DNA from: an uncultured Lachnospiraceae bacterium
GTDB lineage: Bacteria; Bacillota; Clostridia; Lachnospirales; Lachnospiraceae
Direction: 5' to 3'
Length of the DNA: 64,000 nucleotides
Assembly (NCBI GenBank): GCA_947176505.1
Contig: CAMWQW010000001.1
Coordinates: forward strand, 310,001 to 374,000
Below the pieces are notes generated by a model. The model worked only from the letters and a program-made list of their open reading frames with translations. It was not told the DNA's origin and ran no database searches. This document shows positions 1-64,000 of this stretch, one piece after another (the stretch's first letter is position 1; each line of letters starts with the position of its first letter). The translations under genes were made by a program, and so were the position numbers.

Positions 1-91
1 TATCCATAATCCGGCGTTTGACCGCTCCCTCGCCATGGAGCTTCACAACTCGGACTGTATCGCCGACTTTCGATTCTTTCAGTGTTTTCAT
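1..91 (-). CDS. feoA: FeoA-type ferrous iron transport protein (partial, N-terminus)
   Basis: FeoA is a small cytoplasmic SH3-fold partner of the FeoB ferrous-iron permease. Only the first 30 or so residues lie in the window; the gene runs off the left edge. The reading frame opens MKTLKESKVGDTVRVVKL, a usual FeoA start. AGGAGG lies 9 bases before the ATG at 91 but only 3 bases before an in-frame ATG at 97, so 91 is preferred. It is the second of two feoA-like genes on this strand. A feoB is expected beyond the edge but cannot be seen. Confidence 0.85.
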   Translation of the reverse strand, partial: MKTLKESKVGDTVRVVKLHGEGAVKRRIMD

Positions 92-97
92 TTCCAT

Positions 98-226
98 TCT
101 CCTCCTCATTTCATAATATATACGCTCAAATCTGCACGGAGAATGCTCGTACTTTGGGCATTCTCTGAAATATTTAGTAACTTTTGGGCAACATTCTTGG
201 CTACCTTAGAGTTTTTAATGTTTTTC
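98..226 (-). repeat. Intercistronic repeat element, copy A
   Basis: This spacer between the two feoA-like genes resembles the spacer at 19868-19995. On the plus strand both carry AAATCTG, then a hairpin whose arms are GAATGCyC and GGGCATTC around CGTAyTT (141-164 here), then a TTTAG...CTTAGA arrangement that can form a second stem. Both copies span almost exactly from one stop codon to the next ribosome site on the minus strand. This is seen by eye. The function is unknown; an RNA structure inside the transcript, or a dispersed intergenic repeat, are both possible. Confidence 0.6.
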
Positions 227-439
227 TCACACCATAATCTTCTGTGCCATCTCTTTGCTGACTGCAATACGGGCGTCCTTTACGTTCACAATGACATTAC
301 CGCCGATGGCGTTTATCACCGTAACCGCCCCTCCCACAACAAAACCGAGATTCTCCAGATGTGTCTTTACTTCCTGCTTTCCCCCGATTCTTCTGATAAT
401 GTTTTCTTCTCCAACTTCTGCCAGTGTAAGCGGCATCAT
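227..439 (-). CDS. feoA: FeoA family protein, first of tandem pair
   Basis: About 70 residues, a complete FeoA domain (LTLAEVGEENIIRRIGG, then LENLGFVVGG and a C-terminal VNVKDARIAVSKEMAQKI). The family supports FeoB in GTP-dependent Fe(II) uptake. GGAGG lies 5 bases before ATG 439 and 8 bases before ATG 436; an upstream ATG at 451 overlaps the ribosome site and is not used. The gene leads a feoA-feoA operon driven by a promoter at 544-572 with metal-regulator-like palindromes downstream of it, so iron-dependent repression is likely. Confidence 0.85.
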   Translation of the reverse strand: MMPLTLAEVGEENIIRRIGGKQEVKTHLENLGFVVGGAVTVINAIGGNVIVNVKDARIAVSKEMAQKIMV

Positions 440-484
440 GTGTTCCTCCATTCCGAAATGTTACAAATTCTTCTTTAAAATATG

Positions 485-502
485 TATTAGTTTACACTAA
501 CC
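485..502. promoter_or_regulatory. DtxR-like operator box 1
   Basis: TTAG-N6-CTAA at 487-500, followed by CC. It lies in the leader between the feoA promoter and the feoA start. It has the same half sites and 6-base spacing as four other boxes in 485-1357. The assignment to a DtxR/IdeR-type metal repressor is an inference from the motif shape and the iron genes. Confidence 0.6.
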
Positions 503-518
503 CCATGTAATAAATAAA

Positions 519-536
519 GGTTAGTAAATGCTAACC
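519..536. promoter_or_regulatory. DtxR-like operator box 2 (perfect palindrome)
   Basis: GGTTAG-N6-CTAACC, six-base arms without mismatch. It sits just downstream of the predicted -10 of the feoA promoter, where a bound repressor would block transcription start. It is the best copy of the box in this window. Confidence 0.7.
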
Positions 537-543
537 ATATACT

Positions 544-572
544 ATGGTATGACGACGAATTGAATTTGTCAA
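544..572 (-). promoter_or_regulatory. Predicted promoter of the feoA operon
   Basis: On the minus strand, TTGACA (plus 567-572) is followed after 17 bases by TACCAT (plus 544-549), a good sigma-A-type match. Operator-like palindromes lie immediately downstream (519-536, 485-502) and upstream (618-633). Confidence 0.6.
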
Positions 573-617
573 CGCTATTTTTATAACCCACTTTAGTTTC
601 ATCAGACTAACCAAAAT

Positions 618-633
618 GTTAGGAATTACTAAC
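618..633. promoter_or_regulatory. DtxR-like operator box 3
   Basis: GTTAG-N6-CTAAC, perfect five-base arms. It lies upstream of the -35 of the feoA promoter and about 50 bases past the end of the DUF3793 gene. A degenerate half-site pair around 593-612 (TTAG ... ACTAACC, wrong spacing) lies beside it. Confidence 0.55.
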
Positions 634-679
634 TTGTTATATTGTATAAATTGCACTATTTGTTATGTGTCATTTCATT

Positions 680-1258
680 TTAAGAACAACCCACAACGAG
701 TCTGTCAAAAGAGCGATGCTTCTGAAATGCCTCGCAATACAACTGCGTGCACTTCTTATACTGCGCAAACTTTCGTTGCGCCGTTTCCACATCCCCATAT
801 ACTTTCCATACCCCGATACACTTTGCTCCCGCCGCACCATTTTTCATGAAAGCATCTACATCCTCCGGCGGATAGCCGAGAAACAGCCCTATTTCATGCG
901 GAAACGCTTCCCCGGTCTCTAACCGGCGTACCAGTTCAACAATACATTTTTCCGCTTCCCCGACCGGATAATCCAGTCCTGTCAGAATCCTCTCCGCCGT
1001 GCTGTCACTCAAATCCTCCCGCAGCCTGTTAGGGCGGTACATATAAACTAACGTACTTTTCCCCATTTTTTTTAAAGGAACAATCCTTGCACCACGTGGG
1101 ATCAAGCGTCGGTTCATCTCCCGGATATTTTTTTTGAACGTCTCACCATTCTTAGCCGGACAGTTGAACAGACTCCCCGTTTTTAACCCTGCCATCGTGG
1201 GCGAGCAGTAATATACCACCAATTCCTCTGATATATTTTCCGTATCCATATTTTCCAT
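680..1258 (-). CDS. DUF3793 family protein
   Basis: 192 residues, with the features of DUF3793: an opening that includes VVYYCSPTMAGLKTGSLFN, a central RNRL...L segment and a closing KFAQYKKCTQLYCEAF. The family is cytoplasmic, of unknown biochemical role, and in Clostridia is often found beside iron genes and flavodoxins. GGAGG lies 7 bases before the ATG, which fixes the start. The gene has its own promoter (1365-1393) flanked by the same palindromes that flank the feoA promoter, so it is likely part of the same iron regulon. No catalytic motif is recognised. Confidence 0.8.
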   Translation of the reverse strand: MENMDTENISEELVVYYCSPTMAGLKTGSLFNCPAKNGETFKKNIREMNRRLIPRGARIVPLKKMGKSTLVYMYRPNRLREDLSDSTAERILTGLDYPVGEAEKCIVELVRRLETGEAFPHEIGLFLGYPPEDVDAFMKNGAAGAKCIGVWKVYGDVETAQRKFAQYKKCTQLYCEAFQKHRSFDRLVVGCS

Positions 1259-1274
1259 CCCTAATCCTCCTTTT

Positions 1275-1292
1275 AGTTAGTTTCCACTAACC
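1275..1292. promoter_or_regulatory. DtxR-like operator box 4
   Basis: AGTTAG-N6-CTAACC (core 1277-1290), next to the ribosome site of the DUF3793 gene. Same spacing as the other boxes. Confidence 0.6.
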
Positions 1293-1306
1293 TATTAACA
1301 AAGAAA

Positions 1307-1322
1307 AATGCCAATTGGCATT
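1307..1322. promoter_or_regulatory. 16-bp perfect palindrome in the DUF3793 leader
   Basis: AATGCCAATTGGCATT, with no central spacer, between boxes 4 and 5. It differs from the TTAG boxes, so it could be a site for a second regulator, or a leader hairpin. Function unknown. Confidence 0.4.
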
Positions 1323-1340
1323 CTGTATTTTGTCACTTTA

Positions 1341-1357
1341 GGTTAGTCTTCTCTAAC
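1341..1357. promoter_or_regulatory. DtxR-like operator box 5
   Basis: GGTTAG-N6-CTAAC. It directly follows the predicted -10 of the DUF3793 promoter, matching the position of box 2 at the feoA promoter. Confidence 0.65.
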
Positions 1358-1364
1358 TTTATAC

Positions 1365-1393
1365 AGAATACCATACGTCAAACATCCTGTCAA
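1365..1393 (-). promoter_or_regulatory. Predicted promoter of the DUF3793 gene
   Basis: Minus strand TTGACA (plus 1388-1393), 17 bases, TATTCT (plus 1365-1370). Boxes 5 and 4 follow downstream, so metal-dependent repression is likely. Confidence 0.6.
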
Positions 1394-1403
1394 CACCGCA
1401 GCA

Positions 1404-1721
1404 TTACTGATTTACTGCTATCGGAACTGCTCTCTCATATCTGATCAGATTAACACTTGCCGCAAAAGTCAGCGAGGGAACGAACACAACATCGTTTTCC
1501 TTCACACCCGCTAAAATAACTGCCAAATGCAGCGCCGCAGTTCCGGACGAAAGTGCGGCGGAAGAAGAAGCTCCCACATAAGCTGCCACTTTCTCCTCAA
1601 ATTCATCTACATTTGGTCCTAACGGCGAAATCCAGTTTGTTTCAAACGCCTTTTGAATATACTCCTGCTCCTCCGTATGCATGGTTGGAGTTGCCAACAG
1701 AATTTTTTTCTTAGTTTGCAT
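1404..1721 (-). pseudogene. Truncated DegT/DnrJ/EryC1 aminotransferase
   Basis: 105 residues matching only the N-terminal third of the DegT/DnrJ/EryC1/StrS sugar aminotransferase family (usually about 370-400 residues): ETNWISPLGPNVDEFE, then AALSSGTAALHLAV and VFVPSLTFAASVN, the normal start of the PLP domain. The frame stops soon after, before the PLP-binding lysine, so the product cannot be active. It has a good ribosome site and sits 19 bases behind the LysE gene. Most likely it is the remnant of a sugar-modification gene cut by a deletion. Confidence 0.8.
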
Positions 1722-1740
1722 GTTTTCAACTCCCCTTTCT

Positions 1741-2325
1741 CTATTTCAGCATACTATATACGCACTCTAGTAAAGTTAAGGCAAGAACAATGTTAATTGT
1801 TCTGTAATACTTTTGATATGCTTTCTGTATGAGTACTCCCAGCCCAACCCAAGTGAGGGTTGCTATCGTTCCAATCGTGGCAATGACAATCTCAAACAAA
1901 AGTAAAACCCATAAAGAAGCGCTATAATCCGTGATATATCCGGTCAATGCAGTGATTCCGAATAAATAAATTTTCACATTGACAAATTGTAATAAAAAAC
2001 CTTTTATAAACGATGCCGATTTTTCCACAGCGCTTGCAGTTGGTTTGCTCAACGCAATATGGACTGCCAGCCATATAATATAAGCGGCGCCTATATATTT
2101 CATAATACCCAGCATATCCGGTAAGAAACTACTTACCCCGAATACGAAAACAGCACATATCACCTGCACTACATAGTACCCTGCAAATATTCCGCCAAAA
2201 AGCGGTCTCCCTTTTTTATATCCATAATTCGTTACTGTATTTAACGCCAGTATATTCCCCGGTCCCGGCGTAAAAGCATTGATTGCAGAATAAATAAAAA
2301 AATTACCTAATACATAACCCGACAT
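1741..2325 (-). CDS. LysE/RhtB family amino-acid exporter
   Basis: 194 residues with about six hydrophobic segments and the LysE signature near the N-terminus (NAFTPGPGNILALN). The family exports amino acids or related small molecules across the cytoplasmic membrane; the substrate cannot be told. A GGAGA-type ribosome site precedes the ATG. A LysR regulator lies just upstream on the same strand and may control it. Confidence 0.85.
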   Translation of the reverse strand: MSGYVLGNFFIYSAINAFTPGPGNILALNTVTNYGYKKGRPLFGGIFAGYYVVQVICAVFVFGVSSFLPDMLGIMKYIGAAYIIWLAVHIALSKPTASAVEKSASFIKGFLLQFVNVKIYLFGITALTGYITDYSASLWVLLLFEIVIATIGTIATLTWVGLGVLIQKAYQKYYRTINIVLALTLLECVYSMLK

Positions 2326-2400
2326 TTTATGTCTCCTTTCCGTTTCTAAATCTTAGCACGGAACATCATGTAATAGGTAATATCTGTTTTATATGCTGTT

Positions 2401-2419
2401 ACATAGGGTGAACCTATGT
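2401..2419. promoter_or_regulatory. 7-bp inverted repeat between lysR and lysE
   Basis: ACATAGG, 5 bases, CCTATGT, directly after the LysR stop codon and about 75 bases before the LysE start. There is no T-run behind it on the minus strand, so it is a poor terminator. It may be an operator for the LysR protein. Inference only. Confidence 0.35.
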
Positions 2420-3322
2420 TTAATTAATCCGGTACTGTTTCAAGGCTTCAACATAAATCTCCCCCAGTTCTGATAACTCTTTGTCCTTGTTAAGTATGTA
2501 TCCAATATGCATCACCTCATCCTCCTCCAGAGGAACAGAAACGATAGCGTCCCCCTGCAAATATCTGGGAAATATGCCACTTGAAATTGTATACCCTTCC
2601 AGTCCAATCATCAGATTTACAATAGCTGCACGGTCACTGACCTTAATGCTTCTTTCAACAGGCTCATTACTGAAAAGCTCCTCAGAAAAGTTTGAGGATT
2701 CGTAAGTTCCCTGCACAAAACTAAGTCTGGGATATGGGCGCAAATCATCCAATTTAACAGCGGTGCACTTTGACAACGGGTGGTCTTTGGCAATAAAAAT
2801 ATGCGGTGTTGCTGTAAATAATTCATGAAAATCCAGATTGTGTTCTTCAAATAATTTTCTCATCACGTTTTCGTTACTGTTGCAAAGATAAAGAACTCCC
2901 AAATCACTGAATCGGTTCCGCACATCTTCTATAATCTGGTGCGTCTGTGTTTCATTCAGGATAAACTCAAACCTTTCCTGACCAAAACGCTGTATCAATT
3001 CTACAAATGCATTTGTTGTAAAAGTATAGTGCTGTGTGGAAACACAAAATCTCTGTTTTACGGGCTTTTTGTCAATATATTTTGATTCCAGAAGCTCCAT
3101 CTGCTGGACCACCTGTCGCGCATATCCTAAGAATTCCATCCCTTCCTTTGTCAGTGCTACTCCTGCCCGACAACGACTGAAAATGGTTATTCCGGATTCC
3201 TTTTCCACTTCTTTAATCGCACCGGAGAGACTCGGCTGAGAGATATACAATTCTTTTGCCGCTTCTGTAATAGAACCTTTTTCCGCGACAATTATCATAT
3301 ATTTCAATTGCTGTAGCGTCAT
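2420..3322 (-). CDS. LysR family transcriptional regulator
   Basis: 300 residues, the normal family length. The N-terminal winged helix-turn-helix is clear (LQQLKYMIIVAEKGSITEAA, then LYISQPSLSGAIKEVEKE), followed by the linker helix and a periplasmic-binding-protein-like effector domain from about residue 90. It presumably binds DNA as a tetramer and responds to a small molecule. The likely target is the downstream lysE gene or itself. The effector is unknown. Confidence 0.9.
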   Translation of the reverse strand: MTLQQLKYMIIVAEKGSITEAAKELYISQPSLSGAIKEVEKESGITIFSRCRAGVALTKEGMEFLGYARQVVQQMELLESKYIDKKPVKQRFCVSTQHYTFTTNAFVELIQRFGQERFEFILNETQTHQIIEDVRNRFSDLGVLYLCNSNENVMRKLFEEHNLDFHELFTATPHIFIAKDHPLSKCTAVKLDDLRPYPRLSFVQGTYESSNFSEELFSNEPVERSIKVSDRAAIVNLMIGLEGYTISSGIFPRYLQGDAIVSVPLEEDEVMHIGYILNKDKELSELGEIYVEALKQYRIN

Positions 3323-3512
3323 ATATTCATCCTCCGACCACTAATATTGAAACATTAGGTTTTTATCACTATAGTCTTATCTTATATATTAACATACTAT
3401 TCCTCGATGTCCACACATCCCAAATGTTTTGTCAGACATATTCCAAATGAAACCTTTCACTTTACACATCCGACTTGTTTTTATTTGCTTTCTCTATGTC
3501 TCCTTAATATGG

Positions 3513-4499
3513 TCATATTAACGTTAAATTTTCTGCTGTCTCCTGAACCTTCATAATCAATCTTTCCAGACACTTTCTGTCCGTAAGAGGATTCATCAAA
3601 GTAATCCGCAGATAATACTTTCCTTTTACCTCTGTGCTTACCACATAATACGAACCATCCTTCAAAAGCTCCTCTGCAATTCTTCTGTTCACTTCATCAC
3701 ACTCTATCCCAGCCGCGGCATATCGGAAACATACTATATTGCTGCAGGGTTCTAATGCCAGCTCCATATTCTTTGTCCTTCTGACCATTTCAGCAAACTC
3801 TTTGCCCAAGTCATAAAGGGTATCCACATTCTGGCGATAAATATCATCTCCGTACAGACGCATGATCGCATAGGTATGGAGGACAGTAATCGGCTTCGTG
3901 CATTCAAACGTATGTTTTGCAGAGTTGTACCACTCTTCGGAGAGCTGATCCTGCCACAAATAAGCTGCCTTTGGTGAAAACTCGTTTACCTTTCTATTTC
4001 CTGCGTTATAAATGATTGCAGTGGACAGCGGCGGAACGAGCATCATTTTATGAAAATCCAGAATCAGAGAATCCGATCTCTCAATTCCTTGTAATAAATG
4101 TCTGTATTTATCGGAAAAAATCACTGCCCCGCCATGAGCTCCATCTACATGGAACCATAATTGATGCTTCTCCGCAAAGTCTGCAATCGCTTCCAGATCA
4201 TCATAGGCTCCCACAGAAGTTGTACAGGCACAGCCAATGACGCAAAATACAATCTTTCCCTCCGACACTGCCCGTTGATAGATGTCCTCAAGAAATTCTG
4301 ACCGAATACTGCACTTATCATCAACCGGGACTTTGATAATATTCTCACTTTTGATTCCCATAATCTTTGCCGCCCGCTCCACACTATAGTGCGCTTCGCC
4401 GGAAACCATAATCGCAAGCTTATGATAATCTTTTTCCTCAATCCCCAGAGAAGTACGGGCAGTCACTAAGGCAGTAAGATTTCCCATAGATCCGCCTGT
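3513..4499 (-). pseudogene. N-terminally truncated PLP-dependent decarboxylase (group II)
   Basis: About 325 residues of a group II pyridoxal-phosphate decarboxylase (aromatic amino acid, glutamate or diaminobutyrate type, usually about 480 residues). The frame begins inside the conserved TGGSMGNLTAL motif and keeps HVDGAHGG and the PLP-lysine motif DFHKMMLVP. The first 120 or so residues are missing: upstream in the same frame a stop follows after 12 codons, and that DNA instead encodes the end of a LysR protein on the other strand. No ribosome site precedes the internal ATG at 4487. The gene is judged broken by a rearrangement near 4490-4500. Confidence 0.75.
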
Positions 4500-4602
4500 A
4501 TACCGCGAATTGGCTATCGGCTATAAAAATAAAGACAGCCTGCCCATTGCCAGCAAATATTTTATTGAATATTTAGCTGAAAATGCTGATAAGCTGCCTT
4601 AA
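4492..4602 (+). pseudogene. C-terminal fragment of a LysR-type regulator
   Basis: On the plus strand an open frame reads PPVYRELAIGYKNKDSL and continues through FIEYLAENADKLP to a stop at 4600-4602. This is the usual end of a LysR effector domain. The rest of the gene is absent; upstream the sequence passes straight into the reversed decarboxylase remnant. It marks the second side of a rearrangement junction. Confidence 0.55.
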
Positions 4603-4639
4603 AAAATTTGATAAAGTTGTCCATAGAAGGTAGGTGGTG

Positions 4640-5884
4640 TTATAGCTTTATCCCTGATGCCCATTTATATAACGCTTCTGTTTCAAGTTCCTTACTTCTG
4701 CGCAAAATATAGTCAAATCCTTGTCGCACACTTCTTGCGGCAGCAATATCTTTTGGCTGCTCGGTAAGCCAATCCTTCATTGCCTTTTCAAATATATCGA
4801 TGAGCTCACCATATTTTGATATAGCTGCTTCGAGCGATTCCTTGTCAATCCCGGTAACGGTATGAAGACAAAGTTCCAAGAACTGTTTGATGCACATCTT
4901 ATTCTCATAATGTATGAAAATGTGGGGATACAGACAATCTATCGTTTCCAGATTTTTTTCATTCTCCATCCTAAGCTCATCTCGCCAATTTTCATATATA
5001 ACCAGTCCATATCCGACAAGAGGTTGATCAAACTGATGAACTTCATTACTGAGTAACCGGTATCCTTCACGCAGGGCCTCTTTACATGCATCTTCAACGC
5101 TCATCTTATCCGCCGATGGCTTTATCAGAATAAGCTTTATTTTTTTCTTATACCAGCCCGGATAGTCATTTAACTGATTAAAAGACATAACGGAATTCTT
5201 ATCATCATCACCATCTAAAAACGATATTCCTTTCAATATCTTTCCGTTATAGGAAAAACCTGATGCAAGTATTATGTCTTCATATTCTTTAGGTTCAACA
5301 ACTACCGGATATCCTTTTAATATATTTTCTTTTGCCAAATACATGAGTGTCTCGACACTATGCTGGTCACTGTCATAAACCTCACAGGATAATCCGTATA
5401 CTGCCAGACAGTTTTTCTCAAACATATCCTGTCCCCATGAATAACCAAAACAAGTAGATGTAAAAGCAGATTGGAGAATATATTCCGCGTCATCATTCAC
5501 TTGCCGGTTTCTGGAGTCTTTATGACGCTCCAAGCCCATAAATAACTTAATTGCCGATAAAACTGCGGGCCTAGCCATACTTCTTGGCCATTTTCTTCCA
5601 GAAAAATCTGCTATTTCACCATAAGGTAATAGAACATGTTCAAAATTCGCATTAACTGGTATCATTCCCGTCGGCAAAAGAATCTCATCAATTGTCACGC
5701 CCAAAATTATCGACAGCTCCACCAGCATTGAGACTTCCGGCATAGTGTGACCGTTCTCCCACTTGCTGACAGCCTGCGGACTCACCGAAAGCCTCCGCGC
5801 CAGCTCCTCCTGTTTTATGCCCCTGCTCTTTCTCAAAAGAGCAATCTGTTTTCCTGCTTTGCAGCTATCGAACAAAATTTTCAC
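4640..5884 (-). CDS. XRE-type HTH protein with large unknown C-terminal domain
   Basis: 414 residues. Residues 11-65 form an XRE helix-turn-helix (IALLRKSRGIKQEELARRLS, then SPQAVSKWENGHTMPEVSML). The remaining 350 residues are an unrecognised soluble domain with a CFGYSWGQDMF motif near residue 158 and a basic KKKIKLILIKP stretch, of the kind seen in regulators with a fused enzyme or ligand-binding domain. The start is uncertain: GTG 5884 lies only 2 bases after AAAGGA, and TTG 5875 lies 10 bases after it. It stands alone next to the aldo/keto reductase island. No target is known. Confidence 0.75.
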   Translation of the reverse strand: MKILFDSCKAGKQIALLRKSRGIKQEELARRLSVSPQAVSKWENGHTMPEVSMLVELSIILGVTIDEILLPTGMIPVNANFEHVLLPYGEIADFSGRKWPRSMARPAVLSAIKLFMGLERHKDSRNRQVNDDAEYILQSAFTSTCFGYSWGQDMFEKNCLAVYGLSCEVYDSDQHSVETLMYLAKENILKGYPVVVEPKEYEDIILASGFSYNGKILKGISFLDGDDDKNSVMSFNQLNDYPGWYKKKIKLILIKPSADKMSVEDACKEALREGYRLLSNEVHQFDQPLVGYGLVIYENWRDELRMENEKNLETIDCLYPHIFIHYENKMCIKQFLELCLHTVTGIDKESLEAAISKYGELIDIFEKAMKDWLTEQPKDIAAARSVRQGFDYILRRSKELETEALYKWASGIKL

Positions 5885-6083
5885 GTCCTTTCGTCTATAT
5901 TCTTTTACGATACGAATCTCACGTTTCCTTTTGAAACCGCCATCATATCGCCTCGTCTGAGTATATTATGCCACAGTAGAATAGGTAAATCCATAAAGCA
6001 GACATTGACCCAAACAGAATAAGACTTAACTTAAAGTTTATATTCAGAGCATCATCTTCCCTAAATCCTTCTTTTACTCAATT

Positions 6084-7238
6084 TCATAATTCACACCTTG
6101 TCCCTATAGTTCTAAATGATTTACTTTGCAATACCGTCGCACACTGCTTAAGACCATCCACGATTTTCAGATGCTGCGGGCAGACGCGTTCGCACTGTTT
6201 ACAGCCTATACATTCTGATGCCAGACCACCGGAAACGGTTGCTTTCTGATAATCCGAAACTGCCTCCGCTATCTGTCCGTTTCCAAGTTGCTTATTCATG
6301 GCAGAGAATATCTCCGGAATCGGGATATGCTTCGGACATCCTTCCGTACAATAGTGACACGCGGTACAAGGGATTGTAGACGAATTTCCGAGAATCCTCT
6401 GCGCCTGCTGAATAGTCTTCTGCTCCTCCTCATTCAAAGGCTGAAATTTCTTCATGTAAGACAGGTTATCCTCCATTTGTGCAGTATTGGACATGCCCGA
6501 CAGTACGGTTATGATGCCGTCCAGCGACGCCACAAACCGGATTGCCCATGAAGCATAAGACATATCCGGATGATATTCATCAAACAGTCTTTTTACTGCG
6601 GCAGGAGGATTTGCAAGGTTTCCGCCTTTTACAGGTTCCATCACCACGATGGATTTCCCATGTTCCCTTGCCACCTCATAATTCGCCCTTGCCGCCACAG
6701 ACGGATTCTCCCAATCCGCATAGTTGATCTGCAGCTGCACAAAGTCCACTTCCGGATGTGCCCTGAGAAGCTGGTCTAACAGCTTCGGTCCTGCATGGAA
6801 GGAAAAGCCCATATGCTTCACCAGCCCTTTTGCCTTCTGCTCATTCACAAAATCCCAAATGTGGAATTTATCGTATTTTGTATAACCTCCTTCCATCATG
6901 GCATGCAGCAGGTAGTAATCAAAATATCCTGCCCCGGTACGTTCAAGGCTTGTGTAAAACTGGTTTTTCGCCGCTTTCTCAGTCGGAGCCAGCATCATTG
7001 CATTCAATTTTGTTGCCAGCGTATATGAATCGCGAGGATATCGGTCTACAAGAGCCTTCTTAATGGCGGCTTCAGATCCCATGTATACATATGCAGTATC
7101 AAAATATGTAAAACCAGCCTCCATGAACAGATCCACCATATGTTTTACCTGTTCAATGTCTGTATGCAGTCCTTTCTTCGGCAGACGCATCAATCCGAAT
7201 CCCAGTTTTGGTGTTTCTTTCCCAAAATAATCTGACAT
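6084..7238 (-). CDS. Aldo/keto reductase with C-terminal 2[4Fe-4S] domain
   Basis: 384 residues. Residues 1-280 form the aldo/keto reductase barrel, with catalytic Asp and Tyr in YFDTAYVYMG, Lys in LATKLN and His in YYLLHAM. The tail has two clustered-cysteine motifs, CTACHYCTEGCP and CIGCKQCERVCP, each able to hold a [4Fe-4S] cluster. Such proteins reduce carbonyls or accept electrons from ferredoxin-like partners; the substrate is unknown. AAGGAGGAAAAGGA precedes the ATG. It is the last gene of the long minus-strand redox cluster, 67 bases behind the metallo-hydrolase gene. Confidence 0.9.
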   Translation of the reverse strand: MSDYFGKETPKLGFGLMRLPKKGLHTDIEQVKHMVDLFMEAGFTYFDTAYVYMGSEAAIKKALVDRYPRDSYTLATKLNAMMLAPTEKAAKNQFYTSLERTGAGYFDYYLLHAMMEGGYTKYDKFHIWDFVNEQKAKGLVKHMGFSFHAGPKLLDQLLRAHPEVDFVQLQINYADWENPSVAARANYEVAREHGKSIVVMEPVKGGNLANPPAAVKRLFDEYHPDMSYASWAIRFVASLDGIITVLSGMSNTAQMEDNLSYMKKFQPLNEEEQKTIQQAQRILGNSSTIPCTACHYCTEGCPKHIPIPEIFSAMNKQLGNGQIAEAVSDYQKATVSGGLASECIGCKQCERVCPQHLKIVDGLKQCATVLQSKSFRTIGTRCEL

Positions 7239-7305
7239 TCCTTTTCCTCCTTGTCTACATTTCGTTTGATATTTTTGTGCTATTTACTTCCCATAAAATC
7301 TGTTT

Positions 7306-8064
7306 CTATTCTATTAAAATTTCTTCCCCATCCTCCACGATCAGGCGGTTCTCCACATCAAACTGCTCTGCCAGCTCCCGGTCAAATTGCCTTCCCGTAG
7401 TTGTTGTGGTCATATGATATGGGATGTTATGTTTCGCACCTACGAGACCAGCGCACTCTGCTGCTTCTTCCAGTCCCATGTTATATACGCCGTCACAGCA
7501 GAAAAATGCATAATCAATTTCCATTTCATCCATATGCACCATCTGCTCTGTTTTGGAAGTATCCCCTGTCACATAAACAGACTTACCGTTGGAAAACGTC
7601 AGTACATAACCGACACAGCCACTCACGTCATGGAGCGGATTATACCCTGCCTCCACTGCTTCCACCTTAACATAGCCAAGGTCAAAAATCTGGTGTTCCC
7701 CATTTTGTATCGCCTCTCTGTATGTAATAATCTGGCAGTCTTCGTTCCGGTTCTCAACCTTTTCAATCTGGCTGTGGTCAAAATGAGAATGTGTCACCAG
7801 TATCAGATCCGCTGAAAGTTCATAGGAGTCTCCTGCATAGGGATCAATATAGATCACCTTCCCCTCGTTTGTAACAATACGGATGCTCGCCTGCCCCTGA
7901 TAAAGCAGCGCTGCCGGTCCCGGCTCCGATGGAAAGTCTTCGGTTTCCGGAATTTCTACAGGTATGTTTTCCTCCTGTGTCATCATTTTTGTATCCGAAC
8001 AGCCGGTGAGAGAAATCAAAGACAACAGCCCTGCACTTATAAATGCCATCCATAATTTTCTCAT
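7306..8064 (-). CDS. Lipoprotein with metallo-beta-lactamase fold
   Basis: 252 residues. The N-terminus MRKLWMAFISAGLLSLISLT is followed by GC, a typical lipoprotein signal, so the mature protein is likely anchored outside the membrane. The rest is a metallo-beta-lactamase-fold hydrolase with HSHFDH (metal site), VTGDTSK and a C-terminal IPYHMTT histidine, resembling the UlaG-like/YtkL-like group. The ATG at 8064 overlaps the stop of the ferredoxin gene by four bases, which indicates translational coupling; the frame is open further upstream but that part only overlaps the ferredoxin gene. Substrate unknown. Confidence 0.85.
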   Translation of the reverse strand: MRKLWMAFISAGLLSLISLTGCSDTKMMTQEENIPVEIPETEDFPSEPGPAALLYQGQASIRIVTNEGKVIYIDPYAGDSYELSADLILVTHSHFDHSQIEKVENRNEDCQIITYREAIQNGEHQIFDLGYVKVEAVEAGYNPLHDVSGCVGYVLTFSNGKSVYVTGDTSKTEQMVHMDEMEIDYAFFCCDGVYNMGLEEAAECAGLVGAKHNIPYHMTTTTTGRQFDRELAEQFDVENRLIVEDGEEILIE

Positions 8065-8390
8065 CCTACAATCTCCTTCTGTCCACCATACGGAAACTTC
8101 ATAAGCCTCCCACACGACTGCATCATAGCAAGTTCCCGCATCAGCTCCTTTACATCCAGACCATTCGGACAATGTGAGGAACATGCGCCGCATTCAATAC
8201 AATCCACAGGCTTTCCGGACGACTTCATATTATTTAATTTTTCTAATATCTGCACATTTCCGGCCAAATATTCCCCGTAGATTTTTAATGCCTCTGAAAT
8301 ATTGATATGTGCCGGACAGCTTTTGCTACACTTTCCACATGCTGCACATGACCTTATCATAACTGCTGCTTCGCCTGCGTTATTTTCCAT
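8061..8390 (-). CDS. Small 2[4Fe-4S] ferredoxin-like protein
   Basis: 109 residues with two motifs, CAACGKCSKSCP (about residues 15-26) and CIECGACSSHCP (about 64-75), in the same layout as the C-terminal tails of the ferredoxin-fused aldo/keto reductases at 6084 and 18759. It is likely a cytoplasmic electron carrier. It follows a MATE remnant by 44 bases and is coupled to the metallo-hydrolase. It may be a detached reductase tail serving a neighbour such as the protein at 9313, whose own tail lacks cysteines. That pairing is an inference. Confidence 0.85.
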   Translation of the reverse strand: MENNAGEAAVMIRSCAACGKCSKSCPAHINISEALKIYGEYLAGNVQILEKLNNMKSSGKPVDCIECGACSSHCPNGLDVKELMRELAMMQSCGRLMKFPYGGQKEIVG

Positions 8391-8434
8391 TTTACTCCCA
8401 CCATATCTTTTTGTTCTCCATTTTCATGTTTATT

Positions 8435-9247
8435 TCAGTCTATTACCTGAAACTTAGTCCACTTCCGGCTACGGTAACGAACCTGAATCAATGCTGCTTT
8501 TACCATCCAGTCCCCAACCATTGCCAGACAGATCCCTATCACTTCGAGGTTCATCCACACACCAAACGCGATTGAGAAAATCACCCTGCACACACTGTGG
8601 ATCACAACCAGCAAAATAACCAGCTTTTTGGTATCATCCAATAAACTGTAAAGCGTCAGTACAAAAGGCGTTAAAATCATAATCAGCAAATTCCATGCTG
8701 CTGAACCCATATAAGTAATGCGCAGCAGTTTTTTATTGTAATAATCAGCTGCCTCGATATCCCACGCCTGAAGAACAAATATACCGATGGCATTGCCAAT
8801 GACATTGATTGCATTCATAACAATGGAAATGTTCATAATCGCTTTTGTCTTTCCCATACTGCGGAACAGTGCCGCCGCACTGTTGTAGACTGCCAGTGCC
8901 GGAAACGACAGTGCAGAAATTACCAGATAAGTGAGGGATGCCCTCATCACGTCTGGTTCCACCCGCCCAAATAAAAGAGATAAAATCTGAGAACGGAATA
9001 AAATGGAAATACCCATCAGAAATGCCGATATAAGGACTGTAATCATCAATAACTGGCTTGACGCAGTCACACCATTTTCTCTGTCATTCCTCCCGATATA
9101 CTGGCTTGCTACCACAGCTCCGCCGGATGCCACCGCACCAAACACAAAAATAAACACATTATTCAACTGGTTCACAAGAGATACTTCTGATACTGCTGCT
9201 TCCCCGGCATAGCTGACCATCAGCGTATCTGCAATTCCTAAGAGTCC
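8435..9247 (-). pseudogene. MATE family transporter remnant with deletions
   Basis: About 270 residues of MATE-like sequence against a usual 440-460. It starts mid-helix at GLLGIADTLMVSY, keeps SGGAVVASQYIGR and the first half up to IGIFVLQAW, then jumps to DYYNKKLLRITYMGSAAW from the second half, and later skips a further stretch before GVWMNLEVIG. The first helix and several central helices are missing while the frame stays open. Upstream residues of the open frame overlap the 3' end of the next reductase gene and do not resemble MATE. Judged non-functional. Confidence 0.7.
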
Positions 9248-9312
9248 ATCCTTCGCAAGTCTTCTATTGTCATGGATAACTGTTATATCAGGCGGACAAA
9301 CTTCCGCAAATA

Positions 9313-10464
9313 TTACATAACAAATGCATGCTCCACAAGGAAATTCCACGCTTTTTCCACCTGTTCTGTAATATCCTCTCCATGAAATGTGACCACCTCT
9401 TTCGGAAATTCCTGCTTTATATCCGTCACGCCATTGGCAAGTAGCTTATTTGCCAGATAATTCATTTCCCCGGAAAACAACGGATTCGGCTGCACCATTG
9501 CAGAGTTATAAGTATCAAGGATTGCTGCCACGGAGATACCGTGATAGGTCAGGCTTTCATATTCCGAAAAATCTCCAGTACCTTCCGGCCCCGTTGCTTT
9601 CTGCTCCTTTGCCATCGTCAGCAACATGTTCTTATCATCTTCTGTAAGCGGCACAAAATCTTTCAGATTCTTCACATTGTCCTTCACCTGTTCCAGTGTA
9701 GACATGCCGGAAAGTACCGCAATCACTTCTTCCATGCTGCCTGCAAACCGCAGCGCCCATACTGCAGGTGACATTTCCGGCTGGATGGAGCGGAGTTTCT
9801 TTTCAGCCGGCTCCGGTATCTGCGCCAGAACGCCTCCTTTCACTGGCTCCATGATAACTACCTTTTTCCCATGCTTGCGGATCACTTCATAGCATCTTCG
9901 GGATGCGATAAAATAGCTTTCCCAGTCAAAATAATTGATGATGATCTGAACGAACTCCACTTCCGGATGCTCCGTCAAGATCTGGTCAAGTACCTCCGGA
10001 GAATCATGGAAGGAAAATCCGATGTGTCTGATCTTCCCTTCTTCTTTCCATTTCTGTGCATGTTCAAACAAATGGCAGTTCTTTACCACACCGCCCTTAC
10101 CATCCAGTCCATTGTAAAACTTCGTGTTCAGGATATGAAGCAGATAATAATCTACATAGTCTGTTCCCAGATTCTTAAGCTGCTGTGCAAATATATCCTC
10201 CACCTGGTCTTCTGTCTGTATGTGAAAGGTGGGAAGCTTTGTGGCAATGGTAAACTGCTCTCTCGGATACCGTTCCACCACGCTCTTCCTTAACGCCTCC
10301 TCACTTTTTCCATTGTGATAGGCATAACTTGTATCGAAATATGTGAATTCGTTCCCAAGGAACTCATCCACCATCTGGTTCAGCTGTTCCAGATCAATGT
10401 CCTCCTGCACCCCGTCAATAACCGGGAGCCTCATAAAACCAAATCCTAATTTCCCCTGTGCCAT
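9313..10464 (-). CDS. Aldo/keto reductase of the ferredoxin-tailed group, but without cysteines
   Basis: 383 residues. The barrel is complete: YFDTSYAYHNG (Asp, Tyr), IATKLP (Lys), YYLLHIL (His), and IIINYFDWESYF typical of the ferredoxin-tailed clade. After about residue 290 the tail (GPEGTGDFSEYESLTYHGIS and onward) has no cysteine at all, where related proteins have two CxxCxxCxxxCP motifs. AAGGAGGT lies 7 bases before ATG 10464; an upstream start at 10500 would overlap the previous gene. It sits 17 bases behind another reductase gene, so the two are likely co-transcribed. Confidence 0.85.
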   Translation of the reverse strand: MAQGKLGFGFMRLPVIDGVQEDIDLEQLNQMVDEFLGNEFTYFDTSYAYHNGKSEEALRKSVVERYPREQFTIATKLPTFHIQTEDQVEDIFAQQLKNLGTDYVDYYLLHILNTKFYNGLDGKGGVVKNCHLFEHAQKWKEEGKIRHIGFSFHDSPEVLDQILTEHPEVEFVQIIINYFDWESYFIASRRCYEVIRKHGKKVVIMEPVKGGVLAQIPEPAEKKLRSIQPEMSPAVWALRFAGSMEEVIAVLSGMSTLEQVKDNVKNLKDFVPLTEDDKNMLLTMAKEQKATGPEGTGDFSEYESLTYHGISVAAILDTYNSAMVQPNPLFSGEMNYLANKLLANGVTDIKQEFPKEVVTFHGEDITEQVEKAWNFLVEHAFVM

Positions 10465-10481
10465 CTGTTCTACCTCCTTCT

Positions 10482-11336
10482 TTAATCCTCCGGCGCCCAT
10501 GCAGTAAACTGTGTTTCCTGCTGTTCCAATGGAACCGTAAAGAAACGCACGCTCTTGTCCACTGCCCTAATCCGCTCCATTTCCTCTCCTGTCAGCTCAA
10601 AGTCAAAAATGTCAAAATTATCCTTGATATGCTGTGGATTGGTAGATTTCGGGAAGATAATCGTACCTTCCTGAATATGCCAGCGTAGGATGATCTGAAC
10701 ATTAGTCTTTCCATACTTCTCTGCCAGTTCCGTAAATACTGGCTCATTTATCAGGTCTGCATCACCATGTCCGATAGGATACCATGCTTCAATTACTGTT
10801 CCATAAGGTGCCAGCCTCTTTTTTAATTCGTTCTGCTGGAAATAAGGGTGGCACTCCACCTGCAGCACTGCGGGCTTAACCGTTGCTGCCTCACAGATTT
10901 CCTCCAAACGCTCCGACTCAAAATTACTGAGTCCGATTGTTTTTACTTTTCCCTGTTCTACCGCCTTTTCGAGATCTTTCCATGCCCCCATATAATCACC
11001 TACCTGCTGATGTAAAAGAAGCAGGTCAATATAGCCAATGTCCAGACGCTCCAGCATCTTGTCAATGCCCTCCATCGTCTTACCTTCCCCGTATTCACTG
11101 GGCCACAATTTGGAAGTCACCCAGATTTCTTCACGGGGGATGCCGCTTTCACGCACAGCTTCGCCTACACTGCGTTCGTTCTGGTAAGCGTGGGCGGTAT
11201 CAATATGACGATACCCCATCTTCAAGGCATACATACACGCATTCTTTGTTGCATCCCCCGCAGGCACCATATATACGCCCATACCAAACTGCGGGATTTT
11301 TGTTCCATTATTCAAAGTAATATAAGTCTGACTCAT
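10482..11336 (-). CDS. Aldo/keto reductase (2,5-diketogluconate reductase-like)
   Basis: 284 residues, a single-domain reductase of the 2,5-diketo-D-gluconate/prostaglandin-F-synthase-like group. The tetrad is complete: Asp in HIDTAHAYQNE with Tyr, Lys in VTSKLWP, His in LLLLHQQ. The cofactor loop reads FPKSTNPQHIKDNF, keeping the NADP-binding Lys. GGAGG lies 8 bases before ATG 11336. Genes on both sides are also reductases. The physiological carbonyl substrate is unknown. Confidence 0.9.
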   Translation of the reverse strand: MSQTYITLNNGTKIPQFGMGVYMVPAGDATKNACMYALKMGYRHIDTAHAYQNERSVGEAVRESGIPREEIWVTSKLWPSEYGEGKTMEGIDKMLERLDIGYIDLLLLHQQVGDYMGAWKDLEKAVEQGKVKTIGLSNFESERLEEICEAATVKPAVLQVECHPYFQQNELKKRLAPYGTVIEAWYPIGHGDADLINEPVFTELAEKYGKTNVQIILRWHIQEGTIIFPKSTNPQHIKDNFDIFDFELTGEEMERIRAVDKSVRFFTVPLEQQETQFTAWAPED

Positions 11337-11429
11337 CTCTTTTTCCTCCATTTATTTATAAATTATACTCTTTTATACCCTTGTGTATATTCTATTGAAT
11401 TTTCCCAGACGATAATACATCTCAAAGGA

Positions 11430-12509
11430 TCAATACCCTGCAAAACGTTCATTCCGATCGAGTCCGGTCATCTGCTCCATTTCCTCATCCGTCAGTTCAA
11501 AGTCAAATATCTCAAAATTCTCCTGAATATGATCTTCATTACTGGAACCGGGAATTGCAATATTGCCCGCCTGCAGATGCCAGCGCAGGATGATCTGTGC
11601 CGAAGTCTTACCGTGAGCTTCTGCTATCCCTGAAATCACTTCATCATTAAACAATGTCTGCGTGTTGCCGCGTCCGCCAAGGGGAAACCACGACTCCATA
11701 ACGGTTCCGTACTGCTGCAGGTGCTCTTTCATATCCATACTCTGGTGATAGGGATGGGTTTCGTTCTGGAGCAATGCGGGTGTAATGGACGTTGCATGAA
11801 CCAGCCGGTCAAAATCTTCCGGCGTATAATAATTGGAAAGTCCAATGGAACGCAGCTTCCCTTCGCTGACTGCCTGCTCCATGGACCTGTATGCCTCCAC
11901 ATCATTGCTTGGCTGGGAATGGTGTAAAATCATCAGATCAATATAATCCAATCCCAATCTTTCGAGAGAAGCATTGATTGCCTCCGCACCGTTATCAAAA
12001 TCATCCGTCCACATTTTTGTGGTAACAAAGATTTCCTCTCTTGTCACAATTCCTTCATCAATCGCCCTCTGAATGCCACGTCCCACATCTGCTTCATTTC
12101 CATAAATTCTGGCAGTATCGATCAGGCGGTATCCATCCCGCAGTGCCCAATATACAGAATTTTCTGCCTCGCTGCCGGACAGACGGAAAGTTCCTATTCC
12201 AAGAATCGGCATCTCATAACCGCTGTTCAACATAACTGTCCCGTTTTCCAGATCGAACACCTGTCCCTGTGATTTTCCAGCGGCTTCTTGTTGTTCGCTG
12301 CCTATGTTTTTTTCCTCTGTAGTTTCTGTCTGGCTATTCTCCTGTATTTTATTTTCCATATCTGTACCGGCTGTCTGGCTGCTTGCCGGAGTTTCATTCC
12401 CCACAAGTTCATCCACACTATCCGGCTGTTCCTCCGTCGCACCACATGCAATCAGGAATAAACACATTACAAGGGAAAGAATAAAAGCTGCAATCTGTTT
12501 TGTTTTCAA
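11430..12509 (-). CDS. Lipoprotein-anchored aldo/keto reductase
   Basis: 359 residues. Residues 1-22 are a lipoprotein signal ending in the lipobox LIAC, followed by a linker of about 65 residues rich in Glu, Gln, Ser and Thr, then a full reductase barrel (LIDTARIYG, VTTKMW, LMILHHS: the Asp-Tyr-Lys-His tetrad is present). The cofactor loop reads IPGSSNEDHIQENF; the Lys and Arg that usually contact the NADPH 2'-phosphate are Gly and His here. Translation seems to start at TTG 12509, 9 bases after GGAGG. A reductase outside the membrane is unusual since NAD(P)H is cytoplasmic. Confidence 0.85.
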   Translation of the reverse strand: MKTKQIAAFILSLVMCLFLIACGATEEQPDSVDELVGNETPASSQTAGTDMENKIQENSQTETTEEKNIGSEQQEAAGKSQGQVFDLENGTVMLNSGYEMPILGIGTFRLSGSEAENSVYWALRDGYRLIDTARIYGNEADVGRGIQRAIDEGIVTREEIFVTTKMWTDDFDNGAEAINASLERLGLDYIDLMILHHSQPSNDVEAYRSMEQAVSEGKLRSIGLSNYYTPEDFDRLVHATSITPALLQNETHPYHQSMDMKEHLQQYGTVMESWFPLGGRGNTQTLFNDEVISGIAEAHGKTSAQIILRWHLQAGNIAIPGSSNEDHIQENFEIFDFELTDEEMEQMTGLDRNERFAGY

Positions 12510-12524
12510 TTAAATCGTCCTCCT

Positions 12525-13493
12525 TTAGCCACGTCCCATGCCGACAATGTCCATATGCGACAGTGCTTCCTCAATCTCCTGCATTTCATCTGGTGACAGT
12601 TCCACATTGACCGCCTCAAAGTTCTCCTTTACCCGATCCTTTTTCGTTGTCCCCGGAATCGGAACCAGATACGGTTTCTTTGTAATCTCCCATGCAAGGG
12701 CGATCTGCGCCGGAGTCGCCTGCTTCCTTTCTGCAAACTCTGTAATCAGCTCCATGAGATCACGATTATGGTCAATCCCTTCTTTCTTAAACAGGTTCAT
12801 ATCCGCCCGCCAGTCGCCTTCACGGTACTTTGTTCCGGCAGCATAGCGGTTGCTTAGATACCCTTTTGCAAGAGGACAGGCTGACACATAGGTAATTCCA
12901 AGTTCTTCGCAGAGCGGGAAATAGGTTCCCTCATCCTGTCTTGCCACAAAAGAATACATATTTTCAATTGCGGAAATGCTGCATACACTGTGCGCTCTCC
13001 GGATATATTCCTCCGGTGCAAAGGAAACGCCCCATGCCCGGATTTTCCCGGCTCTTATCAGCTCCGCCATTGTTTCCGCTACTTCTTCCGGCTCTGTTTT
13101 CGGATCAATGCGGTGCTGGTAGTATAGATCAATATAATCTGTTCCAAGCCTTTTCAAGGATGCGTCTACCTGCTGACGTATAGAATCACGGCTACTGTTC
13201 AAGGCATCCTCATTTCCTGTAAAGAAAGATTCATCCACAATACCGAATTTTGTGGCAATAACAGCTTCTTTACGGAAAGGAGCCACTGCCTTGCCGAGAT
13301 ACCGCTCATTTGCTTCGCCATAAACAGGGGCCGTATCGAAAAAAGTATACCCCACCTCATGGGCGTACCGCATAAGTGCTACCATGTCCTCTTCTGCTTC
13401 CACCACTCCATAGGCATGCGTCTGTCCCATACAGCCATATCCGATTGTCGTGATCTCAATCTCTGTCTGTCCAAGTTTTCTTGTCTTTTCCAT
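12525..13493 (-). CDS. Aldo/keto reductase (IolS/YghZ-like)
   Basis: 322 residues, of the longer reductase group that opens with RKLGQTEIEITTIGYGCMG. The tetrad is visible: Asp and Tyr in FFDTAPVYGEANERYLG, Lys in IATKFG, His in LYYQHRIDP. The cofactor part VPIPGTTKKDRVKENF is normal for this group. ATG 13493 lies 7 bases after AAAGGTG; an ATG at 13499 is too close. It is 15 bases upstream of the lipoprotein reductase, within the same transcript. Substrate unknown. Confidence 0.9.
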   Translation of the reverse strand: MEKTRKLGQTEIEITTIGYGCMGQTHAYGVVEAEEDMVALMRYAHEVGYTFFDTAPVYGEANERYLGKAVAPFRKEAVIATKFGIVDESFFTGNEDALNSSRDSIRQQVDASLKRLGTDYIDLYYQHRIDPKTEPEEVAETMAELIRAGKIRAWGVSFAPEEYIRRAHSVCSISAIENMYSFVARQDEGTYFPLCEELGITYVSACPLAKGYLSNRYAAGTKYREGDWRADMNLFKKEGIDHNRDLMELITEFAERKQATPAQIALAWEITKKPYLVPIPGTTKKDRVKENFEAVNVELSPDEMQEIEEALSHMDIVGMGRG

Positions 13494-13514
13494 TTTCATT
13501 CACCTTTCTTTGAT

Positions 13515-14222
13515 TTATGTTGTTATTCTTCTTTCAGTATGAACCTGCCTCTGATACAGGAATACGGCAAGTGAACCCCCTAACAATTCCACAACCGGCT
13601 CTACCAGCATCAATCCGTACATTGTCCACAGTACATTTGCAAGCATCATCAGCGGCAGGTCAAAAATCCCTTTTCGGAAAAAGGACAGCACAAAAGCCTG
13701 CTTCGCCCCGCCAATCCCCTGAAACACGGAAATCAGCATAAACCCTATATTGATAAACGGCAGTGAAATACACCTGAGACGTGTAAAGACTGCCCCATAT
13801 TCTATCGTGGCCACATCCTCAATAAAAAATCTGACCAACCACGGTGCGGATAATTCCGCCATTGCAAACATAAGCACAGAAATAACAAAACCAGAGACTA
13901 AGGAGAACCGTACAGCACTGTCCATCCGCTTTCGGTTGCCAGAAGCATAATTGTAAGCAATCAGCGGAAGCACACCGGAGGATAATCCCTGGACAATCTG
14001 GAAAGCGGCAGGAGTACCAACTAAAAATACCTCCGCCACATAAACGGTGACAGCCGCTACCTGCAAGGGATCTCCCGTCTGTCCGATAAACCATGTGTCA
14101 GCAAGATTATAGATAAGTACAATTAACTGACTGATCACTGTTGGAACTGCCAACGTAAGAACTGCTTTCCTGACAGGCATACTTTCAAATATATCTTTCT
14201 CTTTCAACTTAACGTCTGCCAT
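13515..14222 (-). CDS. Shortened MATE family protein (internal in-frame deletion)
   Basis: 235 residues instead of about 450. Residues 1-61 match the start of a MATE transporter (LAVPTVISQLIVLIYNLADT, then GQTGDPLQVAAVTV). From about residue 63 (near 14036) the sequence continues as the second half of the family (GLSSGVLPLIAYNYASGNRK and onward) to a normal end. Roughly 200 residues are missing with the frame intact. It could be a non-functional deletion product or a half-size membrane protein. It is packed 3 bases from the reductase upstream. Confidence 0.7.
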   Translation of the reverse strand: MADVKLKEKDIFESMPVRKAVLTLAVPTVISQLIVLIYNLADTWFIGQTGDPLQVAAVTVYVAEVFLVGTPAAFQIVQGLSSGVLPLIAYNYASGNRKRMDSAVRFSLVSGFVISVLMFAMAELSAPWLVRFFIEDVATIEYGAVFTRLRCISLPFINIGFMLISVFQGIGGAKQAFVLSFFRKGIFDLPLMMLANVLWTMYGLMLVEPVVELLGGSLAVFLYQRQVHTERRITT

Positions 14223-14225
14223 GAC

Positions 14226-15104
<879 letters not shown>

Positions 15105-15130
15105 TTAATCATTTCATCCTCAGTTGCGGC

Positions 15131-16507
15131 TCATCCTGCCTGCACAGTCTGCAGTGTCACAATTTTCCCTCGATATGTCCCTCTGACCATAATTGCTGCA
15201 ATCGCAAATCGGATAATTTCCATAGCAGGAAAAGCCAGCCAGACCAAAGTGGTACTTCCTGTCTGTGCAAAAAGCCATGCAAAGAGCAGCAAAAAAACCG
15301 CCTGTGAAATAGAAACGATAAAACTTGCTGTCCCCTGCCCCATTGCCTGCAAAAATCCTGACAATATCTGCGTTGTTGTGGTAAGCAGCAACGCCGCAGC
15401 AATGAACCGGAGTGCCTGAATCCCCATTTCCATCATTTCGCCCGATGCATTGAACATGGCAAGCAGCTGTGCCGGGAAAATAAGGAAAACCAATATCCCT
15501 GCCACTGCTATCACAGCATTCACACGCAGGCTTTTCCACAAGGTATCCATAATACGTTCTTTCTCTCTTGCACCATAGTTATATGCGATGATCGAAATTC
15601 CTGCACTACTCATACCGCTGGATGGCATAATAACAAAGCTCTGCAGGCGAATGTAAATCACATAAATTCCCGGAGCTAGCGGGGAAAGACCCATAAGGAT
15701 ATTGTTCATGCCTAAAGCGATAACTGCAACCAGACAGTTGCTCAAAGCCACCGGAATCCCTATTTTTACAATCTCTCCCACGATAGGTAAATCCGGTGTA
15801 AATACCTTTCTGCTGATGTGTACCTCATGGTTAAAGCGCAGATTTAAAAACAGGCCAGCCACTGCCGCTACCGCCTGCGCTGTTACCGTTGCAATCCCGG
15901 CACCGGTAATGCCCATTGCCGGAAGACCAAACCATCCGAAGATCATAACCGGATCTAAGATGATATTCACTACCGCCCCGACCAGCATCGGTATCATTGT
16001 TAGATCTGCCCTTCCAATAGCGGCCAGAAGCCTCTCCATCATAATCTGGTGGAATGCGGCAAAAGAACAGACACATAAAACGATACTGTATGAAATACAC
16101 ATATCACGGATTTCCTGAATATCTGTCTGTATCATATAAAAAGGTTCTATCACTGTAAGCCCAAGGACCGCAAACAAAACCATCACAATCCACAACAGTA
16201 CAAAACCGTTTCCTGCTGTTTTATTTACGCCGCTTCCATCTTTCTCACCCAGCTTTTTTGATAAAACGGAATTCACACCCACACCGATACCGGCTCCAAC
16301 ACCTACCACCAAATACTGCACCGGCATACAAAGTGAAATTGCCGTAAGCGCATTACCGCCAAGCTGTGCCACATATAAGCTGTCAACCAATCCATACAGC
16401 ACCTGCACAAGCATGGATATGATCAGCGGCATTGACATCTTTTTCAATAGCCTGCCTACCGGCAGACTTCCCATTTCATTGCTCTCCAATGTTTTTTCCT
16501 CCTTCAA
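15131..16507 (-). CDS. MATE family efflux transporter (full length)
   Basis: 458 residues with about 12 hydrophobic segments, the normal MATE size: MPLIISMLVQVLYGLVDSLY in helix 1, VNSVLSKKLGEKDG after helix 2, and GMSSAGISIIAYNYGAREK in the second half. The family exports organic cations or drug-like molecules using Na+ or H+ gradients. It is the only intact one of three MATE genes in this cluster. It follows the DUF4405 gene by 6 bases and so is probably expressed with it. Confidence 0.9.
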   Translation of the reverse strand: MKEEKTLESNEMGSLPVGRLLKKMSMPLIISMLVQVLYGLVDSLYVAQLGGNALTAISLCMPVQYLVVGVGAGIGVGVNSVLSKKLGEKDGSGVNKTAGNGFVLLWIVMVLFAVLGLTVIEPFYMIQTDIQEIRDMCISYSIVLCVCSFAAFHQIMMERLLAAIGRADLTMIPMLVGAVVNIILDPVMIFGWFGLPAMGITGAGIATVTAQAVAAVAGLFLNLRFNHEVHISRKVFTPDLPIVGEIVKIGIPVALSNCLVAVIALGMNNILMGLSPLAPGIYVIYIRLQSFVIMPSSGMSSAGISIIAYNYGAREKERIMDTLWKSLRVNAVIAVAGILVFLIFPAQLLAMFNASGEMMEMGIQALRFIAAALLLTTTTQILSGFLQAMGQGTASFIVSISQAVFLLLFAWLFAQTGSTTLVWLAFPAMEIIRFAIAAIMVRGTYRGKIVTLQTVQAG

Positions 16508-16513
16508 ACATAT

Positions 16514-17224
16514 TTACTTTTCATTTCTTTCCAAGATTTTTCGCTTAACCGTTCGCCGTTTTCCACTTCGGTTCAGACGGTTCATACAAACTGATACATA
16601 ATGCCCTATTACCGCAAACAGGCACATCACCGCAAAATATTCTGCAAAAAACAGCACTGCCGATTCCCCATAATCGAAAAATACAAATTGAACCTTTAAA
16701 AACATATAGGCAGCAAACCGTCTTTTTAGAAAGGCATAAACCCCATAGACGGCATAGGCCAAAAACACAAGTCCCAATATGTATTTGAAAGGAGCCTTTA
16801 TCTGTTTTTGCATTCTTTTTGCGGCAAGCATCCGATTCCAGTAAATTCCAAGGTGGAAAGATGCCAGTACAAATCCCCAATAGGATGAAGCCAGATGTGC
16901 AAGCCTTGCAAAAGCCATTCCCCCTTTTATATCCCATGGTGCATATCCTGACATGATCACACTGCTTACCGCCAATAAAGCCATCACAATCAGCAAGAGC
17001 ATATTTAAAGCTGTTCTTACTATACGTGGTGCCGTATAATGTCCTTTTATCATCGCCCGATACCAGCCTAAATTCAGCAGATGATGCGCGCAGAACAAAA
17101 GGAACATTGCCATGCCAAGCCGCTCGTGCATTTTTCCGCTGATAAGGGAATAGGCCATCAGGCCTGGCATCAACAGAATCATTGCAAAGTCCACGCAAAT
17201 CCGTACCTTTTGCTTTATCCCCAT
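16514..17224 (-). CDS. DUF4405-like membrane protein, possible haem-binding cytochrome
   Basis: 236 residues with about six hydrophobic segments. Paired histidines occur in or near membrane segments (LLFCAHHLLNLGW; LAHLASSYWGFVLASFHLGI), the pattern of the DUF4405 family, which resembles small membrane b-type cytochromes and occurs with extracytosolic flavin redox systems. It starts 6 bases after the lipoprotein flavodoxin gene. Together they suggest a route for electrons across the membrane to an outside flavodoxin; this is an inference. The C-terminus is highly basic (NRSGKRRTVKRKILERN). Confidence 0.7.
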   Translation of the reverse strand: MGIKQKVRICVDFAMILLMPGLMAYSLISGKMHERLGMAMFLLFCAHHLLNLGWYRAMIKGHYTAPRIVRTALNMLLLIVMALLAVSSVIMSGYAPWDIKGGMAFARLAHLASSYWGFVLASFHLGIYWNRMLAAKRMQKQIKAPFKYILGLVFLAYAVYGVYAFLKRRFAAYMFLKVQFVFFDYGESAVLFFAEYFAVMCLFAVIGHYVSVCMNRLNRSGKRRTVKRKILERNEK

Positions 17225-17230
17225 TGTCTT

Positions 17231-17926
17231 TTAATCTCCATCCGCAGGATTATAAAATCCCAAACCCTCCAGCCAGCTTACTACATCATCTTCCGCACGA
17301 TCCACATTAGAGCCGCGTATTGCCATGCCCTCCAGCAATTCCGCTTCTGGAACTAACTCCGCAATATCCCTCTCGCTGCGTCCAAGAGCGCTTCCCTCAT
17401 GGGTACAAAAAGGAATGACCGTCTTCCCTGCAAAATCATAGGATTCTAAAAATGTGAACATTGCCATGGGCATTGTGCCCCACCAGTTGGGGAAACCGAT
17501 AAATATGGTCTGATACCCGTCCATATTTTCTAAGGCGGCGGCAAGCTGCGGCCTCTCATCATTATCCTGCTCCTGCTTGGCAACCTCGATCAGATCATTA
17601 TATTCATCCGGATAAACCGTGACTGTTTCCACATGGAACAGCTCTCCTCCGGTATATTCAGCAATCTGACTTGCAATCGTCTCTGTGTTTCCTGTCTGTG
17701 AAAAATAAGCCACTAAAATATTGTTCTGCTCTGCTGCCTCTGACGTTACGGCATCTTCCGGTTCTTCAATACTGCTGTCTTGGATCTCTGTTCTTTCCTC
17801 CTGTTCAGGAGCGCTGCTGCCTTCCTCCGTATTTTGTGCCGTATTGCTTGGTTGCGGATTGCCGCCACAGGCTGTCAATGCAAAAAGCAGCGTGCCCGTC
17901 ATAATAAAAGAGATTATTTTCTTCAA
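17231..17926 (-). CDS. Flavodoxin-domain lipoprotein
   Basis: 231 residues. TTG 17926 is the start, 8 bases after GGAGG; it gives a signal peptide KKIISFIMTGTLLFALTACG with a lipobox. A Glu/Ser-rich linker of about 50 residues leads to a flavodoxin domain with the FMN phosphate loop YFSQTGNTETIA, FIGFPNWWGTMPM and FCTHEGSALGRSE. The protein is thus likely held on the outer face of the membrane. A good promoter (18000-18028) lies just upstream. With DUF4405 next door, an extracytoplasmic electron carrier is a reasonable guess. Confidence 0.85.
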   Translation of the reverse strand: MKKIISFIMTGTLLFALTACGGNPQPSNTAQNTEEGSSAPEQEERTEIQDSSIEEPEDAVTSEAAEQNNILVAYFSQTGNTETIASQIAEYTGGELFHVETVTVYPDEYNDLIEVAKQEQDNDERPQLAAALENMDGYQTIFIGFPNWWGTMPMAMFTFLESYDFAGKTVIPFCTHEGSALGRSERDIAELVPEAELLEGMAIRGSNVDRAEDDVVSWLEGLGFYNPADGD

Positions 17927-17999
17927 ATGATGCTTCCTCCCGTCTGTAAAATCGTATAGATACATTCTCTTTTCAGGATATTCGTCCATCCACAATCCT

Positions 18000-18028
18000 A
18001 TTATATTTTTCTCTGTCACTGCACTCAA
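18000..18028 (-). promoter_or_regulatory. Predicted promoter of the lipoprotein-flavodoxin operon
   Basis: Minus strand TTGAGT (plus 18023-18028), 17 bases, TATAAT (plus 18000-18005). It would give a leader of about 65 bases before the TTG start at 17926. The 41-bp shared element at 18046-18086 lies just upstream, a usual place for an activator site. Confidence 0.6.
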
Positions 18029-18045
18029 CATCACATCACTTCAGA

Positions 18046-18086
18046 ATGCGGTTTATGCCACACATTCTGCAAAAATGTGGTCTAAC
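18046..18086 (-). promoter_or_regulatory. Shared 41-bp upstream element, copy 1
   Basis: 30 of 41 positions match the element at 21140-21180 in the same orientation, including an unbroken CCACATTTTTGC and TAAACC. Both contain the dyad CACA-N11-TGTG. The spacing resembles LysR-type sites, but the regulator is unknown; the adjacent TetR protein is another candidate. Confidence 0.5.
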
Positions 18087-18210
18087 TCAGTTCTTCTATA
18101 ATATCCGGCACTCCAACTATCCCATCTTAATAACAAAAACAGCACCTCCGAAGAAATGCTGCTCTGTTACATTCCGTCTTTCATTTTATGCTGTCAGACA
18201 TTCAGGAAGG

Positions 18211-18711
18211 TTAAATCCATTTTCCAATGGCACCTCTTGCGTCATCTACAAAACTGCCCTGAATGGCAAGTCCCTTTGTCACCATCGCACTTTTGCAGAC
18301 ACTGCGGATTTTACCCTCTGTCCCGCTAAGACCGCTCCCCTCATGGGTACAGAAAGGATGGATCGTCTTACCGCTCCAATCAAATTTTTCCAAAAAGGTA
18401 TATACCGCCATCGGCATGTCTCCCCAATAGTTCGGATATCCCAGATATATTTCATCATACCCGTCAAGACTATCTGGCATGGCAATCAACTCCGGTCTTG
18501 CCTTTGCCTGCAGATCCTTTTTTGCCTGTTCAATACAAGTATTATAATCAGCGGCATATGGAATCTTCTGCTCAATCTGAAACAAATCCGCTCCCGTCAT
18601 CTCGGAAATCATCTCTGCCAACTTTTCCGTATTGCCTACCGTCACATAACGGCAGCCTCCGCTGAAATAGTTTTCATCCGCCCTTGAATAAAACGCTACT
18701 AATTTTGCCAT
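18211..18711 (-). CDS. Flavodoxin family protein (cytoplasmic)
   Basis: 166 residues, a single flavodoxin domain without a signal peptide: KLVAFYSRADENYFSGG at the FMN phosphate loop (modified from the usual SxTGNT, with GNTEKLAEMI a little later), IYLGYPNYWGDMPMAVYTFL and FCTHEGSGLSGTE. It closely resembles the domain of the lipoprotein at 17231 and is probably a paralogue. The reductase upstream (18759-19867) lies 47 bases away. It may carry electrons for the ferredoxin-tailed reductases. Confidence 0.85.
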   Translation of the reverse strand: MAKLVAFYSRADENYFSGGCRYVTVGNTEKLAEMISEMTGADLFQIEQKIPYAADYNTCIEQAKKDLQAKARPELIAMPDSLDGYDEIYLGYPNYWGDMPMAVYTFLEKFDWSGKTIHPFCTHEGSGLSGTEGKIRSVCKSAMVTKGLAIQGSFVDDARGAIGKWI

Positions 18712-18758
18712 GACATACTTCTCCTTCTACATTTTTTCACACGTTACTCCATATAAAA

Positions 18759-19867
18759 TTACATCTGGAATGCCTCTGCCACCAGTTTTAAGTTTTCCAC
18801 AATAGGTAAATGCTGCGGGCAGTGGTTCTCGCACTGTTTACACCCGATACAGTCTTCCGGTTTCCCGTGAGTTGCCGTCAGATTCCCATATGTAGTGGCA
18901 AGTCCTGCCAACAGCCCAAACTGTTTCTGGTTATTATACAGTGAGAAATATTCCGGGATGGCAATTTTCTTCGGACAGCCGGAAGTACAATAGCGGCAGG
19001 CAGTACACGGAATGGCAATGCTGTCACCTATAATCTGAACGGTCTTTGCTATGGTCTCCCTCTCCCCTTCAGTCAAAGGATGGAAATCCTTCATATAGCT
19101 GATATTGTCCTCTACCTGTTCCAGATCACTCATGCCGCTTAAGACCACCATTACCTGATCTAGTGAGGCTGCAAAACGGATTCCCCATGAAGCGTTCCCT
19201 GCATCCGGATTGGCTTCTTTCAGAATATTTGCGGCAACTTCTGGCAGACGCACTAAAGCGCCACCCTTCAACGGCTCTATAACCGTTACCTGCACGCCAT
19301 GCTTTACGCAGACTTCATAGCATTTACGGGACTGTACGCTTTCATTCTCCCAGTCTATGTAATTGAGCTGCAGCTGCACTAGTTCTGTTTCCGGGTGGTC
19401 AGTCAAGATACGGTCCAGCATATCCGCATCATCATGGTAGGAAAAACCAATGTGCCGGATCTTTCCCTCTGCCTTCTTCTGCGCCATGAACGCAAAGCCC
19501 TTCTGTTCCTGTACCGCCCCATATACGGACCGCCCATCGCGTGAAGGAAATAATAATCAAAGTAATCCACCTGACACCGCTCAAGCTGCTCGTTGAATAT
19601 TCTTTCATAGTCTTCTGCACATTTCGTCATAAATACCGGCATCTTAGTGGTGATGGTAAAGGAATCTCTAGGATAGCGTTTTGCCACCAGCTCGCCAAAG
19701 GCTTTCTCACTGTTTCCTCCGTGATAGACATATGCCGTATCGAAATAAGTAAATCCCGCCTCCATGTATCTGTCTATCATAGCTCTTGTCTTTTCCATGT
19801 CCACACTTGACCAGTCCTCCGAATTCGTCTGCGGCAGACGCATCAGTCCAAAACCTAATTTCTTCAT
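18759..19867 (-). pseudogene. Ferredoxin-tailed aldo/keto reductase with a single frameshift
   Basis: Two overlapping frames together make a normal reductase of about 370 residues. The first (start ATG 19867) runs from MKKLGFGLMRLPQ through YFDTAYVYHGG, ITTKMP and YYFLHAMGGPYMG; the second continues in another frame with GFAFMAQKKAEGKIRHIGFS to the tail motifs CTACRYCTSGCP and CIGCKQCENHCP. The shift lies at a run of four C on the plus strand (19517-19520), where five would restore the frame. This could be a true mutation, phase variation at a G-run, or a sequencing error. It is the second gene of the cluster. Confidence 0.8.
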
Positions 19868-19995
19868 TTCAATATACACTCCTTTCCAAATCTGGATGAG
19901 GAATGCCCGTATTTTGGGCATTCTTCGGTGTGAAGCTTTAGAAGTTCTTGGCGAAGCAGCCTCTGCTGTAAGTCTTAGAACTTCTCTTCACTCTA
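19868..19995 (-). repeat. Intercistronic repeat element, copy B
   Basis: This spacer fills the gap between two reductase genes, from the stop codon at 19996 to the ribosome site of the next gene. It shares with 98-226 the AAATCTG word and the GAATGCCC/GGGCATTC hairpin (19901-19924). A second stem, GAAGTTCT with AGAACTTC enclosing GCAG-cct-CTGC, is well formed here. It resembles an RNA structure within a transcript. Function unknown. Confidence 0.6.
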
Positions 19996-20967
19996 TTATC
20001 TGCTAAATCCTCTGTGTCCATATACTCTGCATTTGTTCAGTGCTTCTTCCAGCGAACGGAACTCTTCTGTGGTCAGTTCCACTTTAGAGGCATCCAGATT
20101 TTCAATGATGCGCTCCTTGTTCTTTGATCCCGGAATCGGCACCACATTGGGATATTTATGCAGCATCCATGCCAGCGAAATTTGGGCGCTTGTGGCATTT
20201 TTCATATCCGCATATTCTTTCAAAAGGTCAATGATTGGCTGGTTGCCGGCTATGTTTGCTTTTTGAAGCTGCGGCACCCAGTTTCTGACATCATCATTTG
20301 ACTCAAACTTTGTTTCCGTTGTAATCTTTCCTGACAAAAGCCCGCTGGCTATGGGGGAAAAGGGAACCACTCCAATATCATGCTCCATACAATAAGGAAT
20401 CACTGCTTTCTCCATATCCCGCTCCACCATAGAGTAGATATTCTGTACCGCACTAAGCGGTGTGACATTCTGTGCCCTGTCAATGACGTCCACATCTACC
20501 TGCGATAGTCCCCACCCCCGGATCAGACCATCCTCCATCAGCAGCCCCATTGCTTCAGCAACATCCTCTATCTTTACGCCGCCGCTTGTCCTGTGAAGGT
20601 AATAAAGGTCAACCATATCCGTCCGAAGCCGATCCATAGAATCCTCCAAATGCCTACGGACTGCCCTGTATACGGAAGCCTCCGCCCGAACCTCCGATCT
20701 GTCCAGAAACAGCTTGGTTGCCAGTACCACATCTTTCCGCACACCTTTCAGTGCTTTTCCCACGATACGTTCATTATGCCCGATGCCTGCAAGATTCGGG
20801 CTGTAAATCTCTGCAGTATCAAACAGCGTACAGCCATGCCTGTATGCGTTCTGAATTGCTTCTATGCTGTATTGTTCCGGCGGAATTTTTCCATAACCGT
20901 GTGAAAATGCCATACAGCCCATGCCCACTTCCGATACTGTTAAATCTCCTAACTGTCTTGTTTTCAT
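19996..20967 (-). CDS. Aldo/keto reductase
   Basis: 323 residues of the larger reductase group (TRQLGDLTVSEVGMGCMAFS at the N-terminus). Asp and Tyr lie in LFDTAEIYSP, Lys in LATKLFLD, His in YYLHRTSGG, and the cofactor region is VPIPGSKNKERIIENLD. It is the first gene of the minus-strand redox cluster and is divergent from the TetR gene at 21334. A 367-bp intergenic region separates the two and holds the shared 41-bp element. Substrate unknown. Confidence 0.9.
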   Translation of the reverse strand: MKTRQLGDLTVSEVGMGCMAFSHGYGKIPPEQYSIEAIQNAYRHGCTLFDTAEIYSPNLAGIGHNERIVGKALKGVRKDVVLATKLFLDRSEVRAEASVYRAVRRHLEDSMDRLRTDMVDLYYLHRTSGGVKIEDVAEAMGLLMEDGLIRGWGLSQVDVDVIDRAQNVTPLSAVQNIYSMVERDMEKAVIPYCMEHDIGVVPFSPIASGLLSGKITTETKFESNDDVRNWVPQLQKANIAGNQPIIDLLKEYADMKNATSAQISLAWMLHKYPNVVPIPGSKNKERIIENLDASKVELTTEEFRSLEEALNKCRVYGHRGFSR

Positions 20968-21139
20968 TTCTTGCCTCCTACTTGCTCAGAGTTCCGGGAT
21001 TGCTCTATATTTTGACTTTATCCATAAGCAACTAAGAAATCTTTTGACTTGCCGTAAATGCAAAAACAAAGGCTGCAACTGATTTCGTATATATTATAAT
21101 CTGAAAATTAATCCGGACTCCACACCAATTGGAAGGTTT

Positions 21140-21180
21140 CTGTGGTTTACACCCCACAAGTGGCAAAAATGTGGCATAAC
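21140..21180 (-). promoter_or_regulatory. Shared 41-bp upstream element, copy 2
   Basis: Matches 18046-18086 at 30 of 41 positions, same orientation, with the CACA-N11-TGTG dyad. It lies about 170 bases upstream of the reductase start at 20967; a TATAAT on the minus strand occurs about 40-50 bases downstream of the element. Likely a common operator for the cluster. Confidence 0.5.
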
Positions 21181-21333
21181 TTCGTTTTTGCTCTATAAAT
21201 TCAGATAATACTCCCATGTTGATTTTTTGACCTGTCTGTATTATGCTACAAGAGGGTAAATCCCTATAATAAATTTTGAAAACTTATAATGCAGCTCCTC
21301 TCTATGCGGTATAGCTGTTTAGGAGATACGACT

Positions 21334-21903
21334 ATGGCAGAAAATAAAAAAGAAGATCTGCGGGTTCAACGGACGAAGGAATTTATCCGTAAAGCCTTCG
21401 AAGCAATGATTTGTGAAATGGATTATGAACAGATTTCTATCAAAGAACTGGCACAACGTGCAAAAATTAATCGAAAAACATTTTATTTACATTATAACTC
21501 GTTGGATGACCTTCTTCTGGAAATCCAGAATGAAATGGCACAAAATTTTATTAAACGCACACAAGGACTGGAGCGTCCTCGCGATATGGACAAGATTACA
21601 CGGGAATTTTTCCTGTGCAGTGAGGAATTGGGGAAAGTAGGAGAAAGGATTACATGTAGCGGTAATTACAAATATATCAGCCGCAAGATCACCAATGATA
21701 TTATGAGCCAGACATGGAAATCCAATTCACAATCATCTACTGAAAACCCATATGTCCAGAATATCATTATGACGTATGTGTCACAAAGTACTTTGGAAAT
21801 CTATAAGCAATGGGTTGCTGACGGCAGGAAAATCCCCCTTGAGGATATTATCAGAATAGCCACCCAGCTTATTTGTAGCGGGGTGAATGGATTAAATATT
21901 TAG
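21334..21903 (+). CDS. TetR/AcrR family transcriptional regulator
   Basis: 189 residues. The N-terminal helix-turn-helix reads FIRKAFEAMICEMDYEQISI, then KELAQRAKINRKTFYLHYNS; the rest is a helical ligand and dimer domain with a C-terminal TetR_C-like part. AGGAG lies 8 bases before ATG 21334; an upstream in-frame start at 21289 lacks a ribosome site. It is divergent from the redox cluster and is the obvious candidate for its local repressor, likely sensing a toxic or reactive small molecule. The ligand is unknown. Confidence 0.9.
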   Translation: MAENKKEDLRVQRTKEFIRKAFEAMICEMDYEQISIKELAQRAKINRKTFYLHYNSLDDLLLEIQNEMAQNFIKRTQGLERPRDMDKITREFFLCSEELGKVGERITCSGNYKYISRKITNDIMSQTWKSNSQSSTENPYVQNIIMTYVSQSTLEIYKQWVADGRKIPLEDIIRIATQLICSGVNGLNI

Positions 21904-22273
21904 TAGAGAAGCGCAATCGCCCATTTCTCCTTTCAGCAGATAGGTGACTGTTTCCCTATATTAACAATTTTTGCATTTGAATCATCTTGTGGTTTATATC
22001 ATCTATTTCTTCTCTTTTCCAGCCCGGCATATTAGGATTGCACTACAGCATTACAACCGTCTCGACGTGCGGCGAGTGTACAATAAAGATGCACTTATCT
22101 GCCATAGAAAAGATAAGAATTGTGTTGATAGACGTGCTTTTGACTGGCTTCGGTTTGATTTGTAGTCCACTCTTTGCTATGACGTTTGTTGCTAACTGCA
22201 ATTTTACCATAAGCTACTATGTAAACTCAATTATTCCATCTCGGCACTCGTATAGGCACACTGTTCTGCGTCA
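21904..22273. other. Gene-free gap with a possible methyltransferase remnant
   Basis: 370 bases without a supported gene. A plus-strand frame of 123 codons (21987-22358) has no ribosome site, runs into the rhuM gene and resembles nothing known. On the minus strand a short piece (22043-22075) reads SPHVETVVML and then a stop, which resembles the final motif of RlmD/RumA-type rRNA methyltransferases. No terminator is obvious after the TetR gene. Confidence 0.4.
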
Positions 22274-23296
22274 TTATTTCTTTGCTTTTGTCTTTGCTGT
22301 ACTATGTAAATTTTTAATGCTTTCTAAATATTCTTCTTCGACTGGTGATAAGTTCTGAACTTGATATTTTTTATATTCTTCTGTAGCTTTTTCGATTGCC
22401 TGCACATGACTAACTGCCCCTGCTCCCTGCAATAGCCTTTCTCCAGTAGTCTTCAATACATTATCAAGATGTTCTACATAATCAGACATATACATGGGAT
22501 TATGACGCATAGCCTGAATTTCTGCAAAATCAAAATATCCTGATACAATATTGTTTAAAATCTTCAATTCTTCCTCATTTAAATAATTCTTTGCAATACC
22601 GATATCATTTAATGTTGGAAAATCACCAGAAAAACTTTTTAGTCCCATAAATGGCTGTTCTGCATTTGCACGTTCATATATTACTTCTGCTGCCGTATGT
22701 CCATGCGCTGCATAATGCAGCTTATTTTGAACCATTTTAAAAAATGCGATAGATTCACTGCTTTTGGGATTATAATCTACGCTAGTAGCATAAAGGTCAA
22801 GTACCTGCCGATACATCACTTTTTCCGATGAACGAATGTCCCGTATACGGTCTAATAATTCTTTCCAGTAATTCCCACCTCCCAGATTTTTTAATCGCTC
22901 ATCATCCATAGTAAAGCCTTTTATCATATATTCTTTCAAACGCTCAGTCGCCCAACGCCGAAATTGTGTGGCAATGAAAGATTTCACACGATATCCGAGA
23001 GAAATTATCATATCGAGATTATAATGAGTAATATTATAATTCTTGCCATCAGCGCCAGTTGTTCGGAATTTCCGAACAACTGAAATCTCATCCAATTCCC
23101 CTTCTTCAAAAATATGCTTAATATGCTCGCTAATATTAGATTTACTGGTTTGATATAATTCACATAATTGCGCCTGCGTTAGCCAAACCGTTTCATCTTG
23201 AAATTTTACGTCTATCTTTGTATTTCCATCTTCTGTCTGGTATATGATAATTTCGCTTTGTGTATTTGTCCTAATATCCTTTTTTTTATTTGCCAC
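22274..23296 (-). CDS. RhuM family protein
   Basis: 340 residues of the RhuM family, found on pathogenicity and mobile islands and of unproved function. The N-terminal part (IDVKFQDETVWLTQAQLCEL, then YQTSKSNISEHIKHIFEEGE) looks like a DNA-binding domain; NITHYNLDMIISLGYRVKS and ATQFRRWATERLKEY are family hallmarks. GTG 23296 is chosen, 7 bases after AAGGAG. The ribosome site directly follows the stop of the decayed NTPase gene upstream, so the two formed an operon. RhuM proteins often accompany restriction or defence genes. Confidence 0.85.
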   Translation of the reverse strand: MANKKKDIRTNTQSEIIIYQTEDGNTKIDVKFQDETVWLTQAQLCELYQTSKSNISEHIKHIFEEGELDEISVVRKFRTTGADGKNYNITHYNLDMIISLGYRVKSFIATQFRRWATERLKEYMIKGFTMDDERLKNLGGGNYWKELLDRIRDIRSSEKVMYRQVLDLYATSVDYNPKSSESIAFFKMVQNKLHYAAHGHTAAEVIYERANAEQPFMGLKSFSGDFPTLNDIGIAKNYLNEEELKILNNIVSGYFDFAEIQAMRHNPMYMSDYVEHLDNVLKTTGERLLQGAGAVSHVQAIEKATEEYKKYQVQNLSPVEEEYLESIKNLHSTAKTKAKK

Positions 23297-23314
23297 AGTT
23301 CCACTCCTTCCCAA

Positions 23315-26282
23315 TCAAATTTCTTCTTCCAAAAAAAATGCTATCTGAGAACCTTGATTTACCATATATTCTAATACAGCTTGTACTCTCTGCAAAAGCT
23401 TTCTATTCTCCCTAAACTTTATTCTATGACGATCCACAAAACTACCAACATATTCCTCAAGATAATATAATGTATGGTCATAAAACTGCACTCTGCATTC
23501 AGCAATTTAGCCAACGCATAAAACATCGCTTTAACGCATCCTGACTTTTCAACAAAATCCGTTAAAAATAAAACTCTTTCCTCTGAAAGCAAATCGCATC
23601 TATTAATATTTTTCCGCCAATTTGTATTTGCAAATAAATACGTTGTTATTACCCTATTCGCTCCAGTCTTTAAGCACCAGTTTTAGGAGCAAGTATAGCG
23701 GATTTTCATTATCTGCTGTTTTTGTATTTTCTCCATTTATTAGTAATATAAGTCCAAGCGCAATTGCTTCTACCCAATTTCCTGCTTGTCCAAATTCAAA
23801 ATCTGATATTTCCAAAAACAAACCTCCAAGTTTAAAAATAAAATGCTTGCATAAGTTCCTATCTCTATCTGCCAAATTTTTTCCAAAATCTCTACGCAAT
23901 ACTGCACATGTATATGGAACAATTGAAAGATATCGATGGAACAAAAATGACTGTTCCTCAGATTCCGAATTATCTTTGCCACTATAATTGCATAGATACT
24001 CTCACAGTTCTTCCAATTCTTTTAGAACAATTGACATATGGGTATATTTATCGTATTCTTTAAACTTCTCATTTCCATTAAATTTATAATCACTCCATAA
24101 CTGTAAATCATATATTGAAAATGATAGTCACTTGTCTCCCTACTCTCTTTACTTAGTGTTTTCATATTTTCGGTAAAATCAGGCATCACCATACACATAT
24201 TAAGTCCGAAATAACTATCTATATCTACACTTCGATAAACAAGTAATTGACCCTGACTAACCCAGATTGTTTCCATCAATCTGATTGTCATTTCAGGCAT
24301 CGCAAACGGAATTTGTCCATAGTGATAAATGTCTGTTACCCCACGCTCTGCCAACTCACCATACATTCTATAAACATTTGAATTTATTTTAGCATAGCAA
24401 GCATCTACCCCATCGCCTTTCTGAGCATCTAAAACAGCATGGAAAATATGGTTTAGTTCATCCTTTAATTCATACCTTACACCTTTATCATTCGATATAA
24501 ATTCTAACAAAAATAATCCTATTTTCCCTGCAAGTGCTGTATTTTCTTCTTTCTTATTTTCAATATGCTTTGTCCATGAATCCAGCACCTCAATTACAAC
24601 AGAAGCCATTTCCTTGTCCCAACATATTGATTCTTTATGTTCTGCTACACGGCAGCATGTATTAATCAAAAATGTAATCCTTTTTAACATTGCGTAATTA
24701 TTACCAGCCATGTCAGATATAATTCTGTAATATATGTCTTTAAGATGTTCCTTTGTGATTACCGTCAGAAGAACCTCTTCTTTCCATATCTTATCAACCT
24801 CTTCACATTCAAGAATTTTAAAAACAATATCCTGATGTCCATCTGTAGTCACAAAATACGCCAACCAGCCACGGAACAATTTTCTAACCCGAAGAGATGT
24901 CCTGAATTTTACAAAAAAATTTGTCGGCTCCACTATCCATATTATACTGCTGTGTGAAAATATGATTTGCAGCTAATTCCTCATATGCATCATGGCTATA
25001 ATAATATTTTCTGGTGTCATTCGTCTGATTTAATATTCCTGCCTTCTCTAAATCTCCAAGTGCATCATAATCATCATTGGACTGACTGTATCTCATACTG
25101 ATAATTCTCATTTTTCAACATATCCATTGTAATGGATAAAAGAGTATTCTCTCTTCTGGTTGGCATATTATTTTTGCGTTTTCTATTATTTCGTATAATA
25201 TCGTCCCATATTTTATTTTCAAAAATTTCTCTGTTAAGTATAACACTTGTTTCATCATCCAAATCATCCAGTGAAAGATACAAATTCAGATAAAACAGCG
25301 CTCCAAGCAATTCCAATAGCTTTTTATCTTCTGGAAGTACGAATCCATATGTATCAGACACTTCTAAAAGTTTATTTTGATGTATTGGGACTACATGATA
25401 TTGCTGAACTTTAACCTTGTTTAACAAACTATTATGAAATGATTCTTTATATGTTGTTCTAATTGTAAGAATCAATTTCCATCCCGCTTTTATAAAAATC
25501 TGTAAAAGTTCTTCAAATGTCTGCTGATTTTCCATAGAAAAATATTTCTCCACTGCATCAATATATACAACGCGGAAATCTGCATCTTTATAAACACTGA
25601 GCACTTCATCAATTTTTAATATTCCGTGCAATCTTAAAAACCTCAGTTTATCATCTACATCCATATCTATACTTCTAAATGCAAGAAATGCGGTTTCATC
25701 ACTAAAGTTCCCTATCACTCTTTTAATCAATGCAGACTTTCCAGAACCCGCCTCTCCATCTACAATCAAAATATGATAATCCGAAATAAGAAAACTCTCA
25801 ATATTTAACATATTATGGTTTAAAACAATCTCATTCTCTTTATAAACCATACTTGTATTAATACTCTCAAATAAATCTGTCTTGTGTTTATCAAGATTTT
25901 CACAACATGACTGCACAGCAGAACCTGTCTGAAAAAAACATTTCTGCAAATGGTAAGCTGACTATCCTGCATAAGCTGCGCTTCAATATTACTTTTTACA
26001 CGCCACTCAATTTCTATTATCAAAAACAAATTTCGTAAGAAGATCACCATACATATAGCATTTTACAATATTCAACTCATTAACAAAGGAAAGTAACTTA
26101 TCTCTGTCTTTAGCTATAGTTATTTCCCCTTCTACATATTCAATATAATGCGCTTCAGCACTTCTGCCTTTTTCGGATTGGCTAAACTTCCAATAACTTT
26201 GTTTTCCTTCCTCCGCCAACTTAGCTAATGTTAAAATATTTCTTTTACAATTCCATCTTCTTAATTCATTCCTATTTTTCAT
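23315..26282 (-). pseudogene. Decayed large P-loop NTPase (STAND/defence-like)
   Basis: About 3 kb of minus-strand coding sequence broken by several frameshifts and at least one in-frame stop. Pieces in order: 26282-26007 (an N-terminal part with KLAEEGKQSYWKFSQSEKG), 25949-25074 with Walker A VDGEAGSGKSALIK and a Walker B-like VVYIDAV, 25111-24884, 24933-24022, 23944-23654, and the last 100 codons to a stop at 23315. Joined, they suggest one protein of roughly 950-990 residues with an AAA/STAND-type NTPase and a helical C-terminus. It begins 10 bases after rlmD and leads into rhuM. The exact family is not recognised; an anti-phage role is a guess from context. Confidence 0.65.
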
Positions 26283-26292
26283 TTACAATACC

Positions 26293-27843
26293 CTACCCAT
26301 AAATACACCCGCAGTCCAGTATTTCTTCCTCCCGATAATTTATCTTTCTCCTCATCCCGTCCTTCCTCACAAGCTGGCACACCGTCTCCACATGCCCACT
26401 ATGCCCAAACTGATCCACCGCCCGCACCCGCTTCAACTCATACCCGCCGGCACATAACACTTTCAAATCCCTTGCCAGCGTCGCAGAATCGCAGCTCACA
26501 TACACGATTCTTCCCGGCTTCATGGCAAGCATCGTTTCCAAACATCTCTCATCGCAGCCCTTACGCGGCGGATCTACCACGATCACATCCGGATGCCGCA
26601 TCTGTTCATCCAGAGCTCCTGCTGCTTTCCCATCCGTTCCGCCCTCATAAAACGCCGGAAGCACTTCCTCCGCCTTACCGACAAAAAATTGAACATTATC
26701 TATTCTGTTAGTACGCGCATTCTCTTTGGCATCTTCAATCGCCTCGGGAATGATTTCCACACCGTAGACCTGTTTTGCCTTCCTCGCCATATAAAGTGAT
26801 ATTGTCCCGATTCCGCAGTACAAATCCCACACAGTCTCTTTACCCGTCAGCCCGGCATGGTCCAACGCAAGTCCGTAAAGCTTTTCTGTCTGCACCGGAT
26901 TGACCTGATAGAAAGAAAGCGGTGAAATTGCAAAAGTGATTCCTCCCAGAGTATCCTGAATCCTATCTTTACCCCAGAGTAACCGGATTTCTTTACCCAT
27001 AATTACATTAGTTTTCTCCGTATTAATGCTGACAGAGATGCTCACCACTCTTCTATATACATCTGTATCACCTCTTACCTCACCTTCCGCTGCTTCTTTC
27101 CTATCCTTCCACTTCGCTTCCAGCCCCGTCAGTTTCTCAATCAGCCGCTCCTCCTCGGGCAGTTTCTTTCCGTTCAGCACAAGACAGACCATAATCTCCC
27201 CTGACTGAAATCCGGTACGGATTAATACATGACGCACCAAACCGGTGCCTTCATTTTCCCGATACGCTGTCACATGATTTTCCTGCATGTAGTAAAGTAT
27301 TGCTTCTAGAATATCTTTATTTTCCGGTGCACCAAGCACGCAATCCGTATTCGATATAATGTCGTGTGTCCTGCCCGCGTAGAATCCGGTAATCAGATTC
27401 CCCTTCTTATCATATCCCACCGGATACTGCGCTTTATTGCGGTAATGCCACGGCTCATCCATACCGACGATCGGTTCAATCACAGCATCAATCTGCTCAA
27501 TCGAAAAGCCTCCGATGCGCAGCAGATTATTCCGCACTTTGTCTTGTTTATACACAAGCTGCCTTTCATAGCTCATCGCCTGAAGCTGGCACCCGCCGCA
27601 TTGTCTGTGGAATCTGCATTTCGGTTCCACACGAAAAGAAGAAGGTGACAGTACCTTCTCCATTCTTGCGTAGCCATAATTTTTTTTACATTTGGTAATC
27701 CGTGCCTCTACCGTATCTCCGATGACCGCATCTTTTACAAAAAGTGTATACCCATCGACTTTGCCGATTCCCTCGCCGTCATTCCCAATATCTTCTATTG
27801 TAACTGTGACGATATCATTCTTCTGATACTTCCTATACTCCAT
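26293..27843 (-). CDS. rlmD: 23S rRNA (uracil-5-)-methyltransferase RlmD-type
   Basis: 516 residues. An N-terminal TRAM domain (about 1-60) is followed by the iron-sulphur cysteines CRFHRQCGGCQLQ and the SAM-methyltransferase fold with DLYCGIGTISLYMA, VVDPPRKGCDE and VSCDSATLARDL, the last holding the catalytic Cys. The enzyme methylates a uridine in 23S rRNA. ATG 27843 is preferred over a TTG at 27852. After the conserved GHSGHVETVCQL the tail is short and odd, ending next to the decayed NTPase gene, as if an insertion had replaced the original end. Confidence 0.9.
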   Translation of the reverse strand: MEYRKYQKNDIVTVTIEDIGNDGEGIGKVDGYTLFVKDAVIGDTVEARITKCKKNYGYARMEKVLSPSSFRVEPKCRFHRQCGGCQLQAMSYERQLVYKQDKVRNNLLRIGGFSIEQIDAVIEPIVGMDEPWHYRNKAQYPVGYDKKGNLITGFYAGRTHDIISNTDCVLGAPENKDILEAILYYMQENHVTAYRENEGTGLVRHVLIRTGFQSGEIMVCLVLNGKKLPEEERLIEKLTGLEAKWKDRKEAAEGEVRGDTDVYRRVVSISVSINTEKTNVIMGKEIRLLWGKDRIQDTLGGITFAISPLSFYQVNPVQTEKLYGLALDHAGLTGKETVWDLYCGIGTISLYMARKAKQVYGVEIIPEAIEDAKENARTNRIDNVQFFVGKAEEVLPAFYEGGTDGKAAGALDEQMRHPDVIVVDPPRKGCDERCLETMLAMKPGRIVYVSCDSATLARDLKVLCAGGYELKRVRAVDQFGHSGHVETVCQLVRKDGMRRKINYREEEILDCGCIYG

Positions 27844-27862
27844 ATGCCGCAATGCCTCTTTC

Positions 27863-28807
27863 CTACTCCGTTTTCGTTCCTCTCACATTGGATTCAAACA
27901 GTCTGTTATAGCCAAGCCAGCCACTATCCGTACTATTCTCTAACAATTCCGTAAAAGTCTCCATCTTCGCATCAGTGTTATCAGCGAATGTCAGTGCTAC
28001 CGCTTCCACTATTGCAGGTTTTTTCGGCGAGCCAAATTCATACTCCCCGTGATGGGACAGAATACAATGCTTCAACTCATTGGCAAGTATCACCGGAAAT
28101 CCGTCAATCATTTTTATCTTCTCGCCCACCATCTCACTGCCGATTACGATATGTCCTAGGAATTGTCCGTCATCGGTATAATCATTTTGCGGAAATAGCG
28201 ACAACTCCTTTGTTTTGCCGATGTCATGACAAATTGCTGCCGTCAGCAGCAAATCTCTGTTTAATACAGGATACTGTGTACAGAAATAATCGCACAATTT
28301 TGCAACTGCAAGTGTATGCTGCAGTAAACCTCCCACAAACCCGTGATGCACAGTCTTCGCTGCGGAAGACTGGCGAAATGCTTTGCTAAATTCCTTATCT
28401 TCCACAAAAAAAGCGTGAAGAAGCTTTTTCAAATATGGATTCCCGACACTATCAATCAGCGCTAACAGTTCATGCATCATATCTTCAATCGGAAACTTAC
28501 TAACCGGAAGATAATCGGCAGGTTCATACTCTCCTTCATGACATTTGCGGATACGCTTCACATTGACTTGAAATGCGCCCTGAAAGCTTGTCACCTCGCC
28601 GTATACCTCTATGTAATCAAGCGTATCAAAATCTTCGATTCCCGCATTATTCGGATCCCATACTTTAGCGTCAACCGTTCCTGTCTTATCCTGCAAGATA
28701 ACATTATCATAGGGCTTACCGTTCTTCGTGACCGCCGACTGTTTATGCTTGCACAGATAAATATCAAATACTCTGTCGCCTTCTTTGTAATCCTTAATAT
28801 ATTTCAT
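27863..28807 (-). CDS. yhaM: 3'-5' exoribonuclease YhaM family
   Basis: 314 residues: an OB-fold RNA-binding domain (about 1-100) and an HD phosphohydrolase domain with HHGFVGGLLQHTLAVAKLC and AAICHDIGKTKEL. YhaM is a Firmicutes 3'-5' exonuclease acting in RNA turnover and DNA repair. It ends 19 bases before rlmD starts, so the two may be co-transcribed. The normal family length is kept. Confidence 0.9.
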   Translation of the reverse strand: MKYIKDYKEGDRVFDIYLCKHKQSAVTKNGKPYDNVILQDKTGTVDAKVWDPNNAGIEDFDTLDYIEVYGEVTSFQGAFQVNVKRIRKCHEGEYEPADYLPVSKFPIEDMMHELLALIDSVGNPYLKKLLHAFFVEDKEFSKAFRQSSAAKTVHHGFVGGLLQHTLAVAKLCDYFCTQYPVLNRDLLLTAAICHDIGKTKELSLFPQNDYTDDGQFLGHIVIGSEMVGEKIKMIDGFPVILANELKHCILSHHGEYEFGSPKKPAIVEAVALTFADNTDAKMETFTELLENSTDSGWLGYNRLFESNVRGTKTE

Positions 28808-28866
28808 AACTGTTCTCCTTTACTGTATCACTCATTATTCAAATCTTCTCGCTCACTGTTGGTGGA

Positions 28867-30228
28867 CTACCATCTCCCTAGCGTTACATCCGCACTCATT
28901 TCGCGTCCCTGCCTCATCAGCACAAAGGTCAAAACATCCTCCGGATTTGCATTGTACAGAACGTTCAATAATTCATTATAAGTTGTAATCGGCGTTTCGT
29001 TAATCCGTATCACCACATCGCCACTCTGGATTCCTGCTTCCATTGCCGGGGAATCCATCTCTATTCCTTTGATATATGCTCCCTGTGGTATGTTCAGTTC
29101 TTCCTCCGCCTCTTTCGGCACATCTGCTCCGTGAATACCCAGATAAGCTCTTTCCTTATCATTAGACATCTTCTCAATGGTTCTCTTAAGCTCCGATATG
29201 CCGTAGGCTGTCAGCAGATTACCCATGTCATTGCTGGTGTTTACATTATCAATGATTCCAATAACCATACCTTTCAAATTGACAATCACACCCGTCGCAT
29301 TACGACTTCCGTAAATATCTGTCGCAATCGTCTTATAAGCGGAATCCGGCTGATCGATTACAGTTCCTACGGAAGTCACCACCCCATAACACACTGAACC
29401 GCTCGTTCCCATCGGACTGCCAAGTGCAATCACAGGCGTGCCAAGCAAGCTGCTGTTATTGGAACTTCCAAGTGTCGCAATATCTATCACGTCCATTGTT
29501 TCCTCATCTATAGATACAAGTGGCACGGACAGAATCGCCAGTCCCGTGGCAGTATCTTTCTGCACCAACTCTGCATTAACTTTCGTCTGATCACAGAAAG
29601 TCACAATAAGGCTCTCTTCTCCGCTTATCGTCCCTGCGCTGACCAAAATCAAAATGGATTTACCATTATTCGCCACGATAATTCCGGAAGCAGACGCCTC
29701 ATTCTCGTAGATATCATTAAACCAGTCCACATCCGAGATAACGCTCGTGACAGTGACTACGGATCGCCCCGCTGTCTGTGCCATCTCTGCCAATTCTTCA
29801 TAAAGCAGTTGATAGTCATTTAAGCCAAACTGTACCTGAGACAACAGCTCTTCAATCTGTTCGTCCTCTAATTCCGCCTGAACAATTTCTACGACGGGCT
29901 CCGGCTCTTCCTCAACCAGCATGTCCTCCGGTTTCATCTCTTCTGTTACCGTCTCCTCCGGAAACTGTACTTCCTGCGCTTCTTCTTCAGGGTACAGACG
30001 GTTACTGATAACCGGCTCCAATACCAAAAAAGTAAAACATGCCACCAAACCAAAAACTACTGCCATTACCACGGTTATCACTGTTCTTCTGAGAAGCTTT
30101 TTCTTATTGACCGGTTTCTGTTTAATTGTCTCCCGCAAAAAGTCCGGCTGCACAGGCGGTGTATATTCCGCCTGCTCTTTAACTGTTTCCTGAGATATGC
30201 TGTTTTGTTCTTTTTCGTGCTCTGCCAT
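28867..30228 (-). CDS. HtrA-like membrane PDZ protein, predicted to be catalytically inactive
   Basis: 453 residues: a cytoplasmic N-terminus, one membrane segment at about residues 43-65, an acidic Glu/Pro stretch, a trypsin-like domain (about 130-340) and a C-terminal PDZ domain (GSPAMEAG equivalent: MDSPAMEAGIQSGDVVIRIN). The fold matches HtrA/DegP, but the positions of the triad differ: TNNHVV is ILVSAG, TDLAVL is TGLAIL, and GNSGG is RNATG. So His, Asp and Ser all appear lost. ATG 30228 follows AGGAAGG by 11 bases. It may act as a chaperone or scaffold. It is divergent from mutS2. Confidence 0.8.
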   Translation of the reverse strand: MAEHEKEQNSISQETVKEQAEYTPPVQPDFLRETIKQKPVNKKKLLRRTVITVVMAVVFGLVACFTFLVLEPVISNRLYPEEEAQEVQFPEETVTEEMKPEDMLVEEEPEPVVEIVQAELEDEQIEELLSQVQFGLNDYQLLYEELAEMAQTAGRSVVTVTSVISDVDWFNDIYENEASASGIIVANNGKSILILVSAGTISGEESLIVTFCDQTKVNAELVQKDTATGLAILSVPLVSIDEETMDVIDIATLGSSNNSSLLGTPVIALGSPMGTSGSVCYGVVTSVGTVIDQPDSAYKTIATDIYGSRNATGVIVNLKGMVIGIIDNVNTSNDMGNLLTAYGISELKRTIEKMSNDKERAYLGIHGADVPKEAEEELNIPQGAYIKGIEMDSPAMEAGIQSGDVVIRINETPITTYNELLNVLYNANPEDVLTFVLMRQGREMSADVTLGRW

Positions 30229-30439
30229 AAGGTATACAACCTTCCTGTTTCGCTGTATAAAGGATTCTTTCCTAACGTGTACAAAATCTCTTCTGAATAG
30301 TATATCTTTTTTCCACGTCATTGTAAAGAAAAGCGATGGAAACCCCGTAGTAATTCCTTCTGTTTTATGATAGAATGCAATATGTATGAGTATCGATATT
30401 AATGTCTTACAATGACACAGTGCAGAAACGGAGTTAATT

Positions 30440-32815
30440 ATGAACAGCAAAGTTTTACGTGTTTTAGAATATAACAAGATGATTGCCCGCCTGACAGAGT
30501 TAGCCACCTCCGAGCAGGGTAAGAAACTGACATCTTCCCTTGTACCTATGACAGACCAGGAAGCTATCGCCACCGCGCAGACGGAAACTTCCGATGCGCT
30601 GGGACATCTGTTCCGCAAAGGCTCCACATCCTTTGGCAGCAACAAAGACCTCGGCATGTGTATTAAGTCTCTCGAAGTGGGCAGTATTCTCTCCATACCC
30701 GAATTGCTTCGTATAGCTGCATTTCTGGAAAATGTCAACCGCATCAAAAGCTACGGCAGAAAAGAGCGGGAGGATATTCCCGGCGACTCGCTAGATGTAT
30801 ATTTTGACAGTCTGGAACCTCTTACGCCGCTCGCCAATGAGATTCGCAGATGTATCTTGTCGGAAGAAGAGATTGCCGACGATGCCAGCCCCACGTTAAA
30901 ACATATTCGGCGCAGTATGACAATCACTAACGACCGAATCCACTCGCAGCTGACGTCCATGATCAACGGTTCTTACCGCACCTATCTTCAGGACGCTGTC
31001 GTAACAATGCGAAACAACCGTTACTGCATCCCTGTCAAATCAGAATATAAAGGGCAGGTTCCCGGCATGGTGCATGACCAGTCATCCACCGGCTCTACTT
31101 TTTTCATAGAGCCTGCTGCCGTTGTAAGTCTGAATAATGAATTAAAAGAATTGGAAATAAAAGAGCAGGAAGAAATCGAAGTCATTCTCGCCGATTTGAG
31201 TGCGCAGGCAGGCGCCTATACGGAAGTTCTGGCAAATAACCAGAAGGCAATGACTACTCTTGATTTTATTTTTGCCAAAGCCTCTCTTGCCATGGAGCAA
31301 AACGCCACTATGCCTGTCTTTAATACAGAGCACCGGATTCGCATCCGTCAAGGACGACACCCCCTTCTGGACAAGAAAAAGGTGGTGCCTATCGATATTC
31401 GGCTGGGCGAAGATTTCGACCTCTTAGTCATCACGGGTCCCAATACAGGCGGTAAAACCGTCTCCTTAAAAACAGTGGGACTTTTGACGCTTATGGGGCA
31501 GTCAGGACTTCATATCCCGGCGGCAGACCGCTCCGAGCTGTCTGTTTTTAAAGAAGTGTACGCAGATATCGGTGATGAACAGAGTATTGAGCAGAGTCTC
31601 AGCACTTTTTCTTCACATATGACAAATATAGTGTCTATTCTTAAGACAGCGGACTCTGACTCTCTTTGTCTCTTCGACGAATTAGGCGCAGGCACCGACC
31701 CTACGGAGGGTGCGGCGCTTGCCATTTCCGTGCTGGACTATCTGCATAACCGCGGCATTCGAACCATGGCAACTACTCACTACAGCGAGTTGAAGGTCTA
31801 TGCCTTATCTACCGGCTATGTAGAGAACGCCTGCTGTGAATTTAACGTGGAAACACTTCGCCCCACCTACCGTCTCTTAATCGGTATTCCGGGTAAAAGT
31901 AATGCTTTCGCTATCTCCTCTAAACTTGGCTTACCGGATTATATTATCGAAGACGCCAAGCGGCATATTGCTGAGGATCAAGAGAGCTTTGAAGATTTAC
32001 TTGCAGATTTGGAGAACAGCCGTCTGACCATTGAGAAAGAGCGGACAGAAATTGCGTCCTACAAGAGCGAGATTAAAGCCTTGAAGCAGCAATTAGAATC
32101 GAAACAAGAGAAAATTGAACAATCCAAGGCACGGATTTTGCGCGAAGCAAATGAAGAAGCCCGCGAGATTCTGCAAAATGCCAAAGAAATTGCCGACGAA
32201 ACCATCCGTACCTTTCAAAAAGCGGGCGCTGGTTCTTCGATAAAAGAATTGGAAAAATCCCGCCAAAAAGTGCGCGACAAGATTTCCGAGAAAAATGACA
32301 AACTGGCTCTGAAAAATGACAAACCACATCACAAGACGTTAAAGCCAAACCAAATTAAATTGGGAGACAGTGTGAAAGTAATTTCCATGGGACTCAAAGG
32401 TTCGGTCAACTCTCTTCCGGACAAAAACGGAAAGCTTTTTGTCCAATGCGGTATTATCCGCTCACAGGTGTCTTTGGACGACTTAGTGTTGACGGAAGAG
32501 GAAACTATCAACACCGGAAAAATGCAGCGTTCCTCCTCCGGAAAGCTTAAGATGTCTAAATCTTACACTGTCTCGACTGAAATTAATCTGCTCGGTCGAA
32601 CAGTAGACGAAGCACTGTCGGAACTGGACAAATATTTGGATGATGCCTATCTGGCGCATCTGCCAAGCGTTCGCATCGTTCACGGCAAAGGAACCGGCGC
32701 ATTGCGAAATGCCGTGCACAACTATCTTCGCAAAAACAGGATCGTTAAAAGCTATCGTCTGGGAGAATTCGGGGAAGGTGACGCAGGTGTCACAATTGCG
32801 GAGTTCAAGGAATAG
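30440..32815 (+). CDS. mutS2: MutS2/RqcU family protein with Smr domain
   Basis: 791 residues, full length. It has the MutS core and clamp helices, Walker A ITGPNTGGKTVSLKT at about 336, Walker B and signature LFDELGAGTDPTEGAA, a coiled coil, a KOW-like part and a C-terminal Smr domain ending VRIVHGKGTGALR and GEFGEGDAGVTI. In Bacillus the family acts on collided ribosomes and recombination intermediates. The Smr N-terminal motif, usually LDLRG, reads INLLG here. It heads a plus-strand group followed 20 bases later by a response regulator. Confidence 0.93.
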   Translation: MNSKVLRVLEYNKMIARLTELATSEQGKKLTSSLVPMTDQEAIATAQTETSDALGHLFRKGSTSFGSNKDLGMCIKSLEVGSILSIPELLRIAAFLENVNRIKSYGRKEREDIPGDSLDVYFDSLEPLTPLANEIRRCILSEEEIADDASPTLKHIRRSMTITNDRIHSQLTSMINGSYRTYLQDAVVTMRNNRYCIPVKSEYKGQVPGMVHDQSSTGSTFFIEPAAVVSLNNELKELEIKEQEEIEVILADLSAQAGAYTEVLANNQKAMTTLDFIFAKASLAMEQNATMPVFNTEHRIRIRQGRHPLLDKKKVVPIDIRLGEDFDLLVITGPNTGGKTVSLKTVGLLTLMGQSGLHIPAADRSELSVFKEVYADIGDEQSIEQSLSTFSSHMTNIVSILKTADSDSLCLFDELGAGTDPTEGAALAISVLDYLHNRGIRTMATTHYSELKVYALSTGYVENACCEFNVETLRPTYRLLIGIPGKSNAFAISSKLGLPDYIIEDAKRHIAEDQESFEDLLADLENSRLTIEKERTEIASYKSEIKALKQQLESKQEKIEQSKARILREANEEAREILQNAKEIADETIRTFQKAGAGSSIKELEKSRQKVRDKISEKNDKLALKNDKPHHKTLKPNQIKLGDSVKVISMGLKGSVNSLPDKNGKLFVQCGIIRSQVSLDDLVLTEEETINTGKMQRSSSGKLKMSKSYTVSTEINLLGRTVDEALSELDKYLDDAYLAHLPSVRIVHGKGTGALRNAVHNYLRKNRIVKSYRLGEFGEGDAGVTIAEFKE

Positions 32816-32835
32816 CAGACAGAAAAGGAGTAAGC

Positions 32836-33534
32836 ATGGTAAACAAACAAAAAATTCTAATTGTAGATGATGATAACAATATTGCAGAGTTAATTTCTCT
32901 TTATTTGACGAAGGAATGCTTTGAGACGATGATTGTCAACGACGGTGAGTCGGCGCTGACCGCAGTGGACAGCTTCGAACCTAACTTGATGCTTCTCGAT
33001 TTAATGCTTCCGGGCATTGACGGATATCAGGTGTGCCGTGAAATCCGTTCCAAATCTTCTTTGCCAATTATTATGCTCTCCGCCAAAGGTGAAGTTTTTG
33101 ACAAAGTATTAGGCTTAGAGCTCGGCGCGGACGACTACATGGAAAAACCTTTTGATTCCAAAGAATTGGTCGCCCGTGTTAAGGCAGTCCTGCGCCGTTA
33201 TAAACCTGCTGCGGCGGAGGCAAAACCTTCCGACGTCAAGAGTGTAGAATATCCCGATTTGATTATCAACCAAACCAATTATTCCGTAATCTATATGGGT
33301 AAAACAATCGAGATGCCTCCCAAGGAACTGGAACTGCTCTATTTCCTTGCTGCTTCACCGAACCATGTTTTCACGCGGGAACAGCTTCTTGACCAAATTT
33401 GGGGATATGAATATATCGGGGATACGCGAACTGTAGACGTGCATATCAAACGTCTCCGTGAAAAGATTAACGACCATGAGAAATGGCGCATTGCCACAAT
33501 CTGGGGTATTGGCTACAAATTTGAATCCCGATAA
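32836..33534 (+). CDS. OmpR family response regulator
   Basis: 232 residues. The receiver domain has the acidic pair in VDDDNNIAEL, the phospho-acceptor Asp in LMLLDLMLPGIDGY, and Lys in YMEKPFD. The C-terminal winged helix (about 135-232) ends with FTREQLLDQIWGYEYIGDTR and VHIKRLREKI. AAAGGAGTAAGC precedes the ATG. The partner kinase lies about 105 bases downstream. The stimulus is unknown; the PhoB/YycF-like layout suggests an envelope response. Confidence 0.92.
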   Translation: MVNKQKILIVDDDNNIAELISLYLTKECFETMIVNDGESALTAVDSFEPNLMLLDLMLPGIDGYQVCREIRSKSSLPIIMLSAKGEVFDKVLGLELGADDYMEKPFDSKELVARVKAVLRRYKPAAAEAKPSDVKSVEYPDLIINQTNYSVIYMGKTIEMPPKELELLYFLAASPNHVFTREQLLDQIWGYEYIGDTRTVDVHIKRLREKINDHEKWRIATIWGIGYKFESR

Positions 33535-33542
33535 CATAAGAA

Positions 33543-33590
33543 AATTTGCTTCGCAAATTATCTTTGCGAGATTTGTCTACGACAAACTCA
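33543..33590 (+). other. Two small hairpins between response regulator and kinase
   Basis: AATTTGC-ttc-GCAAATT (33543-33559) is followed by GAG(a)TTTGTC-tac-GACAAACTC (about 33569-33587). Neither has a U-tract, so they are poor terminators. They could set mRNA stability or the ratio of regulator to kinase. Inference only. Confidence 0.35.
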
Positions 33591-33638
33591 AAAATACGAA
33601 GCAATTTCCTATAATATAAAAAGAACGGAATATATTAT

Positions 33639-35063
33639 ATGAGAAAAACGCTCTATCTCAAATTAATACTTGCCTACATTATTTTCGGTTTGTTTGGTTT
33701 CGTGGTAGTCGCTACTTTTGTGTCCAATATGACCATTGACCACTTGAAAAAAGAACATGCGGACGCTCTCTACCGGGAAGCCACCTTAATTGCAAACACT
33801 TATGCCACCGATTTGTACAATAATGAAGCGTCTCTGGAAACGGTTAAAATGCAGTTAGATGCTCTGGATACTTATCTGGATGCTACATTATGGATTATCA
33901 ATCCTTCAGGGCGTATGATATTGGATTCCTCCTCCCCTTTGGATGTGGAGAATGAAATCGTAATTGAGAATTTTGACCCGACCATCACTGAGGGATCCTA
34001 CTATACGATCGGTAATTTTTTCCAGACATTTGACGAAGACATGCTAAGCGTGTTTGCTCCCATTACTTCCGATTACAAAGTCAAGGGTTATGTTGTCATT
34101 CACAGTACTATGAGTAGCATTCAGTATGAGGCAAACAGCCTGCTCAACATTTCCTATATTATGCTCATTATCCTGTTTCTGCTGTCGCTTATCATCTTAA
34201 TCTTTTTTACGGAAATCGTCTATATTCCGCTTCGCAAAATTACCGAGGCAACAGAACAGTATGCCAGCGGCAATATGCATTATGAATTTAGCGTTGAAAG
34301 TGAAGATGAAATGGGATATCTGGCTGCCACCCTGTCATATATGGCAAGTGAAATCGCCCGTTCGGAAGATGATCAGAAGAAGTTTGTCGCCAATGTCTCT
34401 CACGACTTCCGCTCACCCCTAACTTCCATCAAAGGATATCTGGAAGCGATGATTGACGGCACAATTCCGCCTGAAATGTATGAAAAATACCTTACTATTC
34501 TACTAAATGAAACCGAGCGCCTGCGCAAACTGACCAACAGTCTTCTTACTCTGAACAATCTGAATACAAAAGGAATCATGCTCAATAAAACGGATTTCGA
34601 TATCAACAGAACAATCCGTAATGTTGCCGCCACTTTTGAAGGCACATGCCGCGCCAAAACAATCGCCATCGAGCTGGTACTTACCGGAGAAGAGATGTAT
34701 GTGGTTGCAGATATAGATAAAATCCAACAAGTGCTCTATAACCTATTGGACAACGCTATTAAATTCAGCCACCATGACTCCGTGATTAAGCTGGAGACAT
34801 CGGAGAAATATAACAAAGTTTTCATCAGCGTGAAAGATTCCGGCATCGGCATTCCGAAAGACGATTTAAAATTAATCTGGGACCGTTTCTACAAATCCGA
34901 TTTGTCCCGCGGTAAAGATAAGAAAGGAACGGGTCTTGGTTTATCCATCACCAAGGAAATCATCCGCTCCCACGGAGAGAATATTAATGTAATCAGCACG
35001 GAAGGCGTCGGCACCGAATTTATCTTCTCACTTCCGAAGTCCGACGTGGAAGACGACGACTGA
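33639..35063 (+). CDS. Sensor histidine kinase
   Basis: 474 residues. One membrane helix at about 8-28, an extracellular domain of about 135 residues, a second helix at about 172-195 and a HAMP linker are followed by the H-box VSHDFRSPLTSIKGY, N-box NLLDNAIKFS, G1 DSGIGIP and G2 GTGLGLSI. It is the membrane partner of the OmpR-type regulator just upstream. The extracellular part is not a recognised sensor fold. Confidence 0.92.
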   Translation: MRKTLYLKLILAYIIFGLFGFVVVATFVSNMTIDHLKKEHADALYREATLIANTYATDLYNNEASLETVKMQLDALDTYLDATLWIINPSGRMILDSSSPLDVENEIVIENFDPTITEGSYYTIGNFFQTFDEDMLSVFAPITSDYKVKGYVVIHSTMSSIQYEANSLLNISYIMLIILFLLSLIILIFFTEIVYIPLRKITEATEQYASGNMHYEFSVESEDEMGYLAATLSYMASEIARSEDDQKKFVANVSHDFRSPLTSIKGYLEAMIDGTIPPEMYEKYLTILLNETERLRKLTNSLLTLNNLNTKGIMLNKTDFDINRTIRNVAATFEGTCRAKTIAIELVLTGEEMYVVADIDKIQQVLYNLLDNAIKFSHHDSVIKLETSEKYNKVFISVKDSGIGIPKDDLKLIWDRFYKSDLSRGKDKKGTGLGLSITKEIIRSHGENINVISTEGVGTEFIFSLPKSDVEDDD

Positions 35064-35123
35064 TGCCACAACATTATCTTACCCATCCAAAGTGATTATG
35101 CCAATACAGGCAATTTGTTGATA

Positions 35124-35618
35124 CTATTGCTGCCATCTTAAGCGATGCAGCTGCCCTTCCGTCTGCATACCGATAAAATCATTCTGTCTGAGCGCTTCGT
35201 ACAAGACAATCGCCACAGAATTAGACAAGTTCAAAGACCTGATCTGATCCATCATCGGAATGCGGATACAGGTCTCTTCATTTTCTACCAGAATCTCTTC
35301 CGGAATCCCGCCGCTTTCTTTGCCAAACATAATATAATCGTCAGGTGCAAAATTCACCTCCGTATAGACGCGCTTCGCTTTCGTTGTCGCCATCCATATT
35401 TTCGCGTCCGGATTCTTTTCTTTAAATTCAGTGTAATTCATGTATCTGGTAACATCAAGATGCTCCCAATAGTCCATGCCGGATCGTTTGATAGATTTCT
35501 CATCCAACCTAAAACCCAACGGCTCGATCAAATGAAGGCTCGTGCCTGTGGCAACACAGGTACGTCCGATATTTCCTGTATTCGCCGGAATCTCCGGCTG
35601 ATGCAGTATAATGTGCAT
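35124..35618 (-). CDS. trmL: tRNA (cytidine(34)-2'-O)-methyltransferase
   Basis: 164 residues, a small SPOUT methyltransferase of the TrmL type: IILHQPEIPANTGNIGRTC at the N-terminus, FGKESGGIPEEIL in the middle, and IRSLNLSNSVAIVLYEALRQ at the knot. TrmL 2'-O-methylates the wobble nucleotide of certain leucine tRNAs. It is convergent with the histidine kinase gene, 60 bases apart. Confidence 0.93.
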   Translation of the reverse strand: MHIILHQPEIPANTGNIGRTCVATGTSLHLIEPLGFRLDEKSIKRSGMDYWEHLDVTRYMNYTEFKEKNPDAKIWMATTKAKRVYTEVNFAPDDYIMFGKESGGIPEEILVENEETCIRIPMMDQIRSLNLSNSVAIVLYEALRQNDFIGMQTEGQLHRLRWQQ

Positions 35619-35644
35619 AATTAAATACTCCTATATGTATAATG

Positions 35645-35679
35645 ACCGCTCAGGCAGAATATTGTTCCGTCTGAGCGGT
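35645..35679. terminator. Hairpin between aminotransferase and trmL
   Basis: ACCGCTCAGGC and GTCTGAGCGGT pair with a single G-U around a 13-base loop. It lies after the stop of the aminotransferase gene and before trmL on the minus strand. The U-run behind it is weak, so it is a plausible but not ideal terminator. Confidence 0.45.
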
Positions 35680-35714
35680 ACTATAATTGAAATCCACTCA
35701 ATTGCGAGCTTATA

Positions 35715-36887
35715 TTAATGCTGCGCATCGCGCAGTCTTTGCACGAAATCCGCCAGCTTACCTATCGCCAGTTTCAAATTATCTAATGAGTATGCATAGG
35801 ATATCCTAAGATATCCTTCCCCACAGTCGCCAAACGCCGTGCCCGGTACTACGGCTACTTTCTCCTGTTCCAACAGTCTACTGGCAAACTCCTCGCTCGT
35901 CATACCGAATTCTTTGATACACGGAAATACATAGAATGCACCGAAGGGTTCAAAACATTCCAGTCCCATCTCGCGGAAAGCGTTCATCAAATAGCGCCTT
36001 CTCTGATTGTAAGCCGTCTTCATCTCCATTACATCCTCATCGCCGTTGCGCAGCGCCTCCACTGCCGCATACTGGCTTGTTGTGGGTGCACACATAATGG
36101 CAAACTGGTGAAGCTTTAACATCTGTTCGATAATCGCTTTCGGTCCGCAGGCATAGCCTAATCTCCACCCGGTCATGGCAAATGCCTTAGAAAAACCGTT
36201 GATAAGAATTGTCCTCTCCTGCATCCCCTCAATCTCAACAATAGACAGATGCTTCTCTTTATAAGTCAATTCCGCATAGATCTCGTCGGACATGACAAGT
36301 ATGTCATGTTTTCTGATTACTTCTGCAACTTCTTCCAAATCCTTACGCTCCATAATCGCGCCGGTTGGATTGTTCGGGAACGGAAGCACGAGTAGTTTTG
36401 TCTTGTCCGTAATGGCATCTTCCAGCTCCTGTGCAGTCAGACGAAATTCATTCTCCGCCTTCAGCTCAATAATAACCGGTACGCCGCCTGCCATAATCGC
36501 ACAGGGCTCGTAAGATACAAAGCTCGGCTGGGGAATCAGCACCTCGTCGCCGGGATTAAGCAGCGCACGCATACCGATGTCAATTGCCTCCGAACCGCCT
36601 ACCGTCACAAGCACTTCATGAGTCGGATCATATGTAATGCCTTGTTTCCTCTTTGTGTAATTACAGATTTCCTCTTTCAGCTCTTTTAAACCGGCATTGG
36701 ACGTATAGAATGTGCGTCCCTTTTCCAGCGAATAAATACCCTCGTCCCTGATATGCCACGGTGTATCGAAATCCGGCTCACCTACACCGAGGGAGATTGC
36801 ATCATCCATTTCACTTACAATATCAAAAAATTTTCGTATACCGGACGGCTTCAGTTCAATTACTTTGTCTGATAACATATTTTTCAC
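35715..36887 (-). CDS. Class I/II PLP aminotransferase (PatA-like)
   Basis: 390 residues, fold-type I aminotransferase: LGVGEPDFDTP, YTSNAGLKELKEEI, FPNNPTGAIM, SDEIYAEL and the PLP lysine in NGFSKAFAMTGWRLGY. The group covers aspartate and N-acetyl-diaminopimelate aminotransferases; the exact substrate is open. Translation likely starts at GTG 36887, which overlaps the stop of the Lrp gene by four bases (GTGA), with AAGGTG upstream. The close coupling suggests the Lrp protein governs it. Confidence 0.88.
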   Translation of the reverse strand: MKNMLSDKVIELKPSGIRKFFDIVSEMDDAISLGVGEPDFDTPWHIRDEGIYSLEKGRTFYTSNAGLKELKEEICNYTKRKQGITYDPTHEVLVTVGGSEAIDIGMRALLNPGDEVLIPQPSFVSYEPCAIMAGGVPVIIELKAENEFRLTAQELEDAITDKTKLLVLPFPNNPTGAIMERKDLEEVAEVIRKHDILVMSDEIYAELTYKEKHLSIVEIEGMQERTILINGFSKAFAMTGWRLGYACGPKAIIEQMLKLHQFAIMCAPTTSQYAAVEALRNGDEDVMEMKTAYNQRRRYLMNAFREMGLECFEPFGAFYVFPCIKEFGMTSEEFASRLLEQEKVAVVPGTAFGDCGEGYLRISYAYSLDNLKLAIGKLADFVQRLRDAQH

Positions 36888-37366
36888 GGTGTCACCTTCT
36901 CTCTGGTATCTTCATATTTTTTCGCCAAGATTGTCCCATGGTCCTTATATTTTTTCAGAATAAAATGTGTCGCTGTGCTTAAGACGGAATCAAGCGTCGA
37001 CAACTTATCGGATACAAAGCCGGATATCTCCTTTAACGATTTCCCTTCCAACGTAACTAACAAGTCATATCCGCCTGAAATCAAATACACAGAAGTCACT
37101 TCGGAATACTTATAGATTCTCTCGGCAATCTTATCAAATCCCTGCCCCCGCTGAGGTGTCACACGCACTTCTATGAGAGCGGAAACCTTCTCAATCGATG
37201 TCTTTTCCCAGTCAATCATCGTATGATATCCGCAGATAATGCCCTCTGCCTCCAATACAGCCAGTTCGTTGACGACATCTATCTCCTCCACGCCCAAAAT
37301 AACCGCCAGCTCTTTTAAATCTATACGGCTGTTACGCTCTACAATTGCTAATAGTTCTTCTCTCAT
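36884..37366 (-). CDS. Lrp/AsnC family regulator
   Basis: 160 residues: an N-terminal winged helix (IDLKELAVILGVEEIDVVNEL) and a RAM ligand domain from about residue 65 (VSALIEVRVTPQRG, then YLISGGYDLLVTLEG). The family senses amino acids and controls their metabolism. It is translationally coupled to the aminotransferase gene downstream, so it is likely a local, amino-acid-responsive regulator. Confidence 0.9.
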   Translation of the reverse strand: MREELLAIVERNSRIDLKELAVILGVEEIDVVNELAVLEAEGIICGYHTMIDWEKTSIEKVSALIEVRVTPQRGQGFDKIAERIYKYSEVTSVYLISGGYDLLVTLEGKSLKEISGFVSDKLSTLDSVLSTATHFILKKYKDHGTILAKKYEDTREKVTP

Positions 37367-37404
37367 GATAATCCTCCATTCCTGCTTACACGCAATAATA
37401 TTAC

Positions 37405-38385
37405 TTATATATTATAAATCTGATCTGCCTTTGGTTTATCCAGATAACGCTTCTCATCCTCATTATAAATCACGCGGTCATTTCCGTCCGTTGTTCTTCC
37501 CACGATTACCGCCGGAATACCCTCGCGCTTTAATGCCGAAACCAAATCTTTTCCGTTATCTGCCATCATAATCAGGCATCCACCCGACAACAGTTCATAA
37601 GGATTCAACTCGAAAAATTCGCAAATCTCTATGGTTTCCTGCTTCACAGGTATTTTTTTTAAGTCTATTTCCAGTCCAACGCCTGCCCCTTCCGCCAGCT
37701 CCCACAAAGCTCCGAAAACACCTCCGCGGGAAACGTCATGCATCCTGCAAACGCCGGACTTGATGGCGGTGGCAGCCTCCGGTATAACGGACAGATATCG
37801 GTCGTAGGCTGCAGCTTCTTCCACCATGCGTACCGGATACCGCGTACACAGCTCTTTTCTTCGCTCTCTGGCAATCCGGACAGTTCCTTCCAGTCCAATC
37901 CACTTACTTATTACAATATCCTGACCGGCTTTCGCTTTCTGCCGAAAGTCTGTCTCCCCACCGCATCGTTTGCCGACTCCTGTCACTGTCATAATCGGTT
38001 TCGTTATGCCCGGAAGAACTTCCGTATGTCCGCCGATTATCTCTACATTACTCACCCGGCACACTTCTTCCGCACACTCCATCATCGTCTGAAGCTCTGT
38101 TTCCTCCGTCGTCTCAGGTAAGATAACCGTAATCATAACGCCTACCGGCTCTGCTCCTGCCGCCACAATATTGTTAAGCGCCATATGTACCGCATATGTC
38201 CCAATGTCCTCCGTCGGCGCTGTCACGGGAGTTGCGCTGAGCACTGTATCATATCCTTTTCCAAGCGATAAAATGGCGCAGTCTGTCCCTATACCTGCGC
38301 CATTCGTTACTTCATCTCTATGTGTTTTAATCTTCTTTAACACGGAACGCTTCAACACGCTCTCGGATATTTTCCCTTTTCTCAT
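37405..38385 (-). CDS. AIR synthase-related protein (HypE/ThiL-like fold)
   Basis: 326 residues with the AIR-synthase N- and C-terminal domains: NGAGIGTDCAIL, HMALNNIVAAGAEPVGVMI and HDVSRGGVFGALWELAEGAG are typical. Members use ATP in steps such as purine synthesis or HypE carbamoyl dehydration. This one is a stand-alone paralogue without hydrogenase genes nearby, so its reaction is not known. It lies 38 bases upstream of the Lrp gene. Confidence 0.8.
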   Translation of the reverse strand: MRKGKISESVLKRSVLKKIKTHRDEVTNGAGIGTDCAILSLGKGYDTVLSATPVTAPTEDIGTYAVHMALNNIVAAGAEPVGVMITVILPETTEETELQTMMECAEEVCRVSNVEIIGGHTEVLPGITKPIMTVTGVGKRCGGETDFRQKAKAGQDIVISKWIGLEGTVRIARERRKELCTRYPVRMVEEAAAYDRYLSVIPEAATAIKSGVCRMHDVSRGGVFGALWELAEGAGVGLEIDLKKIPVKQETIEICEFFELNPYELLSGGCLIMMADNGKDLVSALKREGIPAVIVGRTTDGNDRVIYNEDEKRYLDKPKADQIYNI

Positions 38386-38409
38386 GACTCTGCACCTAAC
38401 TGTAGTGAT

Positions 38410-39942
38410 TTACTGTGCCGGTGGCGCTGGTTCCTCTGCCGGAGGTGCCGGCTGTGCTGCTGCTTCTGCTGCCGCCGCATCCGCTGCTGCCTGTGCTGCT
38501 GCCGCGTCCGCCGCTGCCTTATATGCACCTGCTACCGCTTTCACTTCATCCACACTGTTAGTTGCTACCGCTGCCATAATGGCATTATACGCCCCTTCAT
38601 CCGTTGTTGCGATACCCACTGTCGCACTTCTCGGAGCTTTCATATAAGAGCTGCTGTTGACCTGCTCTCTGCTGATTTCCACACCATTCTCCCGTACAAC
38701 CTTCCACAGCTGCGCTTTGTAACCGATATGCGCCGACTGTACAGAGCAATACCCCACAGGCATAGACTCATCCGTATAAATCACTTCCGTATCGGGCACG
38801 GTCTTCTCTAAGACAACACTTTCAAAAGCAATCTCACGATTGCTGCTTCTCGTCTCTACCCCGTATATTGTAAACGTAATCTGTTTATCCGGCGTTGTAA
38901 CTCCTTCAATATAAACCGGATACTCCGTATTATTCTTAAACTTAAAATCTTTGCCTGAAGATTCCGCTATGGCTGCATCTGCAGAAGGATTGACATATGT
39001 GACAATCATAGAATGATTATATCTCTCAGTCACCTCTAACTCAGAAAGCAGGACAGCATTATATAAAGTAGTGGATACTTGGCATATACCGCCTCCAAGA
39101 CTGTCTACTACCTGCCCATTCAAATATGACCCTGCCATATAATAACCGTTTGCCTCGGTAAACGGAGCTACCGCCTCATATGCGGAAAATTCATCTCCCG
39201 GATACAATGTCGTACCGTTAATCAAAGCTGCACCGTTAGCCACATTCGCGCTTCTGGCGCCGCCCGACGTAGAATAACTTGTCGTAAACGTCCCCAACAC
39301 ATCCTTGACCTTGGCAAGATCCTCCGCACTGCCCGCCGGCTCTTCTACCGTAATCACCAGATCAATACTGCTGCTTGTACCATCCCAGTCGCTCGTCAAG
39401 TAATCATATACCGCTTCGACGGATGCCGCCGTATCAACCTTAACGCCCGGCTGTCCTTCCGTAATCTCAAATCCCGTCTCGGATTTCATCAACGATGCAT
39501 TAACCGCTTCCTGATTGTACTGCTCTGCATTTTCCTCGATCAGCGTCCTGATCTTATTCTTGTCGAAGTCAAAGCTGACTGTGTATACTTTGTTCCGGCG
39601 CTCTAAGTCTTTCAGTTCCTTATAGCACTGCAGGATATCCCCGTCGCGCCCGAAGTTAGCTGCTTCATCCAAAATGGTTTCATTACCCCATTTTAACCCC
39701 AGCTCGGAAGCGGTCGTCACAATTGTCCCGCCTTCGACTGCATTCAATGTAATCTCCGCATCGCCAAAAGAACTAACGTACTCTTCTATCATGCTTTTGG
39801 CTTCCGCAGTCGTCATTCCGGACAAATTCATGTCATTGGCATATATACCTGATTCAATTTTATCTTCTTTGGCATTGACCGGCATTGTAATAGCCATCAT
39901 CGTAATTATCACAAGCGGAATTACCATAGACATCCTTTTCAT
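38410..39942 (-). CDS. VanW family exported protein with Ala/Pro-rich tail
   Basis: 510 residues. A signal peptide (IPLVIITMMAITMPVNA) is followed by two repeats of a peptidoglycan-associated domain (residues 30-215), the VanW domain (NGTTLYPGDEFSAYEAV, GGGICQVSTTLYNAVLLSEL) and a G5-like part. The last 50 or so residues are almost only Ala, Glu and Pro. VanW proteins act at the cell wall; their reaction is unknown. The Ala/Pro tail may span the wall. It lies 24 bases upstream of the AIR-synthase-like gene. Confidence 0.88.
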   Translation of the reverse strand: MKRMSMVIPLVIITMMAITMPVNAKEDKIESGIYANDMNLSGMTTAEAKSMIEEYVSSFGDAEITLNAVEGGTIVTTASELGLKWGNETILDEAANFGRDGDILQCYKELKDLERRNKVYTVSFDFDKNKIRTLIEENAEQYNQEAVNASLMKSETGFEITEGQPGVKVDTAASVEAVYDYLTSDWDGTSSSIDLVITVEEPAGSAEDLAKVKDVLGTFTTSYSTSGGARSANVANGAALINGTTLYPGDEFSAYEAVAPFTEANGYYMAGSYLNGQVVDSLGGGICQVSTTLYNAVLLSELEVTERYNHSMIVTYVNPSADAAIAESSGKDFKFKNNTEYPVYIEGVTTPDKQITFTIYGVETRSSNREIAFESVVLEKTVPDTEVIYTDESMPVGYCSVQSAHIGYKAQLWKVVRENGVEISREQVNSSSYMKAPRSATVGIATTDEGAYNAIMAAVATNSVDEVKAVAGAYKAAADAAAAQAAADAAAAEAAAQPAPPAEEPAPPAQ

Positions 39943-40019
39943 GCTAATCGTACCTTTCTATACTCTAAATTGCCCACGTGAAAAAATTGTGTTAAAATGA
40001 ACTAGTCTCTCGATTATCC

Positions 40020-40112
40020 TCAGACCATGAGTATAAGCGGAAGAACCATCGCAAGCACCACGATTATAATGATAATTGAAGAAATAATCTTCTTTTGTTT
40101 CCTATTAAGCAT
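40020..40112 (-). CDS. 30-residue single-helix membrane protein
   Basis: A short frame, too small for most gene finders: MLNRKQKKIISS followed by about 18 hydrophobic residues (IIIIIVVLAMVLPLILMV). GGAGG lies 9 bases before the ATG. Positive charges at the N-terminus predict an inside-facing start. It is 77 bases upstream of the VanW gene on the same strand, and 38 bases from a divergent gene. It may be a small regulatory or structural membrane peptide. Confidence 0.6.
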   Translation of the reverse strand: MLNRKQKKIISSIIIIIVVLAMVLPLILMV

Positions 40113-40150
40113 AGAGTAAAACCTCCCCACTTTCTGAAAGGATATTATAT

Positions 40151-40768
40151 ATGAATTTGATAATTAATGCAAGTGTTCTCATAGGTTCTGCTATAATCGC
40201 TCTCTATCTTCTAAAGACAAAAAGGAACGATTCTATCCATAAAGAAGACTTCTGGGAACGGGAGCTTAAAGCAAACAGTACGAGGCGCCAGCCTTTGGAT
40301 GATCTGGACTACATCAAACTGTCTTTGGAAGATTTTCCAATGACGCTTCTTAACGATGTTCCTAAGGCGGAAGATTACAAGCAGATTATCCAATCATTAT
40401 GCGAACTTCCTATTGTCAATTTCACCGGAATCAGCAACACAGAACTCAAACTGCGTTATGGTGCTCCCAATCTCGACTTGTTAATGCATTACGACCAGAA
40501 TTACACCTTGCTGGTACGCACGCTGCAACAATGGGCGCAAATGCTCTATGATGCCGGATATGTCGATGAAGCGCGCCGCATGTTAGAGCTTTCTGTCTCC
40601 ACGGGCACTGACGTCAGTGCCACTTATCGCCTGCTGTGCCAAATATACAACGAACAGAATACTCCCGAAAAAATCGGTGAACTCTATCCGATTGCAGAAA
40701 TGCTAAATTCTGCCATGCAGAAAACTATCGTCCGTATTCTGCAAGAATCCGGTCAATCTTCCGACTAG
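40151..40768 (+). CDS. Membrane-anchored helical (TPR-like) protein
   Basis: 205 residues: one N-terminal membrane helix (LIINASVLIGSAIIALYLL), then a soluble domain of helical pairs (WAQMLYDAGYVDEARRMLEL, YRLLCQIYNEQNTPEKIGEL) resembling TPR repeats. It probably binds other proteins at the inner membrane face. AAAGG lies 8 bases before the ATG. Its 3' end overlaps the convergent exonuclease gene by 44 bases. No closer family is recognised. Confidence 0.7.
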   Translation: MNLIINASVLIGSAIIALYLLKTKRNDSIHKEDFWERELKANSTRRQPLDDLDYIKLSLEDFPMTLLNDVPKAEDYKQIIQSLCELPIVNFTGISNTELKLRYGAPNLDLLMHYDQNYTLLVRTLQQWAQMLYDAGYVDEARRMLELSVSTGTDVSATYRLLCQIYNEQNTPEKIGELYPIAEMLNSAMQKTIVRILQESGQSSD

Positions 40769-41441
40769 CCTCGCTTCTGGACAGCCTCTCAATATCATAA
40801 TCTATTATCAGTTTATGCTTGTCTGCAAGTTTATATAACTGTTCTTTTTGCGGTATGGTAATAGGCGTTTCACGTTTTGCATGATAACACAACTTTTTCG
40901 GGCGGAATAAGCTCCTGTTCCCTTCCGCGTCCTCCTGCTCATAAAACAATTCGGTCAGCTTCCGATATAGCTCTACGGTAGCCCTCGCATCGTTAAGCGC
41001 CCGATGCGCATTGTGGCATATCCCATAATACTTACACAAATATCCCAGACTGCGGCTCTCCAAATCCGATAAATACTTACGTGCAATCTTTAGCGTATCT
41101 AGCCCGTCTTTCTCAAATGTCATTTTTTGGTTAACCGCCGCTTTCTTGACAAAAGAATAGTCGAACATCACACCATGACCCAATAAGGGATTGTCTCCCA
41201 CTAATTCAAGCATTGTCGGAAGCACATTTTCAATCGTTGGCGCTGACAAAAGCTGCTCATCCTTAATTCCCGTCAGTTCTATAATTCGTTCTTCCAGATT
41301 TCTCCCCGGATTCACGAGGGTTTCCCATTCTTTTACAACTTCATTATTCTGTACCTTGACGACACCAATTTCAATAATTCTGTCTGTCTTCGGATTTAAA
41401 CCGGTAGTCTCTAGGTCAATGCATACATAAGAGTCTGTCAT
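40725..41441 (-). CDS. DnaQ-type 3'-5' exonuclease
   Basis: 238 residues with the DEDDh exonuclease motifs: VCIDLETTGLNP (Exo I), GHGVMFDYSFV (Exo II) and HRALNDARATVELY (Exo III), as in the proofreading domain of PolC/DnaQ and in stand-alone nucleases. The C-terminal 60 residues are an extra basic part. It likely trims DNA or RNA 3' ends in repair. The gene is convergent with 40151 and overlaps it by 44 bases. Confidence 0.9.
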   Translation of the reverse strand: MTDSYVCIDLETTGLNPKTDRIIEIGVVKVQNNEVVKEWETLVNPGRNLEERIIELTGIKDEQLLSAPTIENVLPTMLELVGDNPLLGHGVMFDYSFVKKAAVNQKMTFEKDGLDTLKIARKYLSDLESRSLGYLCKYYGICHNAHRALNDARATVELYRKLTELFYEQEDAEGNRSLFRPKKLCYHAKRETPITIPQKEQLYKLADKHKLIIDYDIERLSRSEASRKIDRILAEYGR

Positions 41442-41670
41442 CTTTTATCCATTCTGCTTTGAGTCAAAAGAATATATGATACCCTGACACATATTCTTTT
41501 CTGATTAAAATAAGTGATGTTATCAGTATAACACATCTTTTCGACCTTGAACCGCCTTTTTCGTCCGCATGTACTCATGTATTTTAGATTCCGTGTAATT
41601 TCCTTTCATTTTTTCATAAAAATTAACGAAAAGTATATTTTTCAATATATAGATTAAATCAAAAACACAT

Positions 41671-41686
41671 ATACAATATATTGTAT
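41671..41686. promoter_or_regulatory. 16-bp perfect palindrome in an AT-rich 370-bp gap
   Basis: ATACAATATATTGTAT lies in the gene-free stretch 41442-41811, between a divergent pair (exonuclease and XRE regulator). The gap is very AT-rich and holds no open frame with a ribosome site. The palindrome may be an operator. Direct GAATATT repeats lie nearer the XRE gene (41726-41769). Confidence 0.4.
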
Positions 41687-41722
41687 TTGATGTTACTTTT
41701 TATTAGCTTCTTTTTTACGTTT

Positions 41723-41769
41723 AATTGGAATATTCTCTGGTGAATATTTCTATTAAAAATTGGAATATT
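41723..41769 (+). promoter_or_regulatory. Repeated GAATATT sites before the XRE gene
   Basis: AATTGGAATATT occurs at 41723-41734 and 41758-41769, with a third GAATATT between them (41742-41748). They lie 40-90 bases before the XRE start, so they may be autoregulatory sites. Confidence 0.4.
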
Positions 41770-41811
41770 TTTATATGGGAAATAGCCTAAAATAACAAGA
41801 AGGATATACAG

Positions 41812-42159
41812 ATGAAAACAAGAATCAAGGAACTTCGATTGGAAAAAAATTTAACACAACAGACTCTCGCTAAATACTTAGGTACCAATCAAACTACATT
41901 AAGCAAAATTGAGGGCGGGCTGGCTATTCCCGACGCATTGCTTTTAATCAGTTTATCAAATTATTTTCATGTCTCTACAGATTATATTCTGTGTCTTTCC
42001 GAAGAGCGTCTGAGTGCAGATTCATTATTGGCAGACAACATGCATCGTCTCAAAAAATATCAGCATCTTATCTCCCTATACCAAAAAATGACTCCGGAAC
42101 AGCAGAAGGACTTATATCATTTTCTTTGCAGCATACTGAACAGTAACGAAATACTTTAA
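41812..42159 (+). CDS. XRE family regulator
   Basis: 115 residues. The helix-turn-helix covers most of residues 1-62 (IKELRLEKNLTQQTLAKYLG, then TNQTTLSKIEGGLAIPDALL); the C-terminal half is a short helical tail, probably for dimerisation. AGAAGGAT precedes the ATG. It is a lone plus-strand gene between the exonuclease and galT; no target is known beyond possible self-regulation. Confidence 0.88.
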   Translation: MKTRIKELRLEKNLTQQTLAKYLGTNQTTLSKIEGGLAIPDALLLISLSNYFHVSTDYILCLSEERLSADSLLADNMHRLKKYQHLISLYQKMTPEQQKDLYHFLCSILNSNEIL

Positions 42160-42379
42160 TATTCCCGCTGTCACAAATATGCTGCCTGTATAAAGCTCTA
42201 TGTACATATCCTATAAACGTCATATATTAATGTACTTATTTGTCAGCGTTTATCAGATTTTATTTTCAATATAATTGCATTTCTATCAGATTGACAGATC
42301 ATCCCTACAGACAAAATGTTTTATCCTTCTGTCGTATCTGATCTACGCCGCTTCACCCTATGGTTGCGAGCGTCTTAAA

Positions 42380-42401
42380 GGCGGAATCTTTCGATTCCGC
42401 C
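42380..42401. terminator. Bidirectional terminator between XRE gene and galT
   Basis: GGCGGAATC-TTTC-GATTCCGCC, a perfect 9-bp stem. T-rich sequence follows on the plus strand, and a short T-run follows on the minus strand. It lies between convergent genes and may serve both. Confidence 0.7.
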
Positions 42402-42439
42402 TCATTTCTTATCATGACTTCATAACTGTTTCGTTTATC

Positions 42440-43945
42440 TTAATCATTCAAGCTTGACACAAACTTATCAAACGCCGCCTGACCATCCTCTGTCCTCTTA
42501 TACACACCTGCGTCTTCCAACACCTGCATGAATACGTCCCCAATTTCTTTATGGAGAATATCCATAATATTGTCTTTTGTTATATTTTCATATTTCGGGA
42601 GGAATTCTTCCACCCAATCAGCATGTTTCTCAAGTACCTCATCTTTACGAATATCCGCACCGGCAATAATCGCTTCTGCCAGACGCTCCATCTCATCTTT
42701 TAATCTGGCTGGCAGTACCGCCAAACCCATTACCTCAATCAGACCGATATTCTCTTTCTTGATATGATGCAGCTTCGCATGAGGATGGTACACACCAAGC
42801 GGATGCTCATCCGTTGTAATGTTATTGCGCAGTACCAAATCCAGTTCAAATTTATCGCCCCTTTTTCTGGCAATGGGCGTAATTGTATTATGAGGTTCTC
42901 CATCCGTCTCTGCATAAATAAATGCAGACTCATCCGTATAGCCTCTCCACGCAGCTAAAATCACATCCGCAAGCGCAATCAGCCTGTCTGAATCCTCTGA
43001 CGCAATGCGGATAACGGACATGGGCCAATTCACAATCCCTGCTTCCACATCCTCAAAGCCTTTCACCGTAAAGGTTCTCTCCACACCTGCTCTTGCCATG
43101 GCAAACTCATAGTGCCCGCCCTGAAAATGGTCATGGCTCAAAATAGAGCCGCCCACAATCGGCAAATCCGCATTAGAGCCGACAAAATAATGCGGGAACT
43201 GCTTCACAAAATCAAACAGCTTACAGAATGTATCATGTTCAATCTTCATCGGAATGTGCTCTGAATTAAATACAATACAGTGCTCATTATAATATACATA
43301 AGGAGAATACTGGAATCCCCATCTGCTGCCGTTGATTGTCACCGGAATGATTCTGTGATTCTGCCTTGCCGGATGATTGACGCGCCCTGCATATCCCTCG
43401 TTTTCTATACACAGCAGACATTTCGGATAGCCGCTTTGTTTCGCGCTCTTTGCTGCGGCAATCGCTTTGGGATCCTTCTCGGGCTTTGACAGATTGATGG
43501 TAATATCCAAATCGCCGTATTTCGTTGATGCAATCCATTTCTGATCTTTCTTAATACGATATCTTCTGATATAGTCTGTGTCCTGACTGAGTTTATAGAA
43601 ATAATCCGTAGCCTCTTTCGGATCATTCTTATATTTGTCTTCAAACACGGAAATCACTTCGCTTGGTCTGGGTACCAGCACACTCATAATCTTCGTATCA
43701 AACAAATCCCTGTACACAATGCTGTTCTCTGTCATAATCCCATGTTCATAAGCGTAATCCATCATGCCGGAAAGTACATCTTCCAATTCGCTTTCGCTCA
43801 TTGTGACATCTGTGTCACTTTCTTCCAACTCATCCAACTCAAAAAGCTCCAGCAATCGGTTAGTCGTATATATTTTATCTGCTTCCGTAATCAATCCGGT
43901 CTGTAATCCGTACTGTACCAGTTTCTTAATATTCTCCTGAATCAT
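42440..43945 (-). CDS. galT: UDP-glucose--hexose-1-phosphate uridylyltransferase
   Basis: 501 residues, the long Firmicutes type of GalT. It has the two GalT domains with YPKCLLCIENEGYAGRVNHP and the substrate loop GSILSHDHFQGGHYEFA. It exchanges galactose-1-phosphate with UDP-glucose in the Leloir pathway. ATG 43945 gives the usual MIQENIKKLVQYGLQTG start; GTG 43954 lies nearer AAGGAG and is an alternative. It follows galK by 87 bases. Confidence 0.93.
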   Translation of the reverse strand: MIQENIKKLVQYGLQTGLITEADKIYTTNRLLELFELDELEESDTDVTMSESELEDVLSGMMDYAYEHGIMTENSIVYRDLFDTKIMSVLVPRPSEVISVFEDKYKNDPKEATDYFYKLSQDTDYIRRYRIKKDQKWIASTKYGDLDITINLSKPEKDPKAIAAAKSAKQSGYPKCLLCIENEGYAGRVNHPARQNHRIIPVTINGSRWGFQYSPYVYYNEHCIVFNSEHIPMKIEHDTFCKLFDFVKQFPHYFVGSNADLPIVGGSILSHDHFQGGHYEFAMARAGVERTFTVKGFEDVEAGIVNWPMSVIRIASEDSDRLIALADVILAAWRGYTDESAFIYAETDGEPHNTITPIARKRGDKFELDLVLRNNITTDEHPLGVYHPHAKLHHIKKENIGLIEVMGLAVLPARLKDEMERLAEAIIAGADIRKDEVLEKHADWVEEFLPKYENITKDNIMDILHKEIGDVFMQVLEDAGVYKRTEDGQAAFDKFVSSLND

Positions 43946-44032
43946 GTCTGTCACTCTGCTCCTTCCCAAGCTGTATTTTGATGCCGCTATTCTAATTACA
44001 CCAGTGTATCGTTACATTCCCTTTCTGTTTCT

Positions 44033-45196
44033 TTAAAGCTTACTCGGTCCGTTACCAATCTCTACCACATAGAAATCGGCAGTTTTACCTACTCGCTCCT
44101 GATATGCTGCTCCCACTTTTTCTTTAAATGTATCTACTGCTTCGTCACGTACGATACTAACCGTACAACCACCAAAACCGCCGCCCGTGATTCTGGATCC
44201 GACCACTCCGTCAATCTTCCATGCTTCTTCTACCAGCACATCAATCTCCTCACAGGAAACTTCATAATCGTCCCGCAAAGACACATGGGATGCGTTCATC
44301 AATTCACCGAACAGCTCTAAATTGTTGTTCTTCAATGCTTCCACCGCACGTATTGTTCTCTGGTTCTCGTATACCGCATGTTTCGCTCTTTTGACACGTA
44401 CTTCATTTTTGATGGCAGACTTATTTGCCTCAAACTGCTCCTCAGTAAGGTCGCCTAATCCTTTTATATCAACGACTGCCTGCAGCTCTTCCAGAGCTTT
44501 CTCACATTCGCTTCTTCTTTCGTTGTATGCTGAATTGACAAGAGAGTGCTTTACATTGCTGTTTGTCACTACTATCTTCGCACCATCTAATATAAGCGGT
44601 GCATATTCATAAGATAAATCCGCCGTATCCAAGAAGATTGCATGATCCTTCTTACCCATAGCTGATGCAAACTGGTCCATAATACCGCAGTTCATACCAT
44701 TAAAGTTATTCTCGGAATACTGCCCGATTTTTGCCAGATCAACATTTGTCACATCAAACCCGTACAAATCCTTGAGTAAATATCCTGTCACTACTTCTAA
44801 AGACGCCGAAGAAGACAGACCTGAACCATTAGGAATATTCCCGTTTAATACGATATCCAGACCGCAATCCATCTCCATGCCTCTGCCTGCAAAAGCCCAC
44901 ATAACGCCCTTCGGATAGTTCGTCCAGTCCGCTCCTTCGGATGGCGTCAAATCATCCAGACTGCTCTCAATCACACCCATTGATTCAAAATTCATCGAAT
45001 AGAAATTTAACTTTTTGTCTTCTCTTTTTCTGGCTGCAACATATGTGCCGATTGTCAGAGCGCAGGGAAAAACATGTCCCCCGTTATAATCCGTATGTTC
45101 GCCAATCAGATTGACCCTTCCCGGTGCAAAGTAAACGTTCACACCCTGTACATCCCCATAAAGTTCCTCAAATTTCTTCAATACAATTTCTTTCAT
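44033..45196 (-). CDS. galK: Galactokinase
   Basis: 387 residues, GHMP kinase family. The signature GRVNLIGEHTDYNGGHVFPC, the ATP loop NGSGLSSSASLEV, the central GIMDQFASAMGKKDHA and the C-terminal ITGGGFGGCTVSIV are all present. It phosphorylates galactose at C1 as the first Leloir step. AAGGAG lies before the ATG. It is upstream of galT. A TTGACA on the minus strand with a weak -10 lies in the 180-bp gap upstream. Confidence 0.95.
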   Translation of the reverse strand: MKEIVLKKFEELYGDVQGVNVYFAPGRVNLIGEHTDYNGGHVFPCALTIGTYVAARKREDKKLNFYSMNFESMGVIESSLDDLTPSEGADWTNYPKGVMWAFAGRGMEMDCGLDIVLNGNIPNGSGLSSSASLEVVTGYLLKDLYGFDVTNVDLAKIGQYSENNFNGMNCGIMDQFASAMGKKDHAIFLDTADLSYEYAPLILDGAKIVVTNSNVKHSLVNSAYNERRSECEKALEELQAVVDIKGLGDLTEEQFEANKSAIKNEVRVKRAKHAVYENQRTIRAVEALKNNNLELFGELMNASHVSLRDDYEVSCEEIDVLVEEAWKIDGVVGSRITGGGFGGCTVSIVRDEAVDTFKEKVGAAYQERVGKTADFYVVEIGNGPSKL

Positions 45197-45376
45197 ACCC
45201 CATTCTCCTTCTTAAAAATTTACTCTTTGCTCACAATATGCGCACCCGGTTGTCCACTCCTGTTTACTGCTATCATATTAAATATTTCTTTATTCTGAAA
45301 TATCTCTTTGTTAAATAAATCTGTCAAAATGTTATCTCATTACACTCACGCCCGCTATGCGGCTGCTCTTCCCGTC

Positions 45377-46285
45377 TCACATACCTTCACTCAGACTGTT
45401 AATTTGATTGATAAAATCCACCACTTGTTTCAAATGTTCTTTGTTCCGCCTCGTCTCGCCCTTCTGCATCTCCTTGCGGTAACTCGAAGGCGACATTTTT
45501 TTCATCTGCTTAAATGCTTTGGTAAAAACCAGCGGATCATGATACCCGCACGACAACGCTATGCTTTCTACCGGCAGTTCTGTTAACTGCAAAAGCTCCG
45601 TTGCCTTCGTAATACGGAAAGTCGTCAAAAATTGCTGCGGCGACATGCCCATGGAATTCTGAAAAAGTGTATACAGATAACTTCGGTTAATGCAGACATA
45701 ATTCGCTACATCCGTCACCTTAATCGGATTACAGTAATTACTTTGAATAAAAGAAACCGCTTTGCGCACATATGTGTTGGCTCTATCCACTTCATTTCTT
45801 TCGGCAACCTTAGTTCCCTCCGCTATCACTGACAGAAAAACTCCCAGCTGTCCATTGCGCCGCAAATCGTTAGACAGCCCGAAAGTATTGTGCTCCATCA
45901 TATCTTTTACAATCTGGTACAACTCTTCCGAAGCCTCTGATTTGAAAACAGGCTGTCTGACAGACAGCCCGATATTACTTACATACTCCGCAGCCTGCAT
46001 ACCACTGAATCCAACCCAGACATAAGTCCATGGGTCATTCTCATCCGCTTGGTAAAACGCCAGTTCATCCGGTGTAATCAGGAAACCGTATCCCGCCTCC
46101 AGCGGATATTCTTTACCCCCGATAGAAAATCTTCCTTTGCCGCTTAATATATAGTGTACCAAATAATGTGGTTTTAATGCCGGTCCGAAACTATGCAGTC
46201 CTTCTGTCCGTGAAAGTCCACAGCAGTTTACATACAAACTCCCCGTCTGTTCCCCGGCAAATTCTAATTTATAAGCTTTTTCCAT
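45377..46285 (-). CDS. AraC family regulator
   Basis: 302 residues: an N-terminal cupin-type sugar-sensing domain (HYLVHYILSGKGRFSIGGKE, then YPLEAGYGFLITPDELAFYQ) and two C-terminal helix-turn-helix motifs (VTDVANYVCINRSYLYTLFQ; LTELPVESIALSCGYHDPLV). It is placed directly before galK-galT on the same strand and so is a likely sugar-responsive activator of them. It starts 3 bases after the stop of the hybrid kinase gene. Confidence 0.9.
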   Translation of the reverse strand: MEKAYKLEFAGEQTGSLYVNCCGLSRTEGLHSFGPALKPHYLVHYILSGKGRFSIGGKEYPLEAGYGFLITPDELAFYQADENDPWTYVWVGFSGMQAAEYVSNIGLSVRQPVFKSEASEELYQIVKDMMEHNTFGLSNDLRRNGQLGVFLSVIAEGTKVAERNEVDRANTYVRKAVSFIQSNYCNPIKVTDVANYVCINRSYLYTLFQNSMGMSPQQFLTTFRITKATELLQLTELPVESIALSCGYHDPLVFTKAFKQMKKMSPSSYRKEMQKGETRRNKEHLKQVVDFINQINSLSEGM

Positions 46286-46288
46286 ATG

Positions 46289-48736
46289 CTATTCGTCTGT
46301 TTTCTCCCGCATTTTCTCTTTCAATTCCCTGCGCCACATAGCTGTTTCACTTTTACAAACGTCATAGTCAAATCGTCCCATTGACTCCGCCACAATCCTC
46401 ATATGCTCCTCCCAGCTGTCCGTGAAGTCAAACTCGCTCAACCGGTCAATTACTTCCTCCGCACGAATGGAATCATACATATTGACACTGTCCAATAACT
46501 GCCCTAACAGCTCCATCAGCTCTCCGTCAGCAAATGCTTTCTTCTCTTGAACTTCTTCTTCCTTCACCGTATGGTAAGGCATAATGATGTGATACAGACC
46601 TCTATACATGGATAACAATGCCGGCGTTCTTGCGATAATCGGTCCCCATTCCTTATTCTTGCCGTTATTCTCCAAATCCTTAGCTAATTCCGACAATTCC
46701 ATCGCACCTATGGACTTGGATGTACTCTTTAACGAATGTACTTCTATCGTATACGTTTCAAGATCGCCACGTTCGACGGCTTTTTCTATAATATCCGCCT
46801 TTTCCTCTATGGTATCCATATAATCAGACAAGACTTCTCTGTACAGACTGGCATCCTCTCCGGAATATTTCATTCCTACAACCACATCTATTCCTTCCAT
46901 CTGCCATAGAAGCGGATTAACCGTAGGATTCATTTCTGCATCGGATGCCTGCTCCTCTTTCAACATCGTCTCAGCGGCATTCTTATTTGATATAATCTTA
47001 TCCGCGGACAGCCATTTGCGCAGCGTCCTGTCCATAATACGCATCTCGATAGGCTTTGCAACAAAATCATTCATACCTGCCTCGAGAAACAATTCTCTCG
47101 CTCCCCGCACGGCATTCGCCGAAAGAGCTATGATCGGCATTTCGCGAAACCGCTCTCCGTCCATACCGCGAATAATCTTCGTTGCTTCCACACCGTCCAT
47201 CTGCGGCATCATGTGGTCCATAAAAACCAAGTCATAGACACGGTTCTGTATCATCTCTATCGCCTGCTGTCCACTGTCTGCCATCTCTATGCACATCTTA
47301 TACGGACGTAATAGTCCTTCCGCCACCTTTAGATTTACCTTGTTATCATCCACAAGCAGGATTCTGGTATTAGGCGCCGTAAAAGTTGTCTGCCGTCCTT
47401 TTTGCTTACGATTCTCCCTATGTACCGCATTATCTTCTTTCTGGACTACCGGCTGCTGCACTATCTGCGGATCGGTCTCGATACATGGTCTGGCATCAAT
47501 CACTTCCTGTCTGACCGTAAACACAAACTCCGATCCCTTGCCAATCTCGCTCTTCGCATGAAGCGAACCCTGCATCAGCTCAATCAGTCTCTTAGAAATA
47601 GCTAAGCCCAATCCGCTTCCGCCTTTAGCGCGATTGCTGTTACCGTCCGCCTGCTTAAACTTCGTAAACAAATCTTCCAGCTGCTTTTCCGACATACCAA
47701 TACCGGTATCCGTCACGCAGACCTTAAGGTCAATCCTGCCTTCCTCACCGTCAACCGGTATCGATTCCACTTCCATACGAATCGTACCTTTTTCGGTATA
47801 TTTAGCCGCATTGCTTAACAGATTCAATATAATCTGTTTGATGCGCACTCCATCTCCCCGCAGGCGGGCAGGAATATCCGGACTCACATTCACCATTAAT
47901 ACAACCGGCTTATCTCCAAGCATAACCTGAACCACATTCACTGCGTCATGTACCAGTGACGTTATCTCATAGTCTTCTTCTGTAATCTCCAGATTACCGG
48001 AATCTATCTTCGTAATATCCAGAATATCATCGATGATAGATACCAAATCTTCTCCCGCCGCACGAATATTGTACAGATACTCTTTATCCTGATCCTGCAG
48101 CATGTCGTTGCGCAGTGCCAGTTCCACCATACCTGTAATCGCATTCATCGGCGTTCTGATCTCGTGACTCATATTTGCCAGAAAATCCTGTTTTGCCTGC
48201 GCAGCCGCTTCCGCTTCACATGCTTTCTGTTCCGCCAGCCCTTGTATGCTCTGCTGCCTCTTAATCAGCATAATCATCAGAAACTGTACTAAGTATACGC
48301 TGAATATACGAATCGTAACAGCAATTGAATTATCGCGCGACATAAAATTATGCCACTCTCCCTGCCAGACCAACTCGTATATTATAAAGAAAGTGCTCAA
48401 TCCCAGCATTACATAATTTGCTTTTAGTATATGATAAAAAGAAATCAGGCAGACCGCCGCACAAAAAACAGTGAAGACCTCCGTAAACTCATGAAGCATC
48501 ACACCATACGAAAAAATATTAATGAAAGTCAAAACAGAAACCGTGTACGCTTGAACCTCTACATTGTTGCCATAGAACCTCAAGACAAACAGGCTTATGA
48601 CAAAACTTATGACCGGCACACTCAGCCATCGCATGTCCGTATCCAAATAAAAAATAATCGACGCAAAATATAACAAATAGAAACAAAAAGCTCCAAATAA
48701 ATATCTTGGAACTTTGTTTTTTACACTTTCCGACAT
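46289..48736 (-). CDS. Hybrid sensor histidine kinase with receiver and Hpt domains
   Basis: 815 residues. About six to seven N-terminal membrane helices are followed by a kinase core (H-box MSHEIRTPMNAITGM, N-box NLLSNAAKYTEKG, G-boxes DTGIGMSE and GSGLGLAISKR), a receiver domain (acceptor Asp in LVFMDHMMPQMDG, Lys in FVAKPIE) and a C-terminal Hpt domain (VHSLKSTSKSIG). A BarA/EvgS-like phosphorelay is implied. It is followed 3 bases later by the AraC gene; the lone receiver at 48830 may be its partner. Confidence 0.92.
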   Translation of the reverse strand: MSESVKNKVPRYLFGAFCFYLLYFASIIFYLDTDMRWLSVPVISFVISLFVLRFYGNNVEVQAYTVSVLTFINIFSYGVMLHEFTEVFTVFCAAVCLISFYHILKANYVMLGLSTFFIIYELVWQGEWHNFMSRDNSIAVTIRIFSVYLVQFLMIMLIKRQQSIQGLAEQKACEAEAAAQAKQDFLANMSHEIRTPMNAITGMVELALRNDMLQDQDKEYLYNIRAAGEDLVSIIDDILDITKIDSGNLEITEEDYEITSLVHDAVNVVQVMLGDKPVVLMVNVSPDIPARLRGDGVRIKQIILNLLSNAAKYTEKGTIRMEVESIPVDGEEGRIDLKVCVTDTGIGMSEKQLEDLFTKFKQADGNSNRAKGGSGLGLAISKRLIELMQGSLHAKSEIGKGSEFVFTVRQEVIDARPCIETDPQIVQQPVVQKEDNAVHRENRKQKGRQTTFTAPNTRILLVDDNKVNLKVAEGLLRPYKMCIEMADSGQQAIEMIQNRVYDLVFMDHMMPQMDGVEATKIIRGMDGERFREMPIIALSANAVRGARELFLEAGMNDFVAKPIEMRIMDRTLRKWLSADKIISNKNAAETMLKEEQASDAEMNPTVNPLLWQMEGIDVVVGMKYSGEDASLYREVLSDYMDTIEEKADIIEKAVERGDLETYTIEVHSLKSTSKSIGAMELSELAKDLENNGKNKEWGPIIARTPALLSMYRGLYHIIMPYHTVKEEEVQEKKAFADGELMELLGQLLDSVNMYDSIRAEEVIDRLSEFDFTDSWEEHMRIVAESMGRFDYDVCKSETAMWRRELKEKMREKTDE

Positions 48737-48829
48737 ATAGCAATCCCTCTTAGTACTTCTTTACGCTTTTACTTACTGTAATTGTTCGTTCTTCCATCCC
48801 CATAAAGCACAAACTTACAGCCTGTTGTC

Positions 48830-49243
48830 CTATTTAGCAAACGCCTCCTTCATCTTTGCAAGCAGTGCATCTTTTGCCACCGGTTTAATAATATAACCAG
48901 CCGGTTTCAGAGAAAGACATTCCATGACCGTGGTTTTGTCAGTCTGACCCGTCAGGAAATAAACCGGAATATCCTTTGTTGCTTCCCTGCTCTTAATAAT
49001 CTTTAGAACTGCAGCACCGTTAAACATGGGCATCATATAATCTAAGAGAATCAAATCTGGTGTAAATTTCAGCAGGAAATCCACTGCCACCTTACCCGAA
49101 TTTATCACGGTGACTTTATATTGATCCTGTAAATAATAGCGCAATGTCTTTAGCATATTCAAATCATCATCTATGACTAAAATATGCTTTTTGTTCGATG
49201 AGTCCCCTGTCTGCTCTAATATAACTTTTTGCTTCTCTTCCAT
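48830..49243 (-). CDS. Single-domain response regulator
   Basis: 137 residues with only a receiver domain: acidic pair in VIDDDLNMLKTL, acceptor Asp in LILLDYMMPMFNG, Thr in YFLTGQT and Lys in YIIKPVAKD. There is no output domain, so it acts by protein contact or as a phosphate intermediate. It lies upstream of the hybrid kinase gene, 93 bases away, same strand, and is a good candidate for the final acceptor of its Hpt domain. Confidence 0.9.
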   Translation of the reverse strand: MEEKQKVILEQTGDSSNKKHILVIDDDLNMLKTLRYYLQDQYKVTVINSGKVAVDFLLKFTPDLILLDYMMPMFNGAAVLKIIKSREATKDIPVYFLTGQTDKTTVMECLSLKPAGYIIKPVAKDALLAKMKEAFAK

Positions 49244-49387
49244 GCTTTCACCGTCCTCTCAAGATACATCCTAATACTATATATGGTTATTTTATATTGT
49301 ATCATTAAACGTAAATTGTTTCCATGACTTTTTTATTGGCTTATCGTGTCGAAAAAACTGCATTACGTTAAAAATGGACTACGTAAT

Positions 49388-49432
49388 AAAAAACCCTGCA
49401 ATCACCACGAATGTAGTAATTGCAAGGTTTTT
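49388..49432 (-). terminator. Rho-independent terminator of tRNA-Phe
   Basis: On the minus strand, AACCTTGCAAT pairs with ATTGCAGGGTT (few mismatches, extended by ACTAC/GTGGT), and then TTTTTT follows. It begins 9 bases past the tRNA 3' end. Confidence 0.85.
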
Positions 49433-49440
49433 CTCTTTAA

Positions 49441-49513
<73 letters not shown>

Positions 49514-49596
49514 ACAATAACTGCACAGTACTGCCTGCAAAATAAAGTGTACTGTGCAGCCGCACAAAAGTCAAGAATTTTCTTATTTAAACACCT

Positions 49597-50787
49597 TTAC
49601 ACATCTCCTGCTTCTTTATAAGCCGCCACATCCTGTAACAGCTGCTGCCATGCGTCTTCATGCTCCACATAGTAGATCGGACATTTCTTACCGCCACAAT
49701 CATAATGCCGCAGAATATCATCCGTCGACAAGTCGTATTTATCTGTCAGCCATGCAAGCGTTTGTATGAGCGTATCATAGGTCGCTGGCGTAAAAGAACC
49801 GTCCTCTGCTGTATAGCAGCACTCAATGGATATGGAGTCTTCATTCCTTGTCATCACGGCATAAGCCTGCTCTTCAAGCGGAATGCACTGCACAAGCTCT
49901 CCTTCATAGCCAATAATGAGATGCGCGCTTGCCGACCGCTCCTGCGTAAGTGCAAGATTTGCGAAATAACTCCTGTTCTGCGCCGCCGATGTACCGGGAT
50001 TCGCTGTATAGTGAACAAAAATACTATTCACACGGTCAAGCCGTGTACCCGGGCGGGAATAATCATTGACTTCCAGATAGTCTTCTATGATTTCCGGCGG
50101 TGCAATCCCCGTATTCTCAATCTTCTCCGATGTCGTCTCGACAACTTTCGGCTCGATGTCATTATGCGCCAATTCAGTATGTACCAGCCGATAAATCTCT
50201 CCTGTCATAAAGTAAATCAAAACCAGACACAGTACAACAAGTGTTGCCGCAGTCATTCTGGCAAAAAGTACTTTCCTCTTTCTCGCCTTGCGCCTCTTAA
50301 TGGATTGCACCGGACGAGCATTTCCTCTGTACACCTGCCTCTCGGCTGTACTCACACGTACCTCTGCCCGATTCCGATTCCCCTGATATCTTCTGATATC
50401 CTGAACCTGTAGCTCTCTGGCAGGTCTCTGGCTGACTGTCCGGTTGCCTCTGCGGCTCCCCGCCTGATTCTGACCGGCGCTCCGCTGTCTCTGTTCGTAA
50501 GGTCTGATGTTCTGATTGTTTCTGCTTACCTGCCTGCTTTCATTCGCTGCGCGCCGCCTGCCGTCATTTCCCACACGGTTTCTGTTGCTTGCCTGCCTAT
50601 TGTCACCGCTGCGGCGCCTGCTGTCCCCCTGTCTGCTGTTTCCACTCCGGCTGCCGCCGCTTCTTCTGCCTCGGATGCCATCATCGCCGTCCAGTTCCCA
50701 AAGTTCCAATTCTACATCTGCATACTGAATGCTCCGCTGTCTGTTACTCTGCGCATGTCCCACTTGTCTTCCCCTCTTTTGTGTCAT
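49597..50787 (-). CDS. Membrane-anchored N-acetylmuramoyl-L-alanine amidase with Arg/Gly/Asn-rich tail
   Basis: 396 residues. Residues 1-165 are predicted to be disordered and cytoplasmic, extremely rich in Arg, Gly, Asn, Gln and Ser (for example RRSGGSRSGNSRQGDSRRRS). One membrane helix at about 176-196 is followed by an extracellular Amidase_2 domain (N-terminal Zn His in FVHYTANPGT, second in HLIIGYEGE, C-terminal HYDCGGKKCP). It cleaves the amide between muramic acid and the stem peptide. A GTACTA/TAGTAC inverted repeat lies just upstream (50794-50812). The tail resembles RNA-binding RG-rich regions, unusual for an amidase. Confidence 0.85.
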   Translation of the reverse strand: MTQKRGRQVGHAQSNRQRSIQYADVELELWELDGDDGIRGRRSGGSRSGNSRQGDSRRRSGDNRQASNRNRVGNDGRRRAANESRQVSRNNQNIRPYEQRQRSAGQNQAGSRRGNRTVSQRPARELQVQDIRRYQGNRNRAEVRVSTAERQVYRGNARPVQSIKRRKARKRKVLFARMTAATLVVLCLVLIYFMTGEIYRLVHTELAHNDIEPKVVETTSEKIENTGIAPPEIIEDYLEVNDYSRPGTRLDRVNSIFVHYTANPGTSAAQNRSYFANLALTQERSASAHLIIGYEGELVQCIPLEEQAYAVMTRNEDSISIECCYTAEDGSFTPATYDTLIQTLAWLTDKYDLSTDDILRHYDCGGKKCPIYYVEHEDAWQQLLQDVAAYKEAGDV

Positions 50788-50793
50788 TTTCGC

Positions 50794-50812
50794 GTACTAA
50801 TACAGCTAGTAC
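50794..50812. promoter_or_regulatory. Inverted repeat upstream of the amidase gene
   Basis: GTACTA, 7 bases, TAGTAC, 7 bases before the amidase start codon. It could hide or mark the ribosome-binding region, since no clear Shine-Dalgarno sequence precedes this ATG. Function unknown. Confidence 0.35.
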
Positions 50813-50921
50813 ACCCTTTTATATATTAGAGTCGCCAAGTTAAGAAAAAGTTTCATTAATCCTTAATATTTTTTTAATTTTCACTAAATTTATCTCTAAT
50901 TCATAGATTTCCCTTACAAAT

Positions 50922-53309
50922 CTACGGTAAATAAGCCGCAATTCTTACATAAAGGTCCTCTAACCATTGAATATAACTCTCATCACTCTTGTGCGCTTCA
51001 TCCGACCACGTAATTCCGACCGCCTCCTCCAAATCGGCTCTGTTATACGTCACTTTGATATATTCATCAACTATCTCCATTTCATTTCCGTCGTCAAGAT
51101 AATCCGCTCTGTAATCTGTTGCCGTTTCGCTCTGATCAAGGATAAAATTGCATTCATCCAGATTTCTGATTGTCGCAAAAAGCATCGCAGCATTAAAAAA
51201 CAAAATATCGGCATCCGCATCCGTCATGTTCTGTGTCGTCATCTCATACCGGACATCCAGTGATAGCGCCGTTTCCGGCTCTGTTTCCAGTGTGTGAAGC
51301 GCAATACTTCTATATTGCAAGCCATCCGTCTGCGGCAATGCACTTACAAGCGCGCCTGTTTTGGATGCATCTCCCAGATACTCGGTTCTGTTTTGTGCCA
51401 ATAAGGAAAATATCTCATCACGAATCGCCCGATTGATACTCACCACGACTACGCGTCCCGCCACGCTCTCCAATTCACTGTTGATATATTCCATCTCTTC
51501 AATATTCTTCTCTTTGACATTAGAGTAATCCGCCTTCACATAAACATAACATTTATCCGATGAATCCGCCGATGAATAATAGTGCTCTGTTACGGATTCA
51601 GACTCTGAAGGAGTATATGTTACCGTAATCTCTTCATTAGGCAGATAGTCTATTGATTCTTCCTCAGCATATGCCGCATTGCTGCTATCATCTATAATAT
51701 AGGTTGTTTCATCATTGATATCCGTACCCGGTATGCCGTCGACATTATCCATTTCCTCCGTATAGAACATGTCTTCATGTGCGATTATACCCTCTGTCTG
51801 CCCTTCGATCGCCTCATCCAGCGCTACCACATCCCAGTCTTTATCCAGCATCGGATTTTCGCTGCCTGACTCCGTCGATTCTTCCTCCGTTGTATCAGGT
51901 CTGTAAATATGTGTGGTGAGCCCTGTAGGTCTATATCCGAGTGATGAATACATATATGACTTAAGGCTCGGATTCATTCCATAGTCTCCAAACGGGACAA
52001 TCTCTCTACCCTCATCCAGCAATGACAGTGCTTCTTCATAAGACAATACACTGAATCTGCCTGCCTCTTTGCCGGAAGCGACCTGATATATAATAACACT
52101 GTTACCCTCTTCTGCCGTATCATAACCGCTAATCCCCGCTATGGTTTCCGGCAGATCGATCCTCATATCCCCCACGGTAAGTGTAATCTCTCCTTCCCAT
52201 GTTTTTCCATTAAACAAAGGATTTTTTGTAAATGCCGCCACTGATACGAGCATAACAAAAATGAGAACCGCCACAACTGCCACGCCTAAAACTTTCGGCT
52301 TATCGGCAATGAATTTAATCCTCTCTTTTACGCTTTTACCGCTCCCGTTCATTGTTGTCGCCGTACACGCAATATCTGACAACTTACTTTTTCCTGTAAT
52401 GATGGAAAGCAATGTCTCCCCGTATGGAATCCTCTCCTCTTCGCCTAATATCAAAAGCGCCTCCTCGTCGCAGGCAAGCTCACAGTCTCTCTTGGATAGC
52501 ACTGCTGCTACCCATACAAGCGGGTTTATCCAATAGACACAAAGGAGTATGCTGCGAAGAAGCGACCAAAAACTGTCACCGTGTTTTCTGTGGCATAACT
52601 CATGCGTCACCACATGTCGGAGTTTACTCTGATCCTGCACGATATCCGGCGTCAGATAAACAGCTTCTCTCCCCGGCATCCCATACAAGCATGATGAGGT
52701 CAAATAATCCGTCGTGTAAAATTTGATTTTTCCTGCTTTTCCGGCACGCGCATAACACCCTTTCTCCGATGATTTTCTGTAGCATATACTCTCCAATTCC
52801 TTGGGCAGCGCAAACTCCTTACGTCCCTTATGCAGTCTGCGGAAAAAAATAATATTCGTGATAATCATCCATAGAGCAACGGTAACCACGCCGCCAATCC
52901 ATATTCCACGCAGTATATCCAGCCAACTGAGTCCAATTCTTCCCGCCACAAAAACACTCGTCGGTCCGTCTGCCGAAGTCGGAATATCCAAATCTTCTCC
53001 CAGCATAAATTCTGCTGCCTGTCCGGCAATCGGATTGTTAAGCGACATGGTAAACTGCGCAGGCTTCTCCAACTGTTCTGTTACATCACCGAATCTTTCT
53101 TCCAATGCCTCCACTAAATCCATAATACGGAATTCCTCTATAGAACCGATTGCCATATAAATCTGCGCTGATGACGGAATGATAAGCCTGAGCGCAACCA
53201 AAAGCCATAGAGCATACTGCAGTCTGCCGCTGATCTTTCCCTTAAAAATAATCCGTATCAGCATAATACAAAGTGTTAAAACCGAAGATGTTATGATAAT
53301 CTCTTTCAT
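50922..53309 (-). CDS. M56/BlaR1-like membrane metalloprotease with unknown sensor domain
   Basis: 795 residues. Three to four N-terminal helices surround a zinc protease domain with HELCHRKHGD and DCELACDEEAL, the M56 (BlaR1/MecR1) layout; a further helix at about 345-365 leads to an extracellular domain of about 430 residues. That part has no penicillin-binding motif (no SxxK plus KTG), so the signal is not a beta-lactam in the classical sense. The stop overlaps nothing; the start overlaps the BlaI gene by four bases, so the two are translationally coupled. By analogy, protease activation would lead to BlaI cleavage. Confidence 0.85.
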   Translation of the reverse strand: MKEIIITSSVLTLCIMLIRIIFKGKISGRLQYALWLLVALRLIIPSSAQIYMAIGSIEEFRIMDLVEALEERFGDVTEQLEKPAQFTMSLNNPIAGQAAEFMLGEDLDIPTSADGPTSVFVAGRIGLSWLDILRGIWIGGVVTVALWMIITNIIFFRRLHKGRKEFALPKELESICYRKSSEKGCYARAGKAGKIKFYTTDYLTSSCLYGMPGREAVYLTPDIVQDQSKLRHVVTHELCHRKHGDSFWSLLRSILLCVYWINPLVWVAAVLSKRDCELACDEEALLILGEEERIPYGETLLSIITGKSKLSDIACTATTMNGSGKSVKERIKFIADKPKVLGVAVVAVLIFVMLVSVAAFTKNPLFNGKTWEGEITLTVGDMRIDLPETIAGISGYDTAEEGNSVIIYQVASGKEAGRFSVLSYEEALSLLDEGREIVPFGDYGMNPSLKSYMYSSLGYRPTGLTTHIYRPDTTEEESTESGSENPMLDKDWDVVALDEAIEGQTEGIIAHEDMFYTEEMDNVDGIPGTDINDETTYIIDDSSNAAYAEEESIDYLPNEEITVTYTPSESESVTEHYYSSADSSDKCYVYVKADYSNVKEKNIEEMEYINSELESVAGRVVVVSINRAIRDEIFSLLAQNRTEYLGDASKTGALVSALPQTDGLQYRSIALHTLETEPETALSLDVRYEMTTQNMTDADADILFFNAAMLFATIRNLDECNFILDQSETATDYRADYLDDGNEMEIVDEYIKVTYNRADLEEAVGITWSDEAHKSDESYIQWLEDLYVRIAAYLP

Positions 53310-53692
53310 TTGCTGTCCATGCCCCTCCTGCGCTTCGCCTGCTCTAAAATATCATATAACTCCTGTATCTCGTCTCCGGACAATTCCTGATCTTCCACCA
53401 TGGCATTGACCATCATGCCAAGACTCCCTCTGTATACTTTCTGCAAAAAGCCTCGTGTCTCCTGCATAGACACTTCCCCGCGCGGTACAATCGGATAAAA
53501 TAGCTTCGCCCGTCCATCTTTACGGTGCGCAATCGCCTCCTTCTTTTCCATACGGTTAAGCATAGTGATAATAATGTGTTTATCCCATCCGGTCTCTTCG
53601 TGCAATGCCGCCGTAAGCTCTGTGATAGTGCTCCCTTCGCTCTCCCAAAGCCGATTCATGATCTTCCATTCCCCATCCGATAAGCTGACCAT
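53306..53692 (-). CDS. BlaI/MecI family repressor
   Basis: 128 residues: a winged-helix N-terminal domain (LSDGEWKIMNRLWESEGSTI, then TELTAALHEETGWDKHIIIT) and a C-terminal dimer domain (MVNAMVEDQELSGDEIQELY). It should repress its own operon with the M56 protein until cleaved. Its promoter at 53763-53791 contains GTATAC-type repeats that may be its operator. Confidence 0.9.
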   Translation of the reverse strand: MVSLSDGEWKIMNRLWESEGSTITELTAALHEETGWDKHIIITMLNRMEKKEAIAHRKDGRAKLFYPIVPRGEVSMQETRGFLQKVYRGSLGMMVNAMVEDQELSGDEIQELYDILEQAKRRRGMDSK

Positions 53693-53762
53693 ATATGATA
53701 TCCGTCCTTTCCTGCTATGTATTGGTATATTTTGGTATACAATCGTTTACCTTTATGTGATT

Positions 53763-53791
53763 ATGATATACTTAAGGTATACGTTTGTCAA
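53763..53791 (-). promoter_or_regulatory. Promoter and candidate BlaI operator of the first BlaI/M56 operon
   Basis: Minus strand TTGACA (plus 53786-53791), 17 bases, TATCAT (plus 53763-53768). The spacer holds GTATACCTTAAGTATAT, a dyad around the promoter core. A second GTATACC-like site with an ATATACC repeat lies about 30 bases downstream (53729-53745). Confidence 0.6.
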
Positions 53792-53978
53792 CCTTTTCTA
53801 ACTATATCAATATAAATTTATCTTTATCGGCTTCTATGGAAAATGATACGGATATTATTTGTGATAACATTATCTTATTTAAAGCAGCAACCGAGAGTTG
53901 CAAAAAAGAACTTTGAAATTGATAGAAATGGCTGTTTTCATTTTATATAATATTATCATCGCTAGAGGAGACGCTGTA

Positions 53979-54596
53979 ATGAAGTTATCGGAGAAGATTA
54001 TAGAATTAAGAAAAGCAAATGGAATGACTCAGGAGGAACTTGCGGAAATATGTAAGGTAAGCAGGCAGTCCATATCTAAATGGGAAGCGGACATTGCCTT
54101 GCCGGAGACAGAAAAACTTCTGATAATCGGAGATACTTTTCATGTGTCTATGGACGTGCTCTTAAAAGATGAGCTGACATTAAATGAAGCCAAGAGCGTT
54201 CATACCTGTGGTAATAATGCCATTCAAGGGAAAAAGCAGGAAATATATGAGGGAATTTTGATCAAGGAAAGTATATCAGATGACACAATCATTGATTTGC
54301 TCCATGTTCATAAAATTGAATTATGGGATACCGGTGGAAAACCCAAGTATTGGACTGTTCTATTTTTTACATGTAACAGAAAAGATTTTCCGGAGCAAAT
54401 ATCCAAGGTAATACTATCAAATCCTGATAATAAAGAGAATTGGTTTGTTGACTTTAAAGCTGAGAATGTAAAATATATTGTGTTTAAAAATAAAATTTTA
54501 AAATACCAAATCGGACATCAGGCAGAAAAAGATTATGTATGTTCTGAGTGCCGAAAAATGGGTATTGCGGATGAACAAATGAATTGGTCAGAATAG
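53979..54596 (+). CDS. XRE family regulator with unknown C-terminal domain
   Basis: 205 residues. The N-terminal helix-turn-helix ([20 protein letters not shown], then [20 protein letters not shown]) is clear; the remaining 130 residues ([20 protein letters not shown] in the middle) are of an unrecognised alpha/beta type with a CSECRKMG near the end. AGAGGAG lies 8 bases before ATG 53979; an earlier in-frame start at 53898 has no ribosome site. The stop lies 8 bases before the S51-like peptidase start, so the two are co-transcribed. Confidence 0.85.
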
Positions 54597-54604
54597 GAGC
54601 ATGT

Positions 54605-55165
54605 ATGAGAGTACTATTAACATCAGCAGGATTAGAAACGGAAGAAATCAAGAAATATTTTATAGATATAGCAGGCAAGGATATGTCTTTGATTCAGGCG
54701 CTATTTATTCCTACGGCTGCAAACAATGCAGGCGCAATCGAAGTACTTCCGAAGTGCATGAACGATTTGTTAAAATGTGGTATCCCGGATGAAAACATCA
54801 GAGTATACGATTTACATATTGGAATGGATATTGACGAACTGCGACAGTACGATGTAGTGTATCTGTGCGGCGGAGATACTCATTACCTGCTCGAAAGAAT
54901 TAATGAAACCGGATTTAACAAAACTCTCATGGAGTATATCCGGTCGGATGGTCTGGTAGTTGGCGTCAGTGCAGGAAGTCTGATTTTCTCAAATAATTTA
55001 TCAGGTAATTTAGGGCTGATAGATATAAAATTAGATGTTCATTGCCCCGAAGGAGAAAAGCGCGGCAAAGTAGATTATCCTTTAAAGGATAATTTACGTC
55101 TTACAAATACGTGTGCGCTCATAGTGCGGAGCTTTCCGGATGGGTTGGAGATTATCTCATCCTGA
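54605..55165 (+). CDS. Peptidase S51 / class I glutamine amidotransferase-like protein
   Basis: 186 residues. The core matches the S51 (PepE) group: LLTSAGLETEEIKKY, YLCGGDTHYLLE and GVSAGSLIF, the last holding the nucleophilic Ser. Family members are dipeptidases or related hydrolases in the cytoplasm. ATG 54605 follows AGGAG by about 5 bases. It is a little shorter than usual (about 200-230), but the end is not visibly broken. It pairs with the XRE gene upstream. Confidence 0.85.
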   Translation: MRVLLTSAGLETEEIKKYFIDIAGKDMSLIQALFIPTAANNAGAIEVLPKCMNDLLKCGIPDENIRVYDLHIGMDIDELRQYDVVYLCGGDTHYLLERINETGFNKTLMEYIRSDGLVVGVSAGSLIFSNNLSGNLGLIDIKLDVHCPEGEKRGKVDYPLKDNLRLTNTCALIVRSFPDGLEIISS

Positions 55166-55170
55166 AATTG

Positions 55171-55662
55171 CTAGAGCGAATTATCAAATGTAAATCCCAC
55201 TTCATTTTTTTCCTTTACAGTAAACGTACTATATTTCCCACTTGTATACTCTGCAACAACCTTATTCCAAAAATTCTGGGCAGGCAAATTGTTAGTCCAC
55301 TGGGATATTTCCCAGCCACCCGGAAACATATCAAAAATCCTCATGGCAACTGTTTCACCAACTCCTTTTCTTCTATATTTTTTCATCACAAAAAATTCAG
55401 CAATATTGTGAGGATTTGATAAATTATTATACTCACAACAAGACCTTATTAAAACTAACCCTGCAAGTTTTCCGTCCACTCTGATAAAGAAAGGATATCT
55501 TCCTTCTTCATTCCAATAATCATCAATACGCGGATATCCAAAATAGCCATATTCATTTATATCATTATCAGAAAAAACAGAAAAATCATAATTATATAAT
55601 TCCATCATTTGAACAAAAACAGATTTTTGTTCGATTACTATAGGTTCTATACTAATATTCAT
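55171..55662 (-). CDS. GNAT family acetyltransferase
   Basis: 163 residues with the GNAT core: GKLAGLVLIRS, then the acetyl-CoA loop VMKKYRRKGVGETVAMRIFD and NFWNKVVAEYT. It transfers an acetyl group to an unknown substrate. ATG 55662 lies 11 bases after GGAGG. It follows the radical SAM gene on the same strand with almost no gap and is convergent with the S51 gene (5 bases apart). Confidence 0.85.
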   Translation of the reverse strand: MNISIEPIVIEQKSVFVQMMELYNYDFSVFSDNDINEYGYFGYPRIDDYWNEEGRYPFFIRVDGKLAGLVLIRSCCEYNNLSNPHNIAEFFVMKKYRRKGVGETVAMRIFDMFPGGWEISQWTNNLPAQNFWNKVVAEYTSGKYSTFTVKEKNEVGFTFDNSL

Positions 55663-55688
55663 AAATTTTGAATCCTCCCTCATCTGCA

Positions 55689-57029
55689 CTATAAATACCG
55701 TGACAGTCTTTCCGCAATAATACCGACATTTTTATATGTGATTATTTTGCATACCAAGTCAGTAAATCTACCATATTTGCGATAAAAAAAATTAAACAAA
55801 AAATAAGCAGTCCGTTGACTTTTATCCTCGGGCATTCTCTTTAAAATATTTTTTAAACTGTATATTTGTTTGTATATCCATATGTATCCGTCATACAGTT
55901 CCTGTTCTGACATTTGCGCTGGGCGAAATACAACATGGGCTGTGTTATATTTAGATAAATCATCAGATATAATCCTGTCTTCTGCTTTTAACCTGTTATA
56001 CAATTCCGTACCGGGATAGGGAGTTAATATATGGGATGTGACCGTTTCAATTTTATTTTTTACAATCCAGTCAAGTGTTGTTCTGAATGTTTCCGGTGTA
56101 TCACCATCCAGCCCGAAGACAAAGCTGGCATTAATCATAATTCCTCTGTCATGCGCCATTTTAACTGCTTTCTCATATATCTCTATGTCATTTTGTATTT
56201 TGTGGACATTATGAATCGAATCTGTCTGTATACTTTCAAACCCAACAAACAGTCCCTGACACCCGCTGCGTTTCATTAAATCAAGCAAATCAGCATCACA
56301 TAAAGCGTTTAGCGAAACTGCAGCGTTCCACTTGATATTCAAGGGTATCAGTCTGTTTAAAAAAACCTTAATCCACACCGGATTCCCGGCAAAATTGTCA
56401 TCTATAAACATAATATGTCTTGATTTAACCGCTTTTATATCCTGCAAGACATCCCCTATTTCACGATTCGCATACATTCGTTCATCGGCACTGTTATAAC
56501 AAAAATCACATCGAAACGGACAACCTCTGCTTGTATGGATAACGTTGCAATATAAATACTCATCTTTCGACAGATAATCATATGCCGGCGATACGATATC
56601 TTTCCCATTAAAATCTTTATGACACTTATATATTCTCTTTAATGCTCCTCGTTCAAAGTCTTTGATAATATCGGTCCACGTTCCTTCTGCCGCTCCGATG
56701 CACAATACGTCAAAGGCATCCCTCGGAATCGTATCATACGCAGTGGTTACATGTATTCCGCCTGCCACGACAACGATGCCCTTATCACGAAATATCTTCG
56801 CAATTCTTATCGCACCCGGCAAGGTATCAACGGTAACGGATATTCCGACTATATCAGGAGAATCCGTGTAATCGATGCTTTGTATGTTTTCGTTTTCCAA
56901 TGAAACGGTATGTTCCTTCCGAAGCAGACTCACGATTGTGAGTAATCCCAGCGGAGGCGCCATATGAAGTTTTAGGTCTGTGTCCATCGGACGTTTTATC
57001 ATTTTGGGCTGTATCAATTTGATATACAT
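55689..57029 (-). CDS. B12-binding-domain radical SAM protein
   Basis: 446 residues. Residues 1-145 form a cobalamin-binding-like Rossmann domain (PPLGLLTIVSLLRKEH, then GIVVVAGGIHVTTAYDTIPR), followed by a radical SAM barrel with CPFRCDFC and a C-terminal helical part. Such enzymes carry out radical methylations or rearrangements in tailoring pathways and lipid modification. A linked acetyltransferase follows. No biosynthetic core gene is visible, so the substrate is unknown. Confidence 0.9.
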   Translation of the reverse strand: MYIKLIQPKMIKRPMDTDLKLHMAPPLGLLTIVSLLRKEHTVSLENENIQSIDYTDSPDIVGISVTVDTLPGAIRIAKIFRDKGIVVVAGGIHVTTAYDTIPRDAFDVLCIGAAEGTWTDIIKDFERGALKRIYKCHKDFNGKDIVSPAYDYLSKDEYLYCNVIHTSRGCPFRCDFCYNSADERMYANREIGDVLQDIKAVKSRHIMFIDDNFAGNPVWIKVFLNRLIPLNIKWNAAVSLNALCDADLLDLMKRSGCQGLFVGFESIQTDSIHNVHKIQNDIEIYEKAVKMAHDRGIMINASFVFGLDGDTPETFRTTLDWIVKNKIETVTSHILTPYPGTELYNRLKAEDRIISDDLSKYNTAHVVFRPAQMSEQELYDGYIWIYKQIYSLKNILKRMPEDKSQRTAYFLFNFFYRKYGRFTDLVCKIITYKNVGIIAERLSRYL

Positions 57030-57097
57030 ACAAATCTCCGTTCTATAAACTTAGCTGGTTTCCGTCTTGTATTCTCCGCATCTATTCCTCTTTCTTG

Positions 57098-58921
57098 CTA
57101 TTTTATCACGATACTTCTAATAGATTCCTCTGTCATGGGATGATAAATAATATCCATCACATACCCCTCCGGAAGTGTGGACTTCACCCAATCATCATAC
57201 TCTTGCCGATTCATCGGCTGTACATCGGTATCCTCTGTTGTCTTGCCATCTTCCAAAATATAATACAAAAGCCCGTCGCCGTCTGTATCCATTTCACTAG
57301 GAAAATCCTCGCTGTTAATCTGTCCGTCCCATGATGTTATATGATACTTTAATTGATAACTGTCTGTACCTACGTCATACTGATATAAAGTATAGGGCCA
57401 TATCCCTTTTTCCTCAGGGTCTTTCCCGTGATTATGGGAGTCTGACACTTTAATCAGTCCATTATTATAATAAGTGGTATCCACCCATGCCGTCAATTCC
57501 TCCCGCAGTGTGTCTTTTTCTGCATCATAGTCATAGACCACCTCGCACATACTCGCCATGTTACCTGTGCTAAAACTAAAAATTAGTTCTTGTCTTCCAT
57601 CCCCGTCCACATCCAATATTGCAAATGCGTTATTCTCAAATCCCCACCTCTCATCAACATTATATTCTCTACCGTTTGGATCTGTATGTTCCGTCATAAT
57701 CTGCTCCAGTACTTCCGCATATTTGGCATAGGATTGCAGCAATTTTTCCTGAAAATCCTGATATCCCACATATAAATACCGCACCGGCGCAATCGCTTCA
57801 TTCTCCGGACAAAATACGGATACGCTGTAACCTGAGAAATAATATTCTTCCGCCGATGGCATCCTGCTTTCACCTTTGTAATTCAGATAACGTATCCCTT
57901 CCGGACCCTGCCATTCACGCGTCCCATAATACAAAATGCCGAAGCTTTCCTGCCCGCTCCATTCTGCTACCGCCTCCTGTAACGGCATTACGGAAACTGC
58001 CTCAACAAGCGGTCTGAAATCTTTATCAATATCAAAAACTGCTCCTCCCGCACCACGCAGATAAATATCTATTTCCCTTGAGCGGGCGGCATTGTATGTA
58101 ATTAAATAACTGTCTGTAAAATCACCGTTTTTATCAAATCCGTACAGCATTGTATCAAACGTCTGAATCGTTCCGTCCTGCACAAAATACAGGTTAAAAC
58201 TCGTTGCAAGACATAGTTTCTCCGGAAGATTGACTTTATCTCTGATATCTTCCAGAATACCCTCTATGCCTGACTCATAAATATTATTGTGCATCAGTAC
58301 AACGCTTTTCTTATTCTTCAAATCATCCAGATACCATGACAGCTTTCCATTATAAGGCACTGCACTTTTAGCAACAAGAAAACTTCCATACAATGTAACT
58401 GCTGCCATAATAATGCCTGCTGCCAGCCTGTATTTTCTTTTCCCCGAAGCATTGACCGCCGATAATTTTAAATCCAGAAAATCCTCCTCATCCCGGTTAA
58501 GTCCCTGTATATTTACAGTAATTACAGACTTATCTTTTAAGAAAAACTGGCAATAACTTTTTCTCTTGATATACCACTTCACATCTTCCGCCTTAATCTC
58601 AGAAATGGCATTCCATGATTCACTTGGCAGCTTCTTTCTGCTATAACATATCCACAGATAAAAGCCGTAGACCGTAATGCCTATCCACCACACCAGACAG
58701 AGAAGCAAAACCGGTATATTCCTATACAGCCTGCCAAACTGACACAGAGAATACAGGTGGAACCAGCTGATACAATAAAAAATCAGATTGACCGGTCTTG
58801 TCCCCACATACCATATAGTTTTCCAGAAAAACTGCGCCCTGCTATTTCCGTATGACAAGTCCTTTATATTCCCATGTTCTTCCTTCATCGGCTGACTCAT
58901 ATTTTGCTTTGGTTCCGCCAT
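57098..58921 (-). CDS. Large membrane protein of unknown function
   Basis: 607 residues. Two to three helices within residues 25-100 precede a cytoplasmic-type stretch, another helix lies at about 160-180, and the rest is probably extracellular. Near residue 440 ILDVDGDGRQELIFSF resembles a calcium-binding FG-GAP/VCBS repeat, with a second MDTDGDGLLYYIL later. GGAGG lies 11 bases before ATG 58921, so the gene overlaps the end of the M56 gene by 80 bases. It is likely co-translated with the M56 protein and may be its partner. No known family is recognised. Confidence 0.75.
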   Translation of the reverse strand: MAEPKQNMSQPMKEEHGNIKDLSYGNSRAQFFWKTIWYVGTRPVNLIFYCISWFHLYSLCQFGRLYRNIPVLLLCLVWWIGITVYGFYLWICYSRKKLPSESWNAISEIKAEDVKWYIKRKSYCQFFLKDKSVITVNIQGLNRDEEDFLDLKLSAVNASGKRKYRLAAGIIMAAVTLYGSFLVAKSAVPYNGKLSWYLDDLKNKKSVVLMHNNIYESGIEGILEDIRDKVNLPEKLCLATSFNLYFVQDGTIQTFDTMLYGFDKNGDFTDSYLITYNAARSREIDIYLRGAGGAVFDIDKDFRPLVEAVSVMPLQEAVAEWSGQESFGILYYGTREWQGPEGIRYLNYKGESRMPSAEEYYFSGYSVSVFCPENEAIAPVRYLYVGYQDFQEKLLQSYAKYAEVLEQIMTEHTDPNGREYNVDERWGFENNAFAILDVDGDGRQELIFSFSTGNMASMCEVVYDYDAEKDTLREELTAWVDTTYYNNGLIKVSDSHNHGKDPEEKGIWPYTLYQYDVGTDSYQLKYHITSWDGQINSEDFPSEMDTDGDGLLYYILEDGKTTEDTDVQPMNRQEYDDWVKSTLPEGYVMDIIYHPMTEESIRSIVIK

Positions 58922-61163
58922 ATTCCGAATATTCCTCCATTCCTATATACAGGTATAAAATACCATCCTGCATCTCCGGCGCATAAGCCATAGTGTAATA
59001 CTGTGGCACATCTGTAAGGTCCTGCTTTTCCCATGTTTTCCCGCCATCCTGTGTCCGCCAGATATCCGGTGTCTCTGAATCACGAAAGGTTACGAAGCCT
59101 ACGTTGTTATTAATGAAAACAGCACCTGACATCAAAGAATACCCCTTCGTCATCATATGCGGTCCCGCAGTTCCCACATACTGCCACGACTCCCCGCCGT
59201 CTTCTGTGTGAAATAAGATTGACGTTTCCCGCCAGACAACACGTTCTCCCGTAAAAATCAAGAACCCTTCCTGTCCGTTTTCCGGAAAATCCACATAAAT
59301 TTTCCTGCTTCCAAATAACTTATTTCTTACAACAGATTTCTTAAAACTCTGACTTTCCTCGTCATAAAAAACAACGGAAAACGGCACTACACTGTCTCCG
59401 CCATATGCAAATATAATCTTATTTTCATCTATCTGATAACTGCCGGGCTGCAAAGAGGTCAGTTTCCCATCCATTTCGTCCCCTCTCCCAAAGAGTACTT
59501 CCAACGTGACCGGCACCTCTTTCCACACCCCGTCTGCACCACTTACCAGCAAAACGCCCGTGCTGGTATCAACCTGATACGCATTTTCAATCACATCTAA
59601 CGTCAAAGAGGCATCTTCCCCGGCATCTGTTTCTGAAAGTGCTGTTTTCATCCCATACACTAAATCAAGCTTTGGAATATCGGAAAAGTCCGCCTGCGCA
59701 TACTGCTCCATATATGCCCGAATAACATCTTCCGTTTCCGCGACTCCCTCCAGTTCAAAGACGTAATCCTTCACCATGCGAATCCGCAGCGTCCAGTCAA
59801 AATATGCATAATAACCGTCTTTTTCATGCGCTATCTGTGCCCTGTCTTTTATCTTCTGCGGAAACTCTGCAAGTTCACTCTCCTCATGCCCGATATAATA
59901 TTTGCAGATTACCGAAAAAACAGCCTCATTCTTATCTCCCGCAAGCAATCTGCTGTATACAGACTCGGCTATTGCATACCACGAGTCTTCCGAATCCCAC
60001 TCCGATGCCCTGCTCTGATCATCAAAATACGAAGCATATCGCTGCAATAACAGAAGAACTGCATCGCCATAGTTATCTGCATCGTGCACCCGAACCTGCC
60101 AAGGTCCTTCCGCCTCATAGGGAAGTTCTGCATACTCTTTCCATTCATAAATATCTTTCCTATTCCGCTCGATATAATAAGCATCCTCAGAAACAGGTTC
60201 CAGTTTTATCATCTCATCGATTGCCGTCTGTGTGAACCCGTCCGGCAGATCATATTCTTCATAAAAAAAATGTTCCGCGCGCTCCACTTCTTTTCTTATC
60301 TTATAACTCTCATATATACCGCCGCCAATACGATAAAGGTTAAACGTCACATCCAGCAATAAAATCCCAATCGTGCAATATGCCAGAAAATCCCACCTTT
60401 TCTCCTCCCTCATAATCGCAGAGATTCTGGCTTTCATCATCCGTTTTCCATGATAAAAATACGTTGAATACGCCTGTCCTTTCACCCGCTCCATTTTTAA
60501 GCATTCCAGCAGCGCATATCCGTACTCTTTTCTCGCAGATATGTCTTTGCCTTCCACTACCGCCTCATCGCAGGCTACCTCCATATCCTGATAACTGATT
60601 GCTTTTATCAGATAAATAAGCGGCTGAAACCATAAAAGCGACTGTATGAACAGCATAAATAACTTGTAGAGCATATCCCTATGCCGCATGTGATTACATT
60701 CATGTAAAAAAATGAAATGCAGAACCTGTCCGCTGTATTCTCTGTCCGGCAATATCAGAACCGGATCCTTAAAGCCAATTAGAAACGGTTCCCTGACTTC
60801 TTTGCTCCGATAAAGAAAAGACCTGCCGCTTCTCCTTTCATGCAATCCCGTTTCCAGAACTGCCGCCTCCAGACTCTCCCTGATATCCGGCTCCGACACA
60901 ATACTTAGCCGGTTGATGCAGCTTCTGCGGAACCGCACATAATTCCAATAATGCAATGCCATCACAAGTACTGCCGATACAAACCAAATCAGTACTGCCA
61001 GTTTCTTCCATTGAGGATACAGCAGATAAGGCAGACCGAAATGATTTACGACCCGGTTTACGAAATAATCCAGCCACATATTCTTTCCCAGAAAAAGAAA
61101 ATGCCACAATAAAAGCTGTAGTGCCAGAATCGCCCATATCACCTTTCTCCATTTTGCCCTCAT
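58842..61163 (-). CDS. M56-type membrane metalloprotease with C-terminal Asp-box repeats
   Basis: 773 residues. Membrane helices near the N-terminus and the zinc motif FLHECNHMRHRD with MEVACDEAVVEG give an M56 (BlaR1-like) protease. After a helix at about 280 comes a long extracellular part. Its last 150 residues hold Asp-box motifs (HTEDGGESWQYVG, TQDGGKTWEKQDL, SADEGRTWEYKGL), as in sialidase-type beta-propellers. ATG 61163 is preferred; TTG 61172 is possible. It follows the second BlaI gene by 54 bases. The combination suggests a wall- or glycan-sensing signal protease. Confidence 0.85.
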   Translation of the reverse strand: MRAKWRKVIWAILALQLLLWHFLFLGKNMWLDYFVNRVVNHFGLPYLLYPQWKKLAVLIWFVSAVLVMALHYWNYVRFRRSCINRLSIVSEPDIRESLEAAVLETGLHERRSGRSFLYRSKEVREPFLIGFKDPVLILPDREYSGQVLHFIFLHECNHMRHRDMLYKLFMLFIQSLLWFQPLIYLIKAISYQDMEVACDEAVVEGKDISARKEYGYALLECLKMERVKGQAYSTYFYHGKRMMKARISAIMREEKRWDFLAYCTIGILLLDVTFNLYRIGGGIYESYKIRKEVERAEHFFYEEYDLPDGFTQTAIDEMIKLEPVSEDAYYIERNRKDIYEWKEYAELPYEAEGPWQVRVHDADNYGDAVLLLLQRYASYFDDQSRASEWDSEDSWYAIAESVYSRLLAGDKNEAVFSVICKYYIGHEESELAEFPQKIKDRAQIAHEKDGYYAYFDWTLRIRMVKDYVFELEGVAETEDVIRAYMEQYAQADFSDIPKLDLVYGMKTALSETDAGEDASLTLDVIENAYQVDTSTGVLLVSGADGVWKEVPVTLEVLFGRGDEMDGKLTSLQPGSYQIDENKIIFAYGGDSVVPFSVVFYDEESQSFKKSVVRNKLFGSRKIYVDFPENGQEGFLIFTGERVVWRETSILFHTEDGGESWQYVGTAGPHMMTKGYSLMSGAVFINNNVGFVTFRDSETPDIWRTQDGGKTWEKQDLTDVPQYYTMAYAPEMQDGILYLYIGMEEYSEYGGTKAKYESADEGRTWEYKGLVIRK

Positions 61164-61217
61164 AACAATCAAAATCCTTCCTTTATGCTCACCTGCACCT
61201 TTACTTAATCTACACTT

Positions 61218-61595
61218 CTACTTAGTCTGCGTATCCTTACTCTTTTCTTCAATAAATTCTTTTAGTTCTTCTATATCCTGAGATGTGAGTCCATCGCCGT
61301 CATATAGTGCCGTCACAAAATTTTTTAACGAATTTTGGTACATCTTTCGCAAAATATTTCTGCTTTCTTTTTGCAGATATTCCTCTTCTTTTACCAAAGG
61401 AGTATACCAGTTGATTTTCCCAATCTTCTCCACGCTGACAAAACCTTTCGCCTCCAAGCGGTTTAGAAAAGATAAAATAGTCGGCGCGGCTACATCCTTT
61501 TTTAGATGTTGCTCAATTTCCATTCTGTTGACTGGTCTGTTATATTCCCATATAATCATCATAATTTCCAGCTCAGATTCCGGTAGTCTTTTCAT
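61218..61595 (-). CDS. BlaI/MecI family repressor (second copy)
   Basis: 125 residues: winged helix (PESELEIMMIIWEYNRPVNR, then AAPTILSFLNRLEAKGFVSV) and dimer domain ending EELKEFIEEKSKD. It shares the fold but little detail with the copy at 53306. It heads the operon with the M56 protein and the overlapping membrane protein. A promoter (61651-61679) with TTTAGGCAAATG direct repeats lies upstream. Confidence 0.88.
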   Translation of the reverse strand: MKRLPESELEIMMIIWEYNRPVNRMEIEQHLKKDVAAPTILSFLNRLEAKGFVSVEKIGKINWYTPLVKEEEYLQKESRNILRKMYQNSLKNFVTALYDGDGLTSQDIEELKEFIEEKSKDTQTK

Positions 61596-61624
61596 GTCTG
61601 CTCTTCTTTCTCCTATATTTTTTG

Positions 61625-61679
61625 CATTTGCCTAAATTGAATTTATACTTATTCTACATTTGCCTAAAATATATGTCAA
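61625..61679 (-). promoter_or_regulatory. Promoter and candidate operator of the second BlaI/M56 operon
   Basis: Minus strand TTGACA (plus 61674-61679), 17 bases, TAGAAT (plus 61651-61656). The direct repeat TTTAGGCAAATG occurs at 61657-61668, inside the spacer, and at 61625-61636 downstream, so a repressor bound there would block the polymerase. Confidence 0.6.
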
Positions 61680-61771
61680 TATGAGATTTGTCTGCTATAA
61701 ATATTGAAATATTTTTATACTACATATATAATAAATACAATACGGAGTATAAGTTACGCATTTTATTGTAG

Positions 61772-61803
61772 TTATCCACATGAAATCCACTAGATTATCC
61801 ACA
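61772..61803 (+). promoter_or_regulatory. Two perfect DnaA boxes
   Basis: TTATCCACA occurs at 61772-61780 and 61795-61803, same orientation, 23 bases start to start, beside an A/T-rich stretch. This is in the 353-bp gap 61596-61948, which holds no protein gene. The consensus is that of bacterial DnaA binding sites. No replication-initiation gene is near, so a regulatory or titration role is more likely than an origin. Confidence 0.6.
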
Positions 61804-61820
61804 TTTTTTATTTTTATTTA

Positions 61821-61940
61821 TTGACAGGTGGGAACAATCATGTTAGACTAAATACACTTTATGAAATGTTTTTCAAAAAGTGCATATAATATTTTGGTAT
61901 GAAATACTCAAACAAAGGAGCCTCAACCTCGTGAGGCTCC
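61821..61940 (+). ncRNA. Candidate small RNA downstream of DnaA boxes
   Basis: On the plus strand TTGACA (61821-61826), 17 bases, TAGACT (61844-61849) form a good promoter. The transcript would start near 61856, contain a hairpin (CACTTT-a-TGAAA-tgtt-TTTCA-a-AAAGTG, 61855-61882), and end at a 9-bp stem (61917-61940). No open frame of note lies in it. The U-tract on the plus strand is weak. It may instead be leader or terminator sequence only. Low confidence. Confidence 0.3.
61917..61940 (-). terminator. Terminator of the 61949 gene
   Basis: GGAGCCTCA and TGAGGCTCC form a 9-bp stem with a 6-base loop. On the minus strand TTTGTTTG follows. It lies just past the stop of the single-helix membrane protein gene. 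Confidence 0.75.
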
Positions 61941-61948
61941 TTCTGACT

Positions 61949-62395
61949 TCAATTTATCTCATCTTTATACTTCTCATACAATTCCTGCAATTTATCTATA
62001 TCCTCATCGGACACAGTATTTTGCAAATACTGCTCAACTTGGGAGATTGACTCACTGTTGACACCGTCTCCAACAATATCCATGACATCGGACAGCGTAT
62101 CGCTGTCAGCATATTTCTCAATAATTTTCGTGGCTTCCTTCTTATCCGATTCATCCATGTTATTGACAATTTCCTTCGCCTTAGCAGCTGCCTGCGGATC
62201 ACCCACACTCTCCAATGCTTTCTGGAACGCTTGCTCCATAACCTGTTCCGTCACCTTCTCAGCCACTGCAGATTTGATCCCATCTACCAGATTCCCTCGA
62301 ACCAGTCCAATTAGAACTACCACACACACTACTATCACAAGGCTTAAGAAAATGACCATTCCCGTGCCTTTTTTCTTCTTTCTACGCTTACTCAT
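61949..62395 (-). CDS. Single-helix membrane protein of unknown function
   Basis: 148 residues. A basic start (MSKRRKKKKG) and one membrane helix (MVIFLSLVIVVCVVVLIGLV) put the C-terminus outside the cell. The outer 110 residues are helical and acidic (KEIVNNMDESDKKEATKIIE, then VEQYLQNTVSDEDIDKLQEL). AAAGGAG lies 5 bases before ATG 62395. No family is recognised. It stands alone with its own terminator. Confidence 0.75.
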   Translation of the reverse strand: MSKRRKKKKGTGMVIFLSLVIVVCVVVLIGLVRGNLVDGIKSAVAEKVTEQVMEQAFQKALESVGDPQAAAKAKEIVNNMDESDKKEATKIIEKYADSDTLSDVMDIVGDGVNSESISQVEQYLQNTVSDEDIDKLQELYEKYKDEIN

Positions 62396-62506
62396 AATGT
62401 CTCCTTTAATCAAAATCTACGTTCTTTTCCTTAAAATCCATCGCATTTCAAAATGAAATATCGGGAAACAGCCCAATGTCATTCAAGCTGCCTCTTTTGC
62501 TGTCAA

Positions 62507-62545
62507 GTAAAGCCCGCGGTACAGTGATTGTACCGTGGGCTTTAC
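62507..62545. terminator. Long hairpin after the Sel1-repeat gene
   Basis: GTAAAGCCCgCGGTACA and TGTACCGtGGGCTTTAC form a 17-bp stem with a 5-base loop and a single G-U/G-C variation. It lies about 35 bases past the stop of the Sel1 gene on the minus strand. The U-tract is weak, but the stem is strong. Confidence 0.55.
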
Positions 62546-62580
62546 CCGCAATATTTGCACCACAAATTGTTCTCATGCTG

Positions 62581-63837
62581 TTAAAGCTTAAAAGCCGCCT
62601 CACGATATCCCCGATCCAACGCCTCGCCAAAATATTGTTTCGCCATGCGGATATCTTGTGCCACACCAAGTCCCTGCTCGTATAAGAGCCCAAGTCGATA
62701 GAACGCCAGTCCTAATCCCTGTTTTACGGACAGTTCATAGAAATAACGCGCTTTTTCATAATCAACAGCGGTTCCATAGCCGTACTGATAGCACATACCA
62801 AGAGAGCATTCCGCCGCTGCATTACCCGATAAATCTGCCGCCTTCTTATACCATGCAAATGCTTTGTCGTAGTCCTTTCCGGTACCCTTTCCATGCAGAT
62901 AAAAATTGCCGATATTGTTCATCGCTCCGGTAGAACCATTTTCTGCAGCCATGAAATAATAGTCCAATGCCTTTTTATCATTCTGTTCGACAAGTTTTCC
63001 TTCTTCGTATAAGATTCCCATGCTTACCTGTGCGCGGGAATTATTTCCATTATGCGCAAGTTCCGTAAGTTGTAAAAGTGCCCTTTTCCTCTCTTCCATC
63101 GGGCAGCTTTCATTCCCTATCAGCTCCACGCAGGAAACAGATTCACAATGTTTTCGCTTGTCGTCCACATCCTGCAATAACGATTCATAATAGTTCCTGT
63201 CCGCTTCCGATAATTCCTGTTTCAACCATAACCGACAGCTCTGCTCCGCTCGCGCCAGCCACTCCAGCGGTTTCTCATAATCGATAGCCACACCTTTTCC
63301 GTTTTCATACTGATAGGCAATCAGCACCATAGCTTCCGGATTGTTCTGACTTGCTGCCGATTCAAAAAAATGCATGGATTTCTGGTAATCTACAGGAACA
63401 CCGATGCCGTTTAAATATGCACGCCCAACTTTAACAATACCATCCGTATCTCCAAGCGCCGCCGCTTTTTCATAATAGGAGAAAGCTTTTCTCTCATTTC
63501 TATCCGTTCCAACTCCGTAACGGTACATTTCTCCTACCCATATTAGCCAGTAGGGACTGTTATGCCTAGCGCCGAGCAGTGCCGCCTTCAAAGCTTTTTG
63601 GCGAATTTTAGATGCTTCTTTAGGCGTTTTCGCTTCCGTTACGCATTTTTCATAATACGTATTCAAAGCCTCCAACGCCTGTAGGTCTCCTTTTTTAGCT
63701 AATTTATAAAGTTGTTTTTCTGCCTTCGCCGGATTATCGGATAAAAGGATCCGGTATTCTTGTATGGATTCGTTCACGATGTGAATTCCTTCTTCTTTTT
63801 CTGTGGTCATTTTACGATAAGCTATGTGAAATGTCAT
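62581..63837 (-). CDS. Sel1-repeat (TPR-like) protein
   Basis: 418 residues, mostly Sel1-like repeats of about 36 residues with the pattern AxxxYxxAAxxGxxxAxxxLGxxYxxGxGV (for example GTGKDYDKAFAWYKKAADLS, ARYFYELSVKQGLGLAFYRL). Such repeats serve as protein-binding scaffolds. No signal peptide is seen. ATG 63837 lies 10 bases after AGAGG; GTG 63843 is an alternative. It begins about 15 bases after ackA and is likely co-transcribed with it. Confidence 0.88.
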   Translation of the reverse strand: MTFHIAYRKMTTEKEEGIHIVNESIQEYRILLSDNPAKAEKQLYKLAKKGDLQALEALNTYYEKCVTEAKTPKEASKIRQKALKAALLGARHNSPYWLIWVGEMYRYGVGTDRNERKAFSYYEKAAALGDTDGIVKVGRAYLNGIGVPVDYQKSMHFFESAASQNNPEAMVLIAYQYENGKGVAIDYEKPLEWLARAEQSCRLWLKQELSEADRNYYESLLQDVDDKRKHCESVSCVELIGNESCPMEERKRALLQLTELAHNGNNSRAQVSMGILYEEGKLVEQNDKKALDYYFMAAENGSTGAMNNIGNFYLHGKGTGKDYDKAFAWYKKAADLSGNAAAECSLGMCYQYGYGTAVDYEKARYFYELSVKQGLGLAFYRLGLLYEQGLGVAQDIRMAKQYFGEALDRGYREAAFKL

Positions 63838-63851
63838 GAACACCGAAACCT

Positions 63852-64000
63852 CTACGCTCTCACCAACCTCACAGTCTCTCTTGCAATAGCAAGCTCCTCA
63901 TTGGTAGGAATCACCATCGTAGTAACTTTTGCGCCCTCGTCAGAAAGAATGACTTCTTCTCCGCGGAGTTTATTCTTCTCTGAATCGATATTGGTTCCAA
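63852..64000 (-). CDS. ackA: Acetate kinase (partial, C-terminus)
   Basis: The last 48 or so residues of acetate kinase: [18 protein letters not shown], then [19 protein letters not shown] and the stop at 63852. The gene continues past the right edge. AckA makes ATP and acetate from acetyl phosphate, a main energy step in such fermenters. The Sel1 gene follows on the same strand. Confidence 0.93.

Follow-up and report, generated by a model that had tools for sequence, protein, structure and literature searches.

The window analysed, a stretch of 64,000 nucleotides from a gut bacterium that is probably one of the Lachnospiraceae, going by the nearest named loci, contains a cluster of redox genes that can be read, with roughly even confidence, as a TetR-controlled island with two branches: a cytosolic branch of aldo/keto reductases (AKRs), and an extracytoplasmic branch in which electrons would pass from a DUF4405 membrane protein to a surface flavodoxin (Fld1) and from there to a surface AKR (AKR4). 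Export of the surface branch is well supported by signals predicted in the protein sequences. DUF4405, the flavodoxin and AKR4 are likely to be an extracytoplasmic electron-transfer set, for which we infer an electron path, a cofactor and substrates. This arrangement suggests that chemicals are reduced at the cell surface without the usual cell-internal fuel.

Gene content and conservation of the island

Eight AKR genes (PF00248) lie within 6084-20967, every one on the minus strand, as are all of the flavodoxin, ferredoxin, DUF4405, hydrolase and MATE genes of the island. The AKRs belong to at least three subfamilies: ferredoxin-fused or related (AKR1, AKR2 and AKR7), DkgA-like (AKR3, AKR4 and AKR6) and YdjG-like (AKR5 and AKR8), the last two labels being best NCBIfam matches below cutoff. 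The Pfam and NCBIfam matches thus bear out both the number of AKRs and the diversity of subfamilies claimed in an earlier, sequence-only reading. The island holds 9 of the 18 PF00248 matches in its own genome (4.17 Mb), AKR7 being counted twice. Its genes and the neighbouring regulator are as follows.

6084..7238, minus strand: AKR1, with a C-terminal 4Fe-4S dicluster domain (PF00248 and Fer4)
7306..8064, minus strand: metallo-beta-lactamase-fold (MBL) hydrolase, predicted lipoprotein with lipobox LTGC (PF13483; sub-cutoff PRK00685)
8061..8390, minus strand: 2[4Fe-4S]-type (dicluster) ferredoxin of 109 aa (Fer4 families)
8435..9349, minus strand: MATE1, with an internal deletion (comparison with relatives)
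9313..10500, minus strand: AKR2, related to AKR7, without a 4Fe-4S match (PF00248 only; its DNA matches AKR7 of L006)
10482..11351, minus strand: AKR3, DkgA-like, without signal, K kept and R changed to H (PF00248, residue alignment)
11430..12509, minus strand: AKR4, predicted surface lipoprotein AKR (PF00248; lipobox LIAC, TTG start, Shine-Dalgarno AAGGAGGA)
12525..13499, minus strand: AKR5, YdjG-like (PF00248)
13515..14222, minus strand: MATE2, with an internal deletion (comparison with relatives)
14226..15080, minus strand: AKR6, DkgA-like, without signal, K and R kept (PF00248, residue alignment)
15131..16507, minus strand: MATE3, full length, the sole intact MATE gene here
16514..17224, minus strand: DUF4405 membrane protein, putative haem-b conduit (PF14358)
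17231..17926, minus strand: Fld1, predicted lipoprotein Flavodoxin_4 with lipobox LTAC and a short FMN loop (PF12682)
18211..18711, minus strand: Fld2, Flavodoxin_4 with a long loop between beta1 and alpha1, apparently without a signal peptide (Pfam)
18759..19921, minus strand: AKR7, with a 4Fe-4S domain, split by a frameshift (Pfam)
19996..20967, minus strand: AKR8, YdjG-like, first gene of unit 1 (PF00248)
21289..21903, plus strand: divergent TetR-family regulator (PF00440 and TetR_C_8)

The companions that had been read alongside the AKRs (two flavodoxins, a ferredoxin, a DUF4405 protein, a hydrolase and three MATE genes) are all present, but two of the MATE genes are internally deleted. 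MATE1 encodes 304 aa and MATE2 235 aa, against 452-499 aa (L001, L006, L012, L061 and L092) and 454-470 aa (L001, L004, L008 and L026), respectively, in the longest frames of related loci; L002, L003, L005 and L010 likewise have no more than pieces of MATE1 or MATE2. Because two of the three genes are broken, the case once made for export via MATE proteins is weak, and MATE export was rejected as the core of the island. AKR7 is split into two ORFs (18759-19487 and 19403-19921), and its counterparts in L001, L006 and L089 are single open frames of 370-379 aa. The hydrolase ORF as listed was too long; a better start, with a Shine-Dalgarno site, is at 8064. A flavodiiron-type pairing of hydrolase and flavodoxin was rejected on account of the UPF0173/PRK00685-type match of the hydrolase, with its HxHxDH motif. 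That the hydrolase and the DkgA-like AKRs might act on lactones or vitamin C was a guess and was set aside.

Many genes of the island are common to L001, L006 and G001, the last of which also has the flank. Uniqueness to this strain with no conserved neighbours, the outcome named beforehand as contrary to the sequence-only reading, is ruled out by these shared genes. The gene set is kept in relatives, often in shuffled order. Near-identical loci from metagenome-assembled genomes (L002/L003 and L073/L074) are counted separately in some of the tallies given here.

Transcription units and regulation

The genes are closely packed on one strand, as previously described, and their gaps are short or overlapping except between Fld2 and Fld1, where an intergenic gap of about 284 bases contains a terminator-like hairpin and an operator-like dyad. 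The island is therefore likely to comprise two transcription units, with the following elements.

21147..21179, minus strand: operator-like dyad ahead of unit 1, in the TetR/AKR8 intergenic region
18136..18165, minus strand: terminator-like hairpin after Fld2, of 13 pairs with a T-rich tail, from the consensus scan only
18053..18085, minus strand: operator-like dyad ahead of unit 2 (Fld1 onward), with the same sequence in L001, L002, L003 and L089

A stretch like the Fld2 hairpin is visible in L001 and L089. The terminator consensus scan gave a weak excess (20 matches, against 13.6 in shuffles) and the promoter consensus scan gave none (34 against 36.1). The 33-bp dyad, a pattern built from the window's own two copies and then searched elsewhere, has two sites in the window against 0.13 matches expected; at up to 2 mismatches these are the only sites in the 4.17-Mb genome, and 19 sites were found across 13 fetched loci of relatives. 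These counts are all for 2 or 3 mismatches, matches at up to 4 mismatches being non-specific (50 in one shuffled copy of all loci).

The TetR gene that had been placed at the head of the cluster is confirmed as a divergent gene, and a divergent TetR gene heads the island in L001, L006 and L089 also. Its product may bind the dyad before both units. With a shared dyad and a TetR gene at its head, the island looks like a regulated unit, and to that extent the earlier suggestion of a dedicated pathway survives, without its MATE export part; this analysis gave no indication that the substrates are carbonyls, quinones or dietary compounds.

Such a unit might be an ordinary carbonyl-stress island, in which TetR-run, NAD(P)H-dependent reductases handle the intracellular detoxification of aldehydes or quinones alongside MATE efflux, and the lipoprotein AKR is minor or nearly idle. 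We consider this rather unlikely, although six complete AKRs without signal, the TetR gene, the one full-length MATE gene and the NADPH residues retained in AKR6 would all suit it. So would the recurring neighbours in relatives, LysR (42 of 95 loci), FMN reductase (27), alpha/beta hydrolase (25) and Fe-alcohol dehydrogenase (15), counted as protein clusters whose representatives match the family, which resemble the yqhD-dkgA aldehyde operon of E. coli. Carbonyl stress leaves unexplained, however, the surface lipoproteins, the flavodoxin-AKR fusions and the link to DUF4405 that are described below, and two of the three MATE genes are broken.

Export signals and the AKR clade predicted to be exported

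AKR4, Fld1 and the MBL hydrolase are predicted to be surface lipoproteins, since each has a lipobox at its start and a Shine-Dalgarno site ahead of it, the lipobox and signal calls here being made with our own regular expressions and inspection by eye rather than with SignalP. Fld1 has the mark of exported Flavodoxin_4 proteins, a lipobox (LTAC) ahead of the domain. A lipobox is present in 8 of 12 MBL-like ORFs and, in its strict form, in 54 of 83 AKR4-like ORFs, though not in all. The export devices of AKR4 relatives are varied, including lipoboxes, SLH (L018), Cu_amine_oxidN1 (L043, L037 and L105) and Big_2 (L117), with weak, sub-cutoff dockerin matches in L074 and L080; Tat-like signals occur in two loci (L101 and L050), the remainder being mostly Sec-type lipoprotein signals. 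Spurious signal peptides were considered and set aside, since the same flavodoxin-AKR pair stands behind export devices of unrelated kinds. The 38 order-wide matches gave 30 loci. In these, each of the 13 AKR domains that score above 400 against the AKR4-type profile, two of them from the window itself, carries a lipobox or signal.

A tree of 143 AKR domains places 95 of them in one exported clade (SH-aLRT 99), in which 59 are exported, 28 are fused to Flavodoxin_4 and 8 have no recognised signal; the tree is of a quick kind, with SH-aLRT support only and a midpoint root, identical domains having been removed first. The hosts are mostly gut Clostridia, and AKR4 falls inside the clade (row L096_1501).

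Linkage of flavodoxin, AKR and DUF4405

The fusion label switched at least six times across the AKR tree. There are 21 flavodoxin-AKR ORFs in L001-L080, one of them partial (L015), and Pfam scanning confirmed the fusion in 11 of 11 scanned. Among named strains, fusions occur in Clostridium methylpentosum DSM 5476 and Lachnospiraceae CE91-St56, and the corresponding genes of Parablautia intestinalis D8-82 are separate. For the C. methylpentosum fusion (L055), AlphaFold gave a model with a mean pLDDT of 89.5, whose barrel matches DkgA-type AKRs and whose pTM of 0.65 leaves the mutual orientation of the domains unfixed. AKR4 matches PF00248, and the (beta/alpha)8 barrel is that modelled for this homologue.

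In 147 genomes of the order, at least 16 of 38 AKR4-like matches (cytosolic ones included) are within 5 kb of a Flavodoxin_4 domain, against at least 0.48 expected, and 7 of those 16 pairs, among the matches listed, are fusions. DUF4405 is within 5 kb of Flavodoxin_4 in at least 9 of 17 cases against at least 0.14 expected, or at least 7 of 15 when the window's own genome is left out. The gene order AKR-flavodoxin-DUF4405 is found in L056 and L066, and a DUF4405-Flavodoxin_4 fusion once, in L087, where an extra hydrophobic segment implies that the flavodoxin part would face outside. We counted the flavodoxin fusions and the flavodoxin/DUF4405 linkage in favour of a surface electron branch.

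Other observations were counted against it. DUF4405 is within 5 kb of just 12 of the 73 exported AKRs in L001-L080, and of 3 of the 38 AKR4-like matches in the order sample (147 genomes). No flavodoxin lies within 5 kb on the strand for 28 of the 73, some of which are at contig ends and others of which have 10 kb on each side; in one subclade this holds for 9 of 10 counted rows. Thus flavodoxin need not partner every exported AKR. Finally, Fld1 and AKR4 are not adjacent in the window, being about 4.7 kb apart.

The form of the Flavodoxin_4 flavinylation motif that we assumed for the loop test is found in L081, L087, L045, L048, L022 and L014, and analysis of the beta1-alpha1 loop detected none in Fld1 or Fld2 of the window. 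The island has no apbE gene; the genome gives just one ApbE match, on contig C12. With both the motif and the apbE tests negative, ApbE flavinylation was rejected as the class of the island. The nearest solved structure to Fld1 is 3klb. The genome has a second set of DUF4405 and exported-type Flavodoxin_4, this one with a flavinylation-like motif.

Four histidines of DUF4405 (H32, H46, H109 and H123) are kept in 18 of 18 aligned rows, and a simple hydropathy scan of the window protein gives about four clear hydrophobic segments. The DUF4405 family binds haem b and has a six-span structure, according to the available text of PMC11334425, and the window protein is a putative haem-b conduit.

Cofactor and proposed electron path

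The catalytic tetrad (D, Y, K and H) is kept in AKR4. The equivalents of K262 and R268, which hold the 2'-phosphate of NADPH in DkgA-type AKRs, are G and H in AKR4, so the NADPH grip is missing; among lipobox-bearing rows, the window's included, K is replaced by G in 54 of 55 and R by H in 55 of 55. The same G and H occur in a cytosolic sister group, and are thus not a consequence of export. In 87 exported rows the letters of a PLGGRGxT loop are 98-100% conserved, and its last G has no counterpart in 39 cytosolic rows, a comparison that left out 15 of 54 rows without signal. With the usual NADPH grip gone, an exported clade that is fused to flavodoxins must draw its reducing power from another source.

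That source could be the gut lumen: the exported AKR would be a plain NADH-dependent reductase using luminal nicotinamide, and the flavodoxin and DUF4405 would perform other surface reductions, as neighbours by shared regulation only. Conservation of the nicotinamide-contacting residues (S, N, Q and W) is compatible with an ordinary NADH-dependent enzyme, and loss of the K262/R268 equivalents would suit NADH over NADPH; the 28 of 73 exported AKRs without nearby flavodoxin fit also. Repeated fusion to flavodoxin, in one polypeptide bearing an export signal, argues against luminal NADH, which we regard as improbable. A further reading is that the exported AKR domain has lost its turnover and now acts as a module for binding or sensing in surface redox chemistry driven by flavodoxin. 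Its changed cofactor grip and new PLGGRGxT loop might hint at this, but it is very hard to credit with the tetrad intact in 83 of 83 AKR4-like rows (55 of 55 with a lipobox, AKR4 among them, and 28 of 28 others).

According to the two-branch reading, AKR1, AKR2, AKR3, AKR5, AKR6 and AKR8, which have no signal, would reduce carbonyl compounds in the cytosol in the ordinary manner. DUF4405, with haem b, would move electrons through the membrane to FMN in the lipoprotein Fld1, and the lipoprotein AKR4 would use them on a carbonyl substrate outside the cell. Between Fld1 and AKR4 the electrons would most probably go by way of a nicotinamide that stays in the AKR and is reduced again there by FMNH2; in a bolder alternative, the flavin would transfer hydride directly. 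We tentatively propose, while thinking it somewhat more apt to be wrong than right, that the surface AKR is independent of free NAD(P)H, driven by flavodoxin and fed by DUF4405 through one of these two routes, and that gut Clostridia thereby reduce dietary or host carbonyls extracellularly.

Comparison with known systems

AKRs are generally known as NAD(P)H enzymes of the cytosol. The exported clade shares with DkgA-type (2,5-diketo-D-gluconate reductase) AKRs (1vp5, 1mzr and 3d3f) the fold, as seen in the L055 model, the tetrad and the nicotinamide-side residues, but differs from them in its export signals, missing 2'-phosphate grip, PLGGRGxT loop and frequent flavodoxin fusion. The yqhD-dkgA operon of E. 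coli is an aldehyde-response operon with the Fe-alcohol dehydrogenase YqhD and the AraC-type regulator YqhC. The window resembles it in having DkgA-like AKRs under a local regulator, but has TetR and exported parts instead, and neither an Fe-alcohol dehydrogenase nor an AraC-type regulator is among the 20 window proteins scanned (4640 to 23314). The glucose-fructose oxidoreductase of Zymomonas is an exported reductase whose nicotinamide cofactor stays bound; it offers a precedent for a bound cofactor, although its fold is different and its export is by Tat, whereas the window has the AKR fold and the signals are mostly of the Sec-type lipoprotein kind. Among the literature titles and beginnings of abstracts listed, none described an AKR that is exported or one paired with a flavodoxin.

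The closest counterpart is extracytosolic electron transfer by DUF4405 and Flavodoxin_4 (Huang et al. 2024, PMC11334425), which, as far as its available text goes, partly anticipates the electron-transfer set of the window: here also a DUF4405 protein with four histidines adjoins an exported-type Flavodoxin_4. The main text of that paper does not mention 'keto reductase' or 'lipoprotein'. The window differs from the system in its available description in that Fld1 has no flavinylation-like motif and in having a surface AKR as candidate terminal reductase. Should the electron path prove correct, it would supply the DUF4405/flavodoxin systems of gut Firmicutes with a terminal reductase, by which gut bacteria could reduce carbonyl-bearing drugs, dietary compounds or aldehydes of the host without taking them up.

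Gene content and state of genes

Nine of the 18 PF00248 matches in the source genome (4.17 Mb, 62 contigs) lie in the island, with the frameshifted AKR7 counted twice. The features considered here are:

6084-20967, minus strand: redox island with eight PF00248 genes (aldo/keto reductases AKR1 to AKR8), two Flavodoxin_4 genes (Fld1, Fld2), a dicluster ferredoxin, a DUF4405 protein, a metallo-beta-lactamase-fold (MBL) hydrolase and three MATE genes
18053-18085: 33-bp dyad, copy in the Fld2-Fld1 gap
18136-18165: terminator-like hairpin in the Fld2-Fld1 gap
21147-21179: second copy of the dyad, between TetR and AKR8
21289-21903: TetR gene, divergent from the island genes

The gene count and close packing described by the sequence-only reading stand, but the state of three genes escaped it: besides AKR7, MATE1 (8435-9349) and MATE2 (13515-14222) carry internal deletions, MATE3 being full length. 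Counterparts of MATE1 and MATE2 are full-length open frames in several relatives and only pieces in others. A PLP-dependent decarboxylase frame at 3513-4487, adjoined by LysR and LysE-type exporter genes, covers just positions 143-374 of the 375 of PF00282 and is thus probably truncated at its start. The 414-aa protein of 4640-5884 has an HTH_3 domain at its N terminus, and its long C-terminal part matches no Pfam family.

Conservation and gene order in relatives

One genome collection was scanned with AKR4, and 80 loci (L001-L080) were kept of 171 relatives, the nearest named loci belonging to bacterium C-53 and Lachnospiraceae MAGs. The TetR gene and many island genes recur in window order in L001 and L006, with an extra AKR-like gene after TetR in both; between its Fld1 and AKR6, L001 has neither DUF4405 nor MATE3. 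The same families occur in other orders in L007-L012, L023 and L026. In G001, a genome of the same genus, the island head adjoins the same flank as in the window: its contig is about 80% identical to window 26386-41650 and continues into a TetR gene and island genes. Among 31 related genomes, G001 (71%) has the sole full-length match above 50% beyond the source genome, followed by G007 (50%) and G017 (48%); the distribution is thus patchy.

The stretch 22274-25949 is low in GC (2-kb bins from 22 to 26 kb have 0.33-0.35, most other bins 0.39-0.48). It carries a RhuM-family gene and matches nSTAND3 weakly, below cut-off. The stretch has the look of a recent insertion next to the island, because G001 has only about 1 kb at that place, between the stretch matching the window from 26386 onward and its TetR gene.

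Two likely units and a candidate TetR site

The only long gap of the island lies between Fld2 and Fld1, and probably separates unit 1, headed by AKR8, from unit 2. The dyad pattern TTAnnCCACA-N11-TGTGnGGnnTAA was built from the window's own two copies. With up to three mismatches it occurs in the window only at those copies (4 matches over both strands, 0.13 expected), a number reached by 0 of 100 shuffles; with up to two, the whole source genome has the same two places only, and a reversed control pattern gave one match. The fetched loci have 19 sites in 13 loci (up to two mismatches), ten pair-shuffled copies giving 0 or 1. The dyad stands immediately ahead of Fld1 in L001, L002 and L089, and of AKR3 in L001, L004 and L005. 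Judged from its position, TetR is a candidate binder of the dyad.

Predicted surface lipoproteins and the exported AKR clade

AKR4, Fld1 and the MBL hydrolase are predicted to be exported as surface lipoproteins, since a Shine-Dalgarno sequence precedes each of them and a lipobox signal stands at its start. A strict lipobox pattern was found in 54 of 83 AKR4-like ORFs, 20 of 33 Fld1-like ORFs and 8 of 12 MBL-like ones; the Fld2-like ORFs gave 1 of 10 and the DUF4405 ORFs 0 of 14, and the pattern was present in no AKR3-like (0/15), AKR5-like (0/16), AKR6-like (0/12) or AKR8-like (0/11) ORF. Signals of the exported AKRs at L101 1492-3111 and L050 9854-10804 resemble twin-arginine signals as well as lipoboxes; these would permit export of folded, cofactor-bearing enzyme.

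A tree of 143 AKR domains places AKR4, by sequence, in one clade of 95 rows (SH-aLRT 99). Of these, 59 are exported and 28 are fused to flavodoxin, while no signal was recognised in 8; two exported rows, L120 and L121, lie outside the clade. The rows are mostly from Clostridia, and the few MAG rows labelled otherwise (e.g. Synergistaceae, Methanomassiliicoccus, Anaerobiospirillum, Alistipes) may be misbinned. The tetrad is intact in all 55 lipobox-bearing AKR4-like rows (AKR4 counted), and nicotinamide-side residues are conserved in 53-55 of them. At the K and R positions, which we take to hold the NADPH 2'-phosphate, G replaces K in 54 of these rows and H replaces R in 55; the AKR6 group retains K in 12/12 and R in 11/12. 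This change does not follow from export, since a cytosolic sister group has G and H too. Exported rows share a PLGGRGxT loop (G, G, R, G and T each in 98-100% of 87 rows), whose last G has no counterpart in three cytosolic groups (12, 13 and 14 rows).

Flavodoxin-AKR fusions

Flavodoxin_4 is joined to an exported-clade AKR in 21 ORFs of L001-L080, one of them partial (L015). Pfam confirmed all 11 scanned, including L042 (a complete genome) and L055 (Clostridium methylpentosum DSM 5476). Parts borne by the fusions include lipoboxes, SLH domains (L018) and Cu_amine_oxidN1 (L043, L037); an Ig-like Big_2 domain is present on the L117 fusion and just below cut-off in L008, and a sub-cutoff dockerin-like stretch in L074 and L080. 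In L074 a cyclophilin-like domain also separates the flavodoxin from the AKR. The AKR tree requires 16 changes of the fusion label, of which starred branches force at least 6, gains and losses being indistinguishable. An AlphaFold model of the L055 fusion (mean pLDDT 89.5) does not fix how the two domains face each other, since pTM is 0.65. The best 50 Foldseek rows with this model were all AKR-type structures, DkgA-type first, none spanning more than about half of it by TM-score.

Linkage of DUF4405 and flavodoxin

PMC11334425 describes DUF4405 proteins as binding haem b and extracytosolic Flavodoxin_4 proteins as capable of being flavinylated. Four His are conserved in 18/18 DUF4405 rows, the window's counted. 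Across 147 genomes of the order, at least 9 of 17 DUF4405 cases have Flavodoxin_4 no more than 5 kb away (at least 0.14 expected; at least 7/15 with the source genome left out), as have at least 16 of 38 AKR4-like genes (at least 0.48 expected; at least 14/33 likewise), 7 of the 16 being fusions. In L056 and L066, AKR, flavodoxin and DUF4405 follow one another compactly in this order, with lipoboxes on AKR and flavodoxin. In L087, DUF4405 and flavodoxin are fused, and the protein also has a flavinylation-like motif and an extra hydrophobic segment. Directly after this fusion, L087 172-1254 encodes a protein with two cyclophilin-like (PF18050) stretches; these systems may include the domain as another component, because it also lies inside the L074 fusion. 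A second set in the source genome (L081, contig C4, 6380-8825) has DUF4405 and two lipoprotein flavodoxins, one with the flavinylation-like motif DASTSAS. The genome's only ApbE match is on contig C12, away from this set.

Interpretation and comparison with known systems

We give even odds to the reading that TetR controls the island and that it reduces carbonyls in two compartments, with an outer branch of DUF4405, Fld1 and AKR4. The sequence itself shows AKR4's place in the clade, the fusions and the gene linkage, and it predicts export; from these we infer a cofactor, substrates and an electron route that would run from DUF4405 to Fld1 to AKR4. Several observations tell against this reading. 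Fld1 and AKR4 are not adjacent in the window. The 73 exported AKRs of L001-L080 comprise 21 fused ones, 24 with a flavodoxin no more than 5 kb away and 28 with none in that range, some at contig ends and others with 10 kb on both sides; 9 of 10 counted rows of one subclade belong to these 28. DUF4405 is near only 12 of the 73. A draw across the phylum gave a match to the L055 fusion at E <=1e-75 in 7 of 398 genomes, the window's own counted, and in 4 of the 7 the match ran along both domains. No flavinylation-like motif was found in the window's Fld1, in contrast to the signs of flavinylation reported in PMC11334425 for extracytosolic flavodoxins.

Among the matches listed, a literature search found no published description of an exported flavodoxin-AKR pair, and the main texts of two flavinylation papers (PMC11334425 among them) do not contain the term 'keto reductase'. 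As separate parts, AKR, DUF4405 and Flavodoxin_4 are already known.
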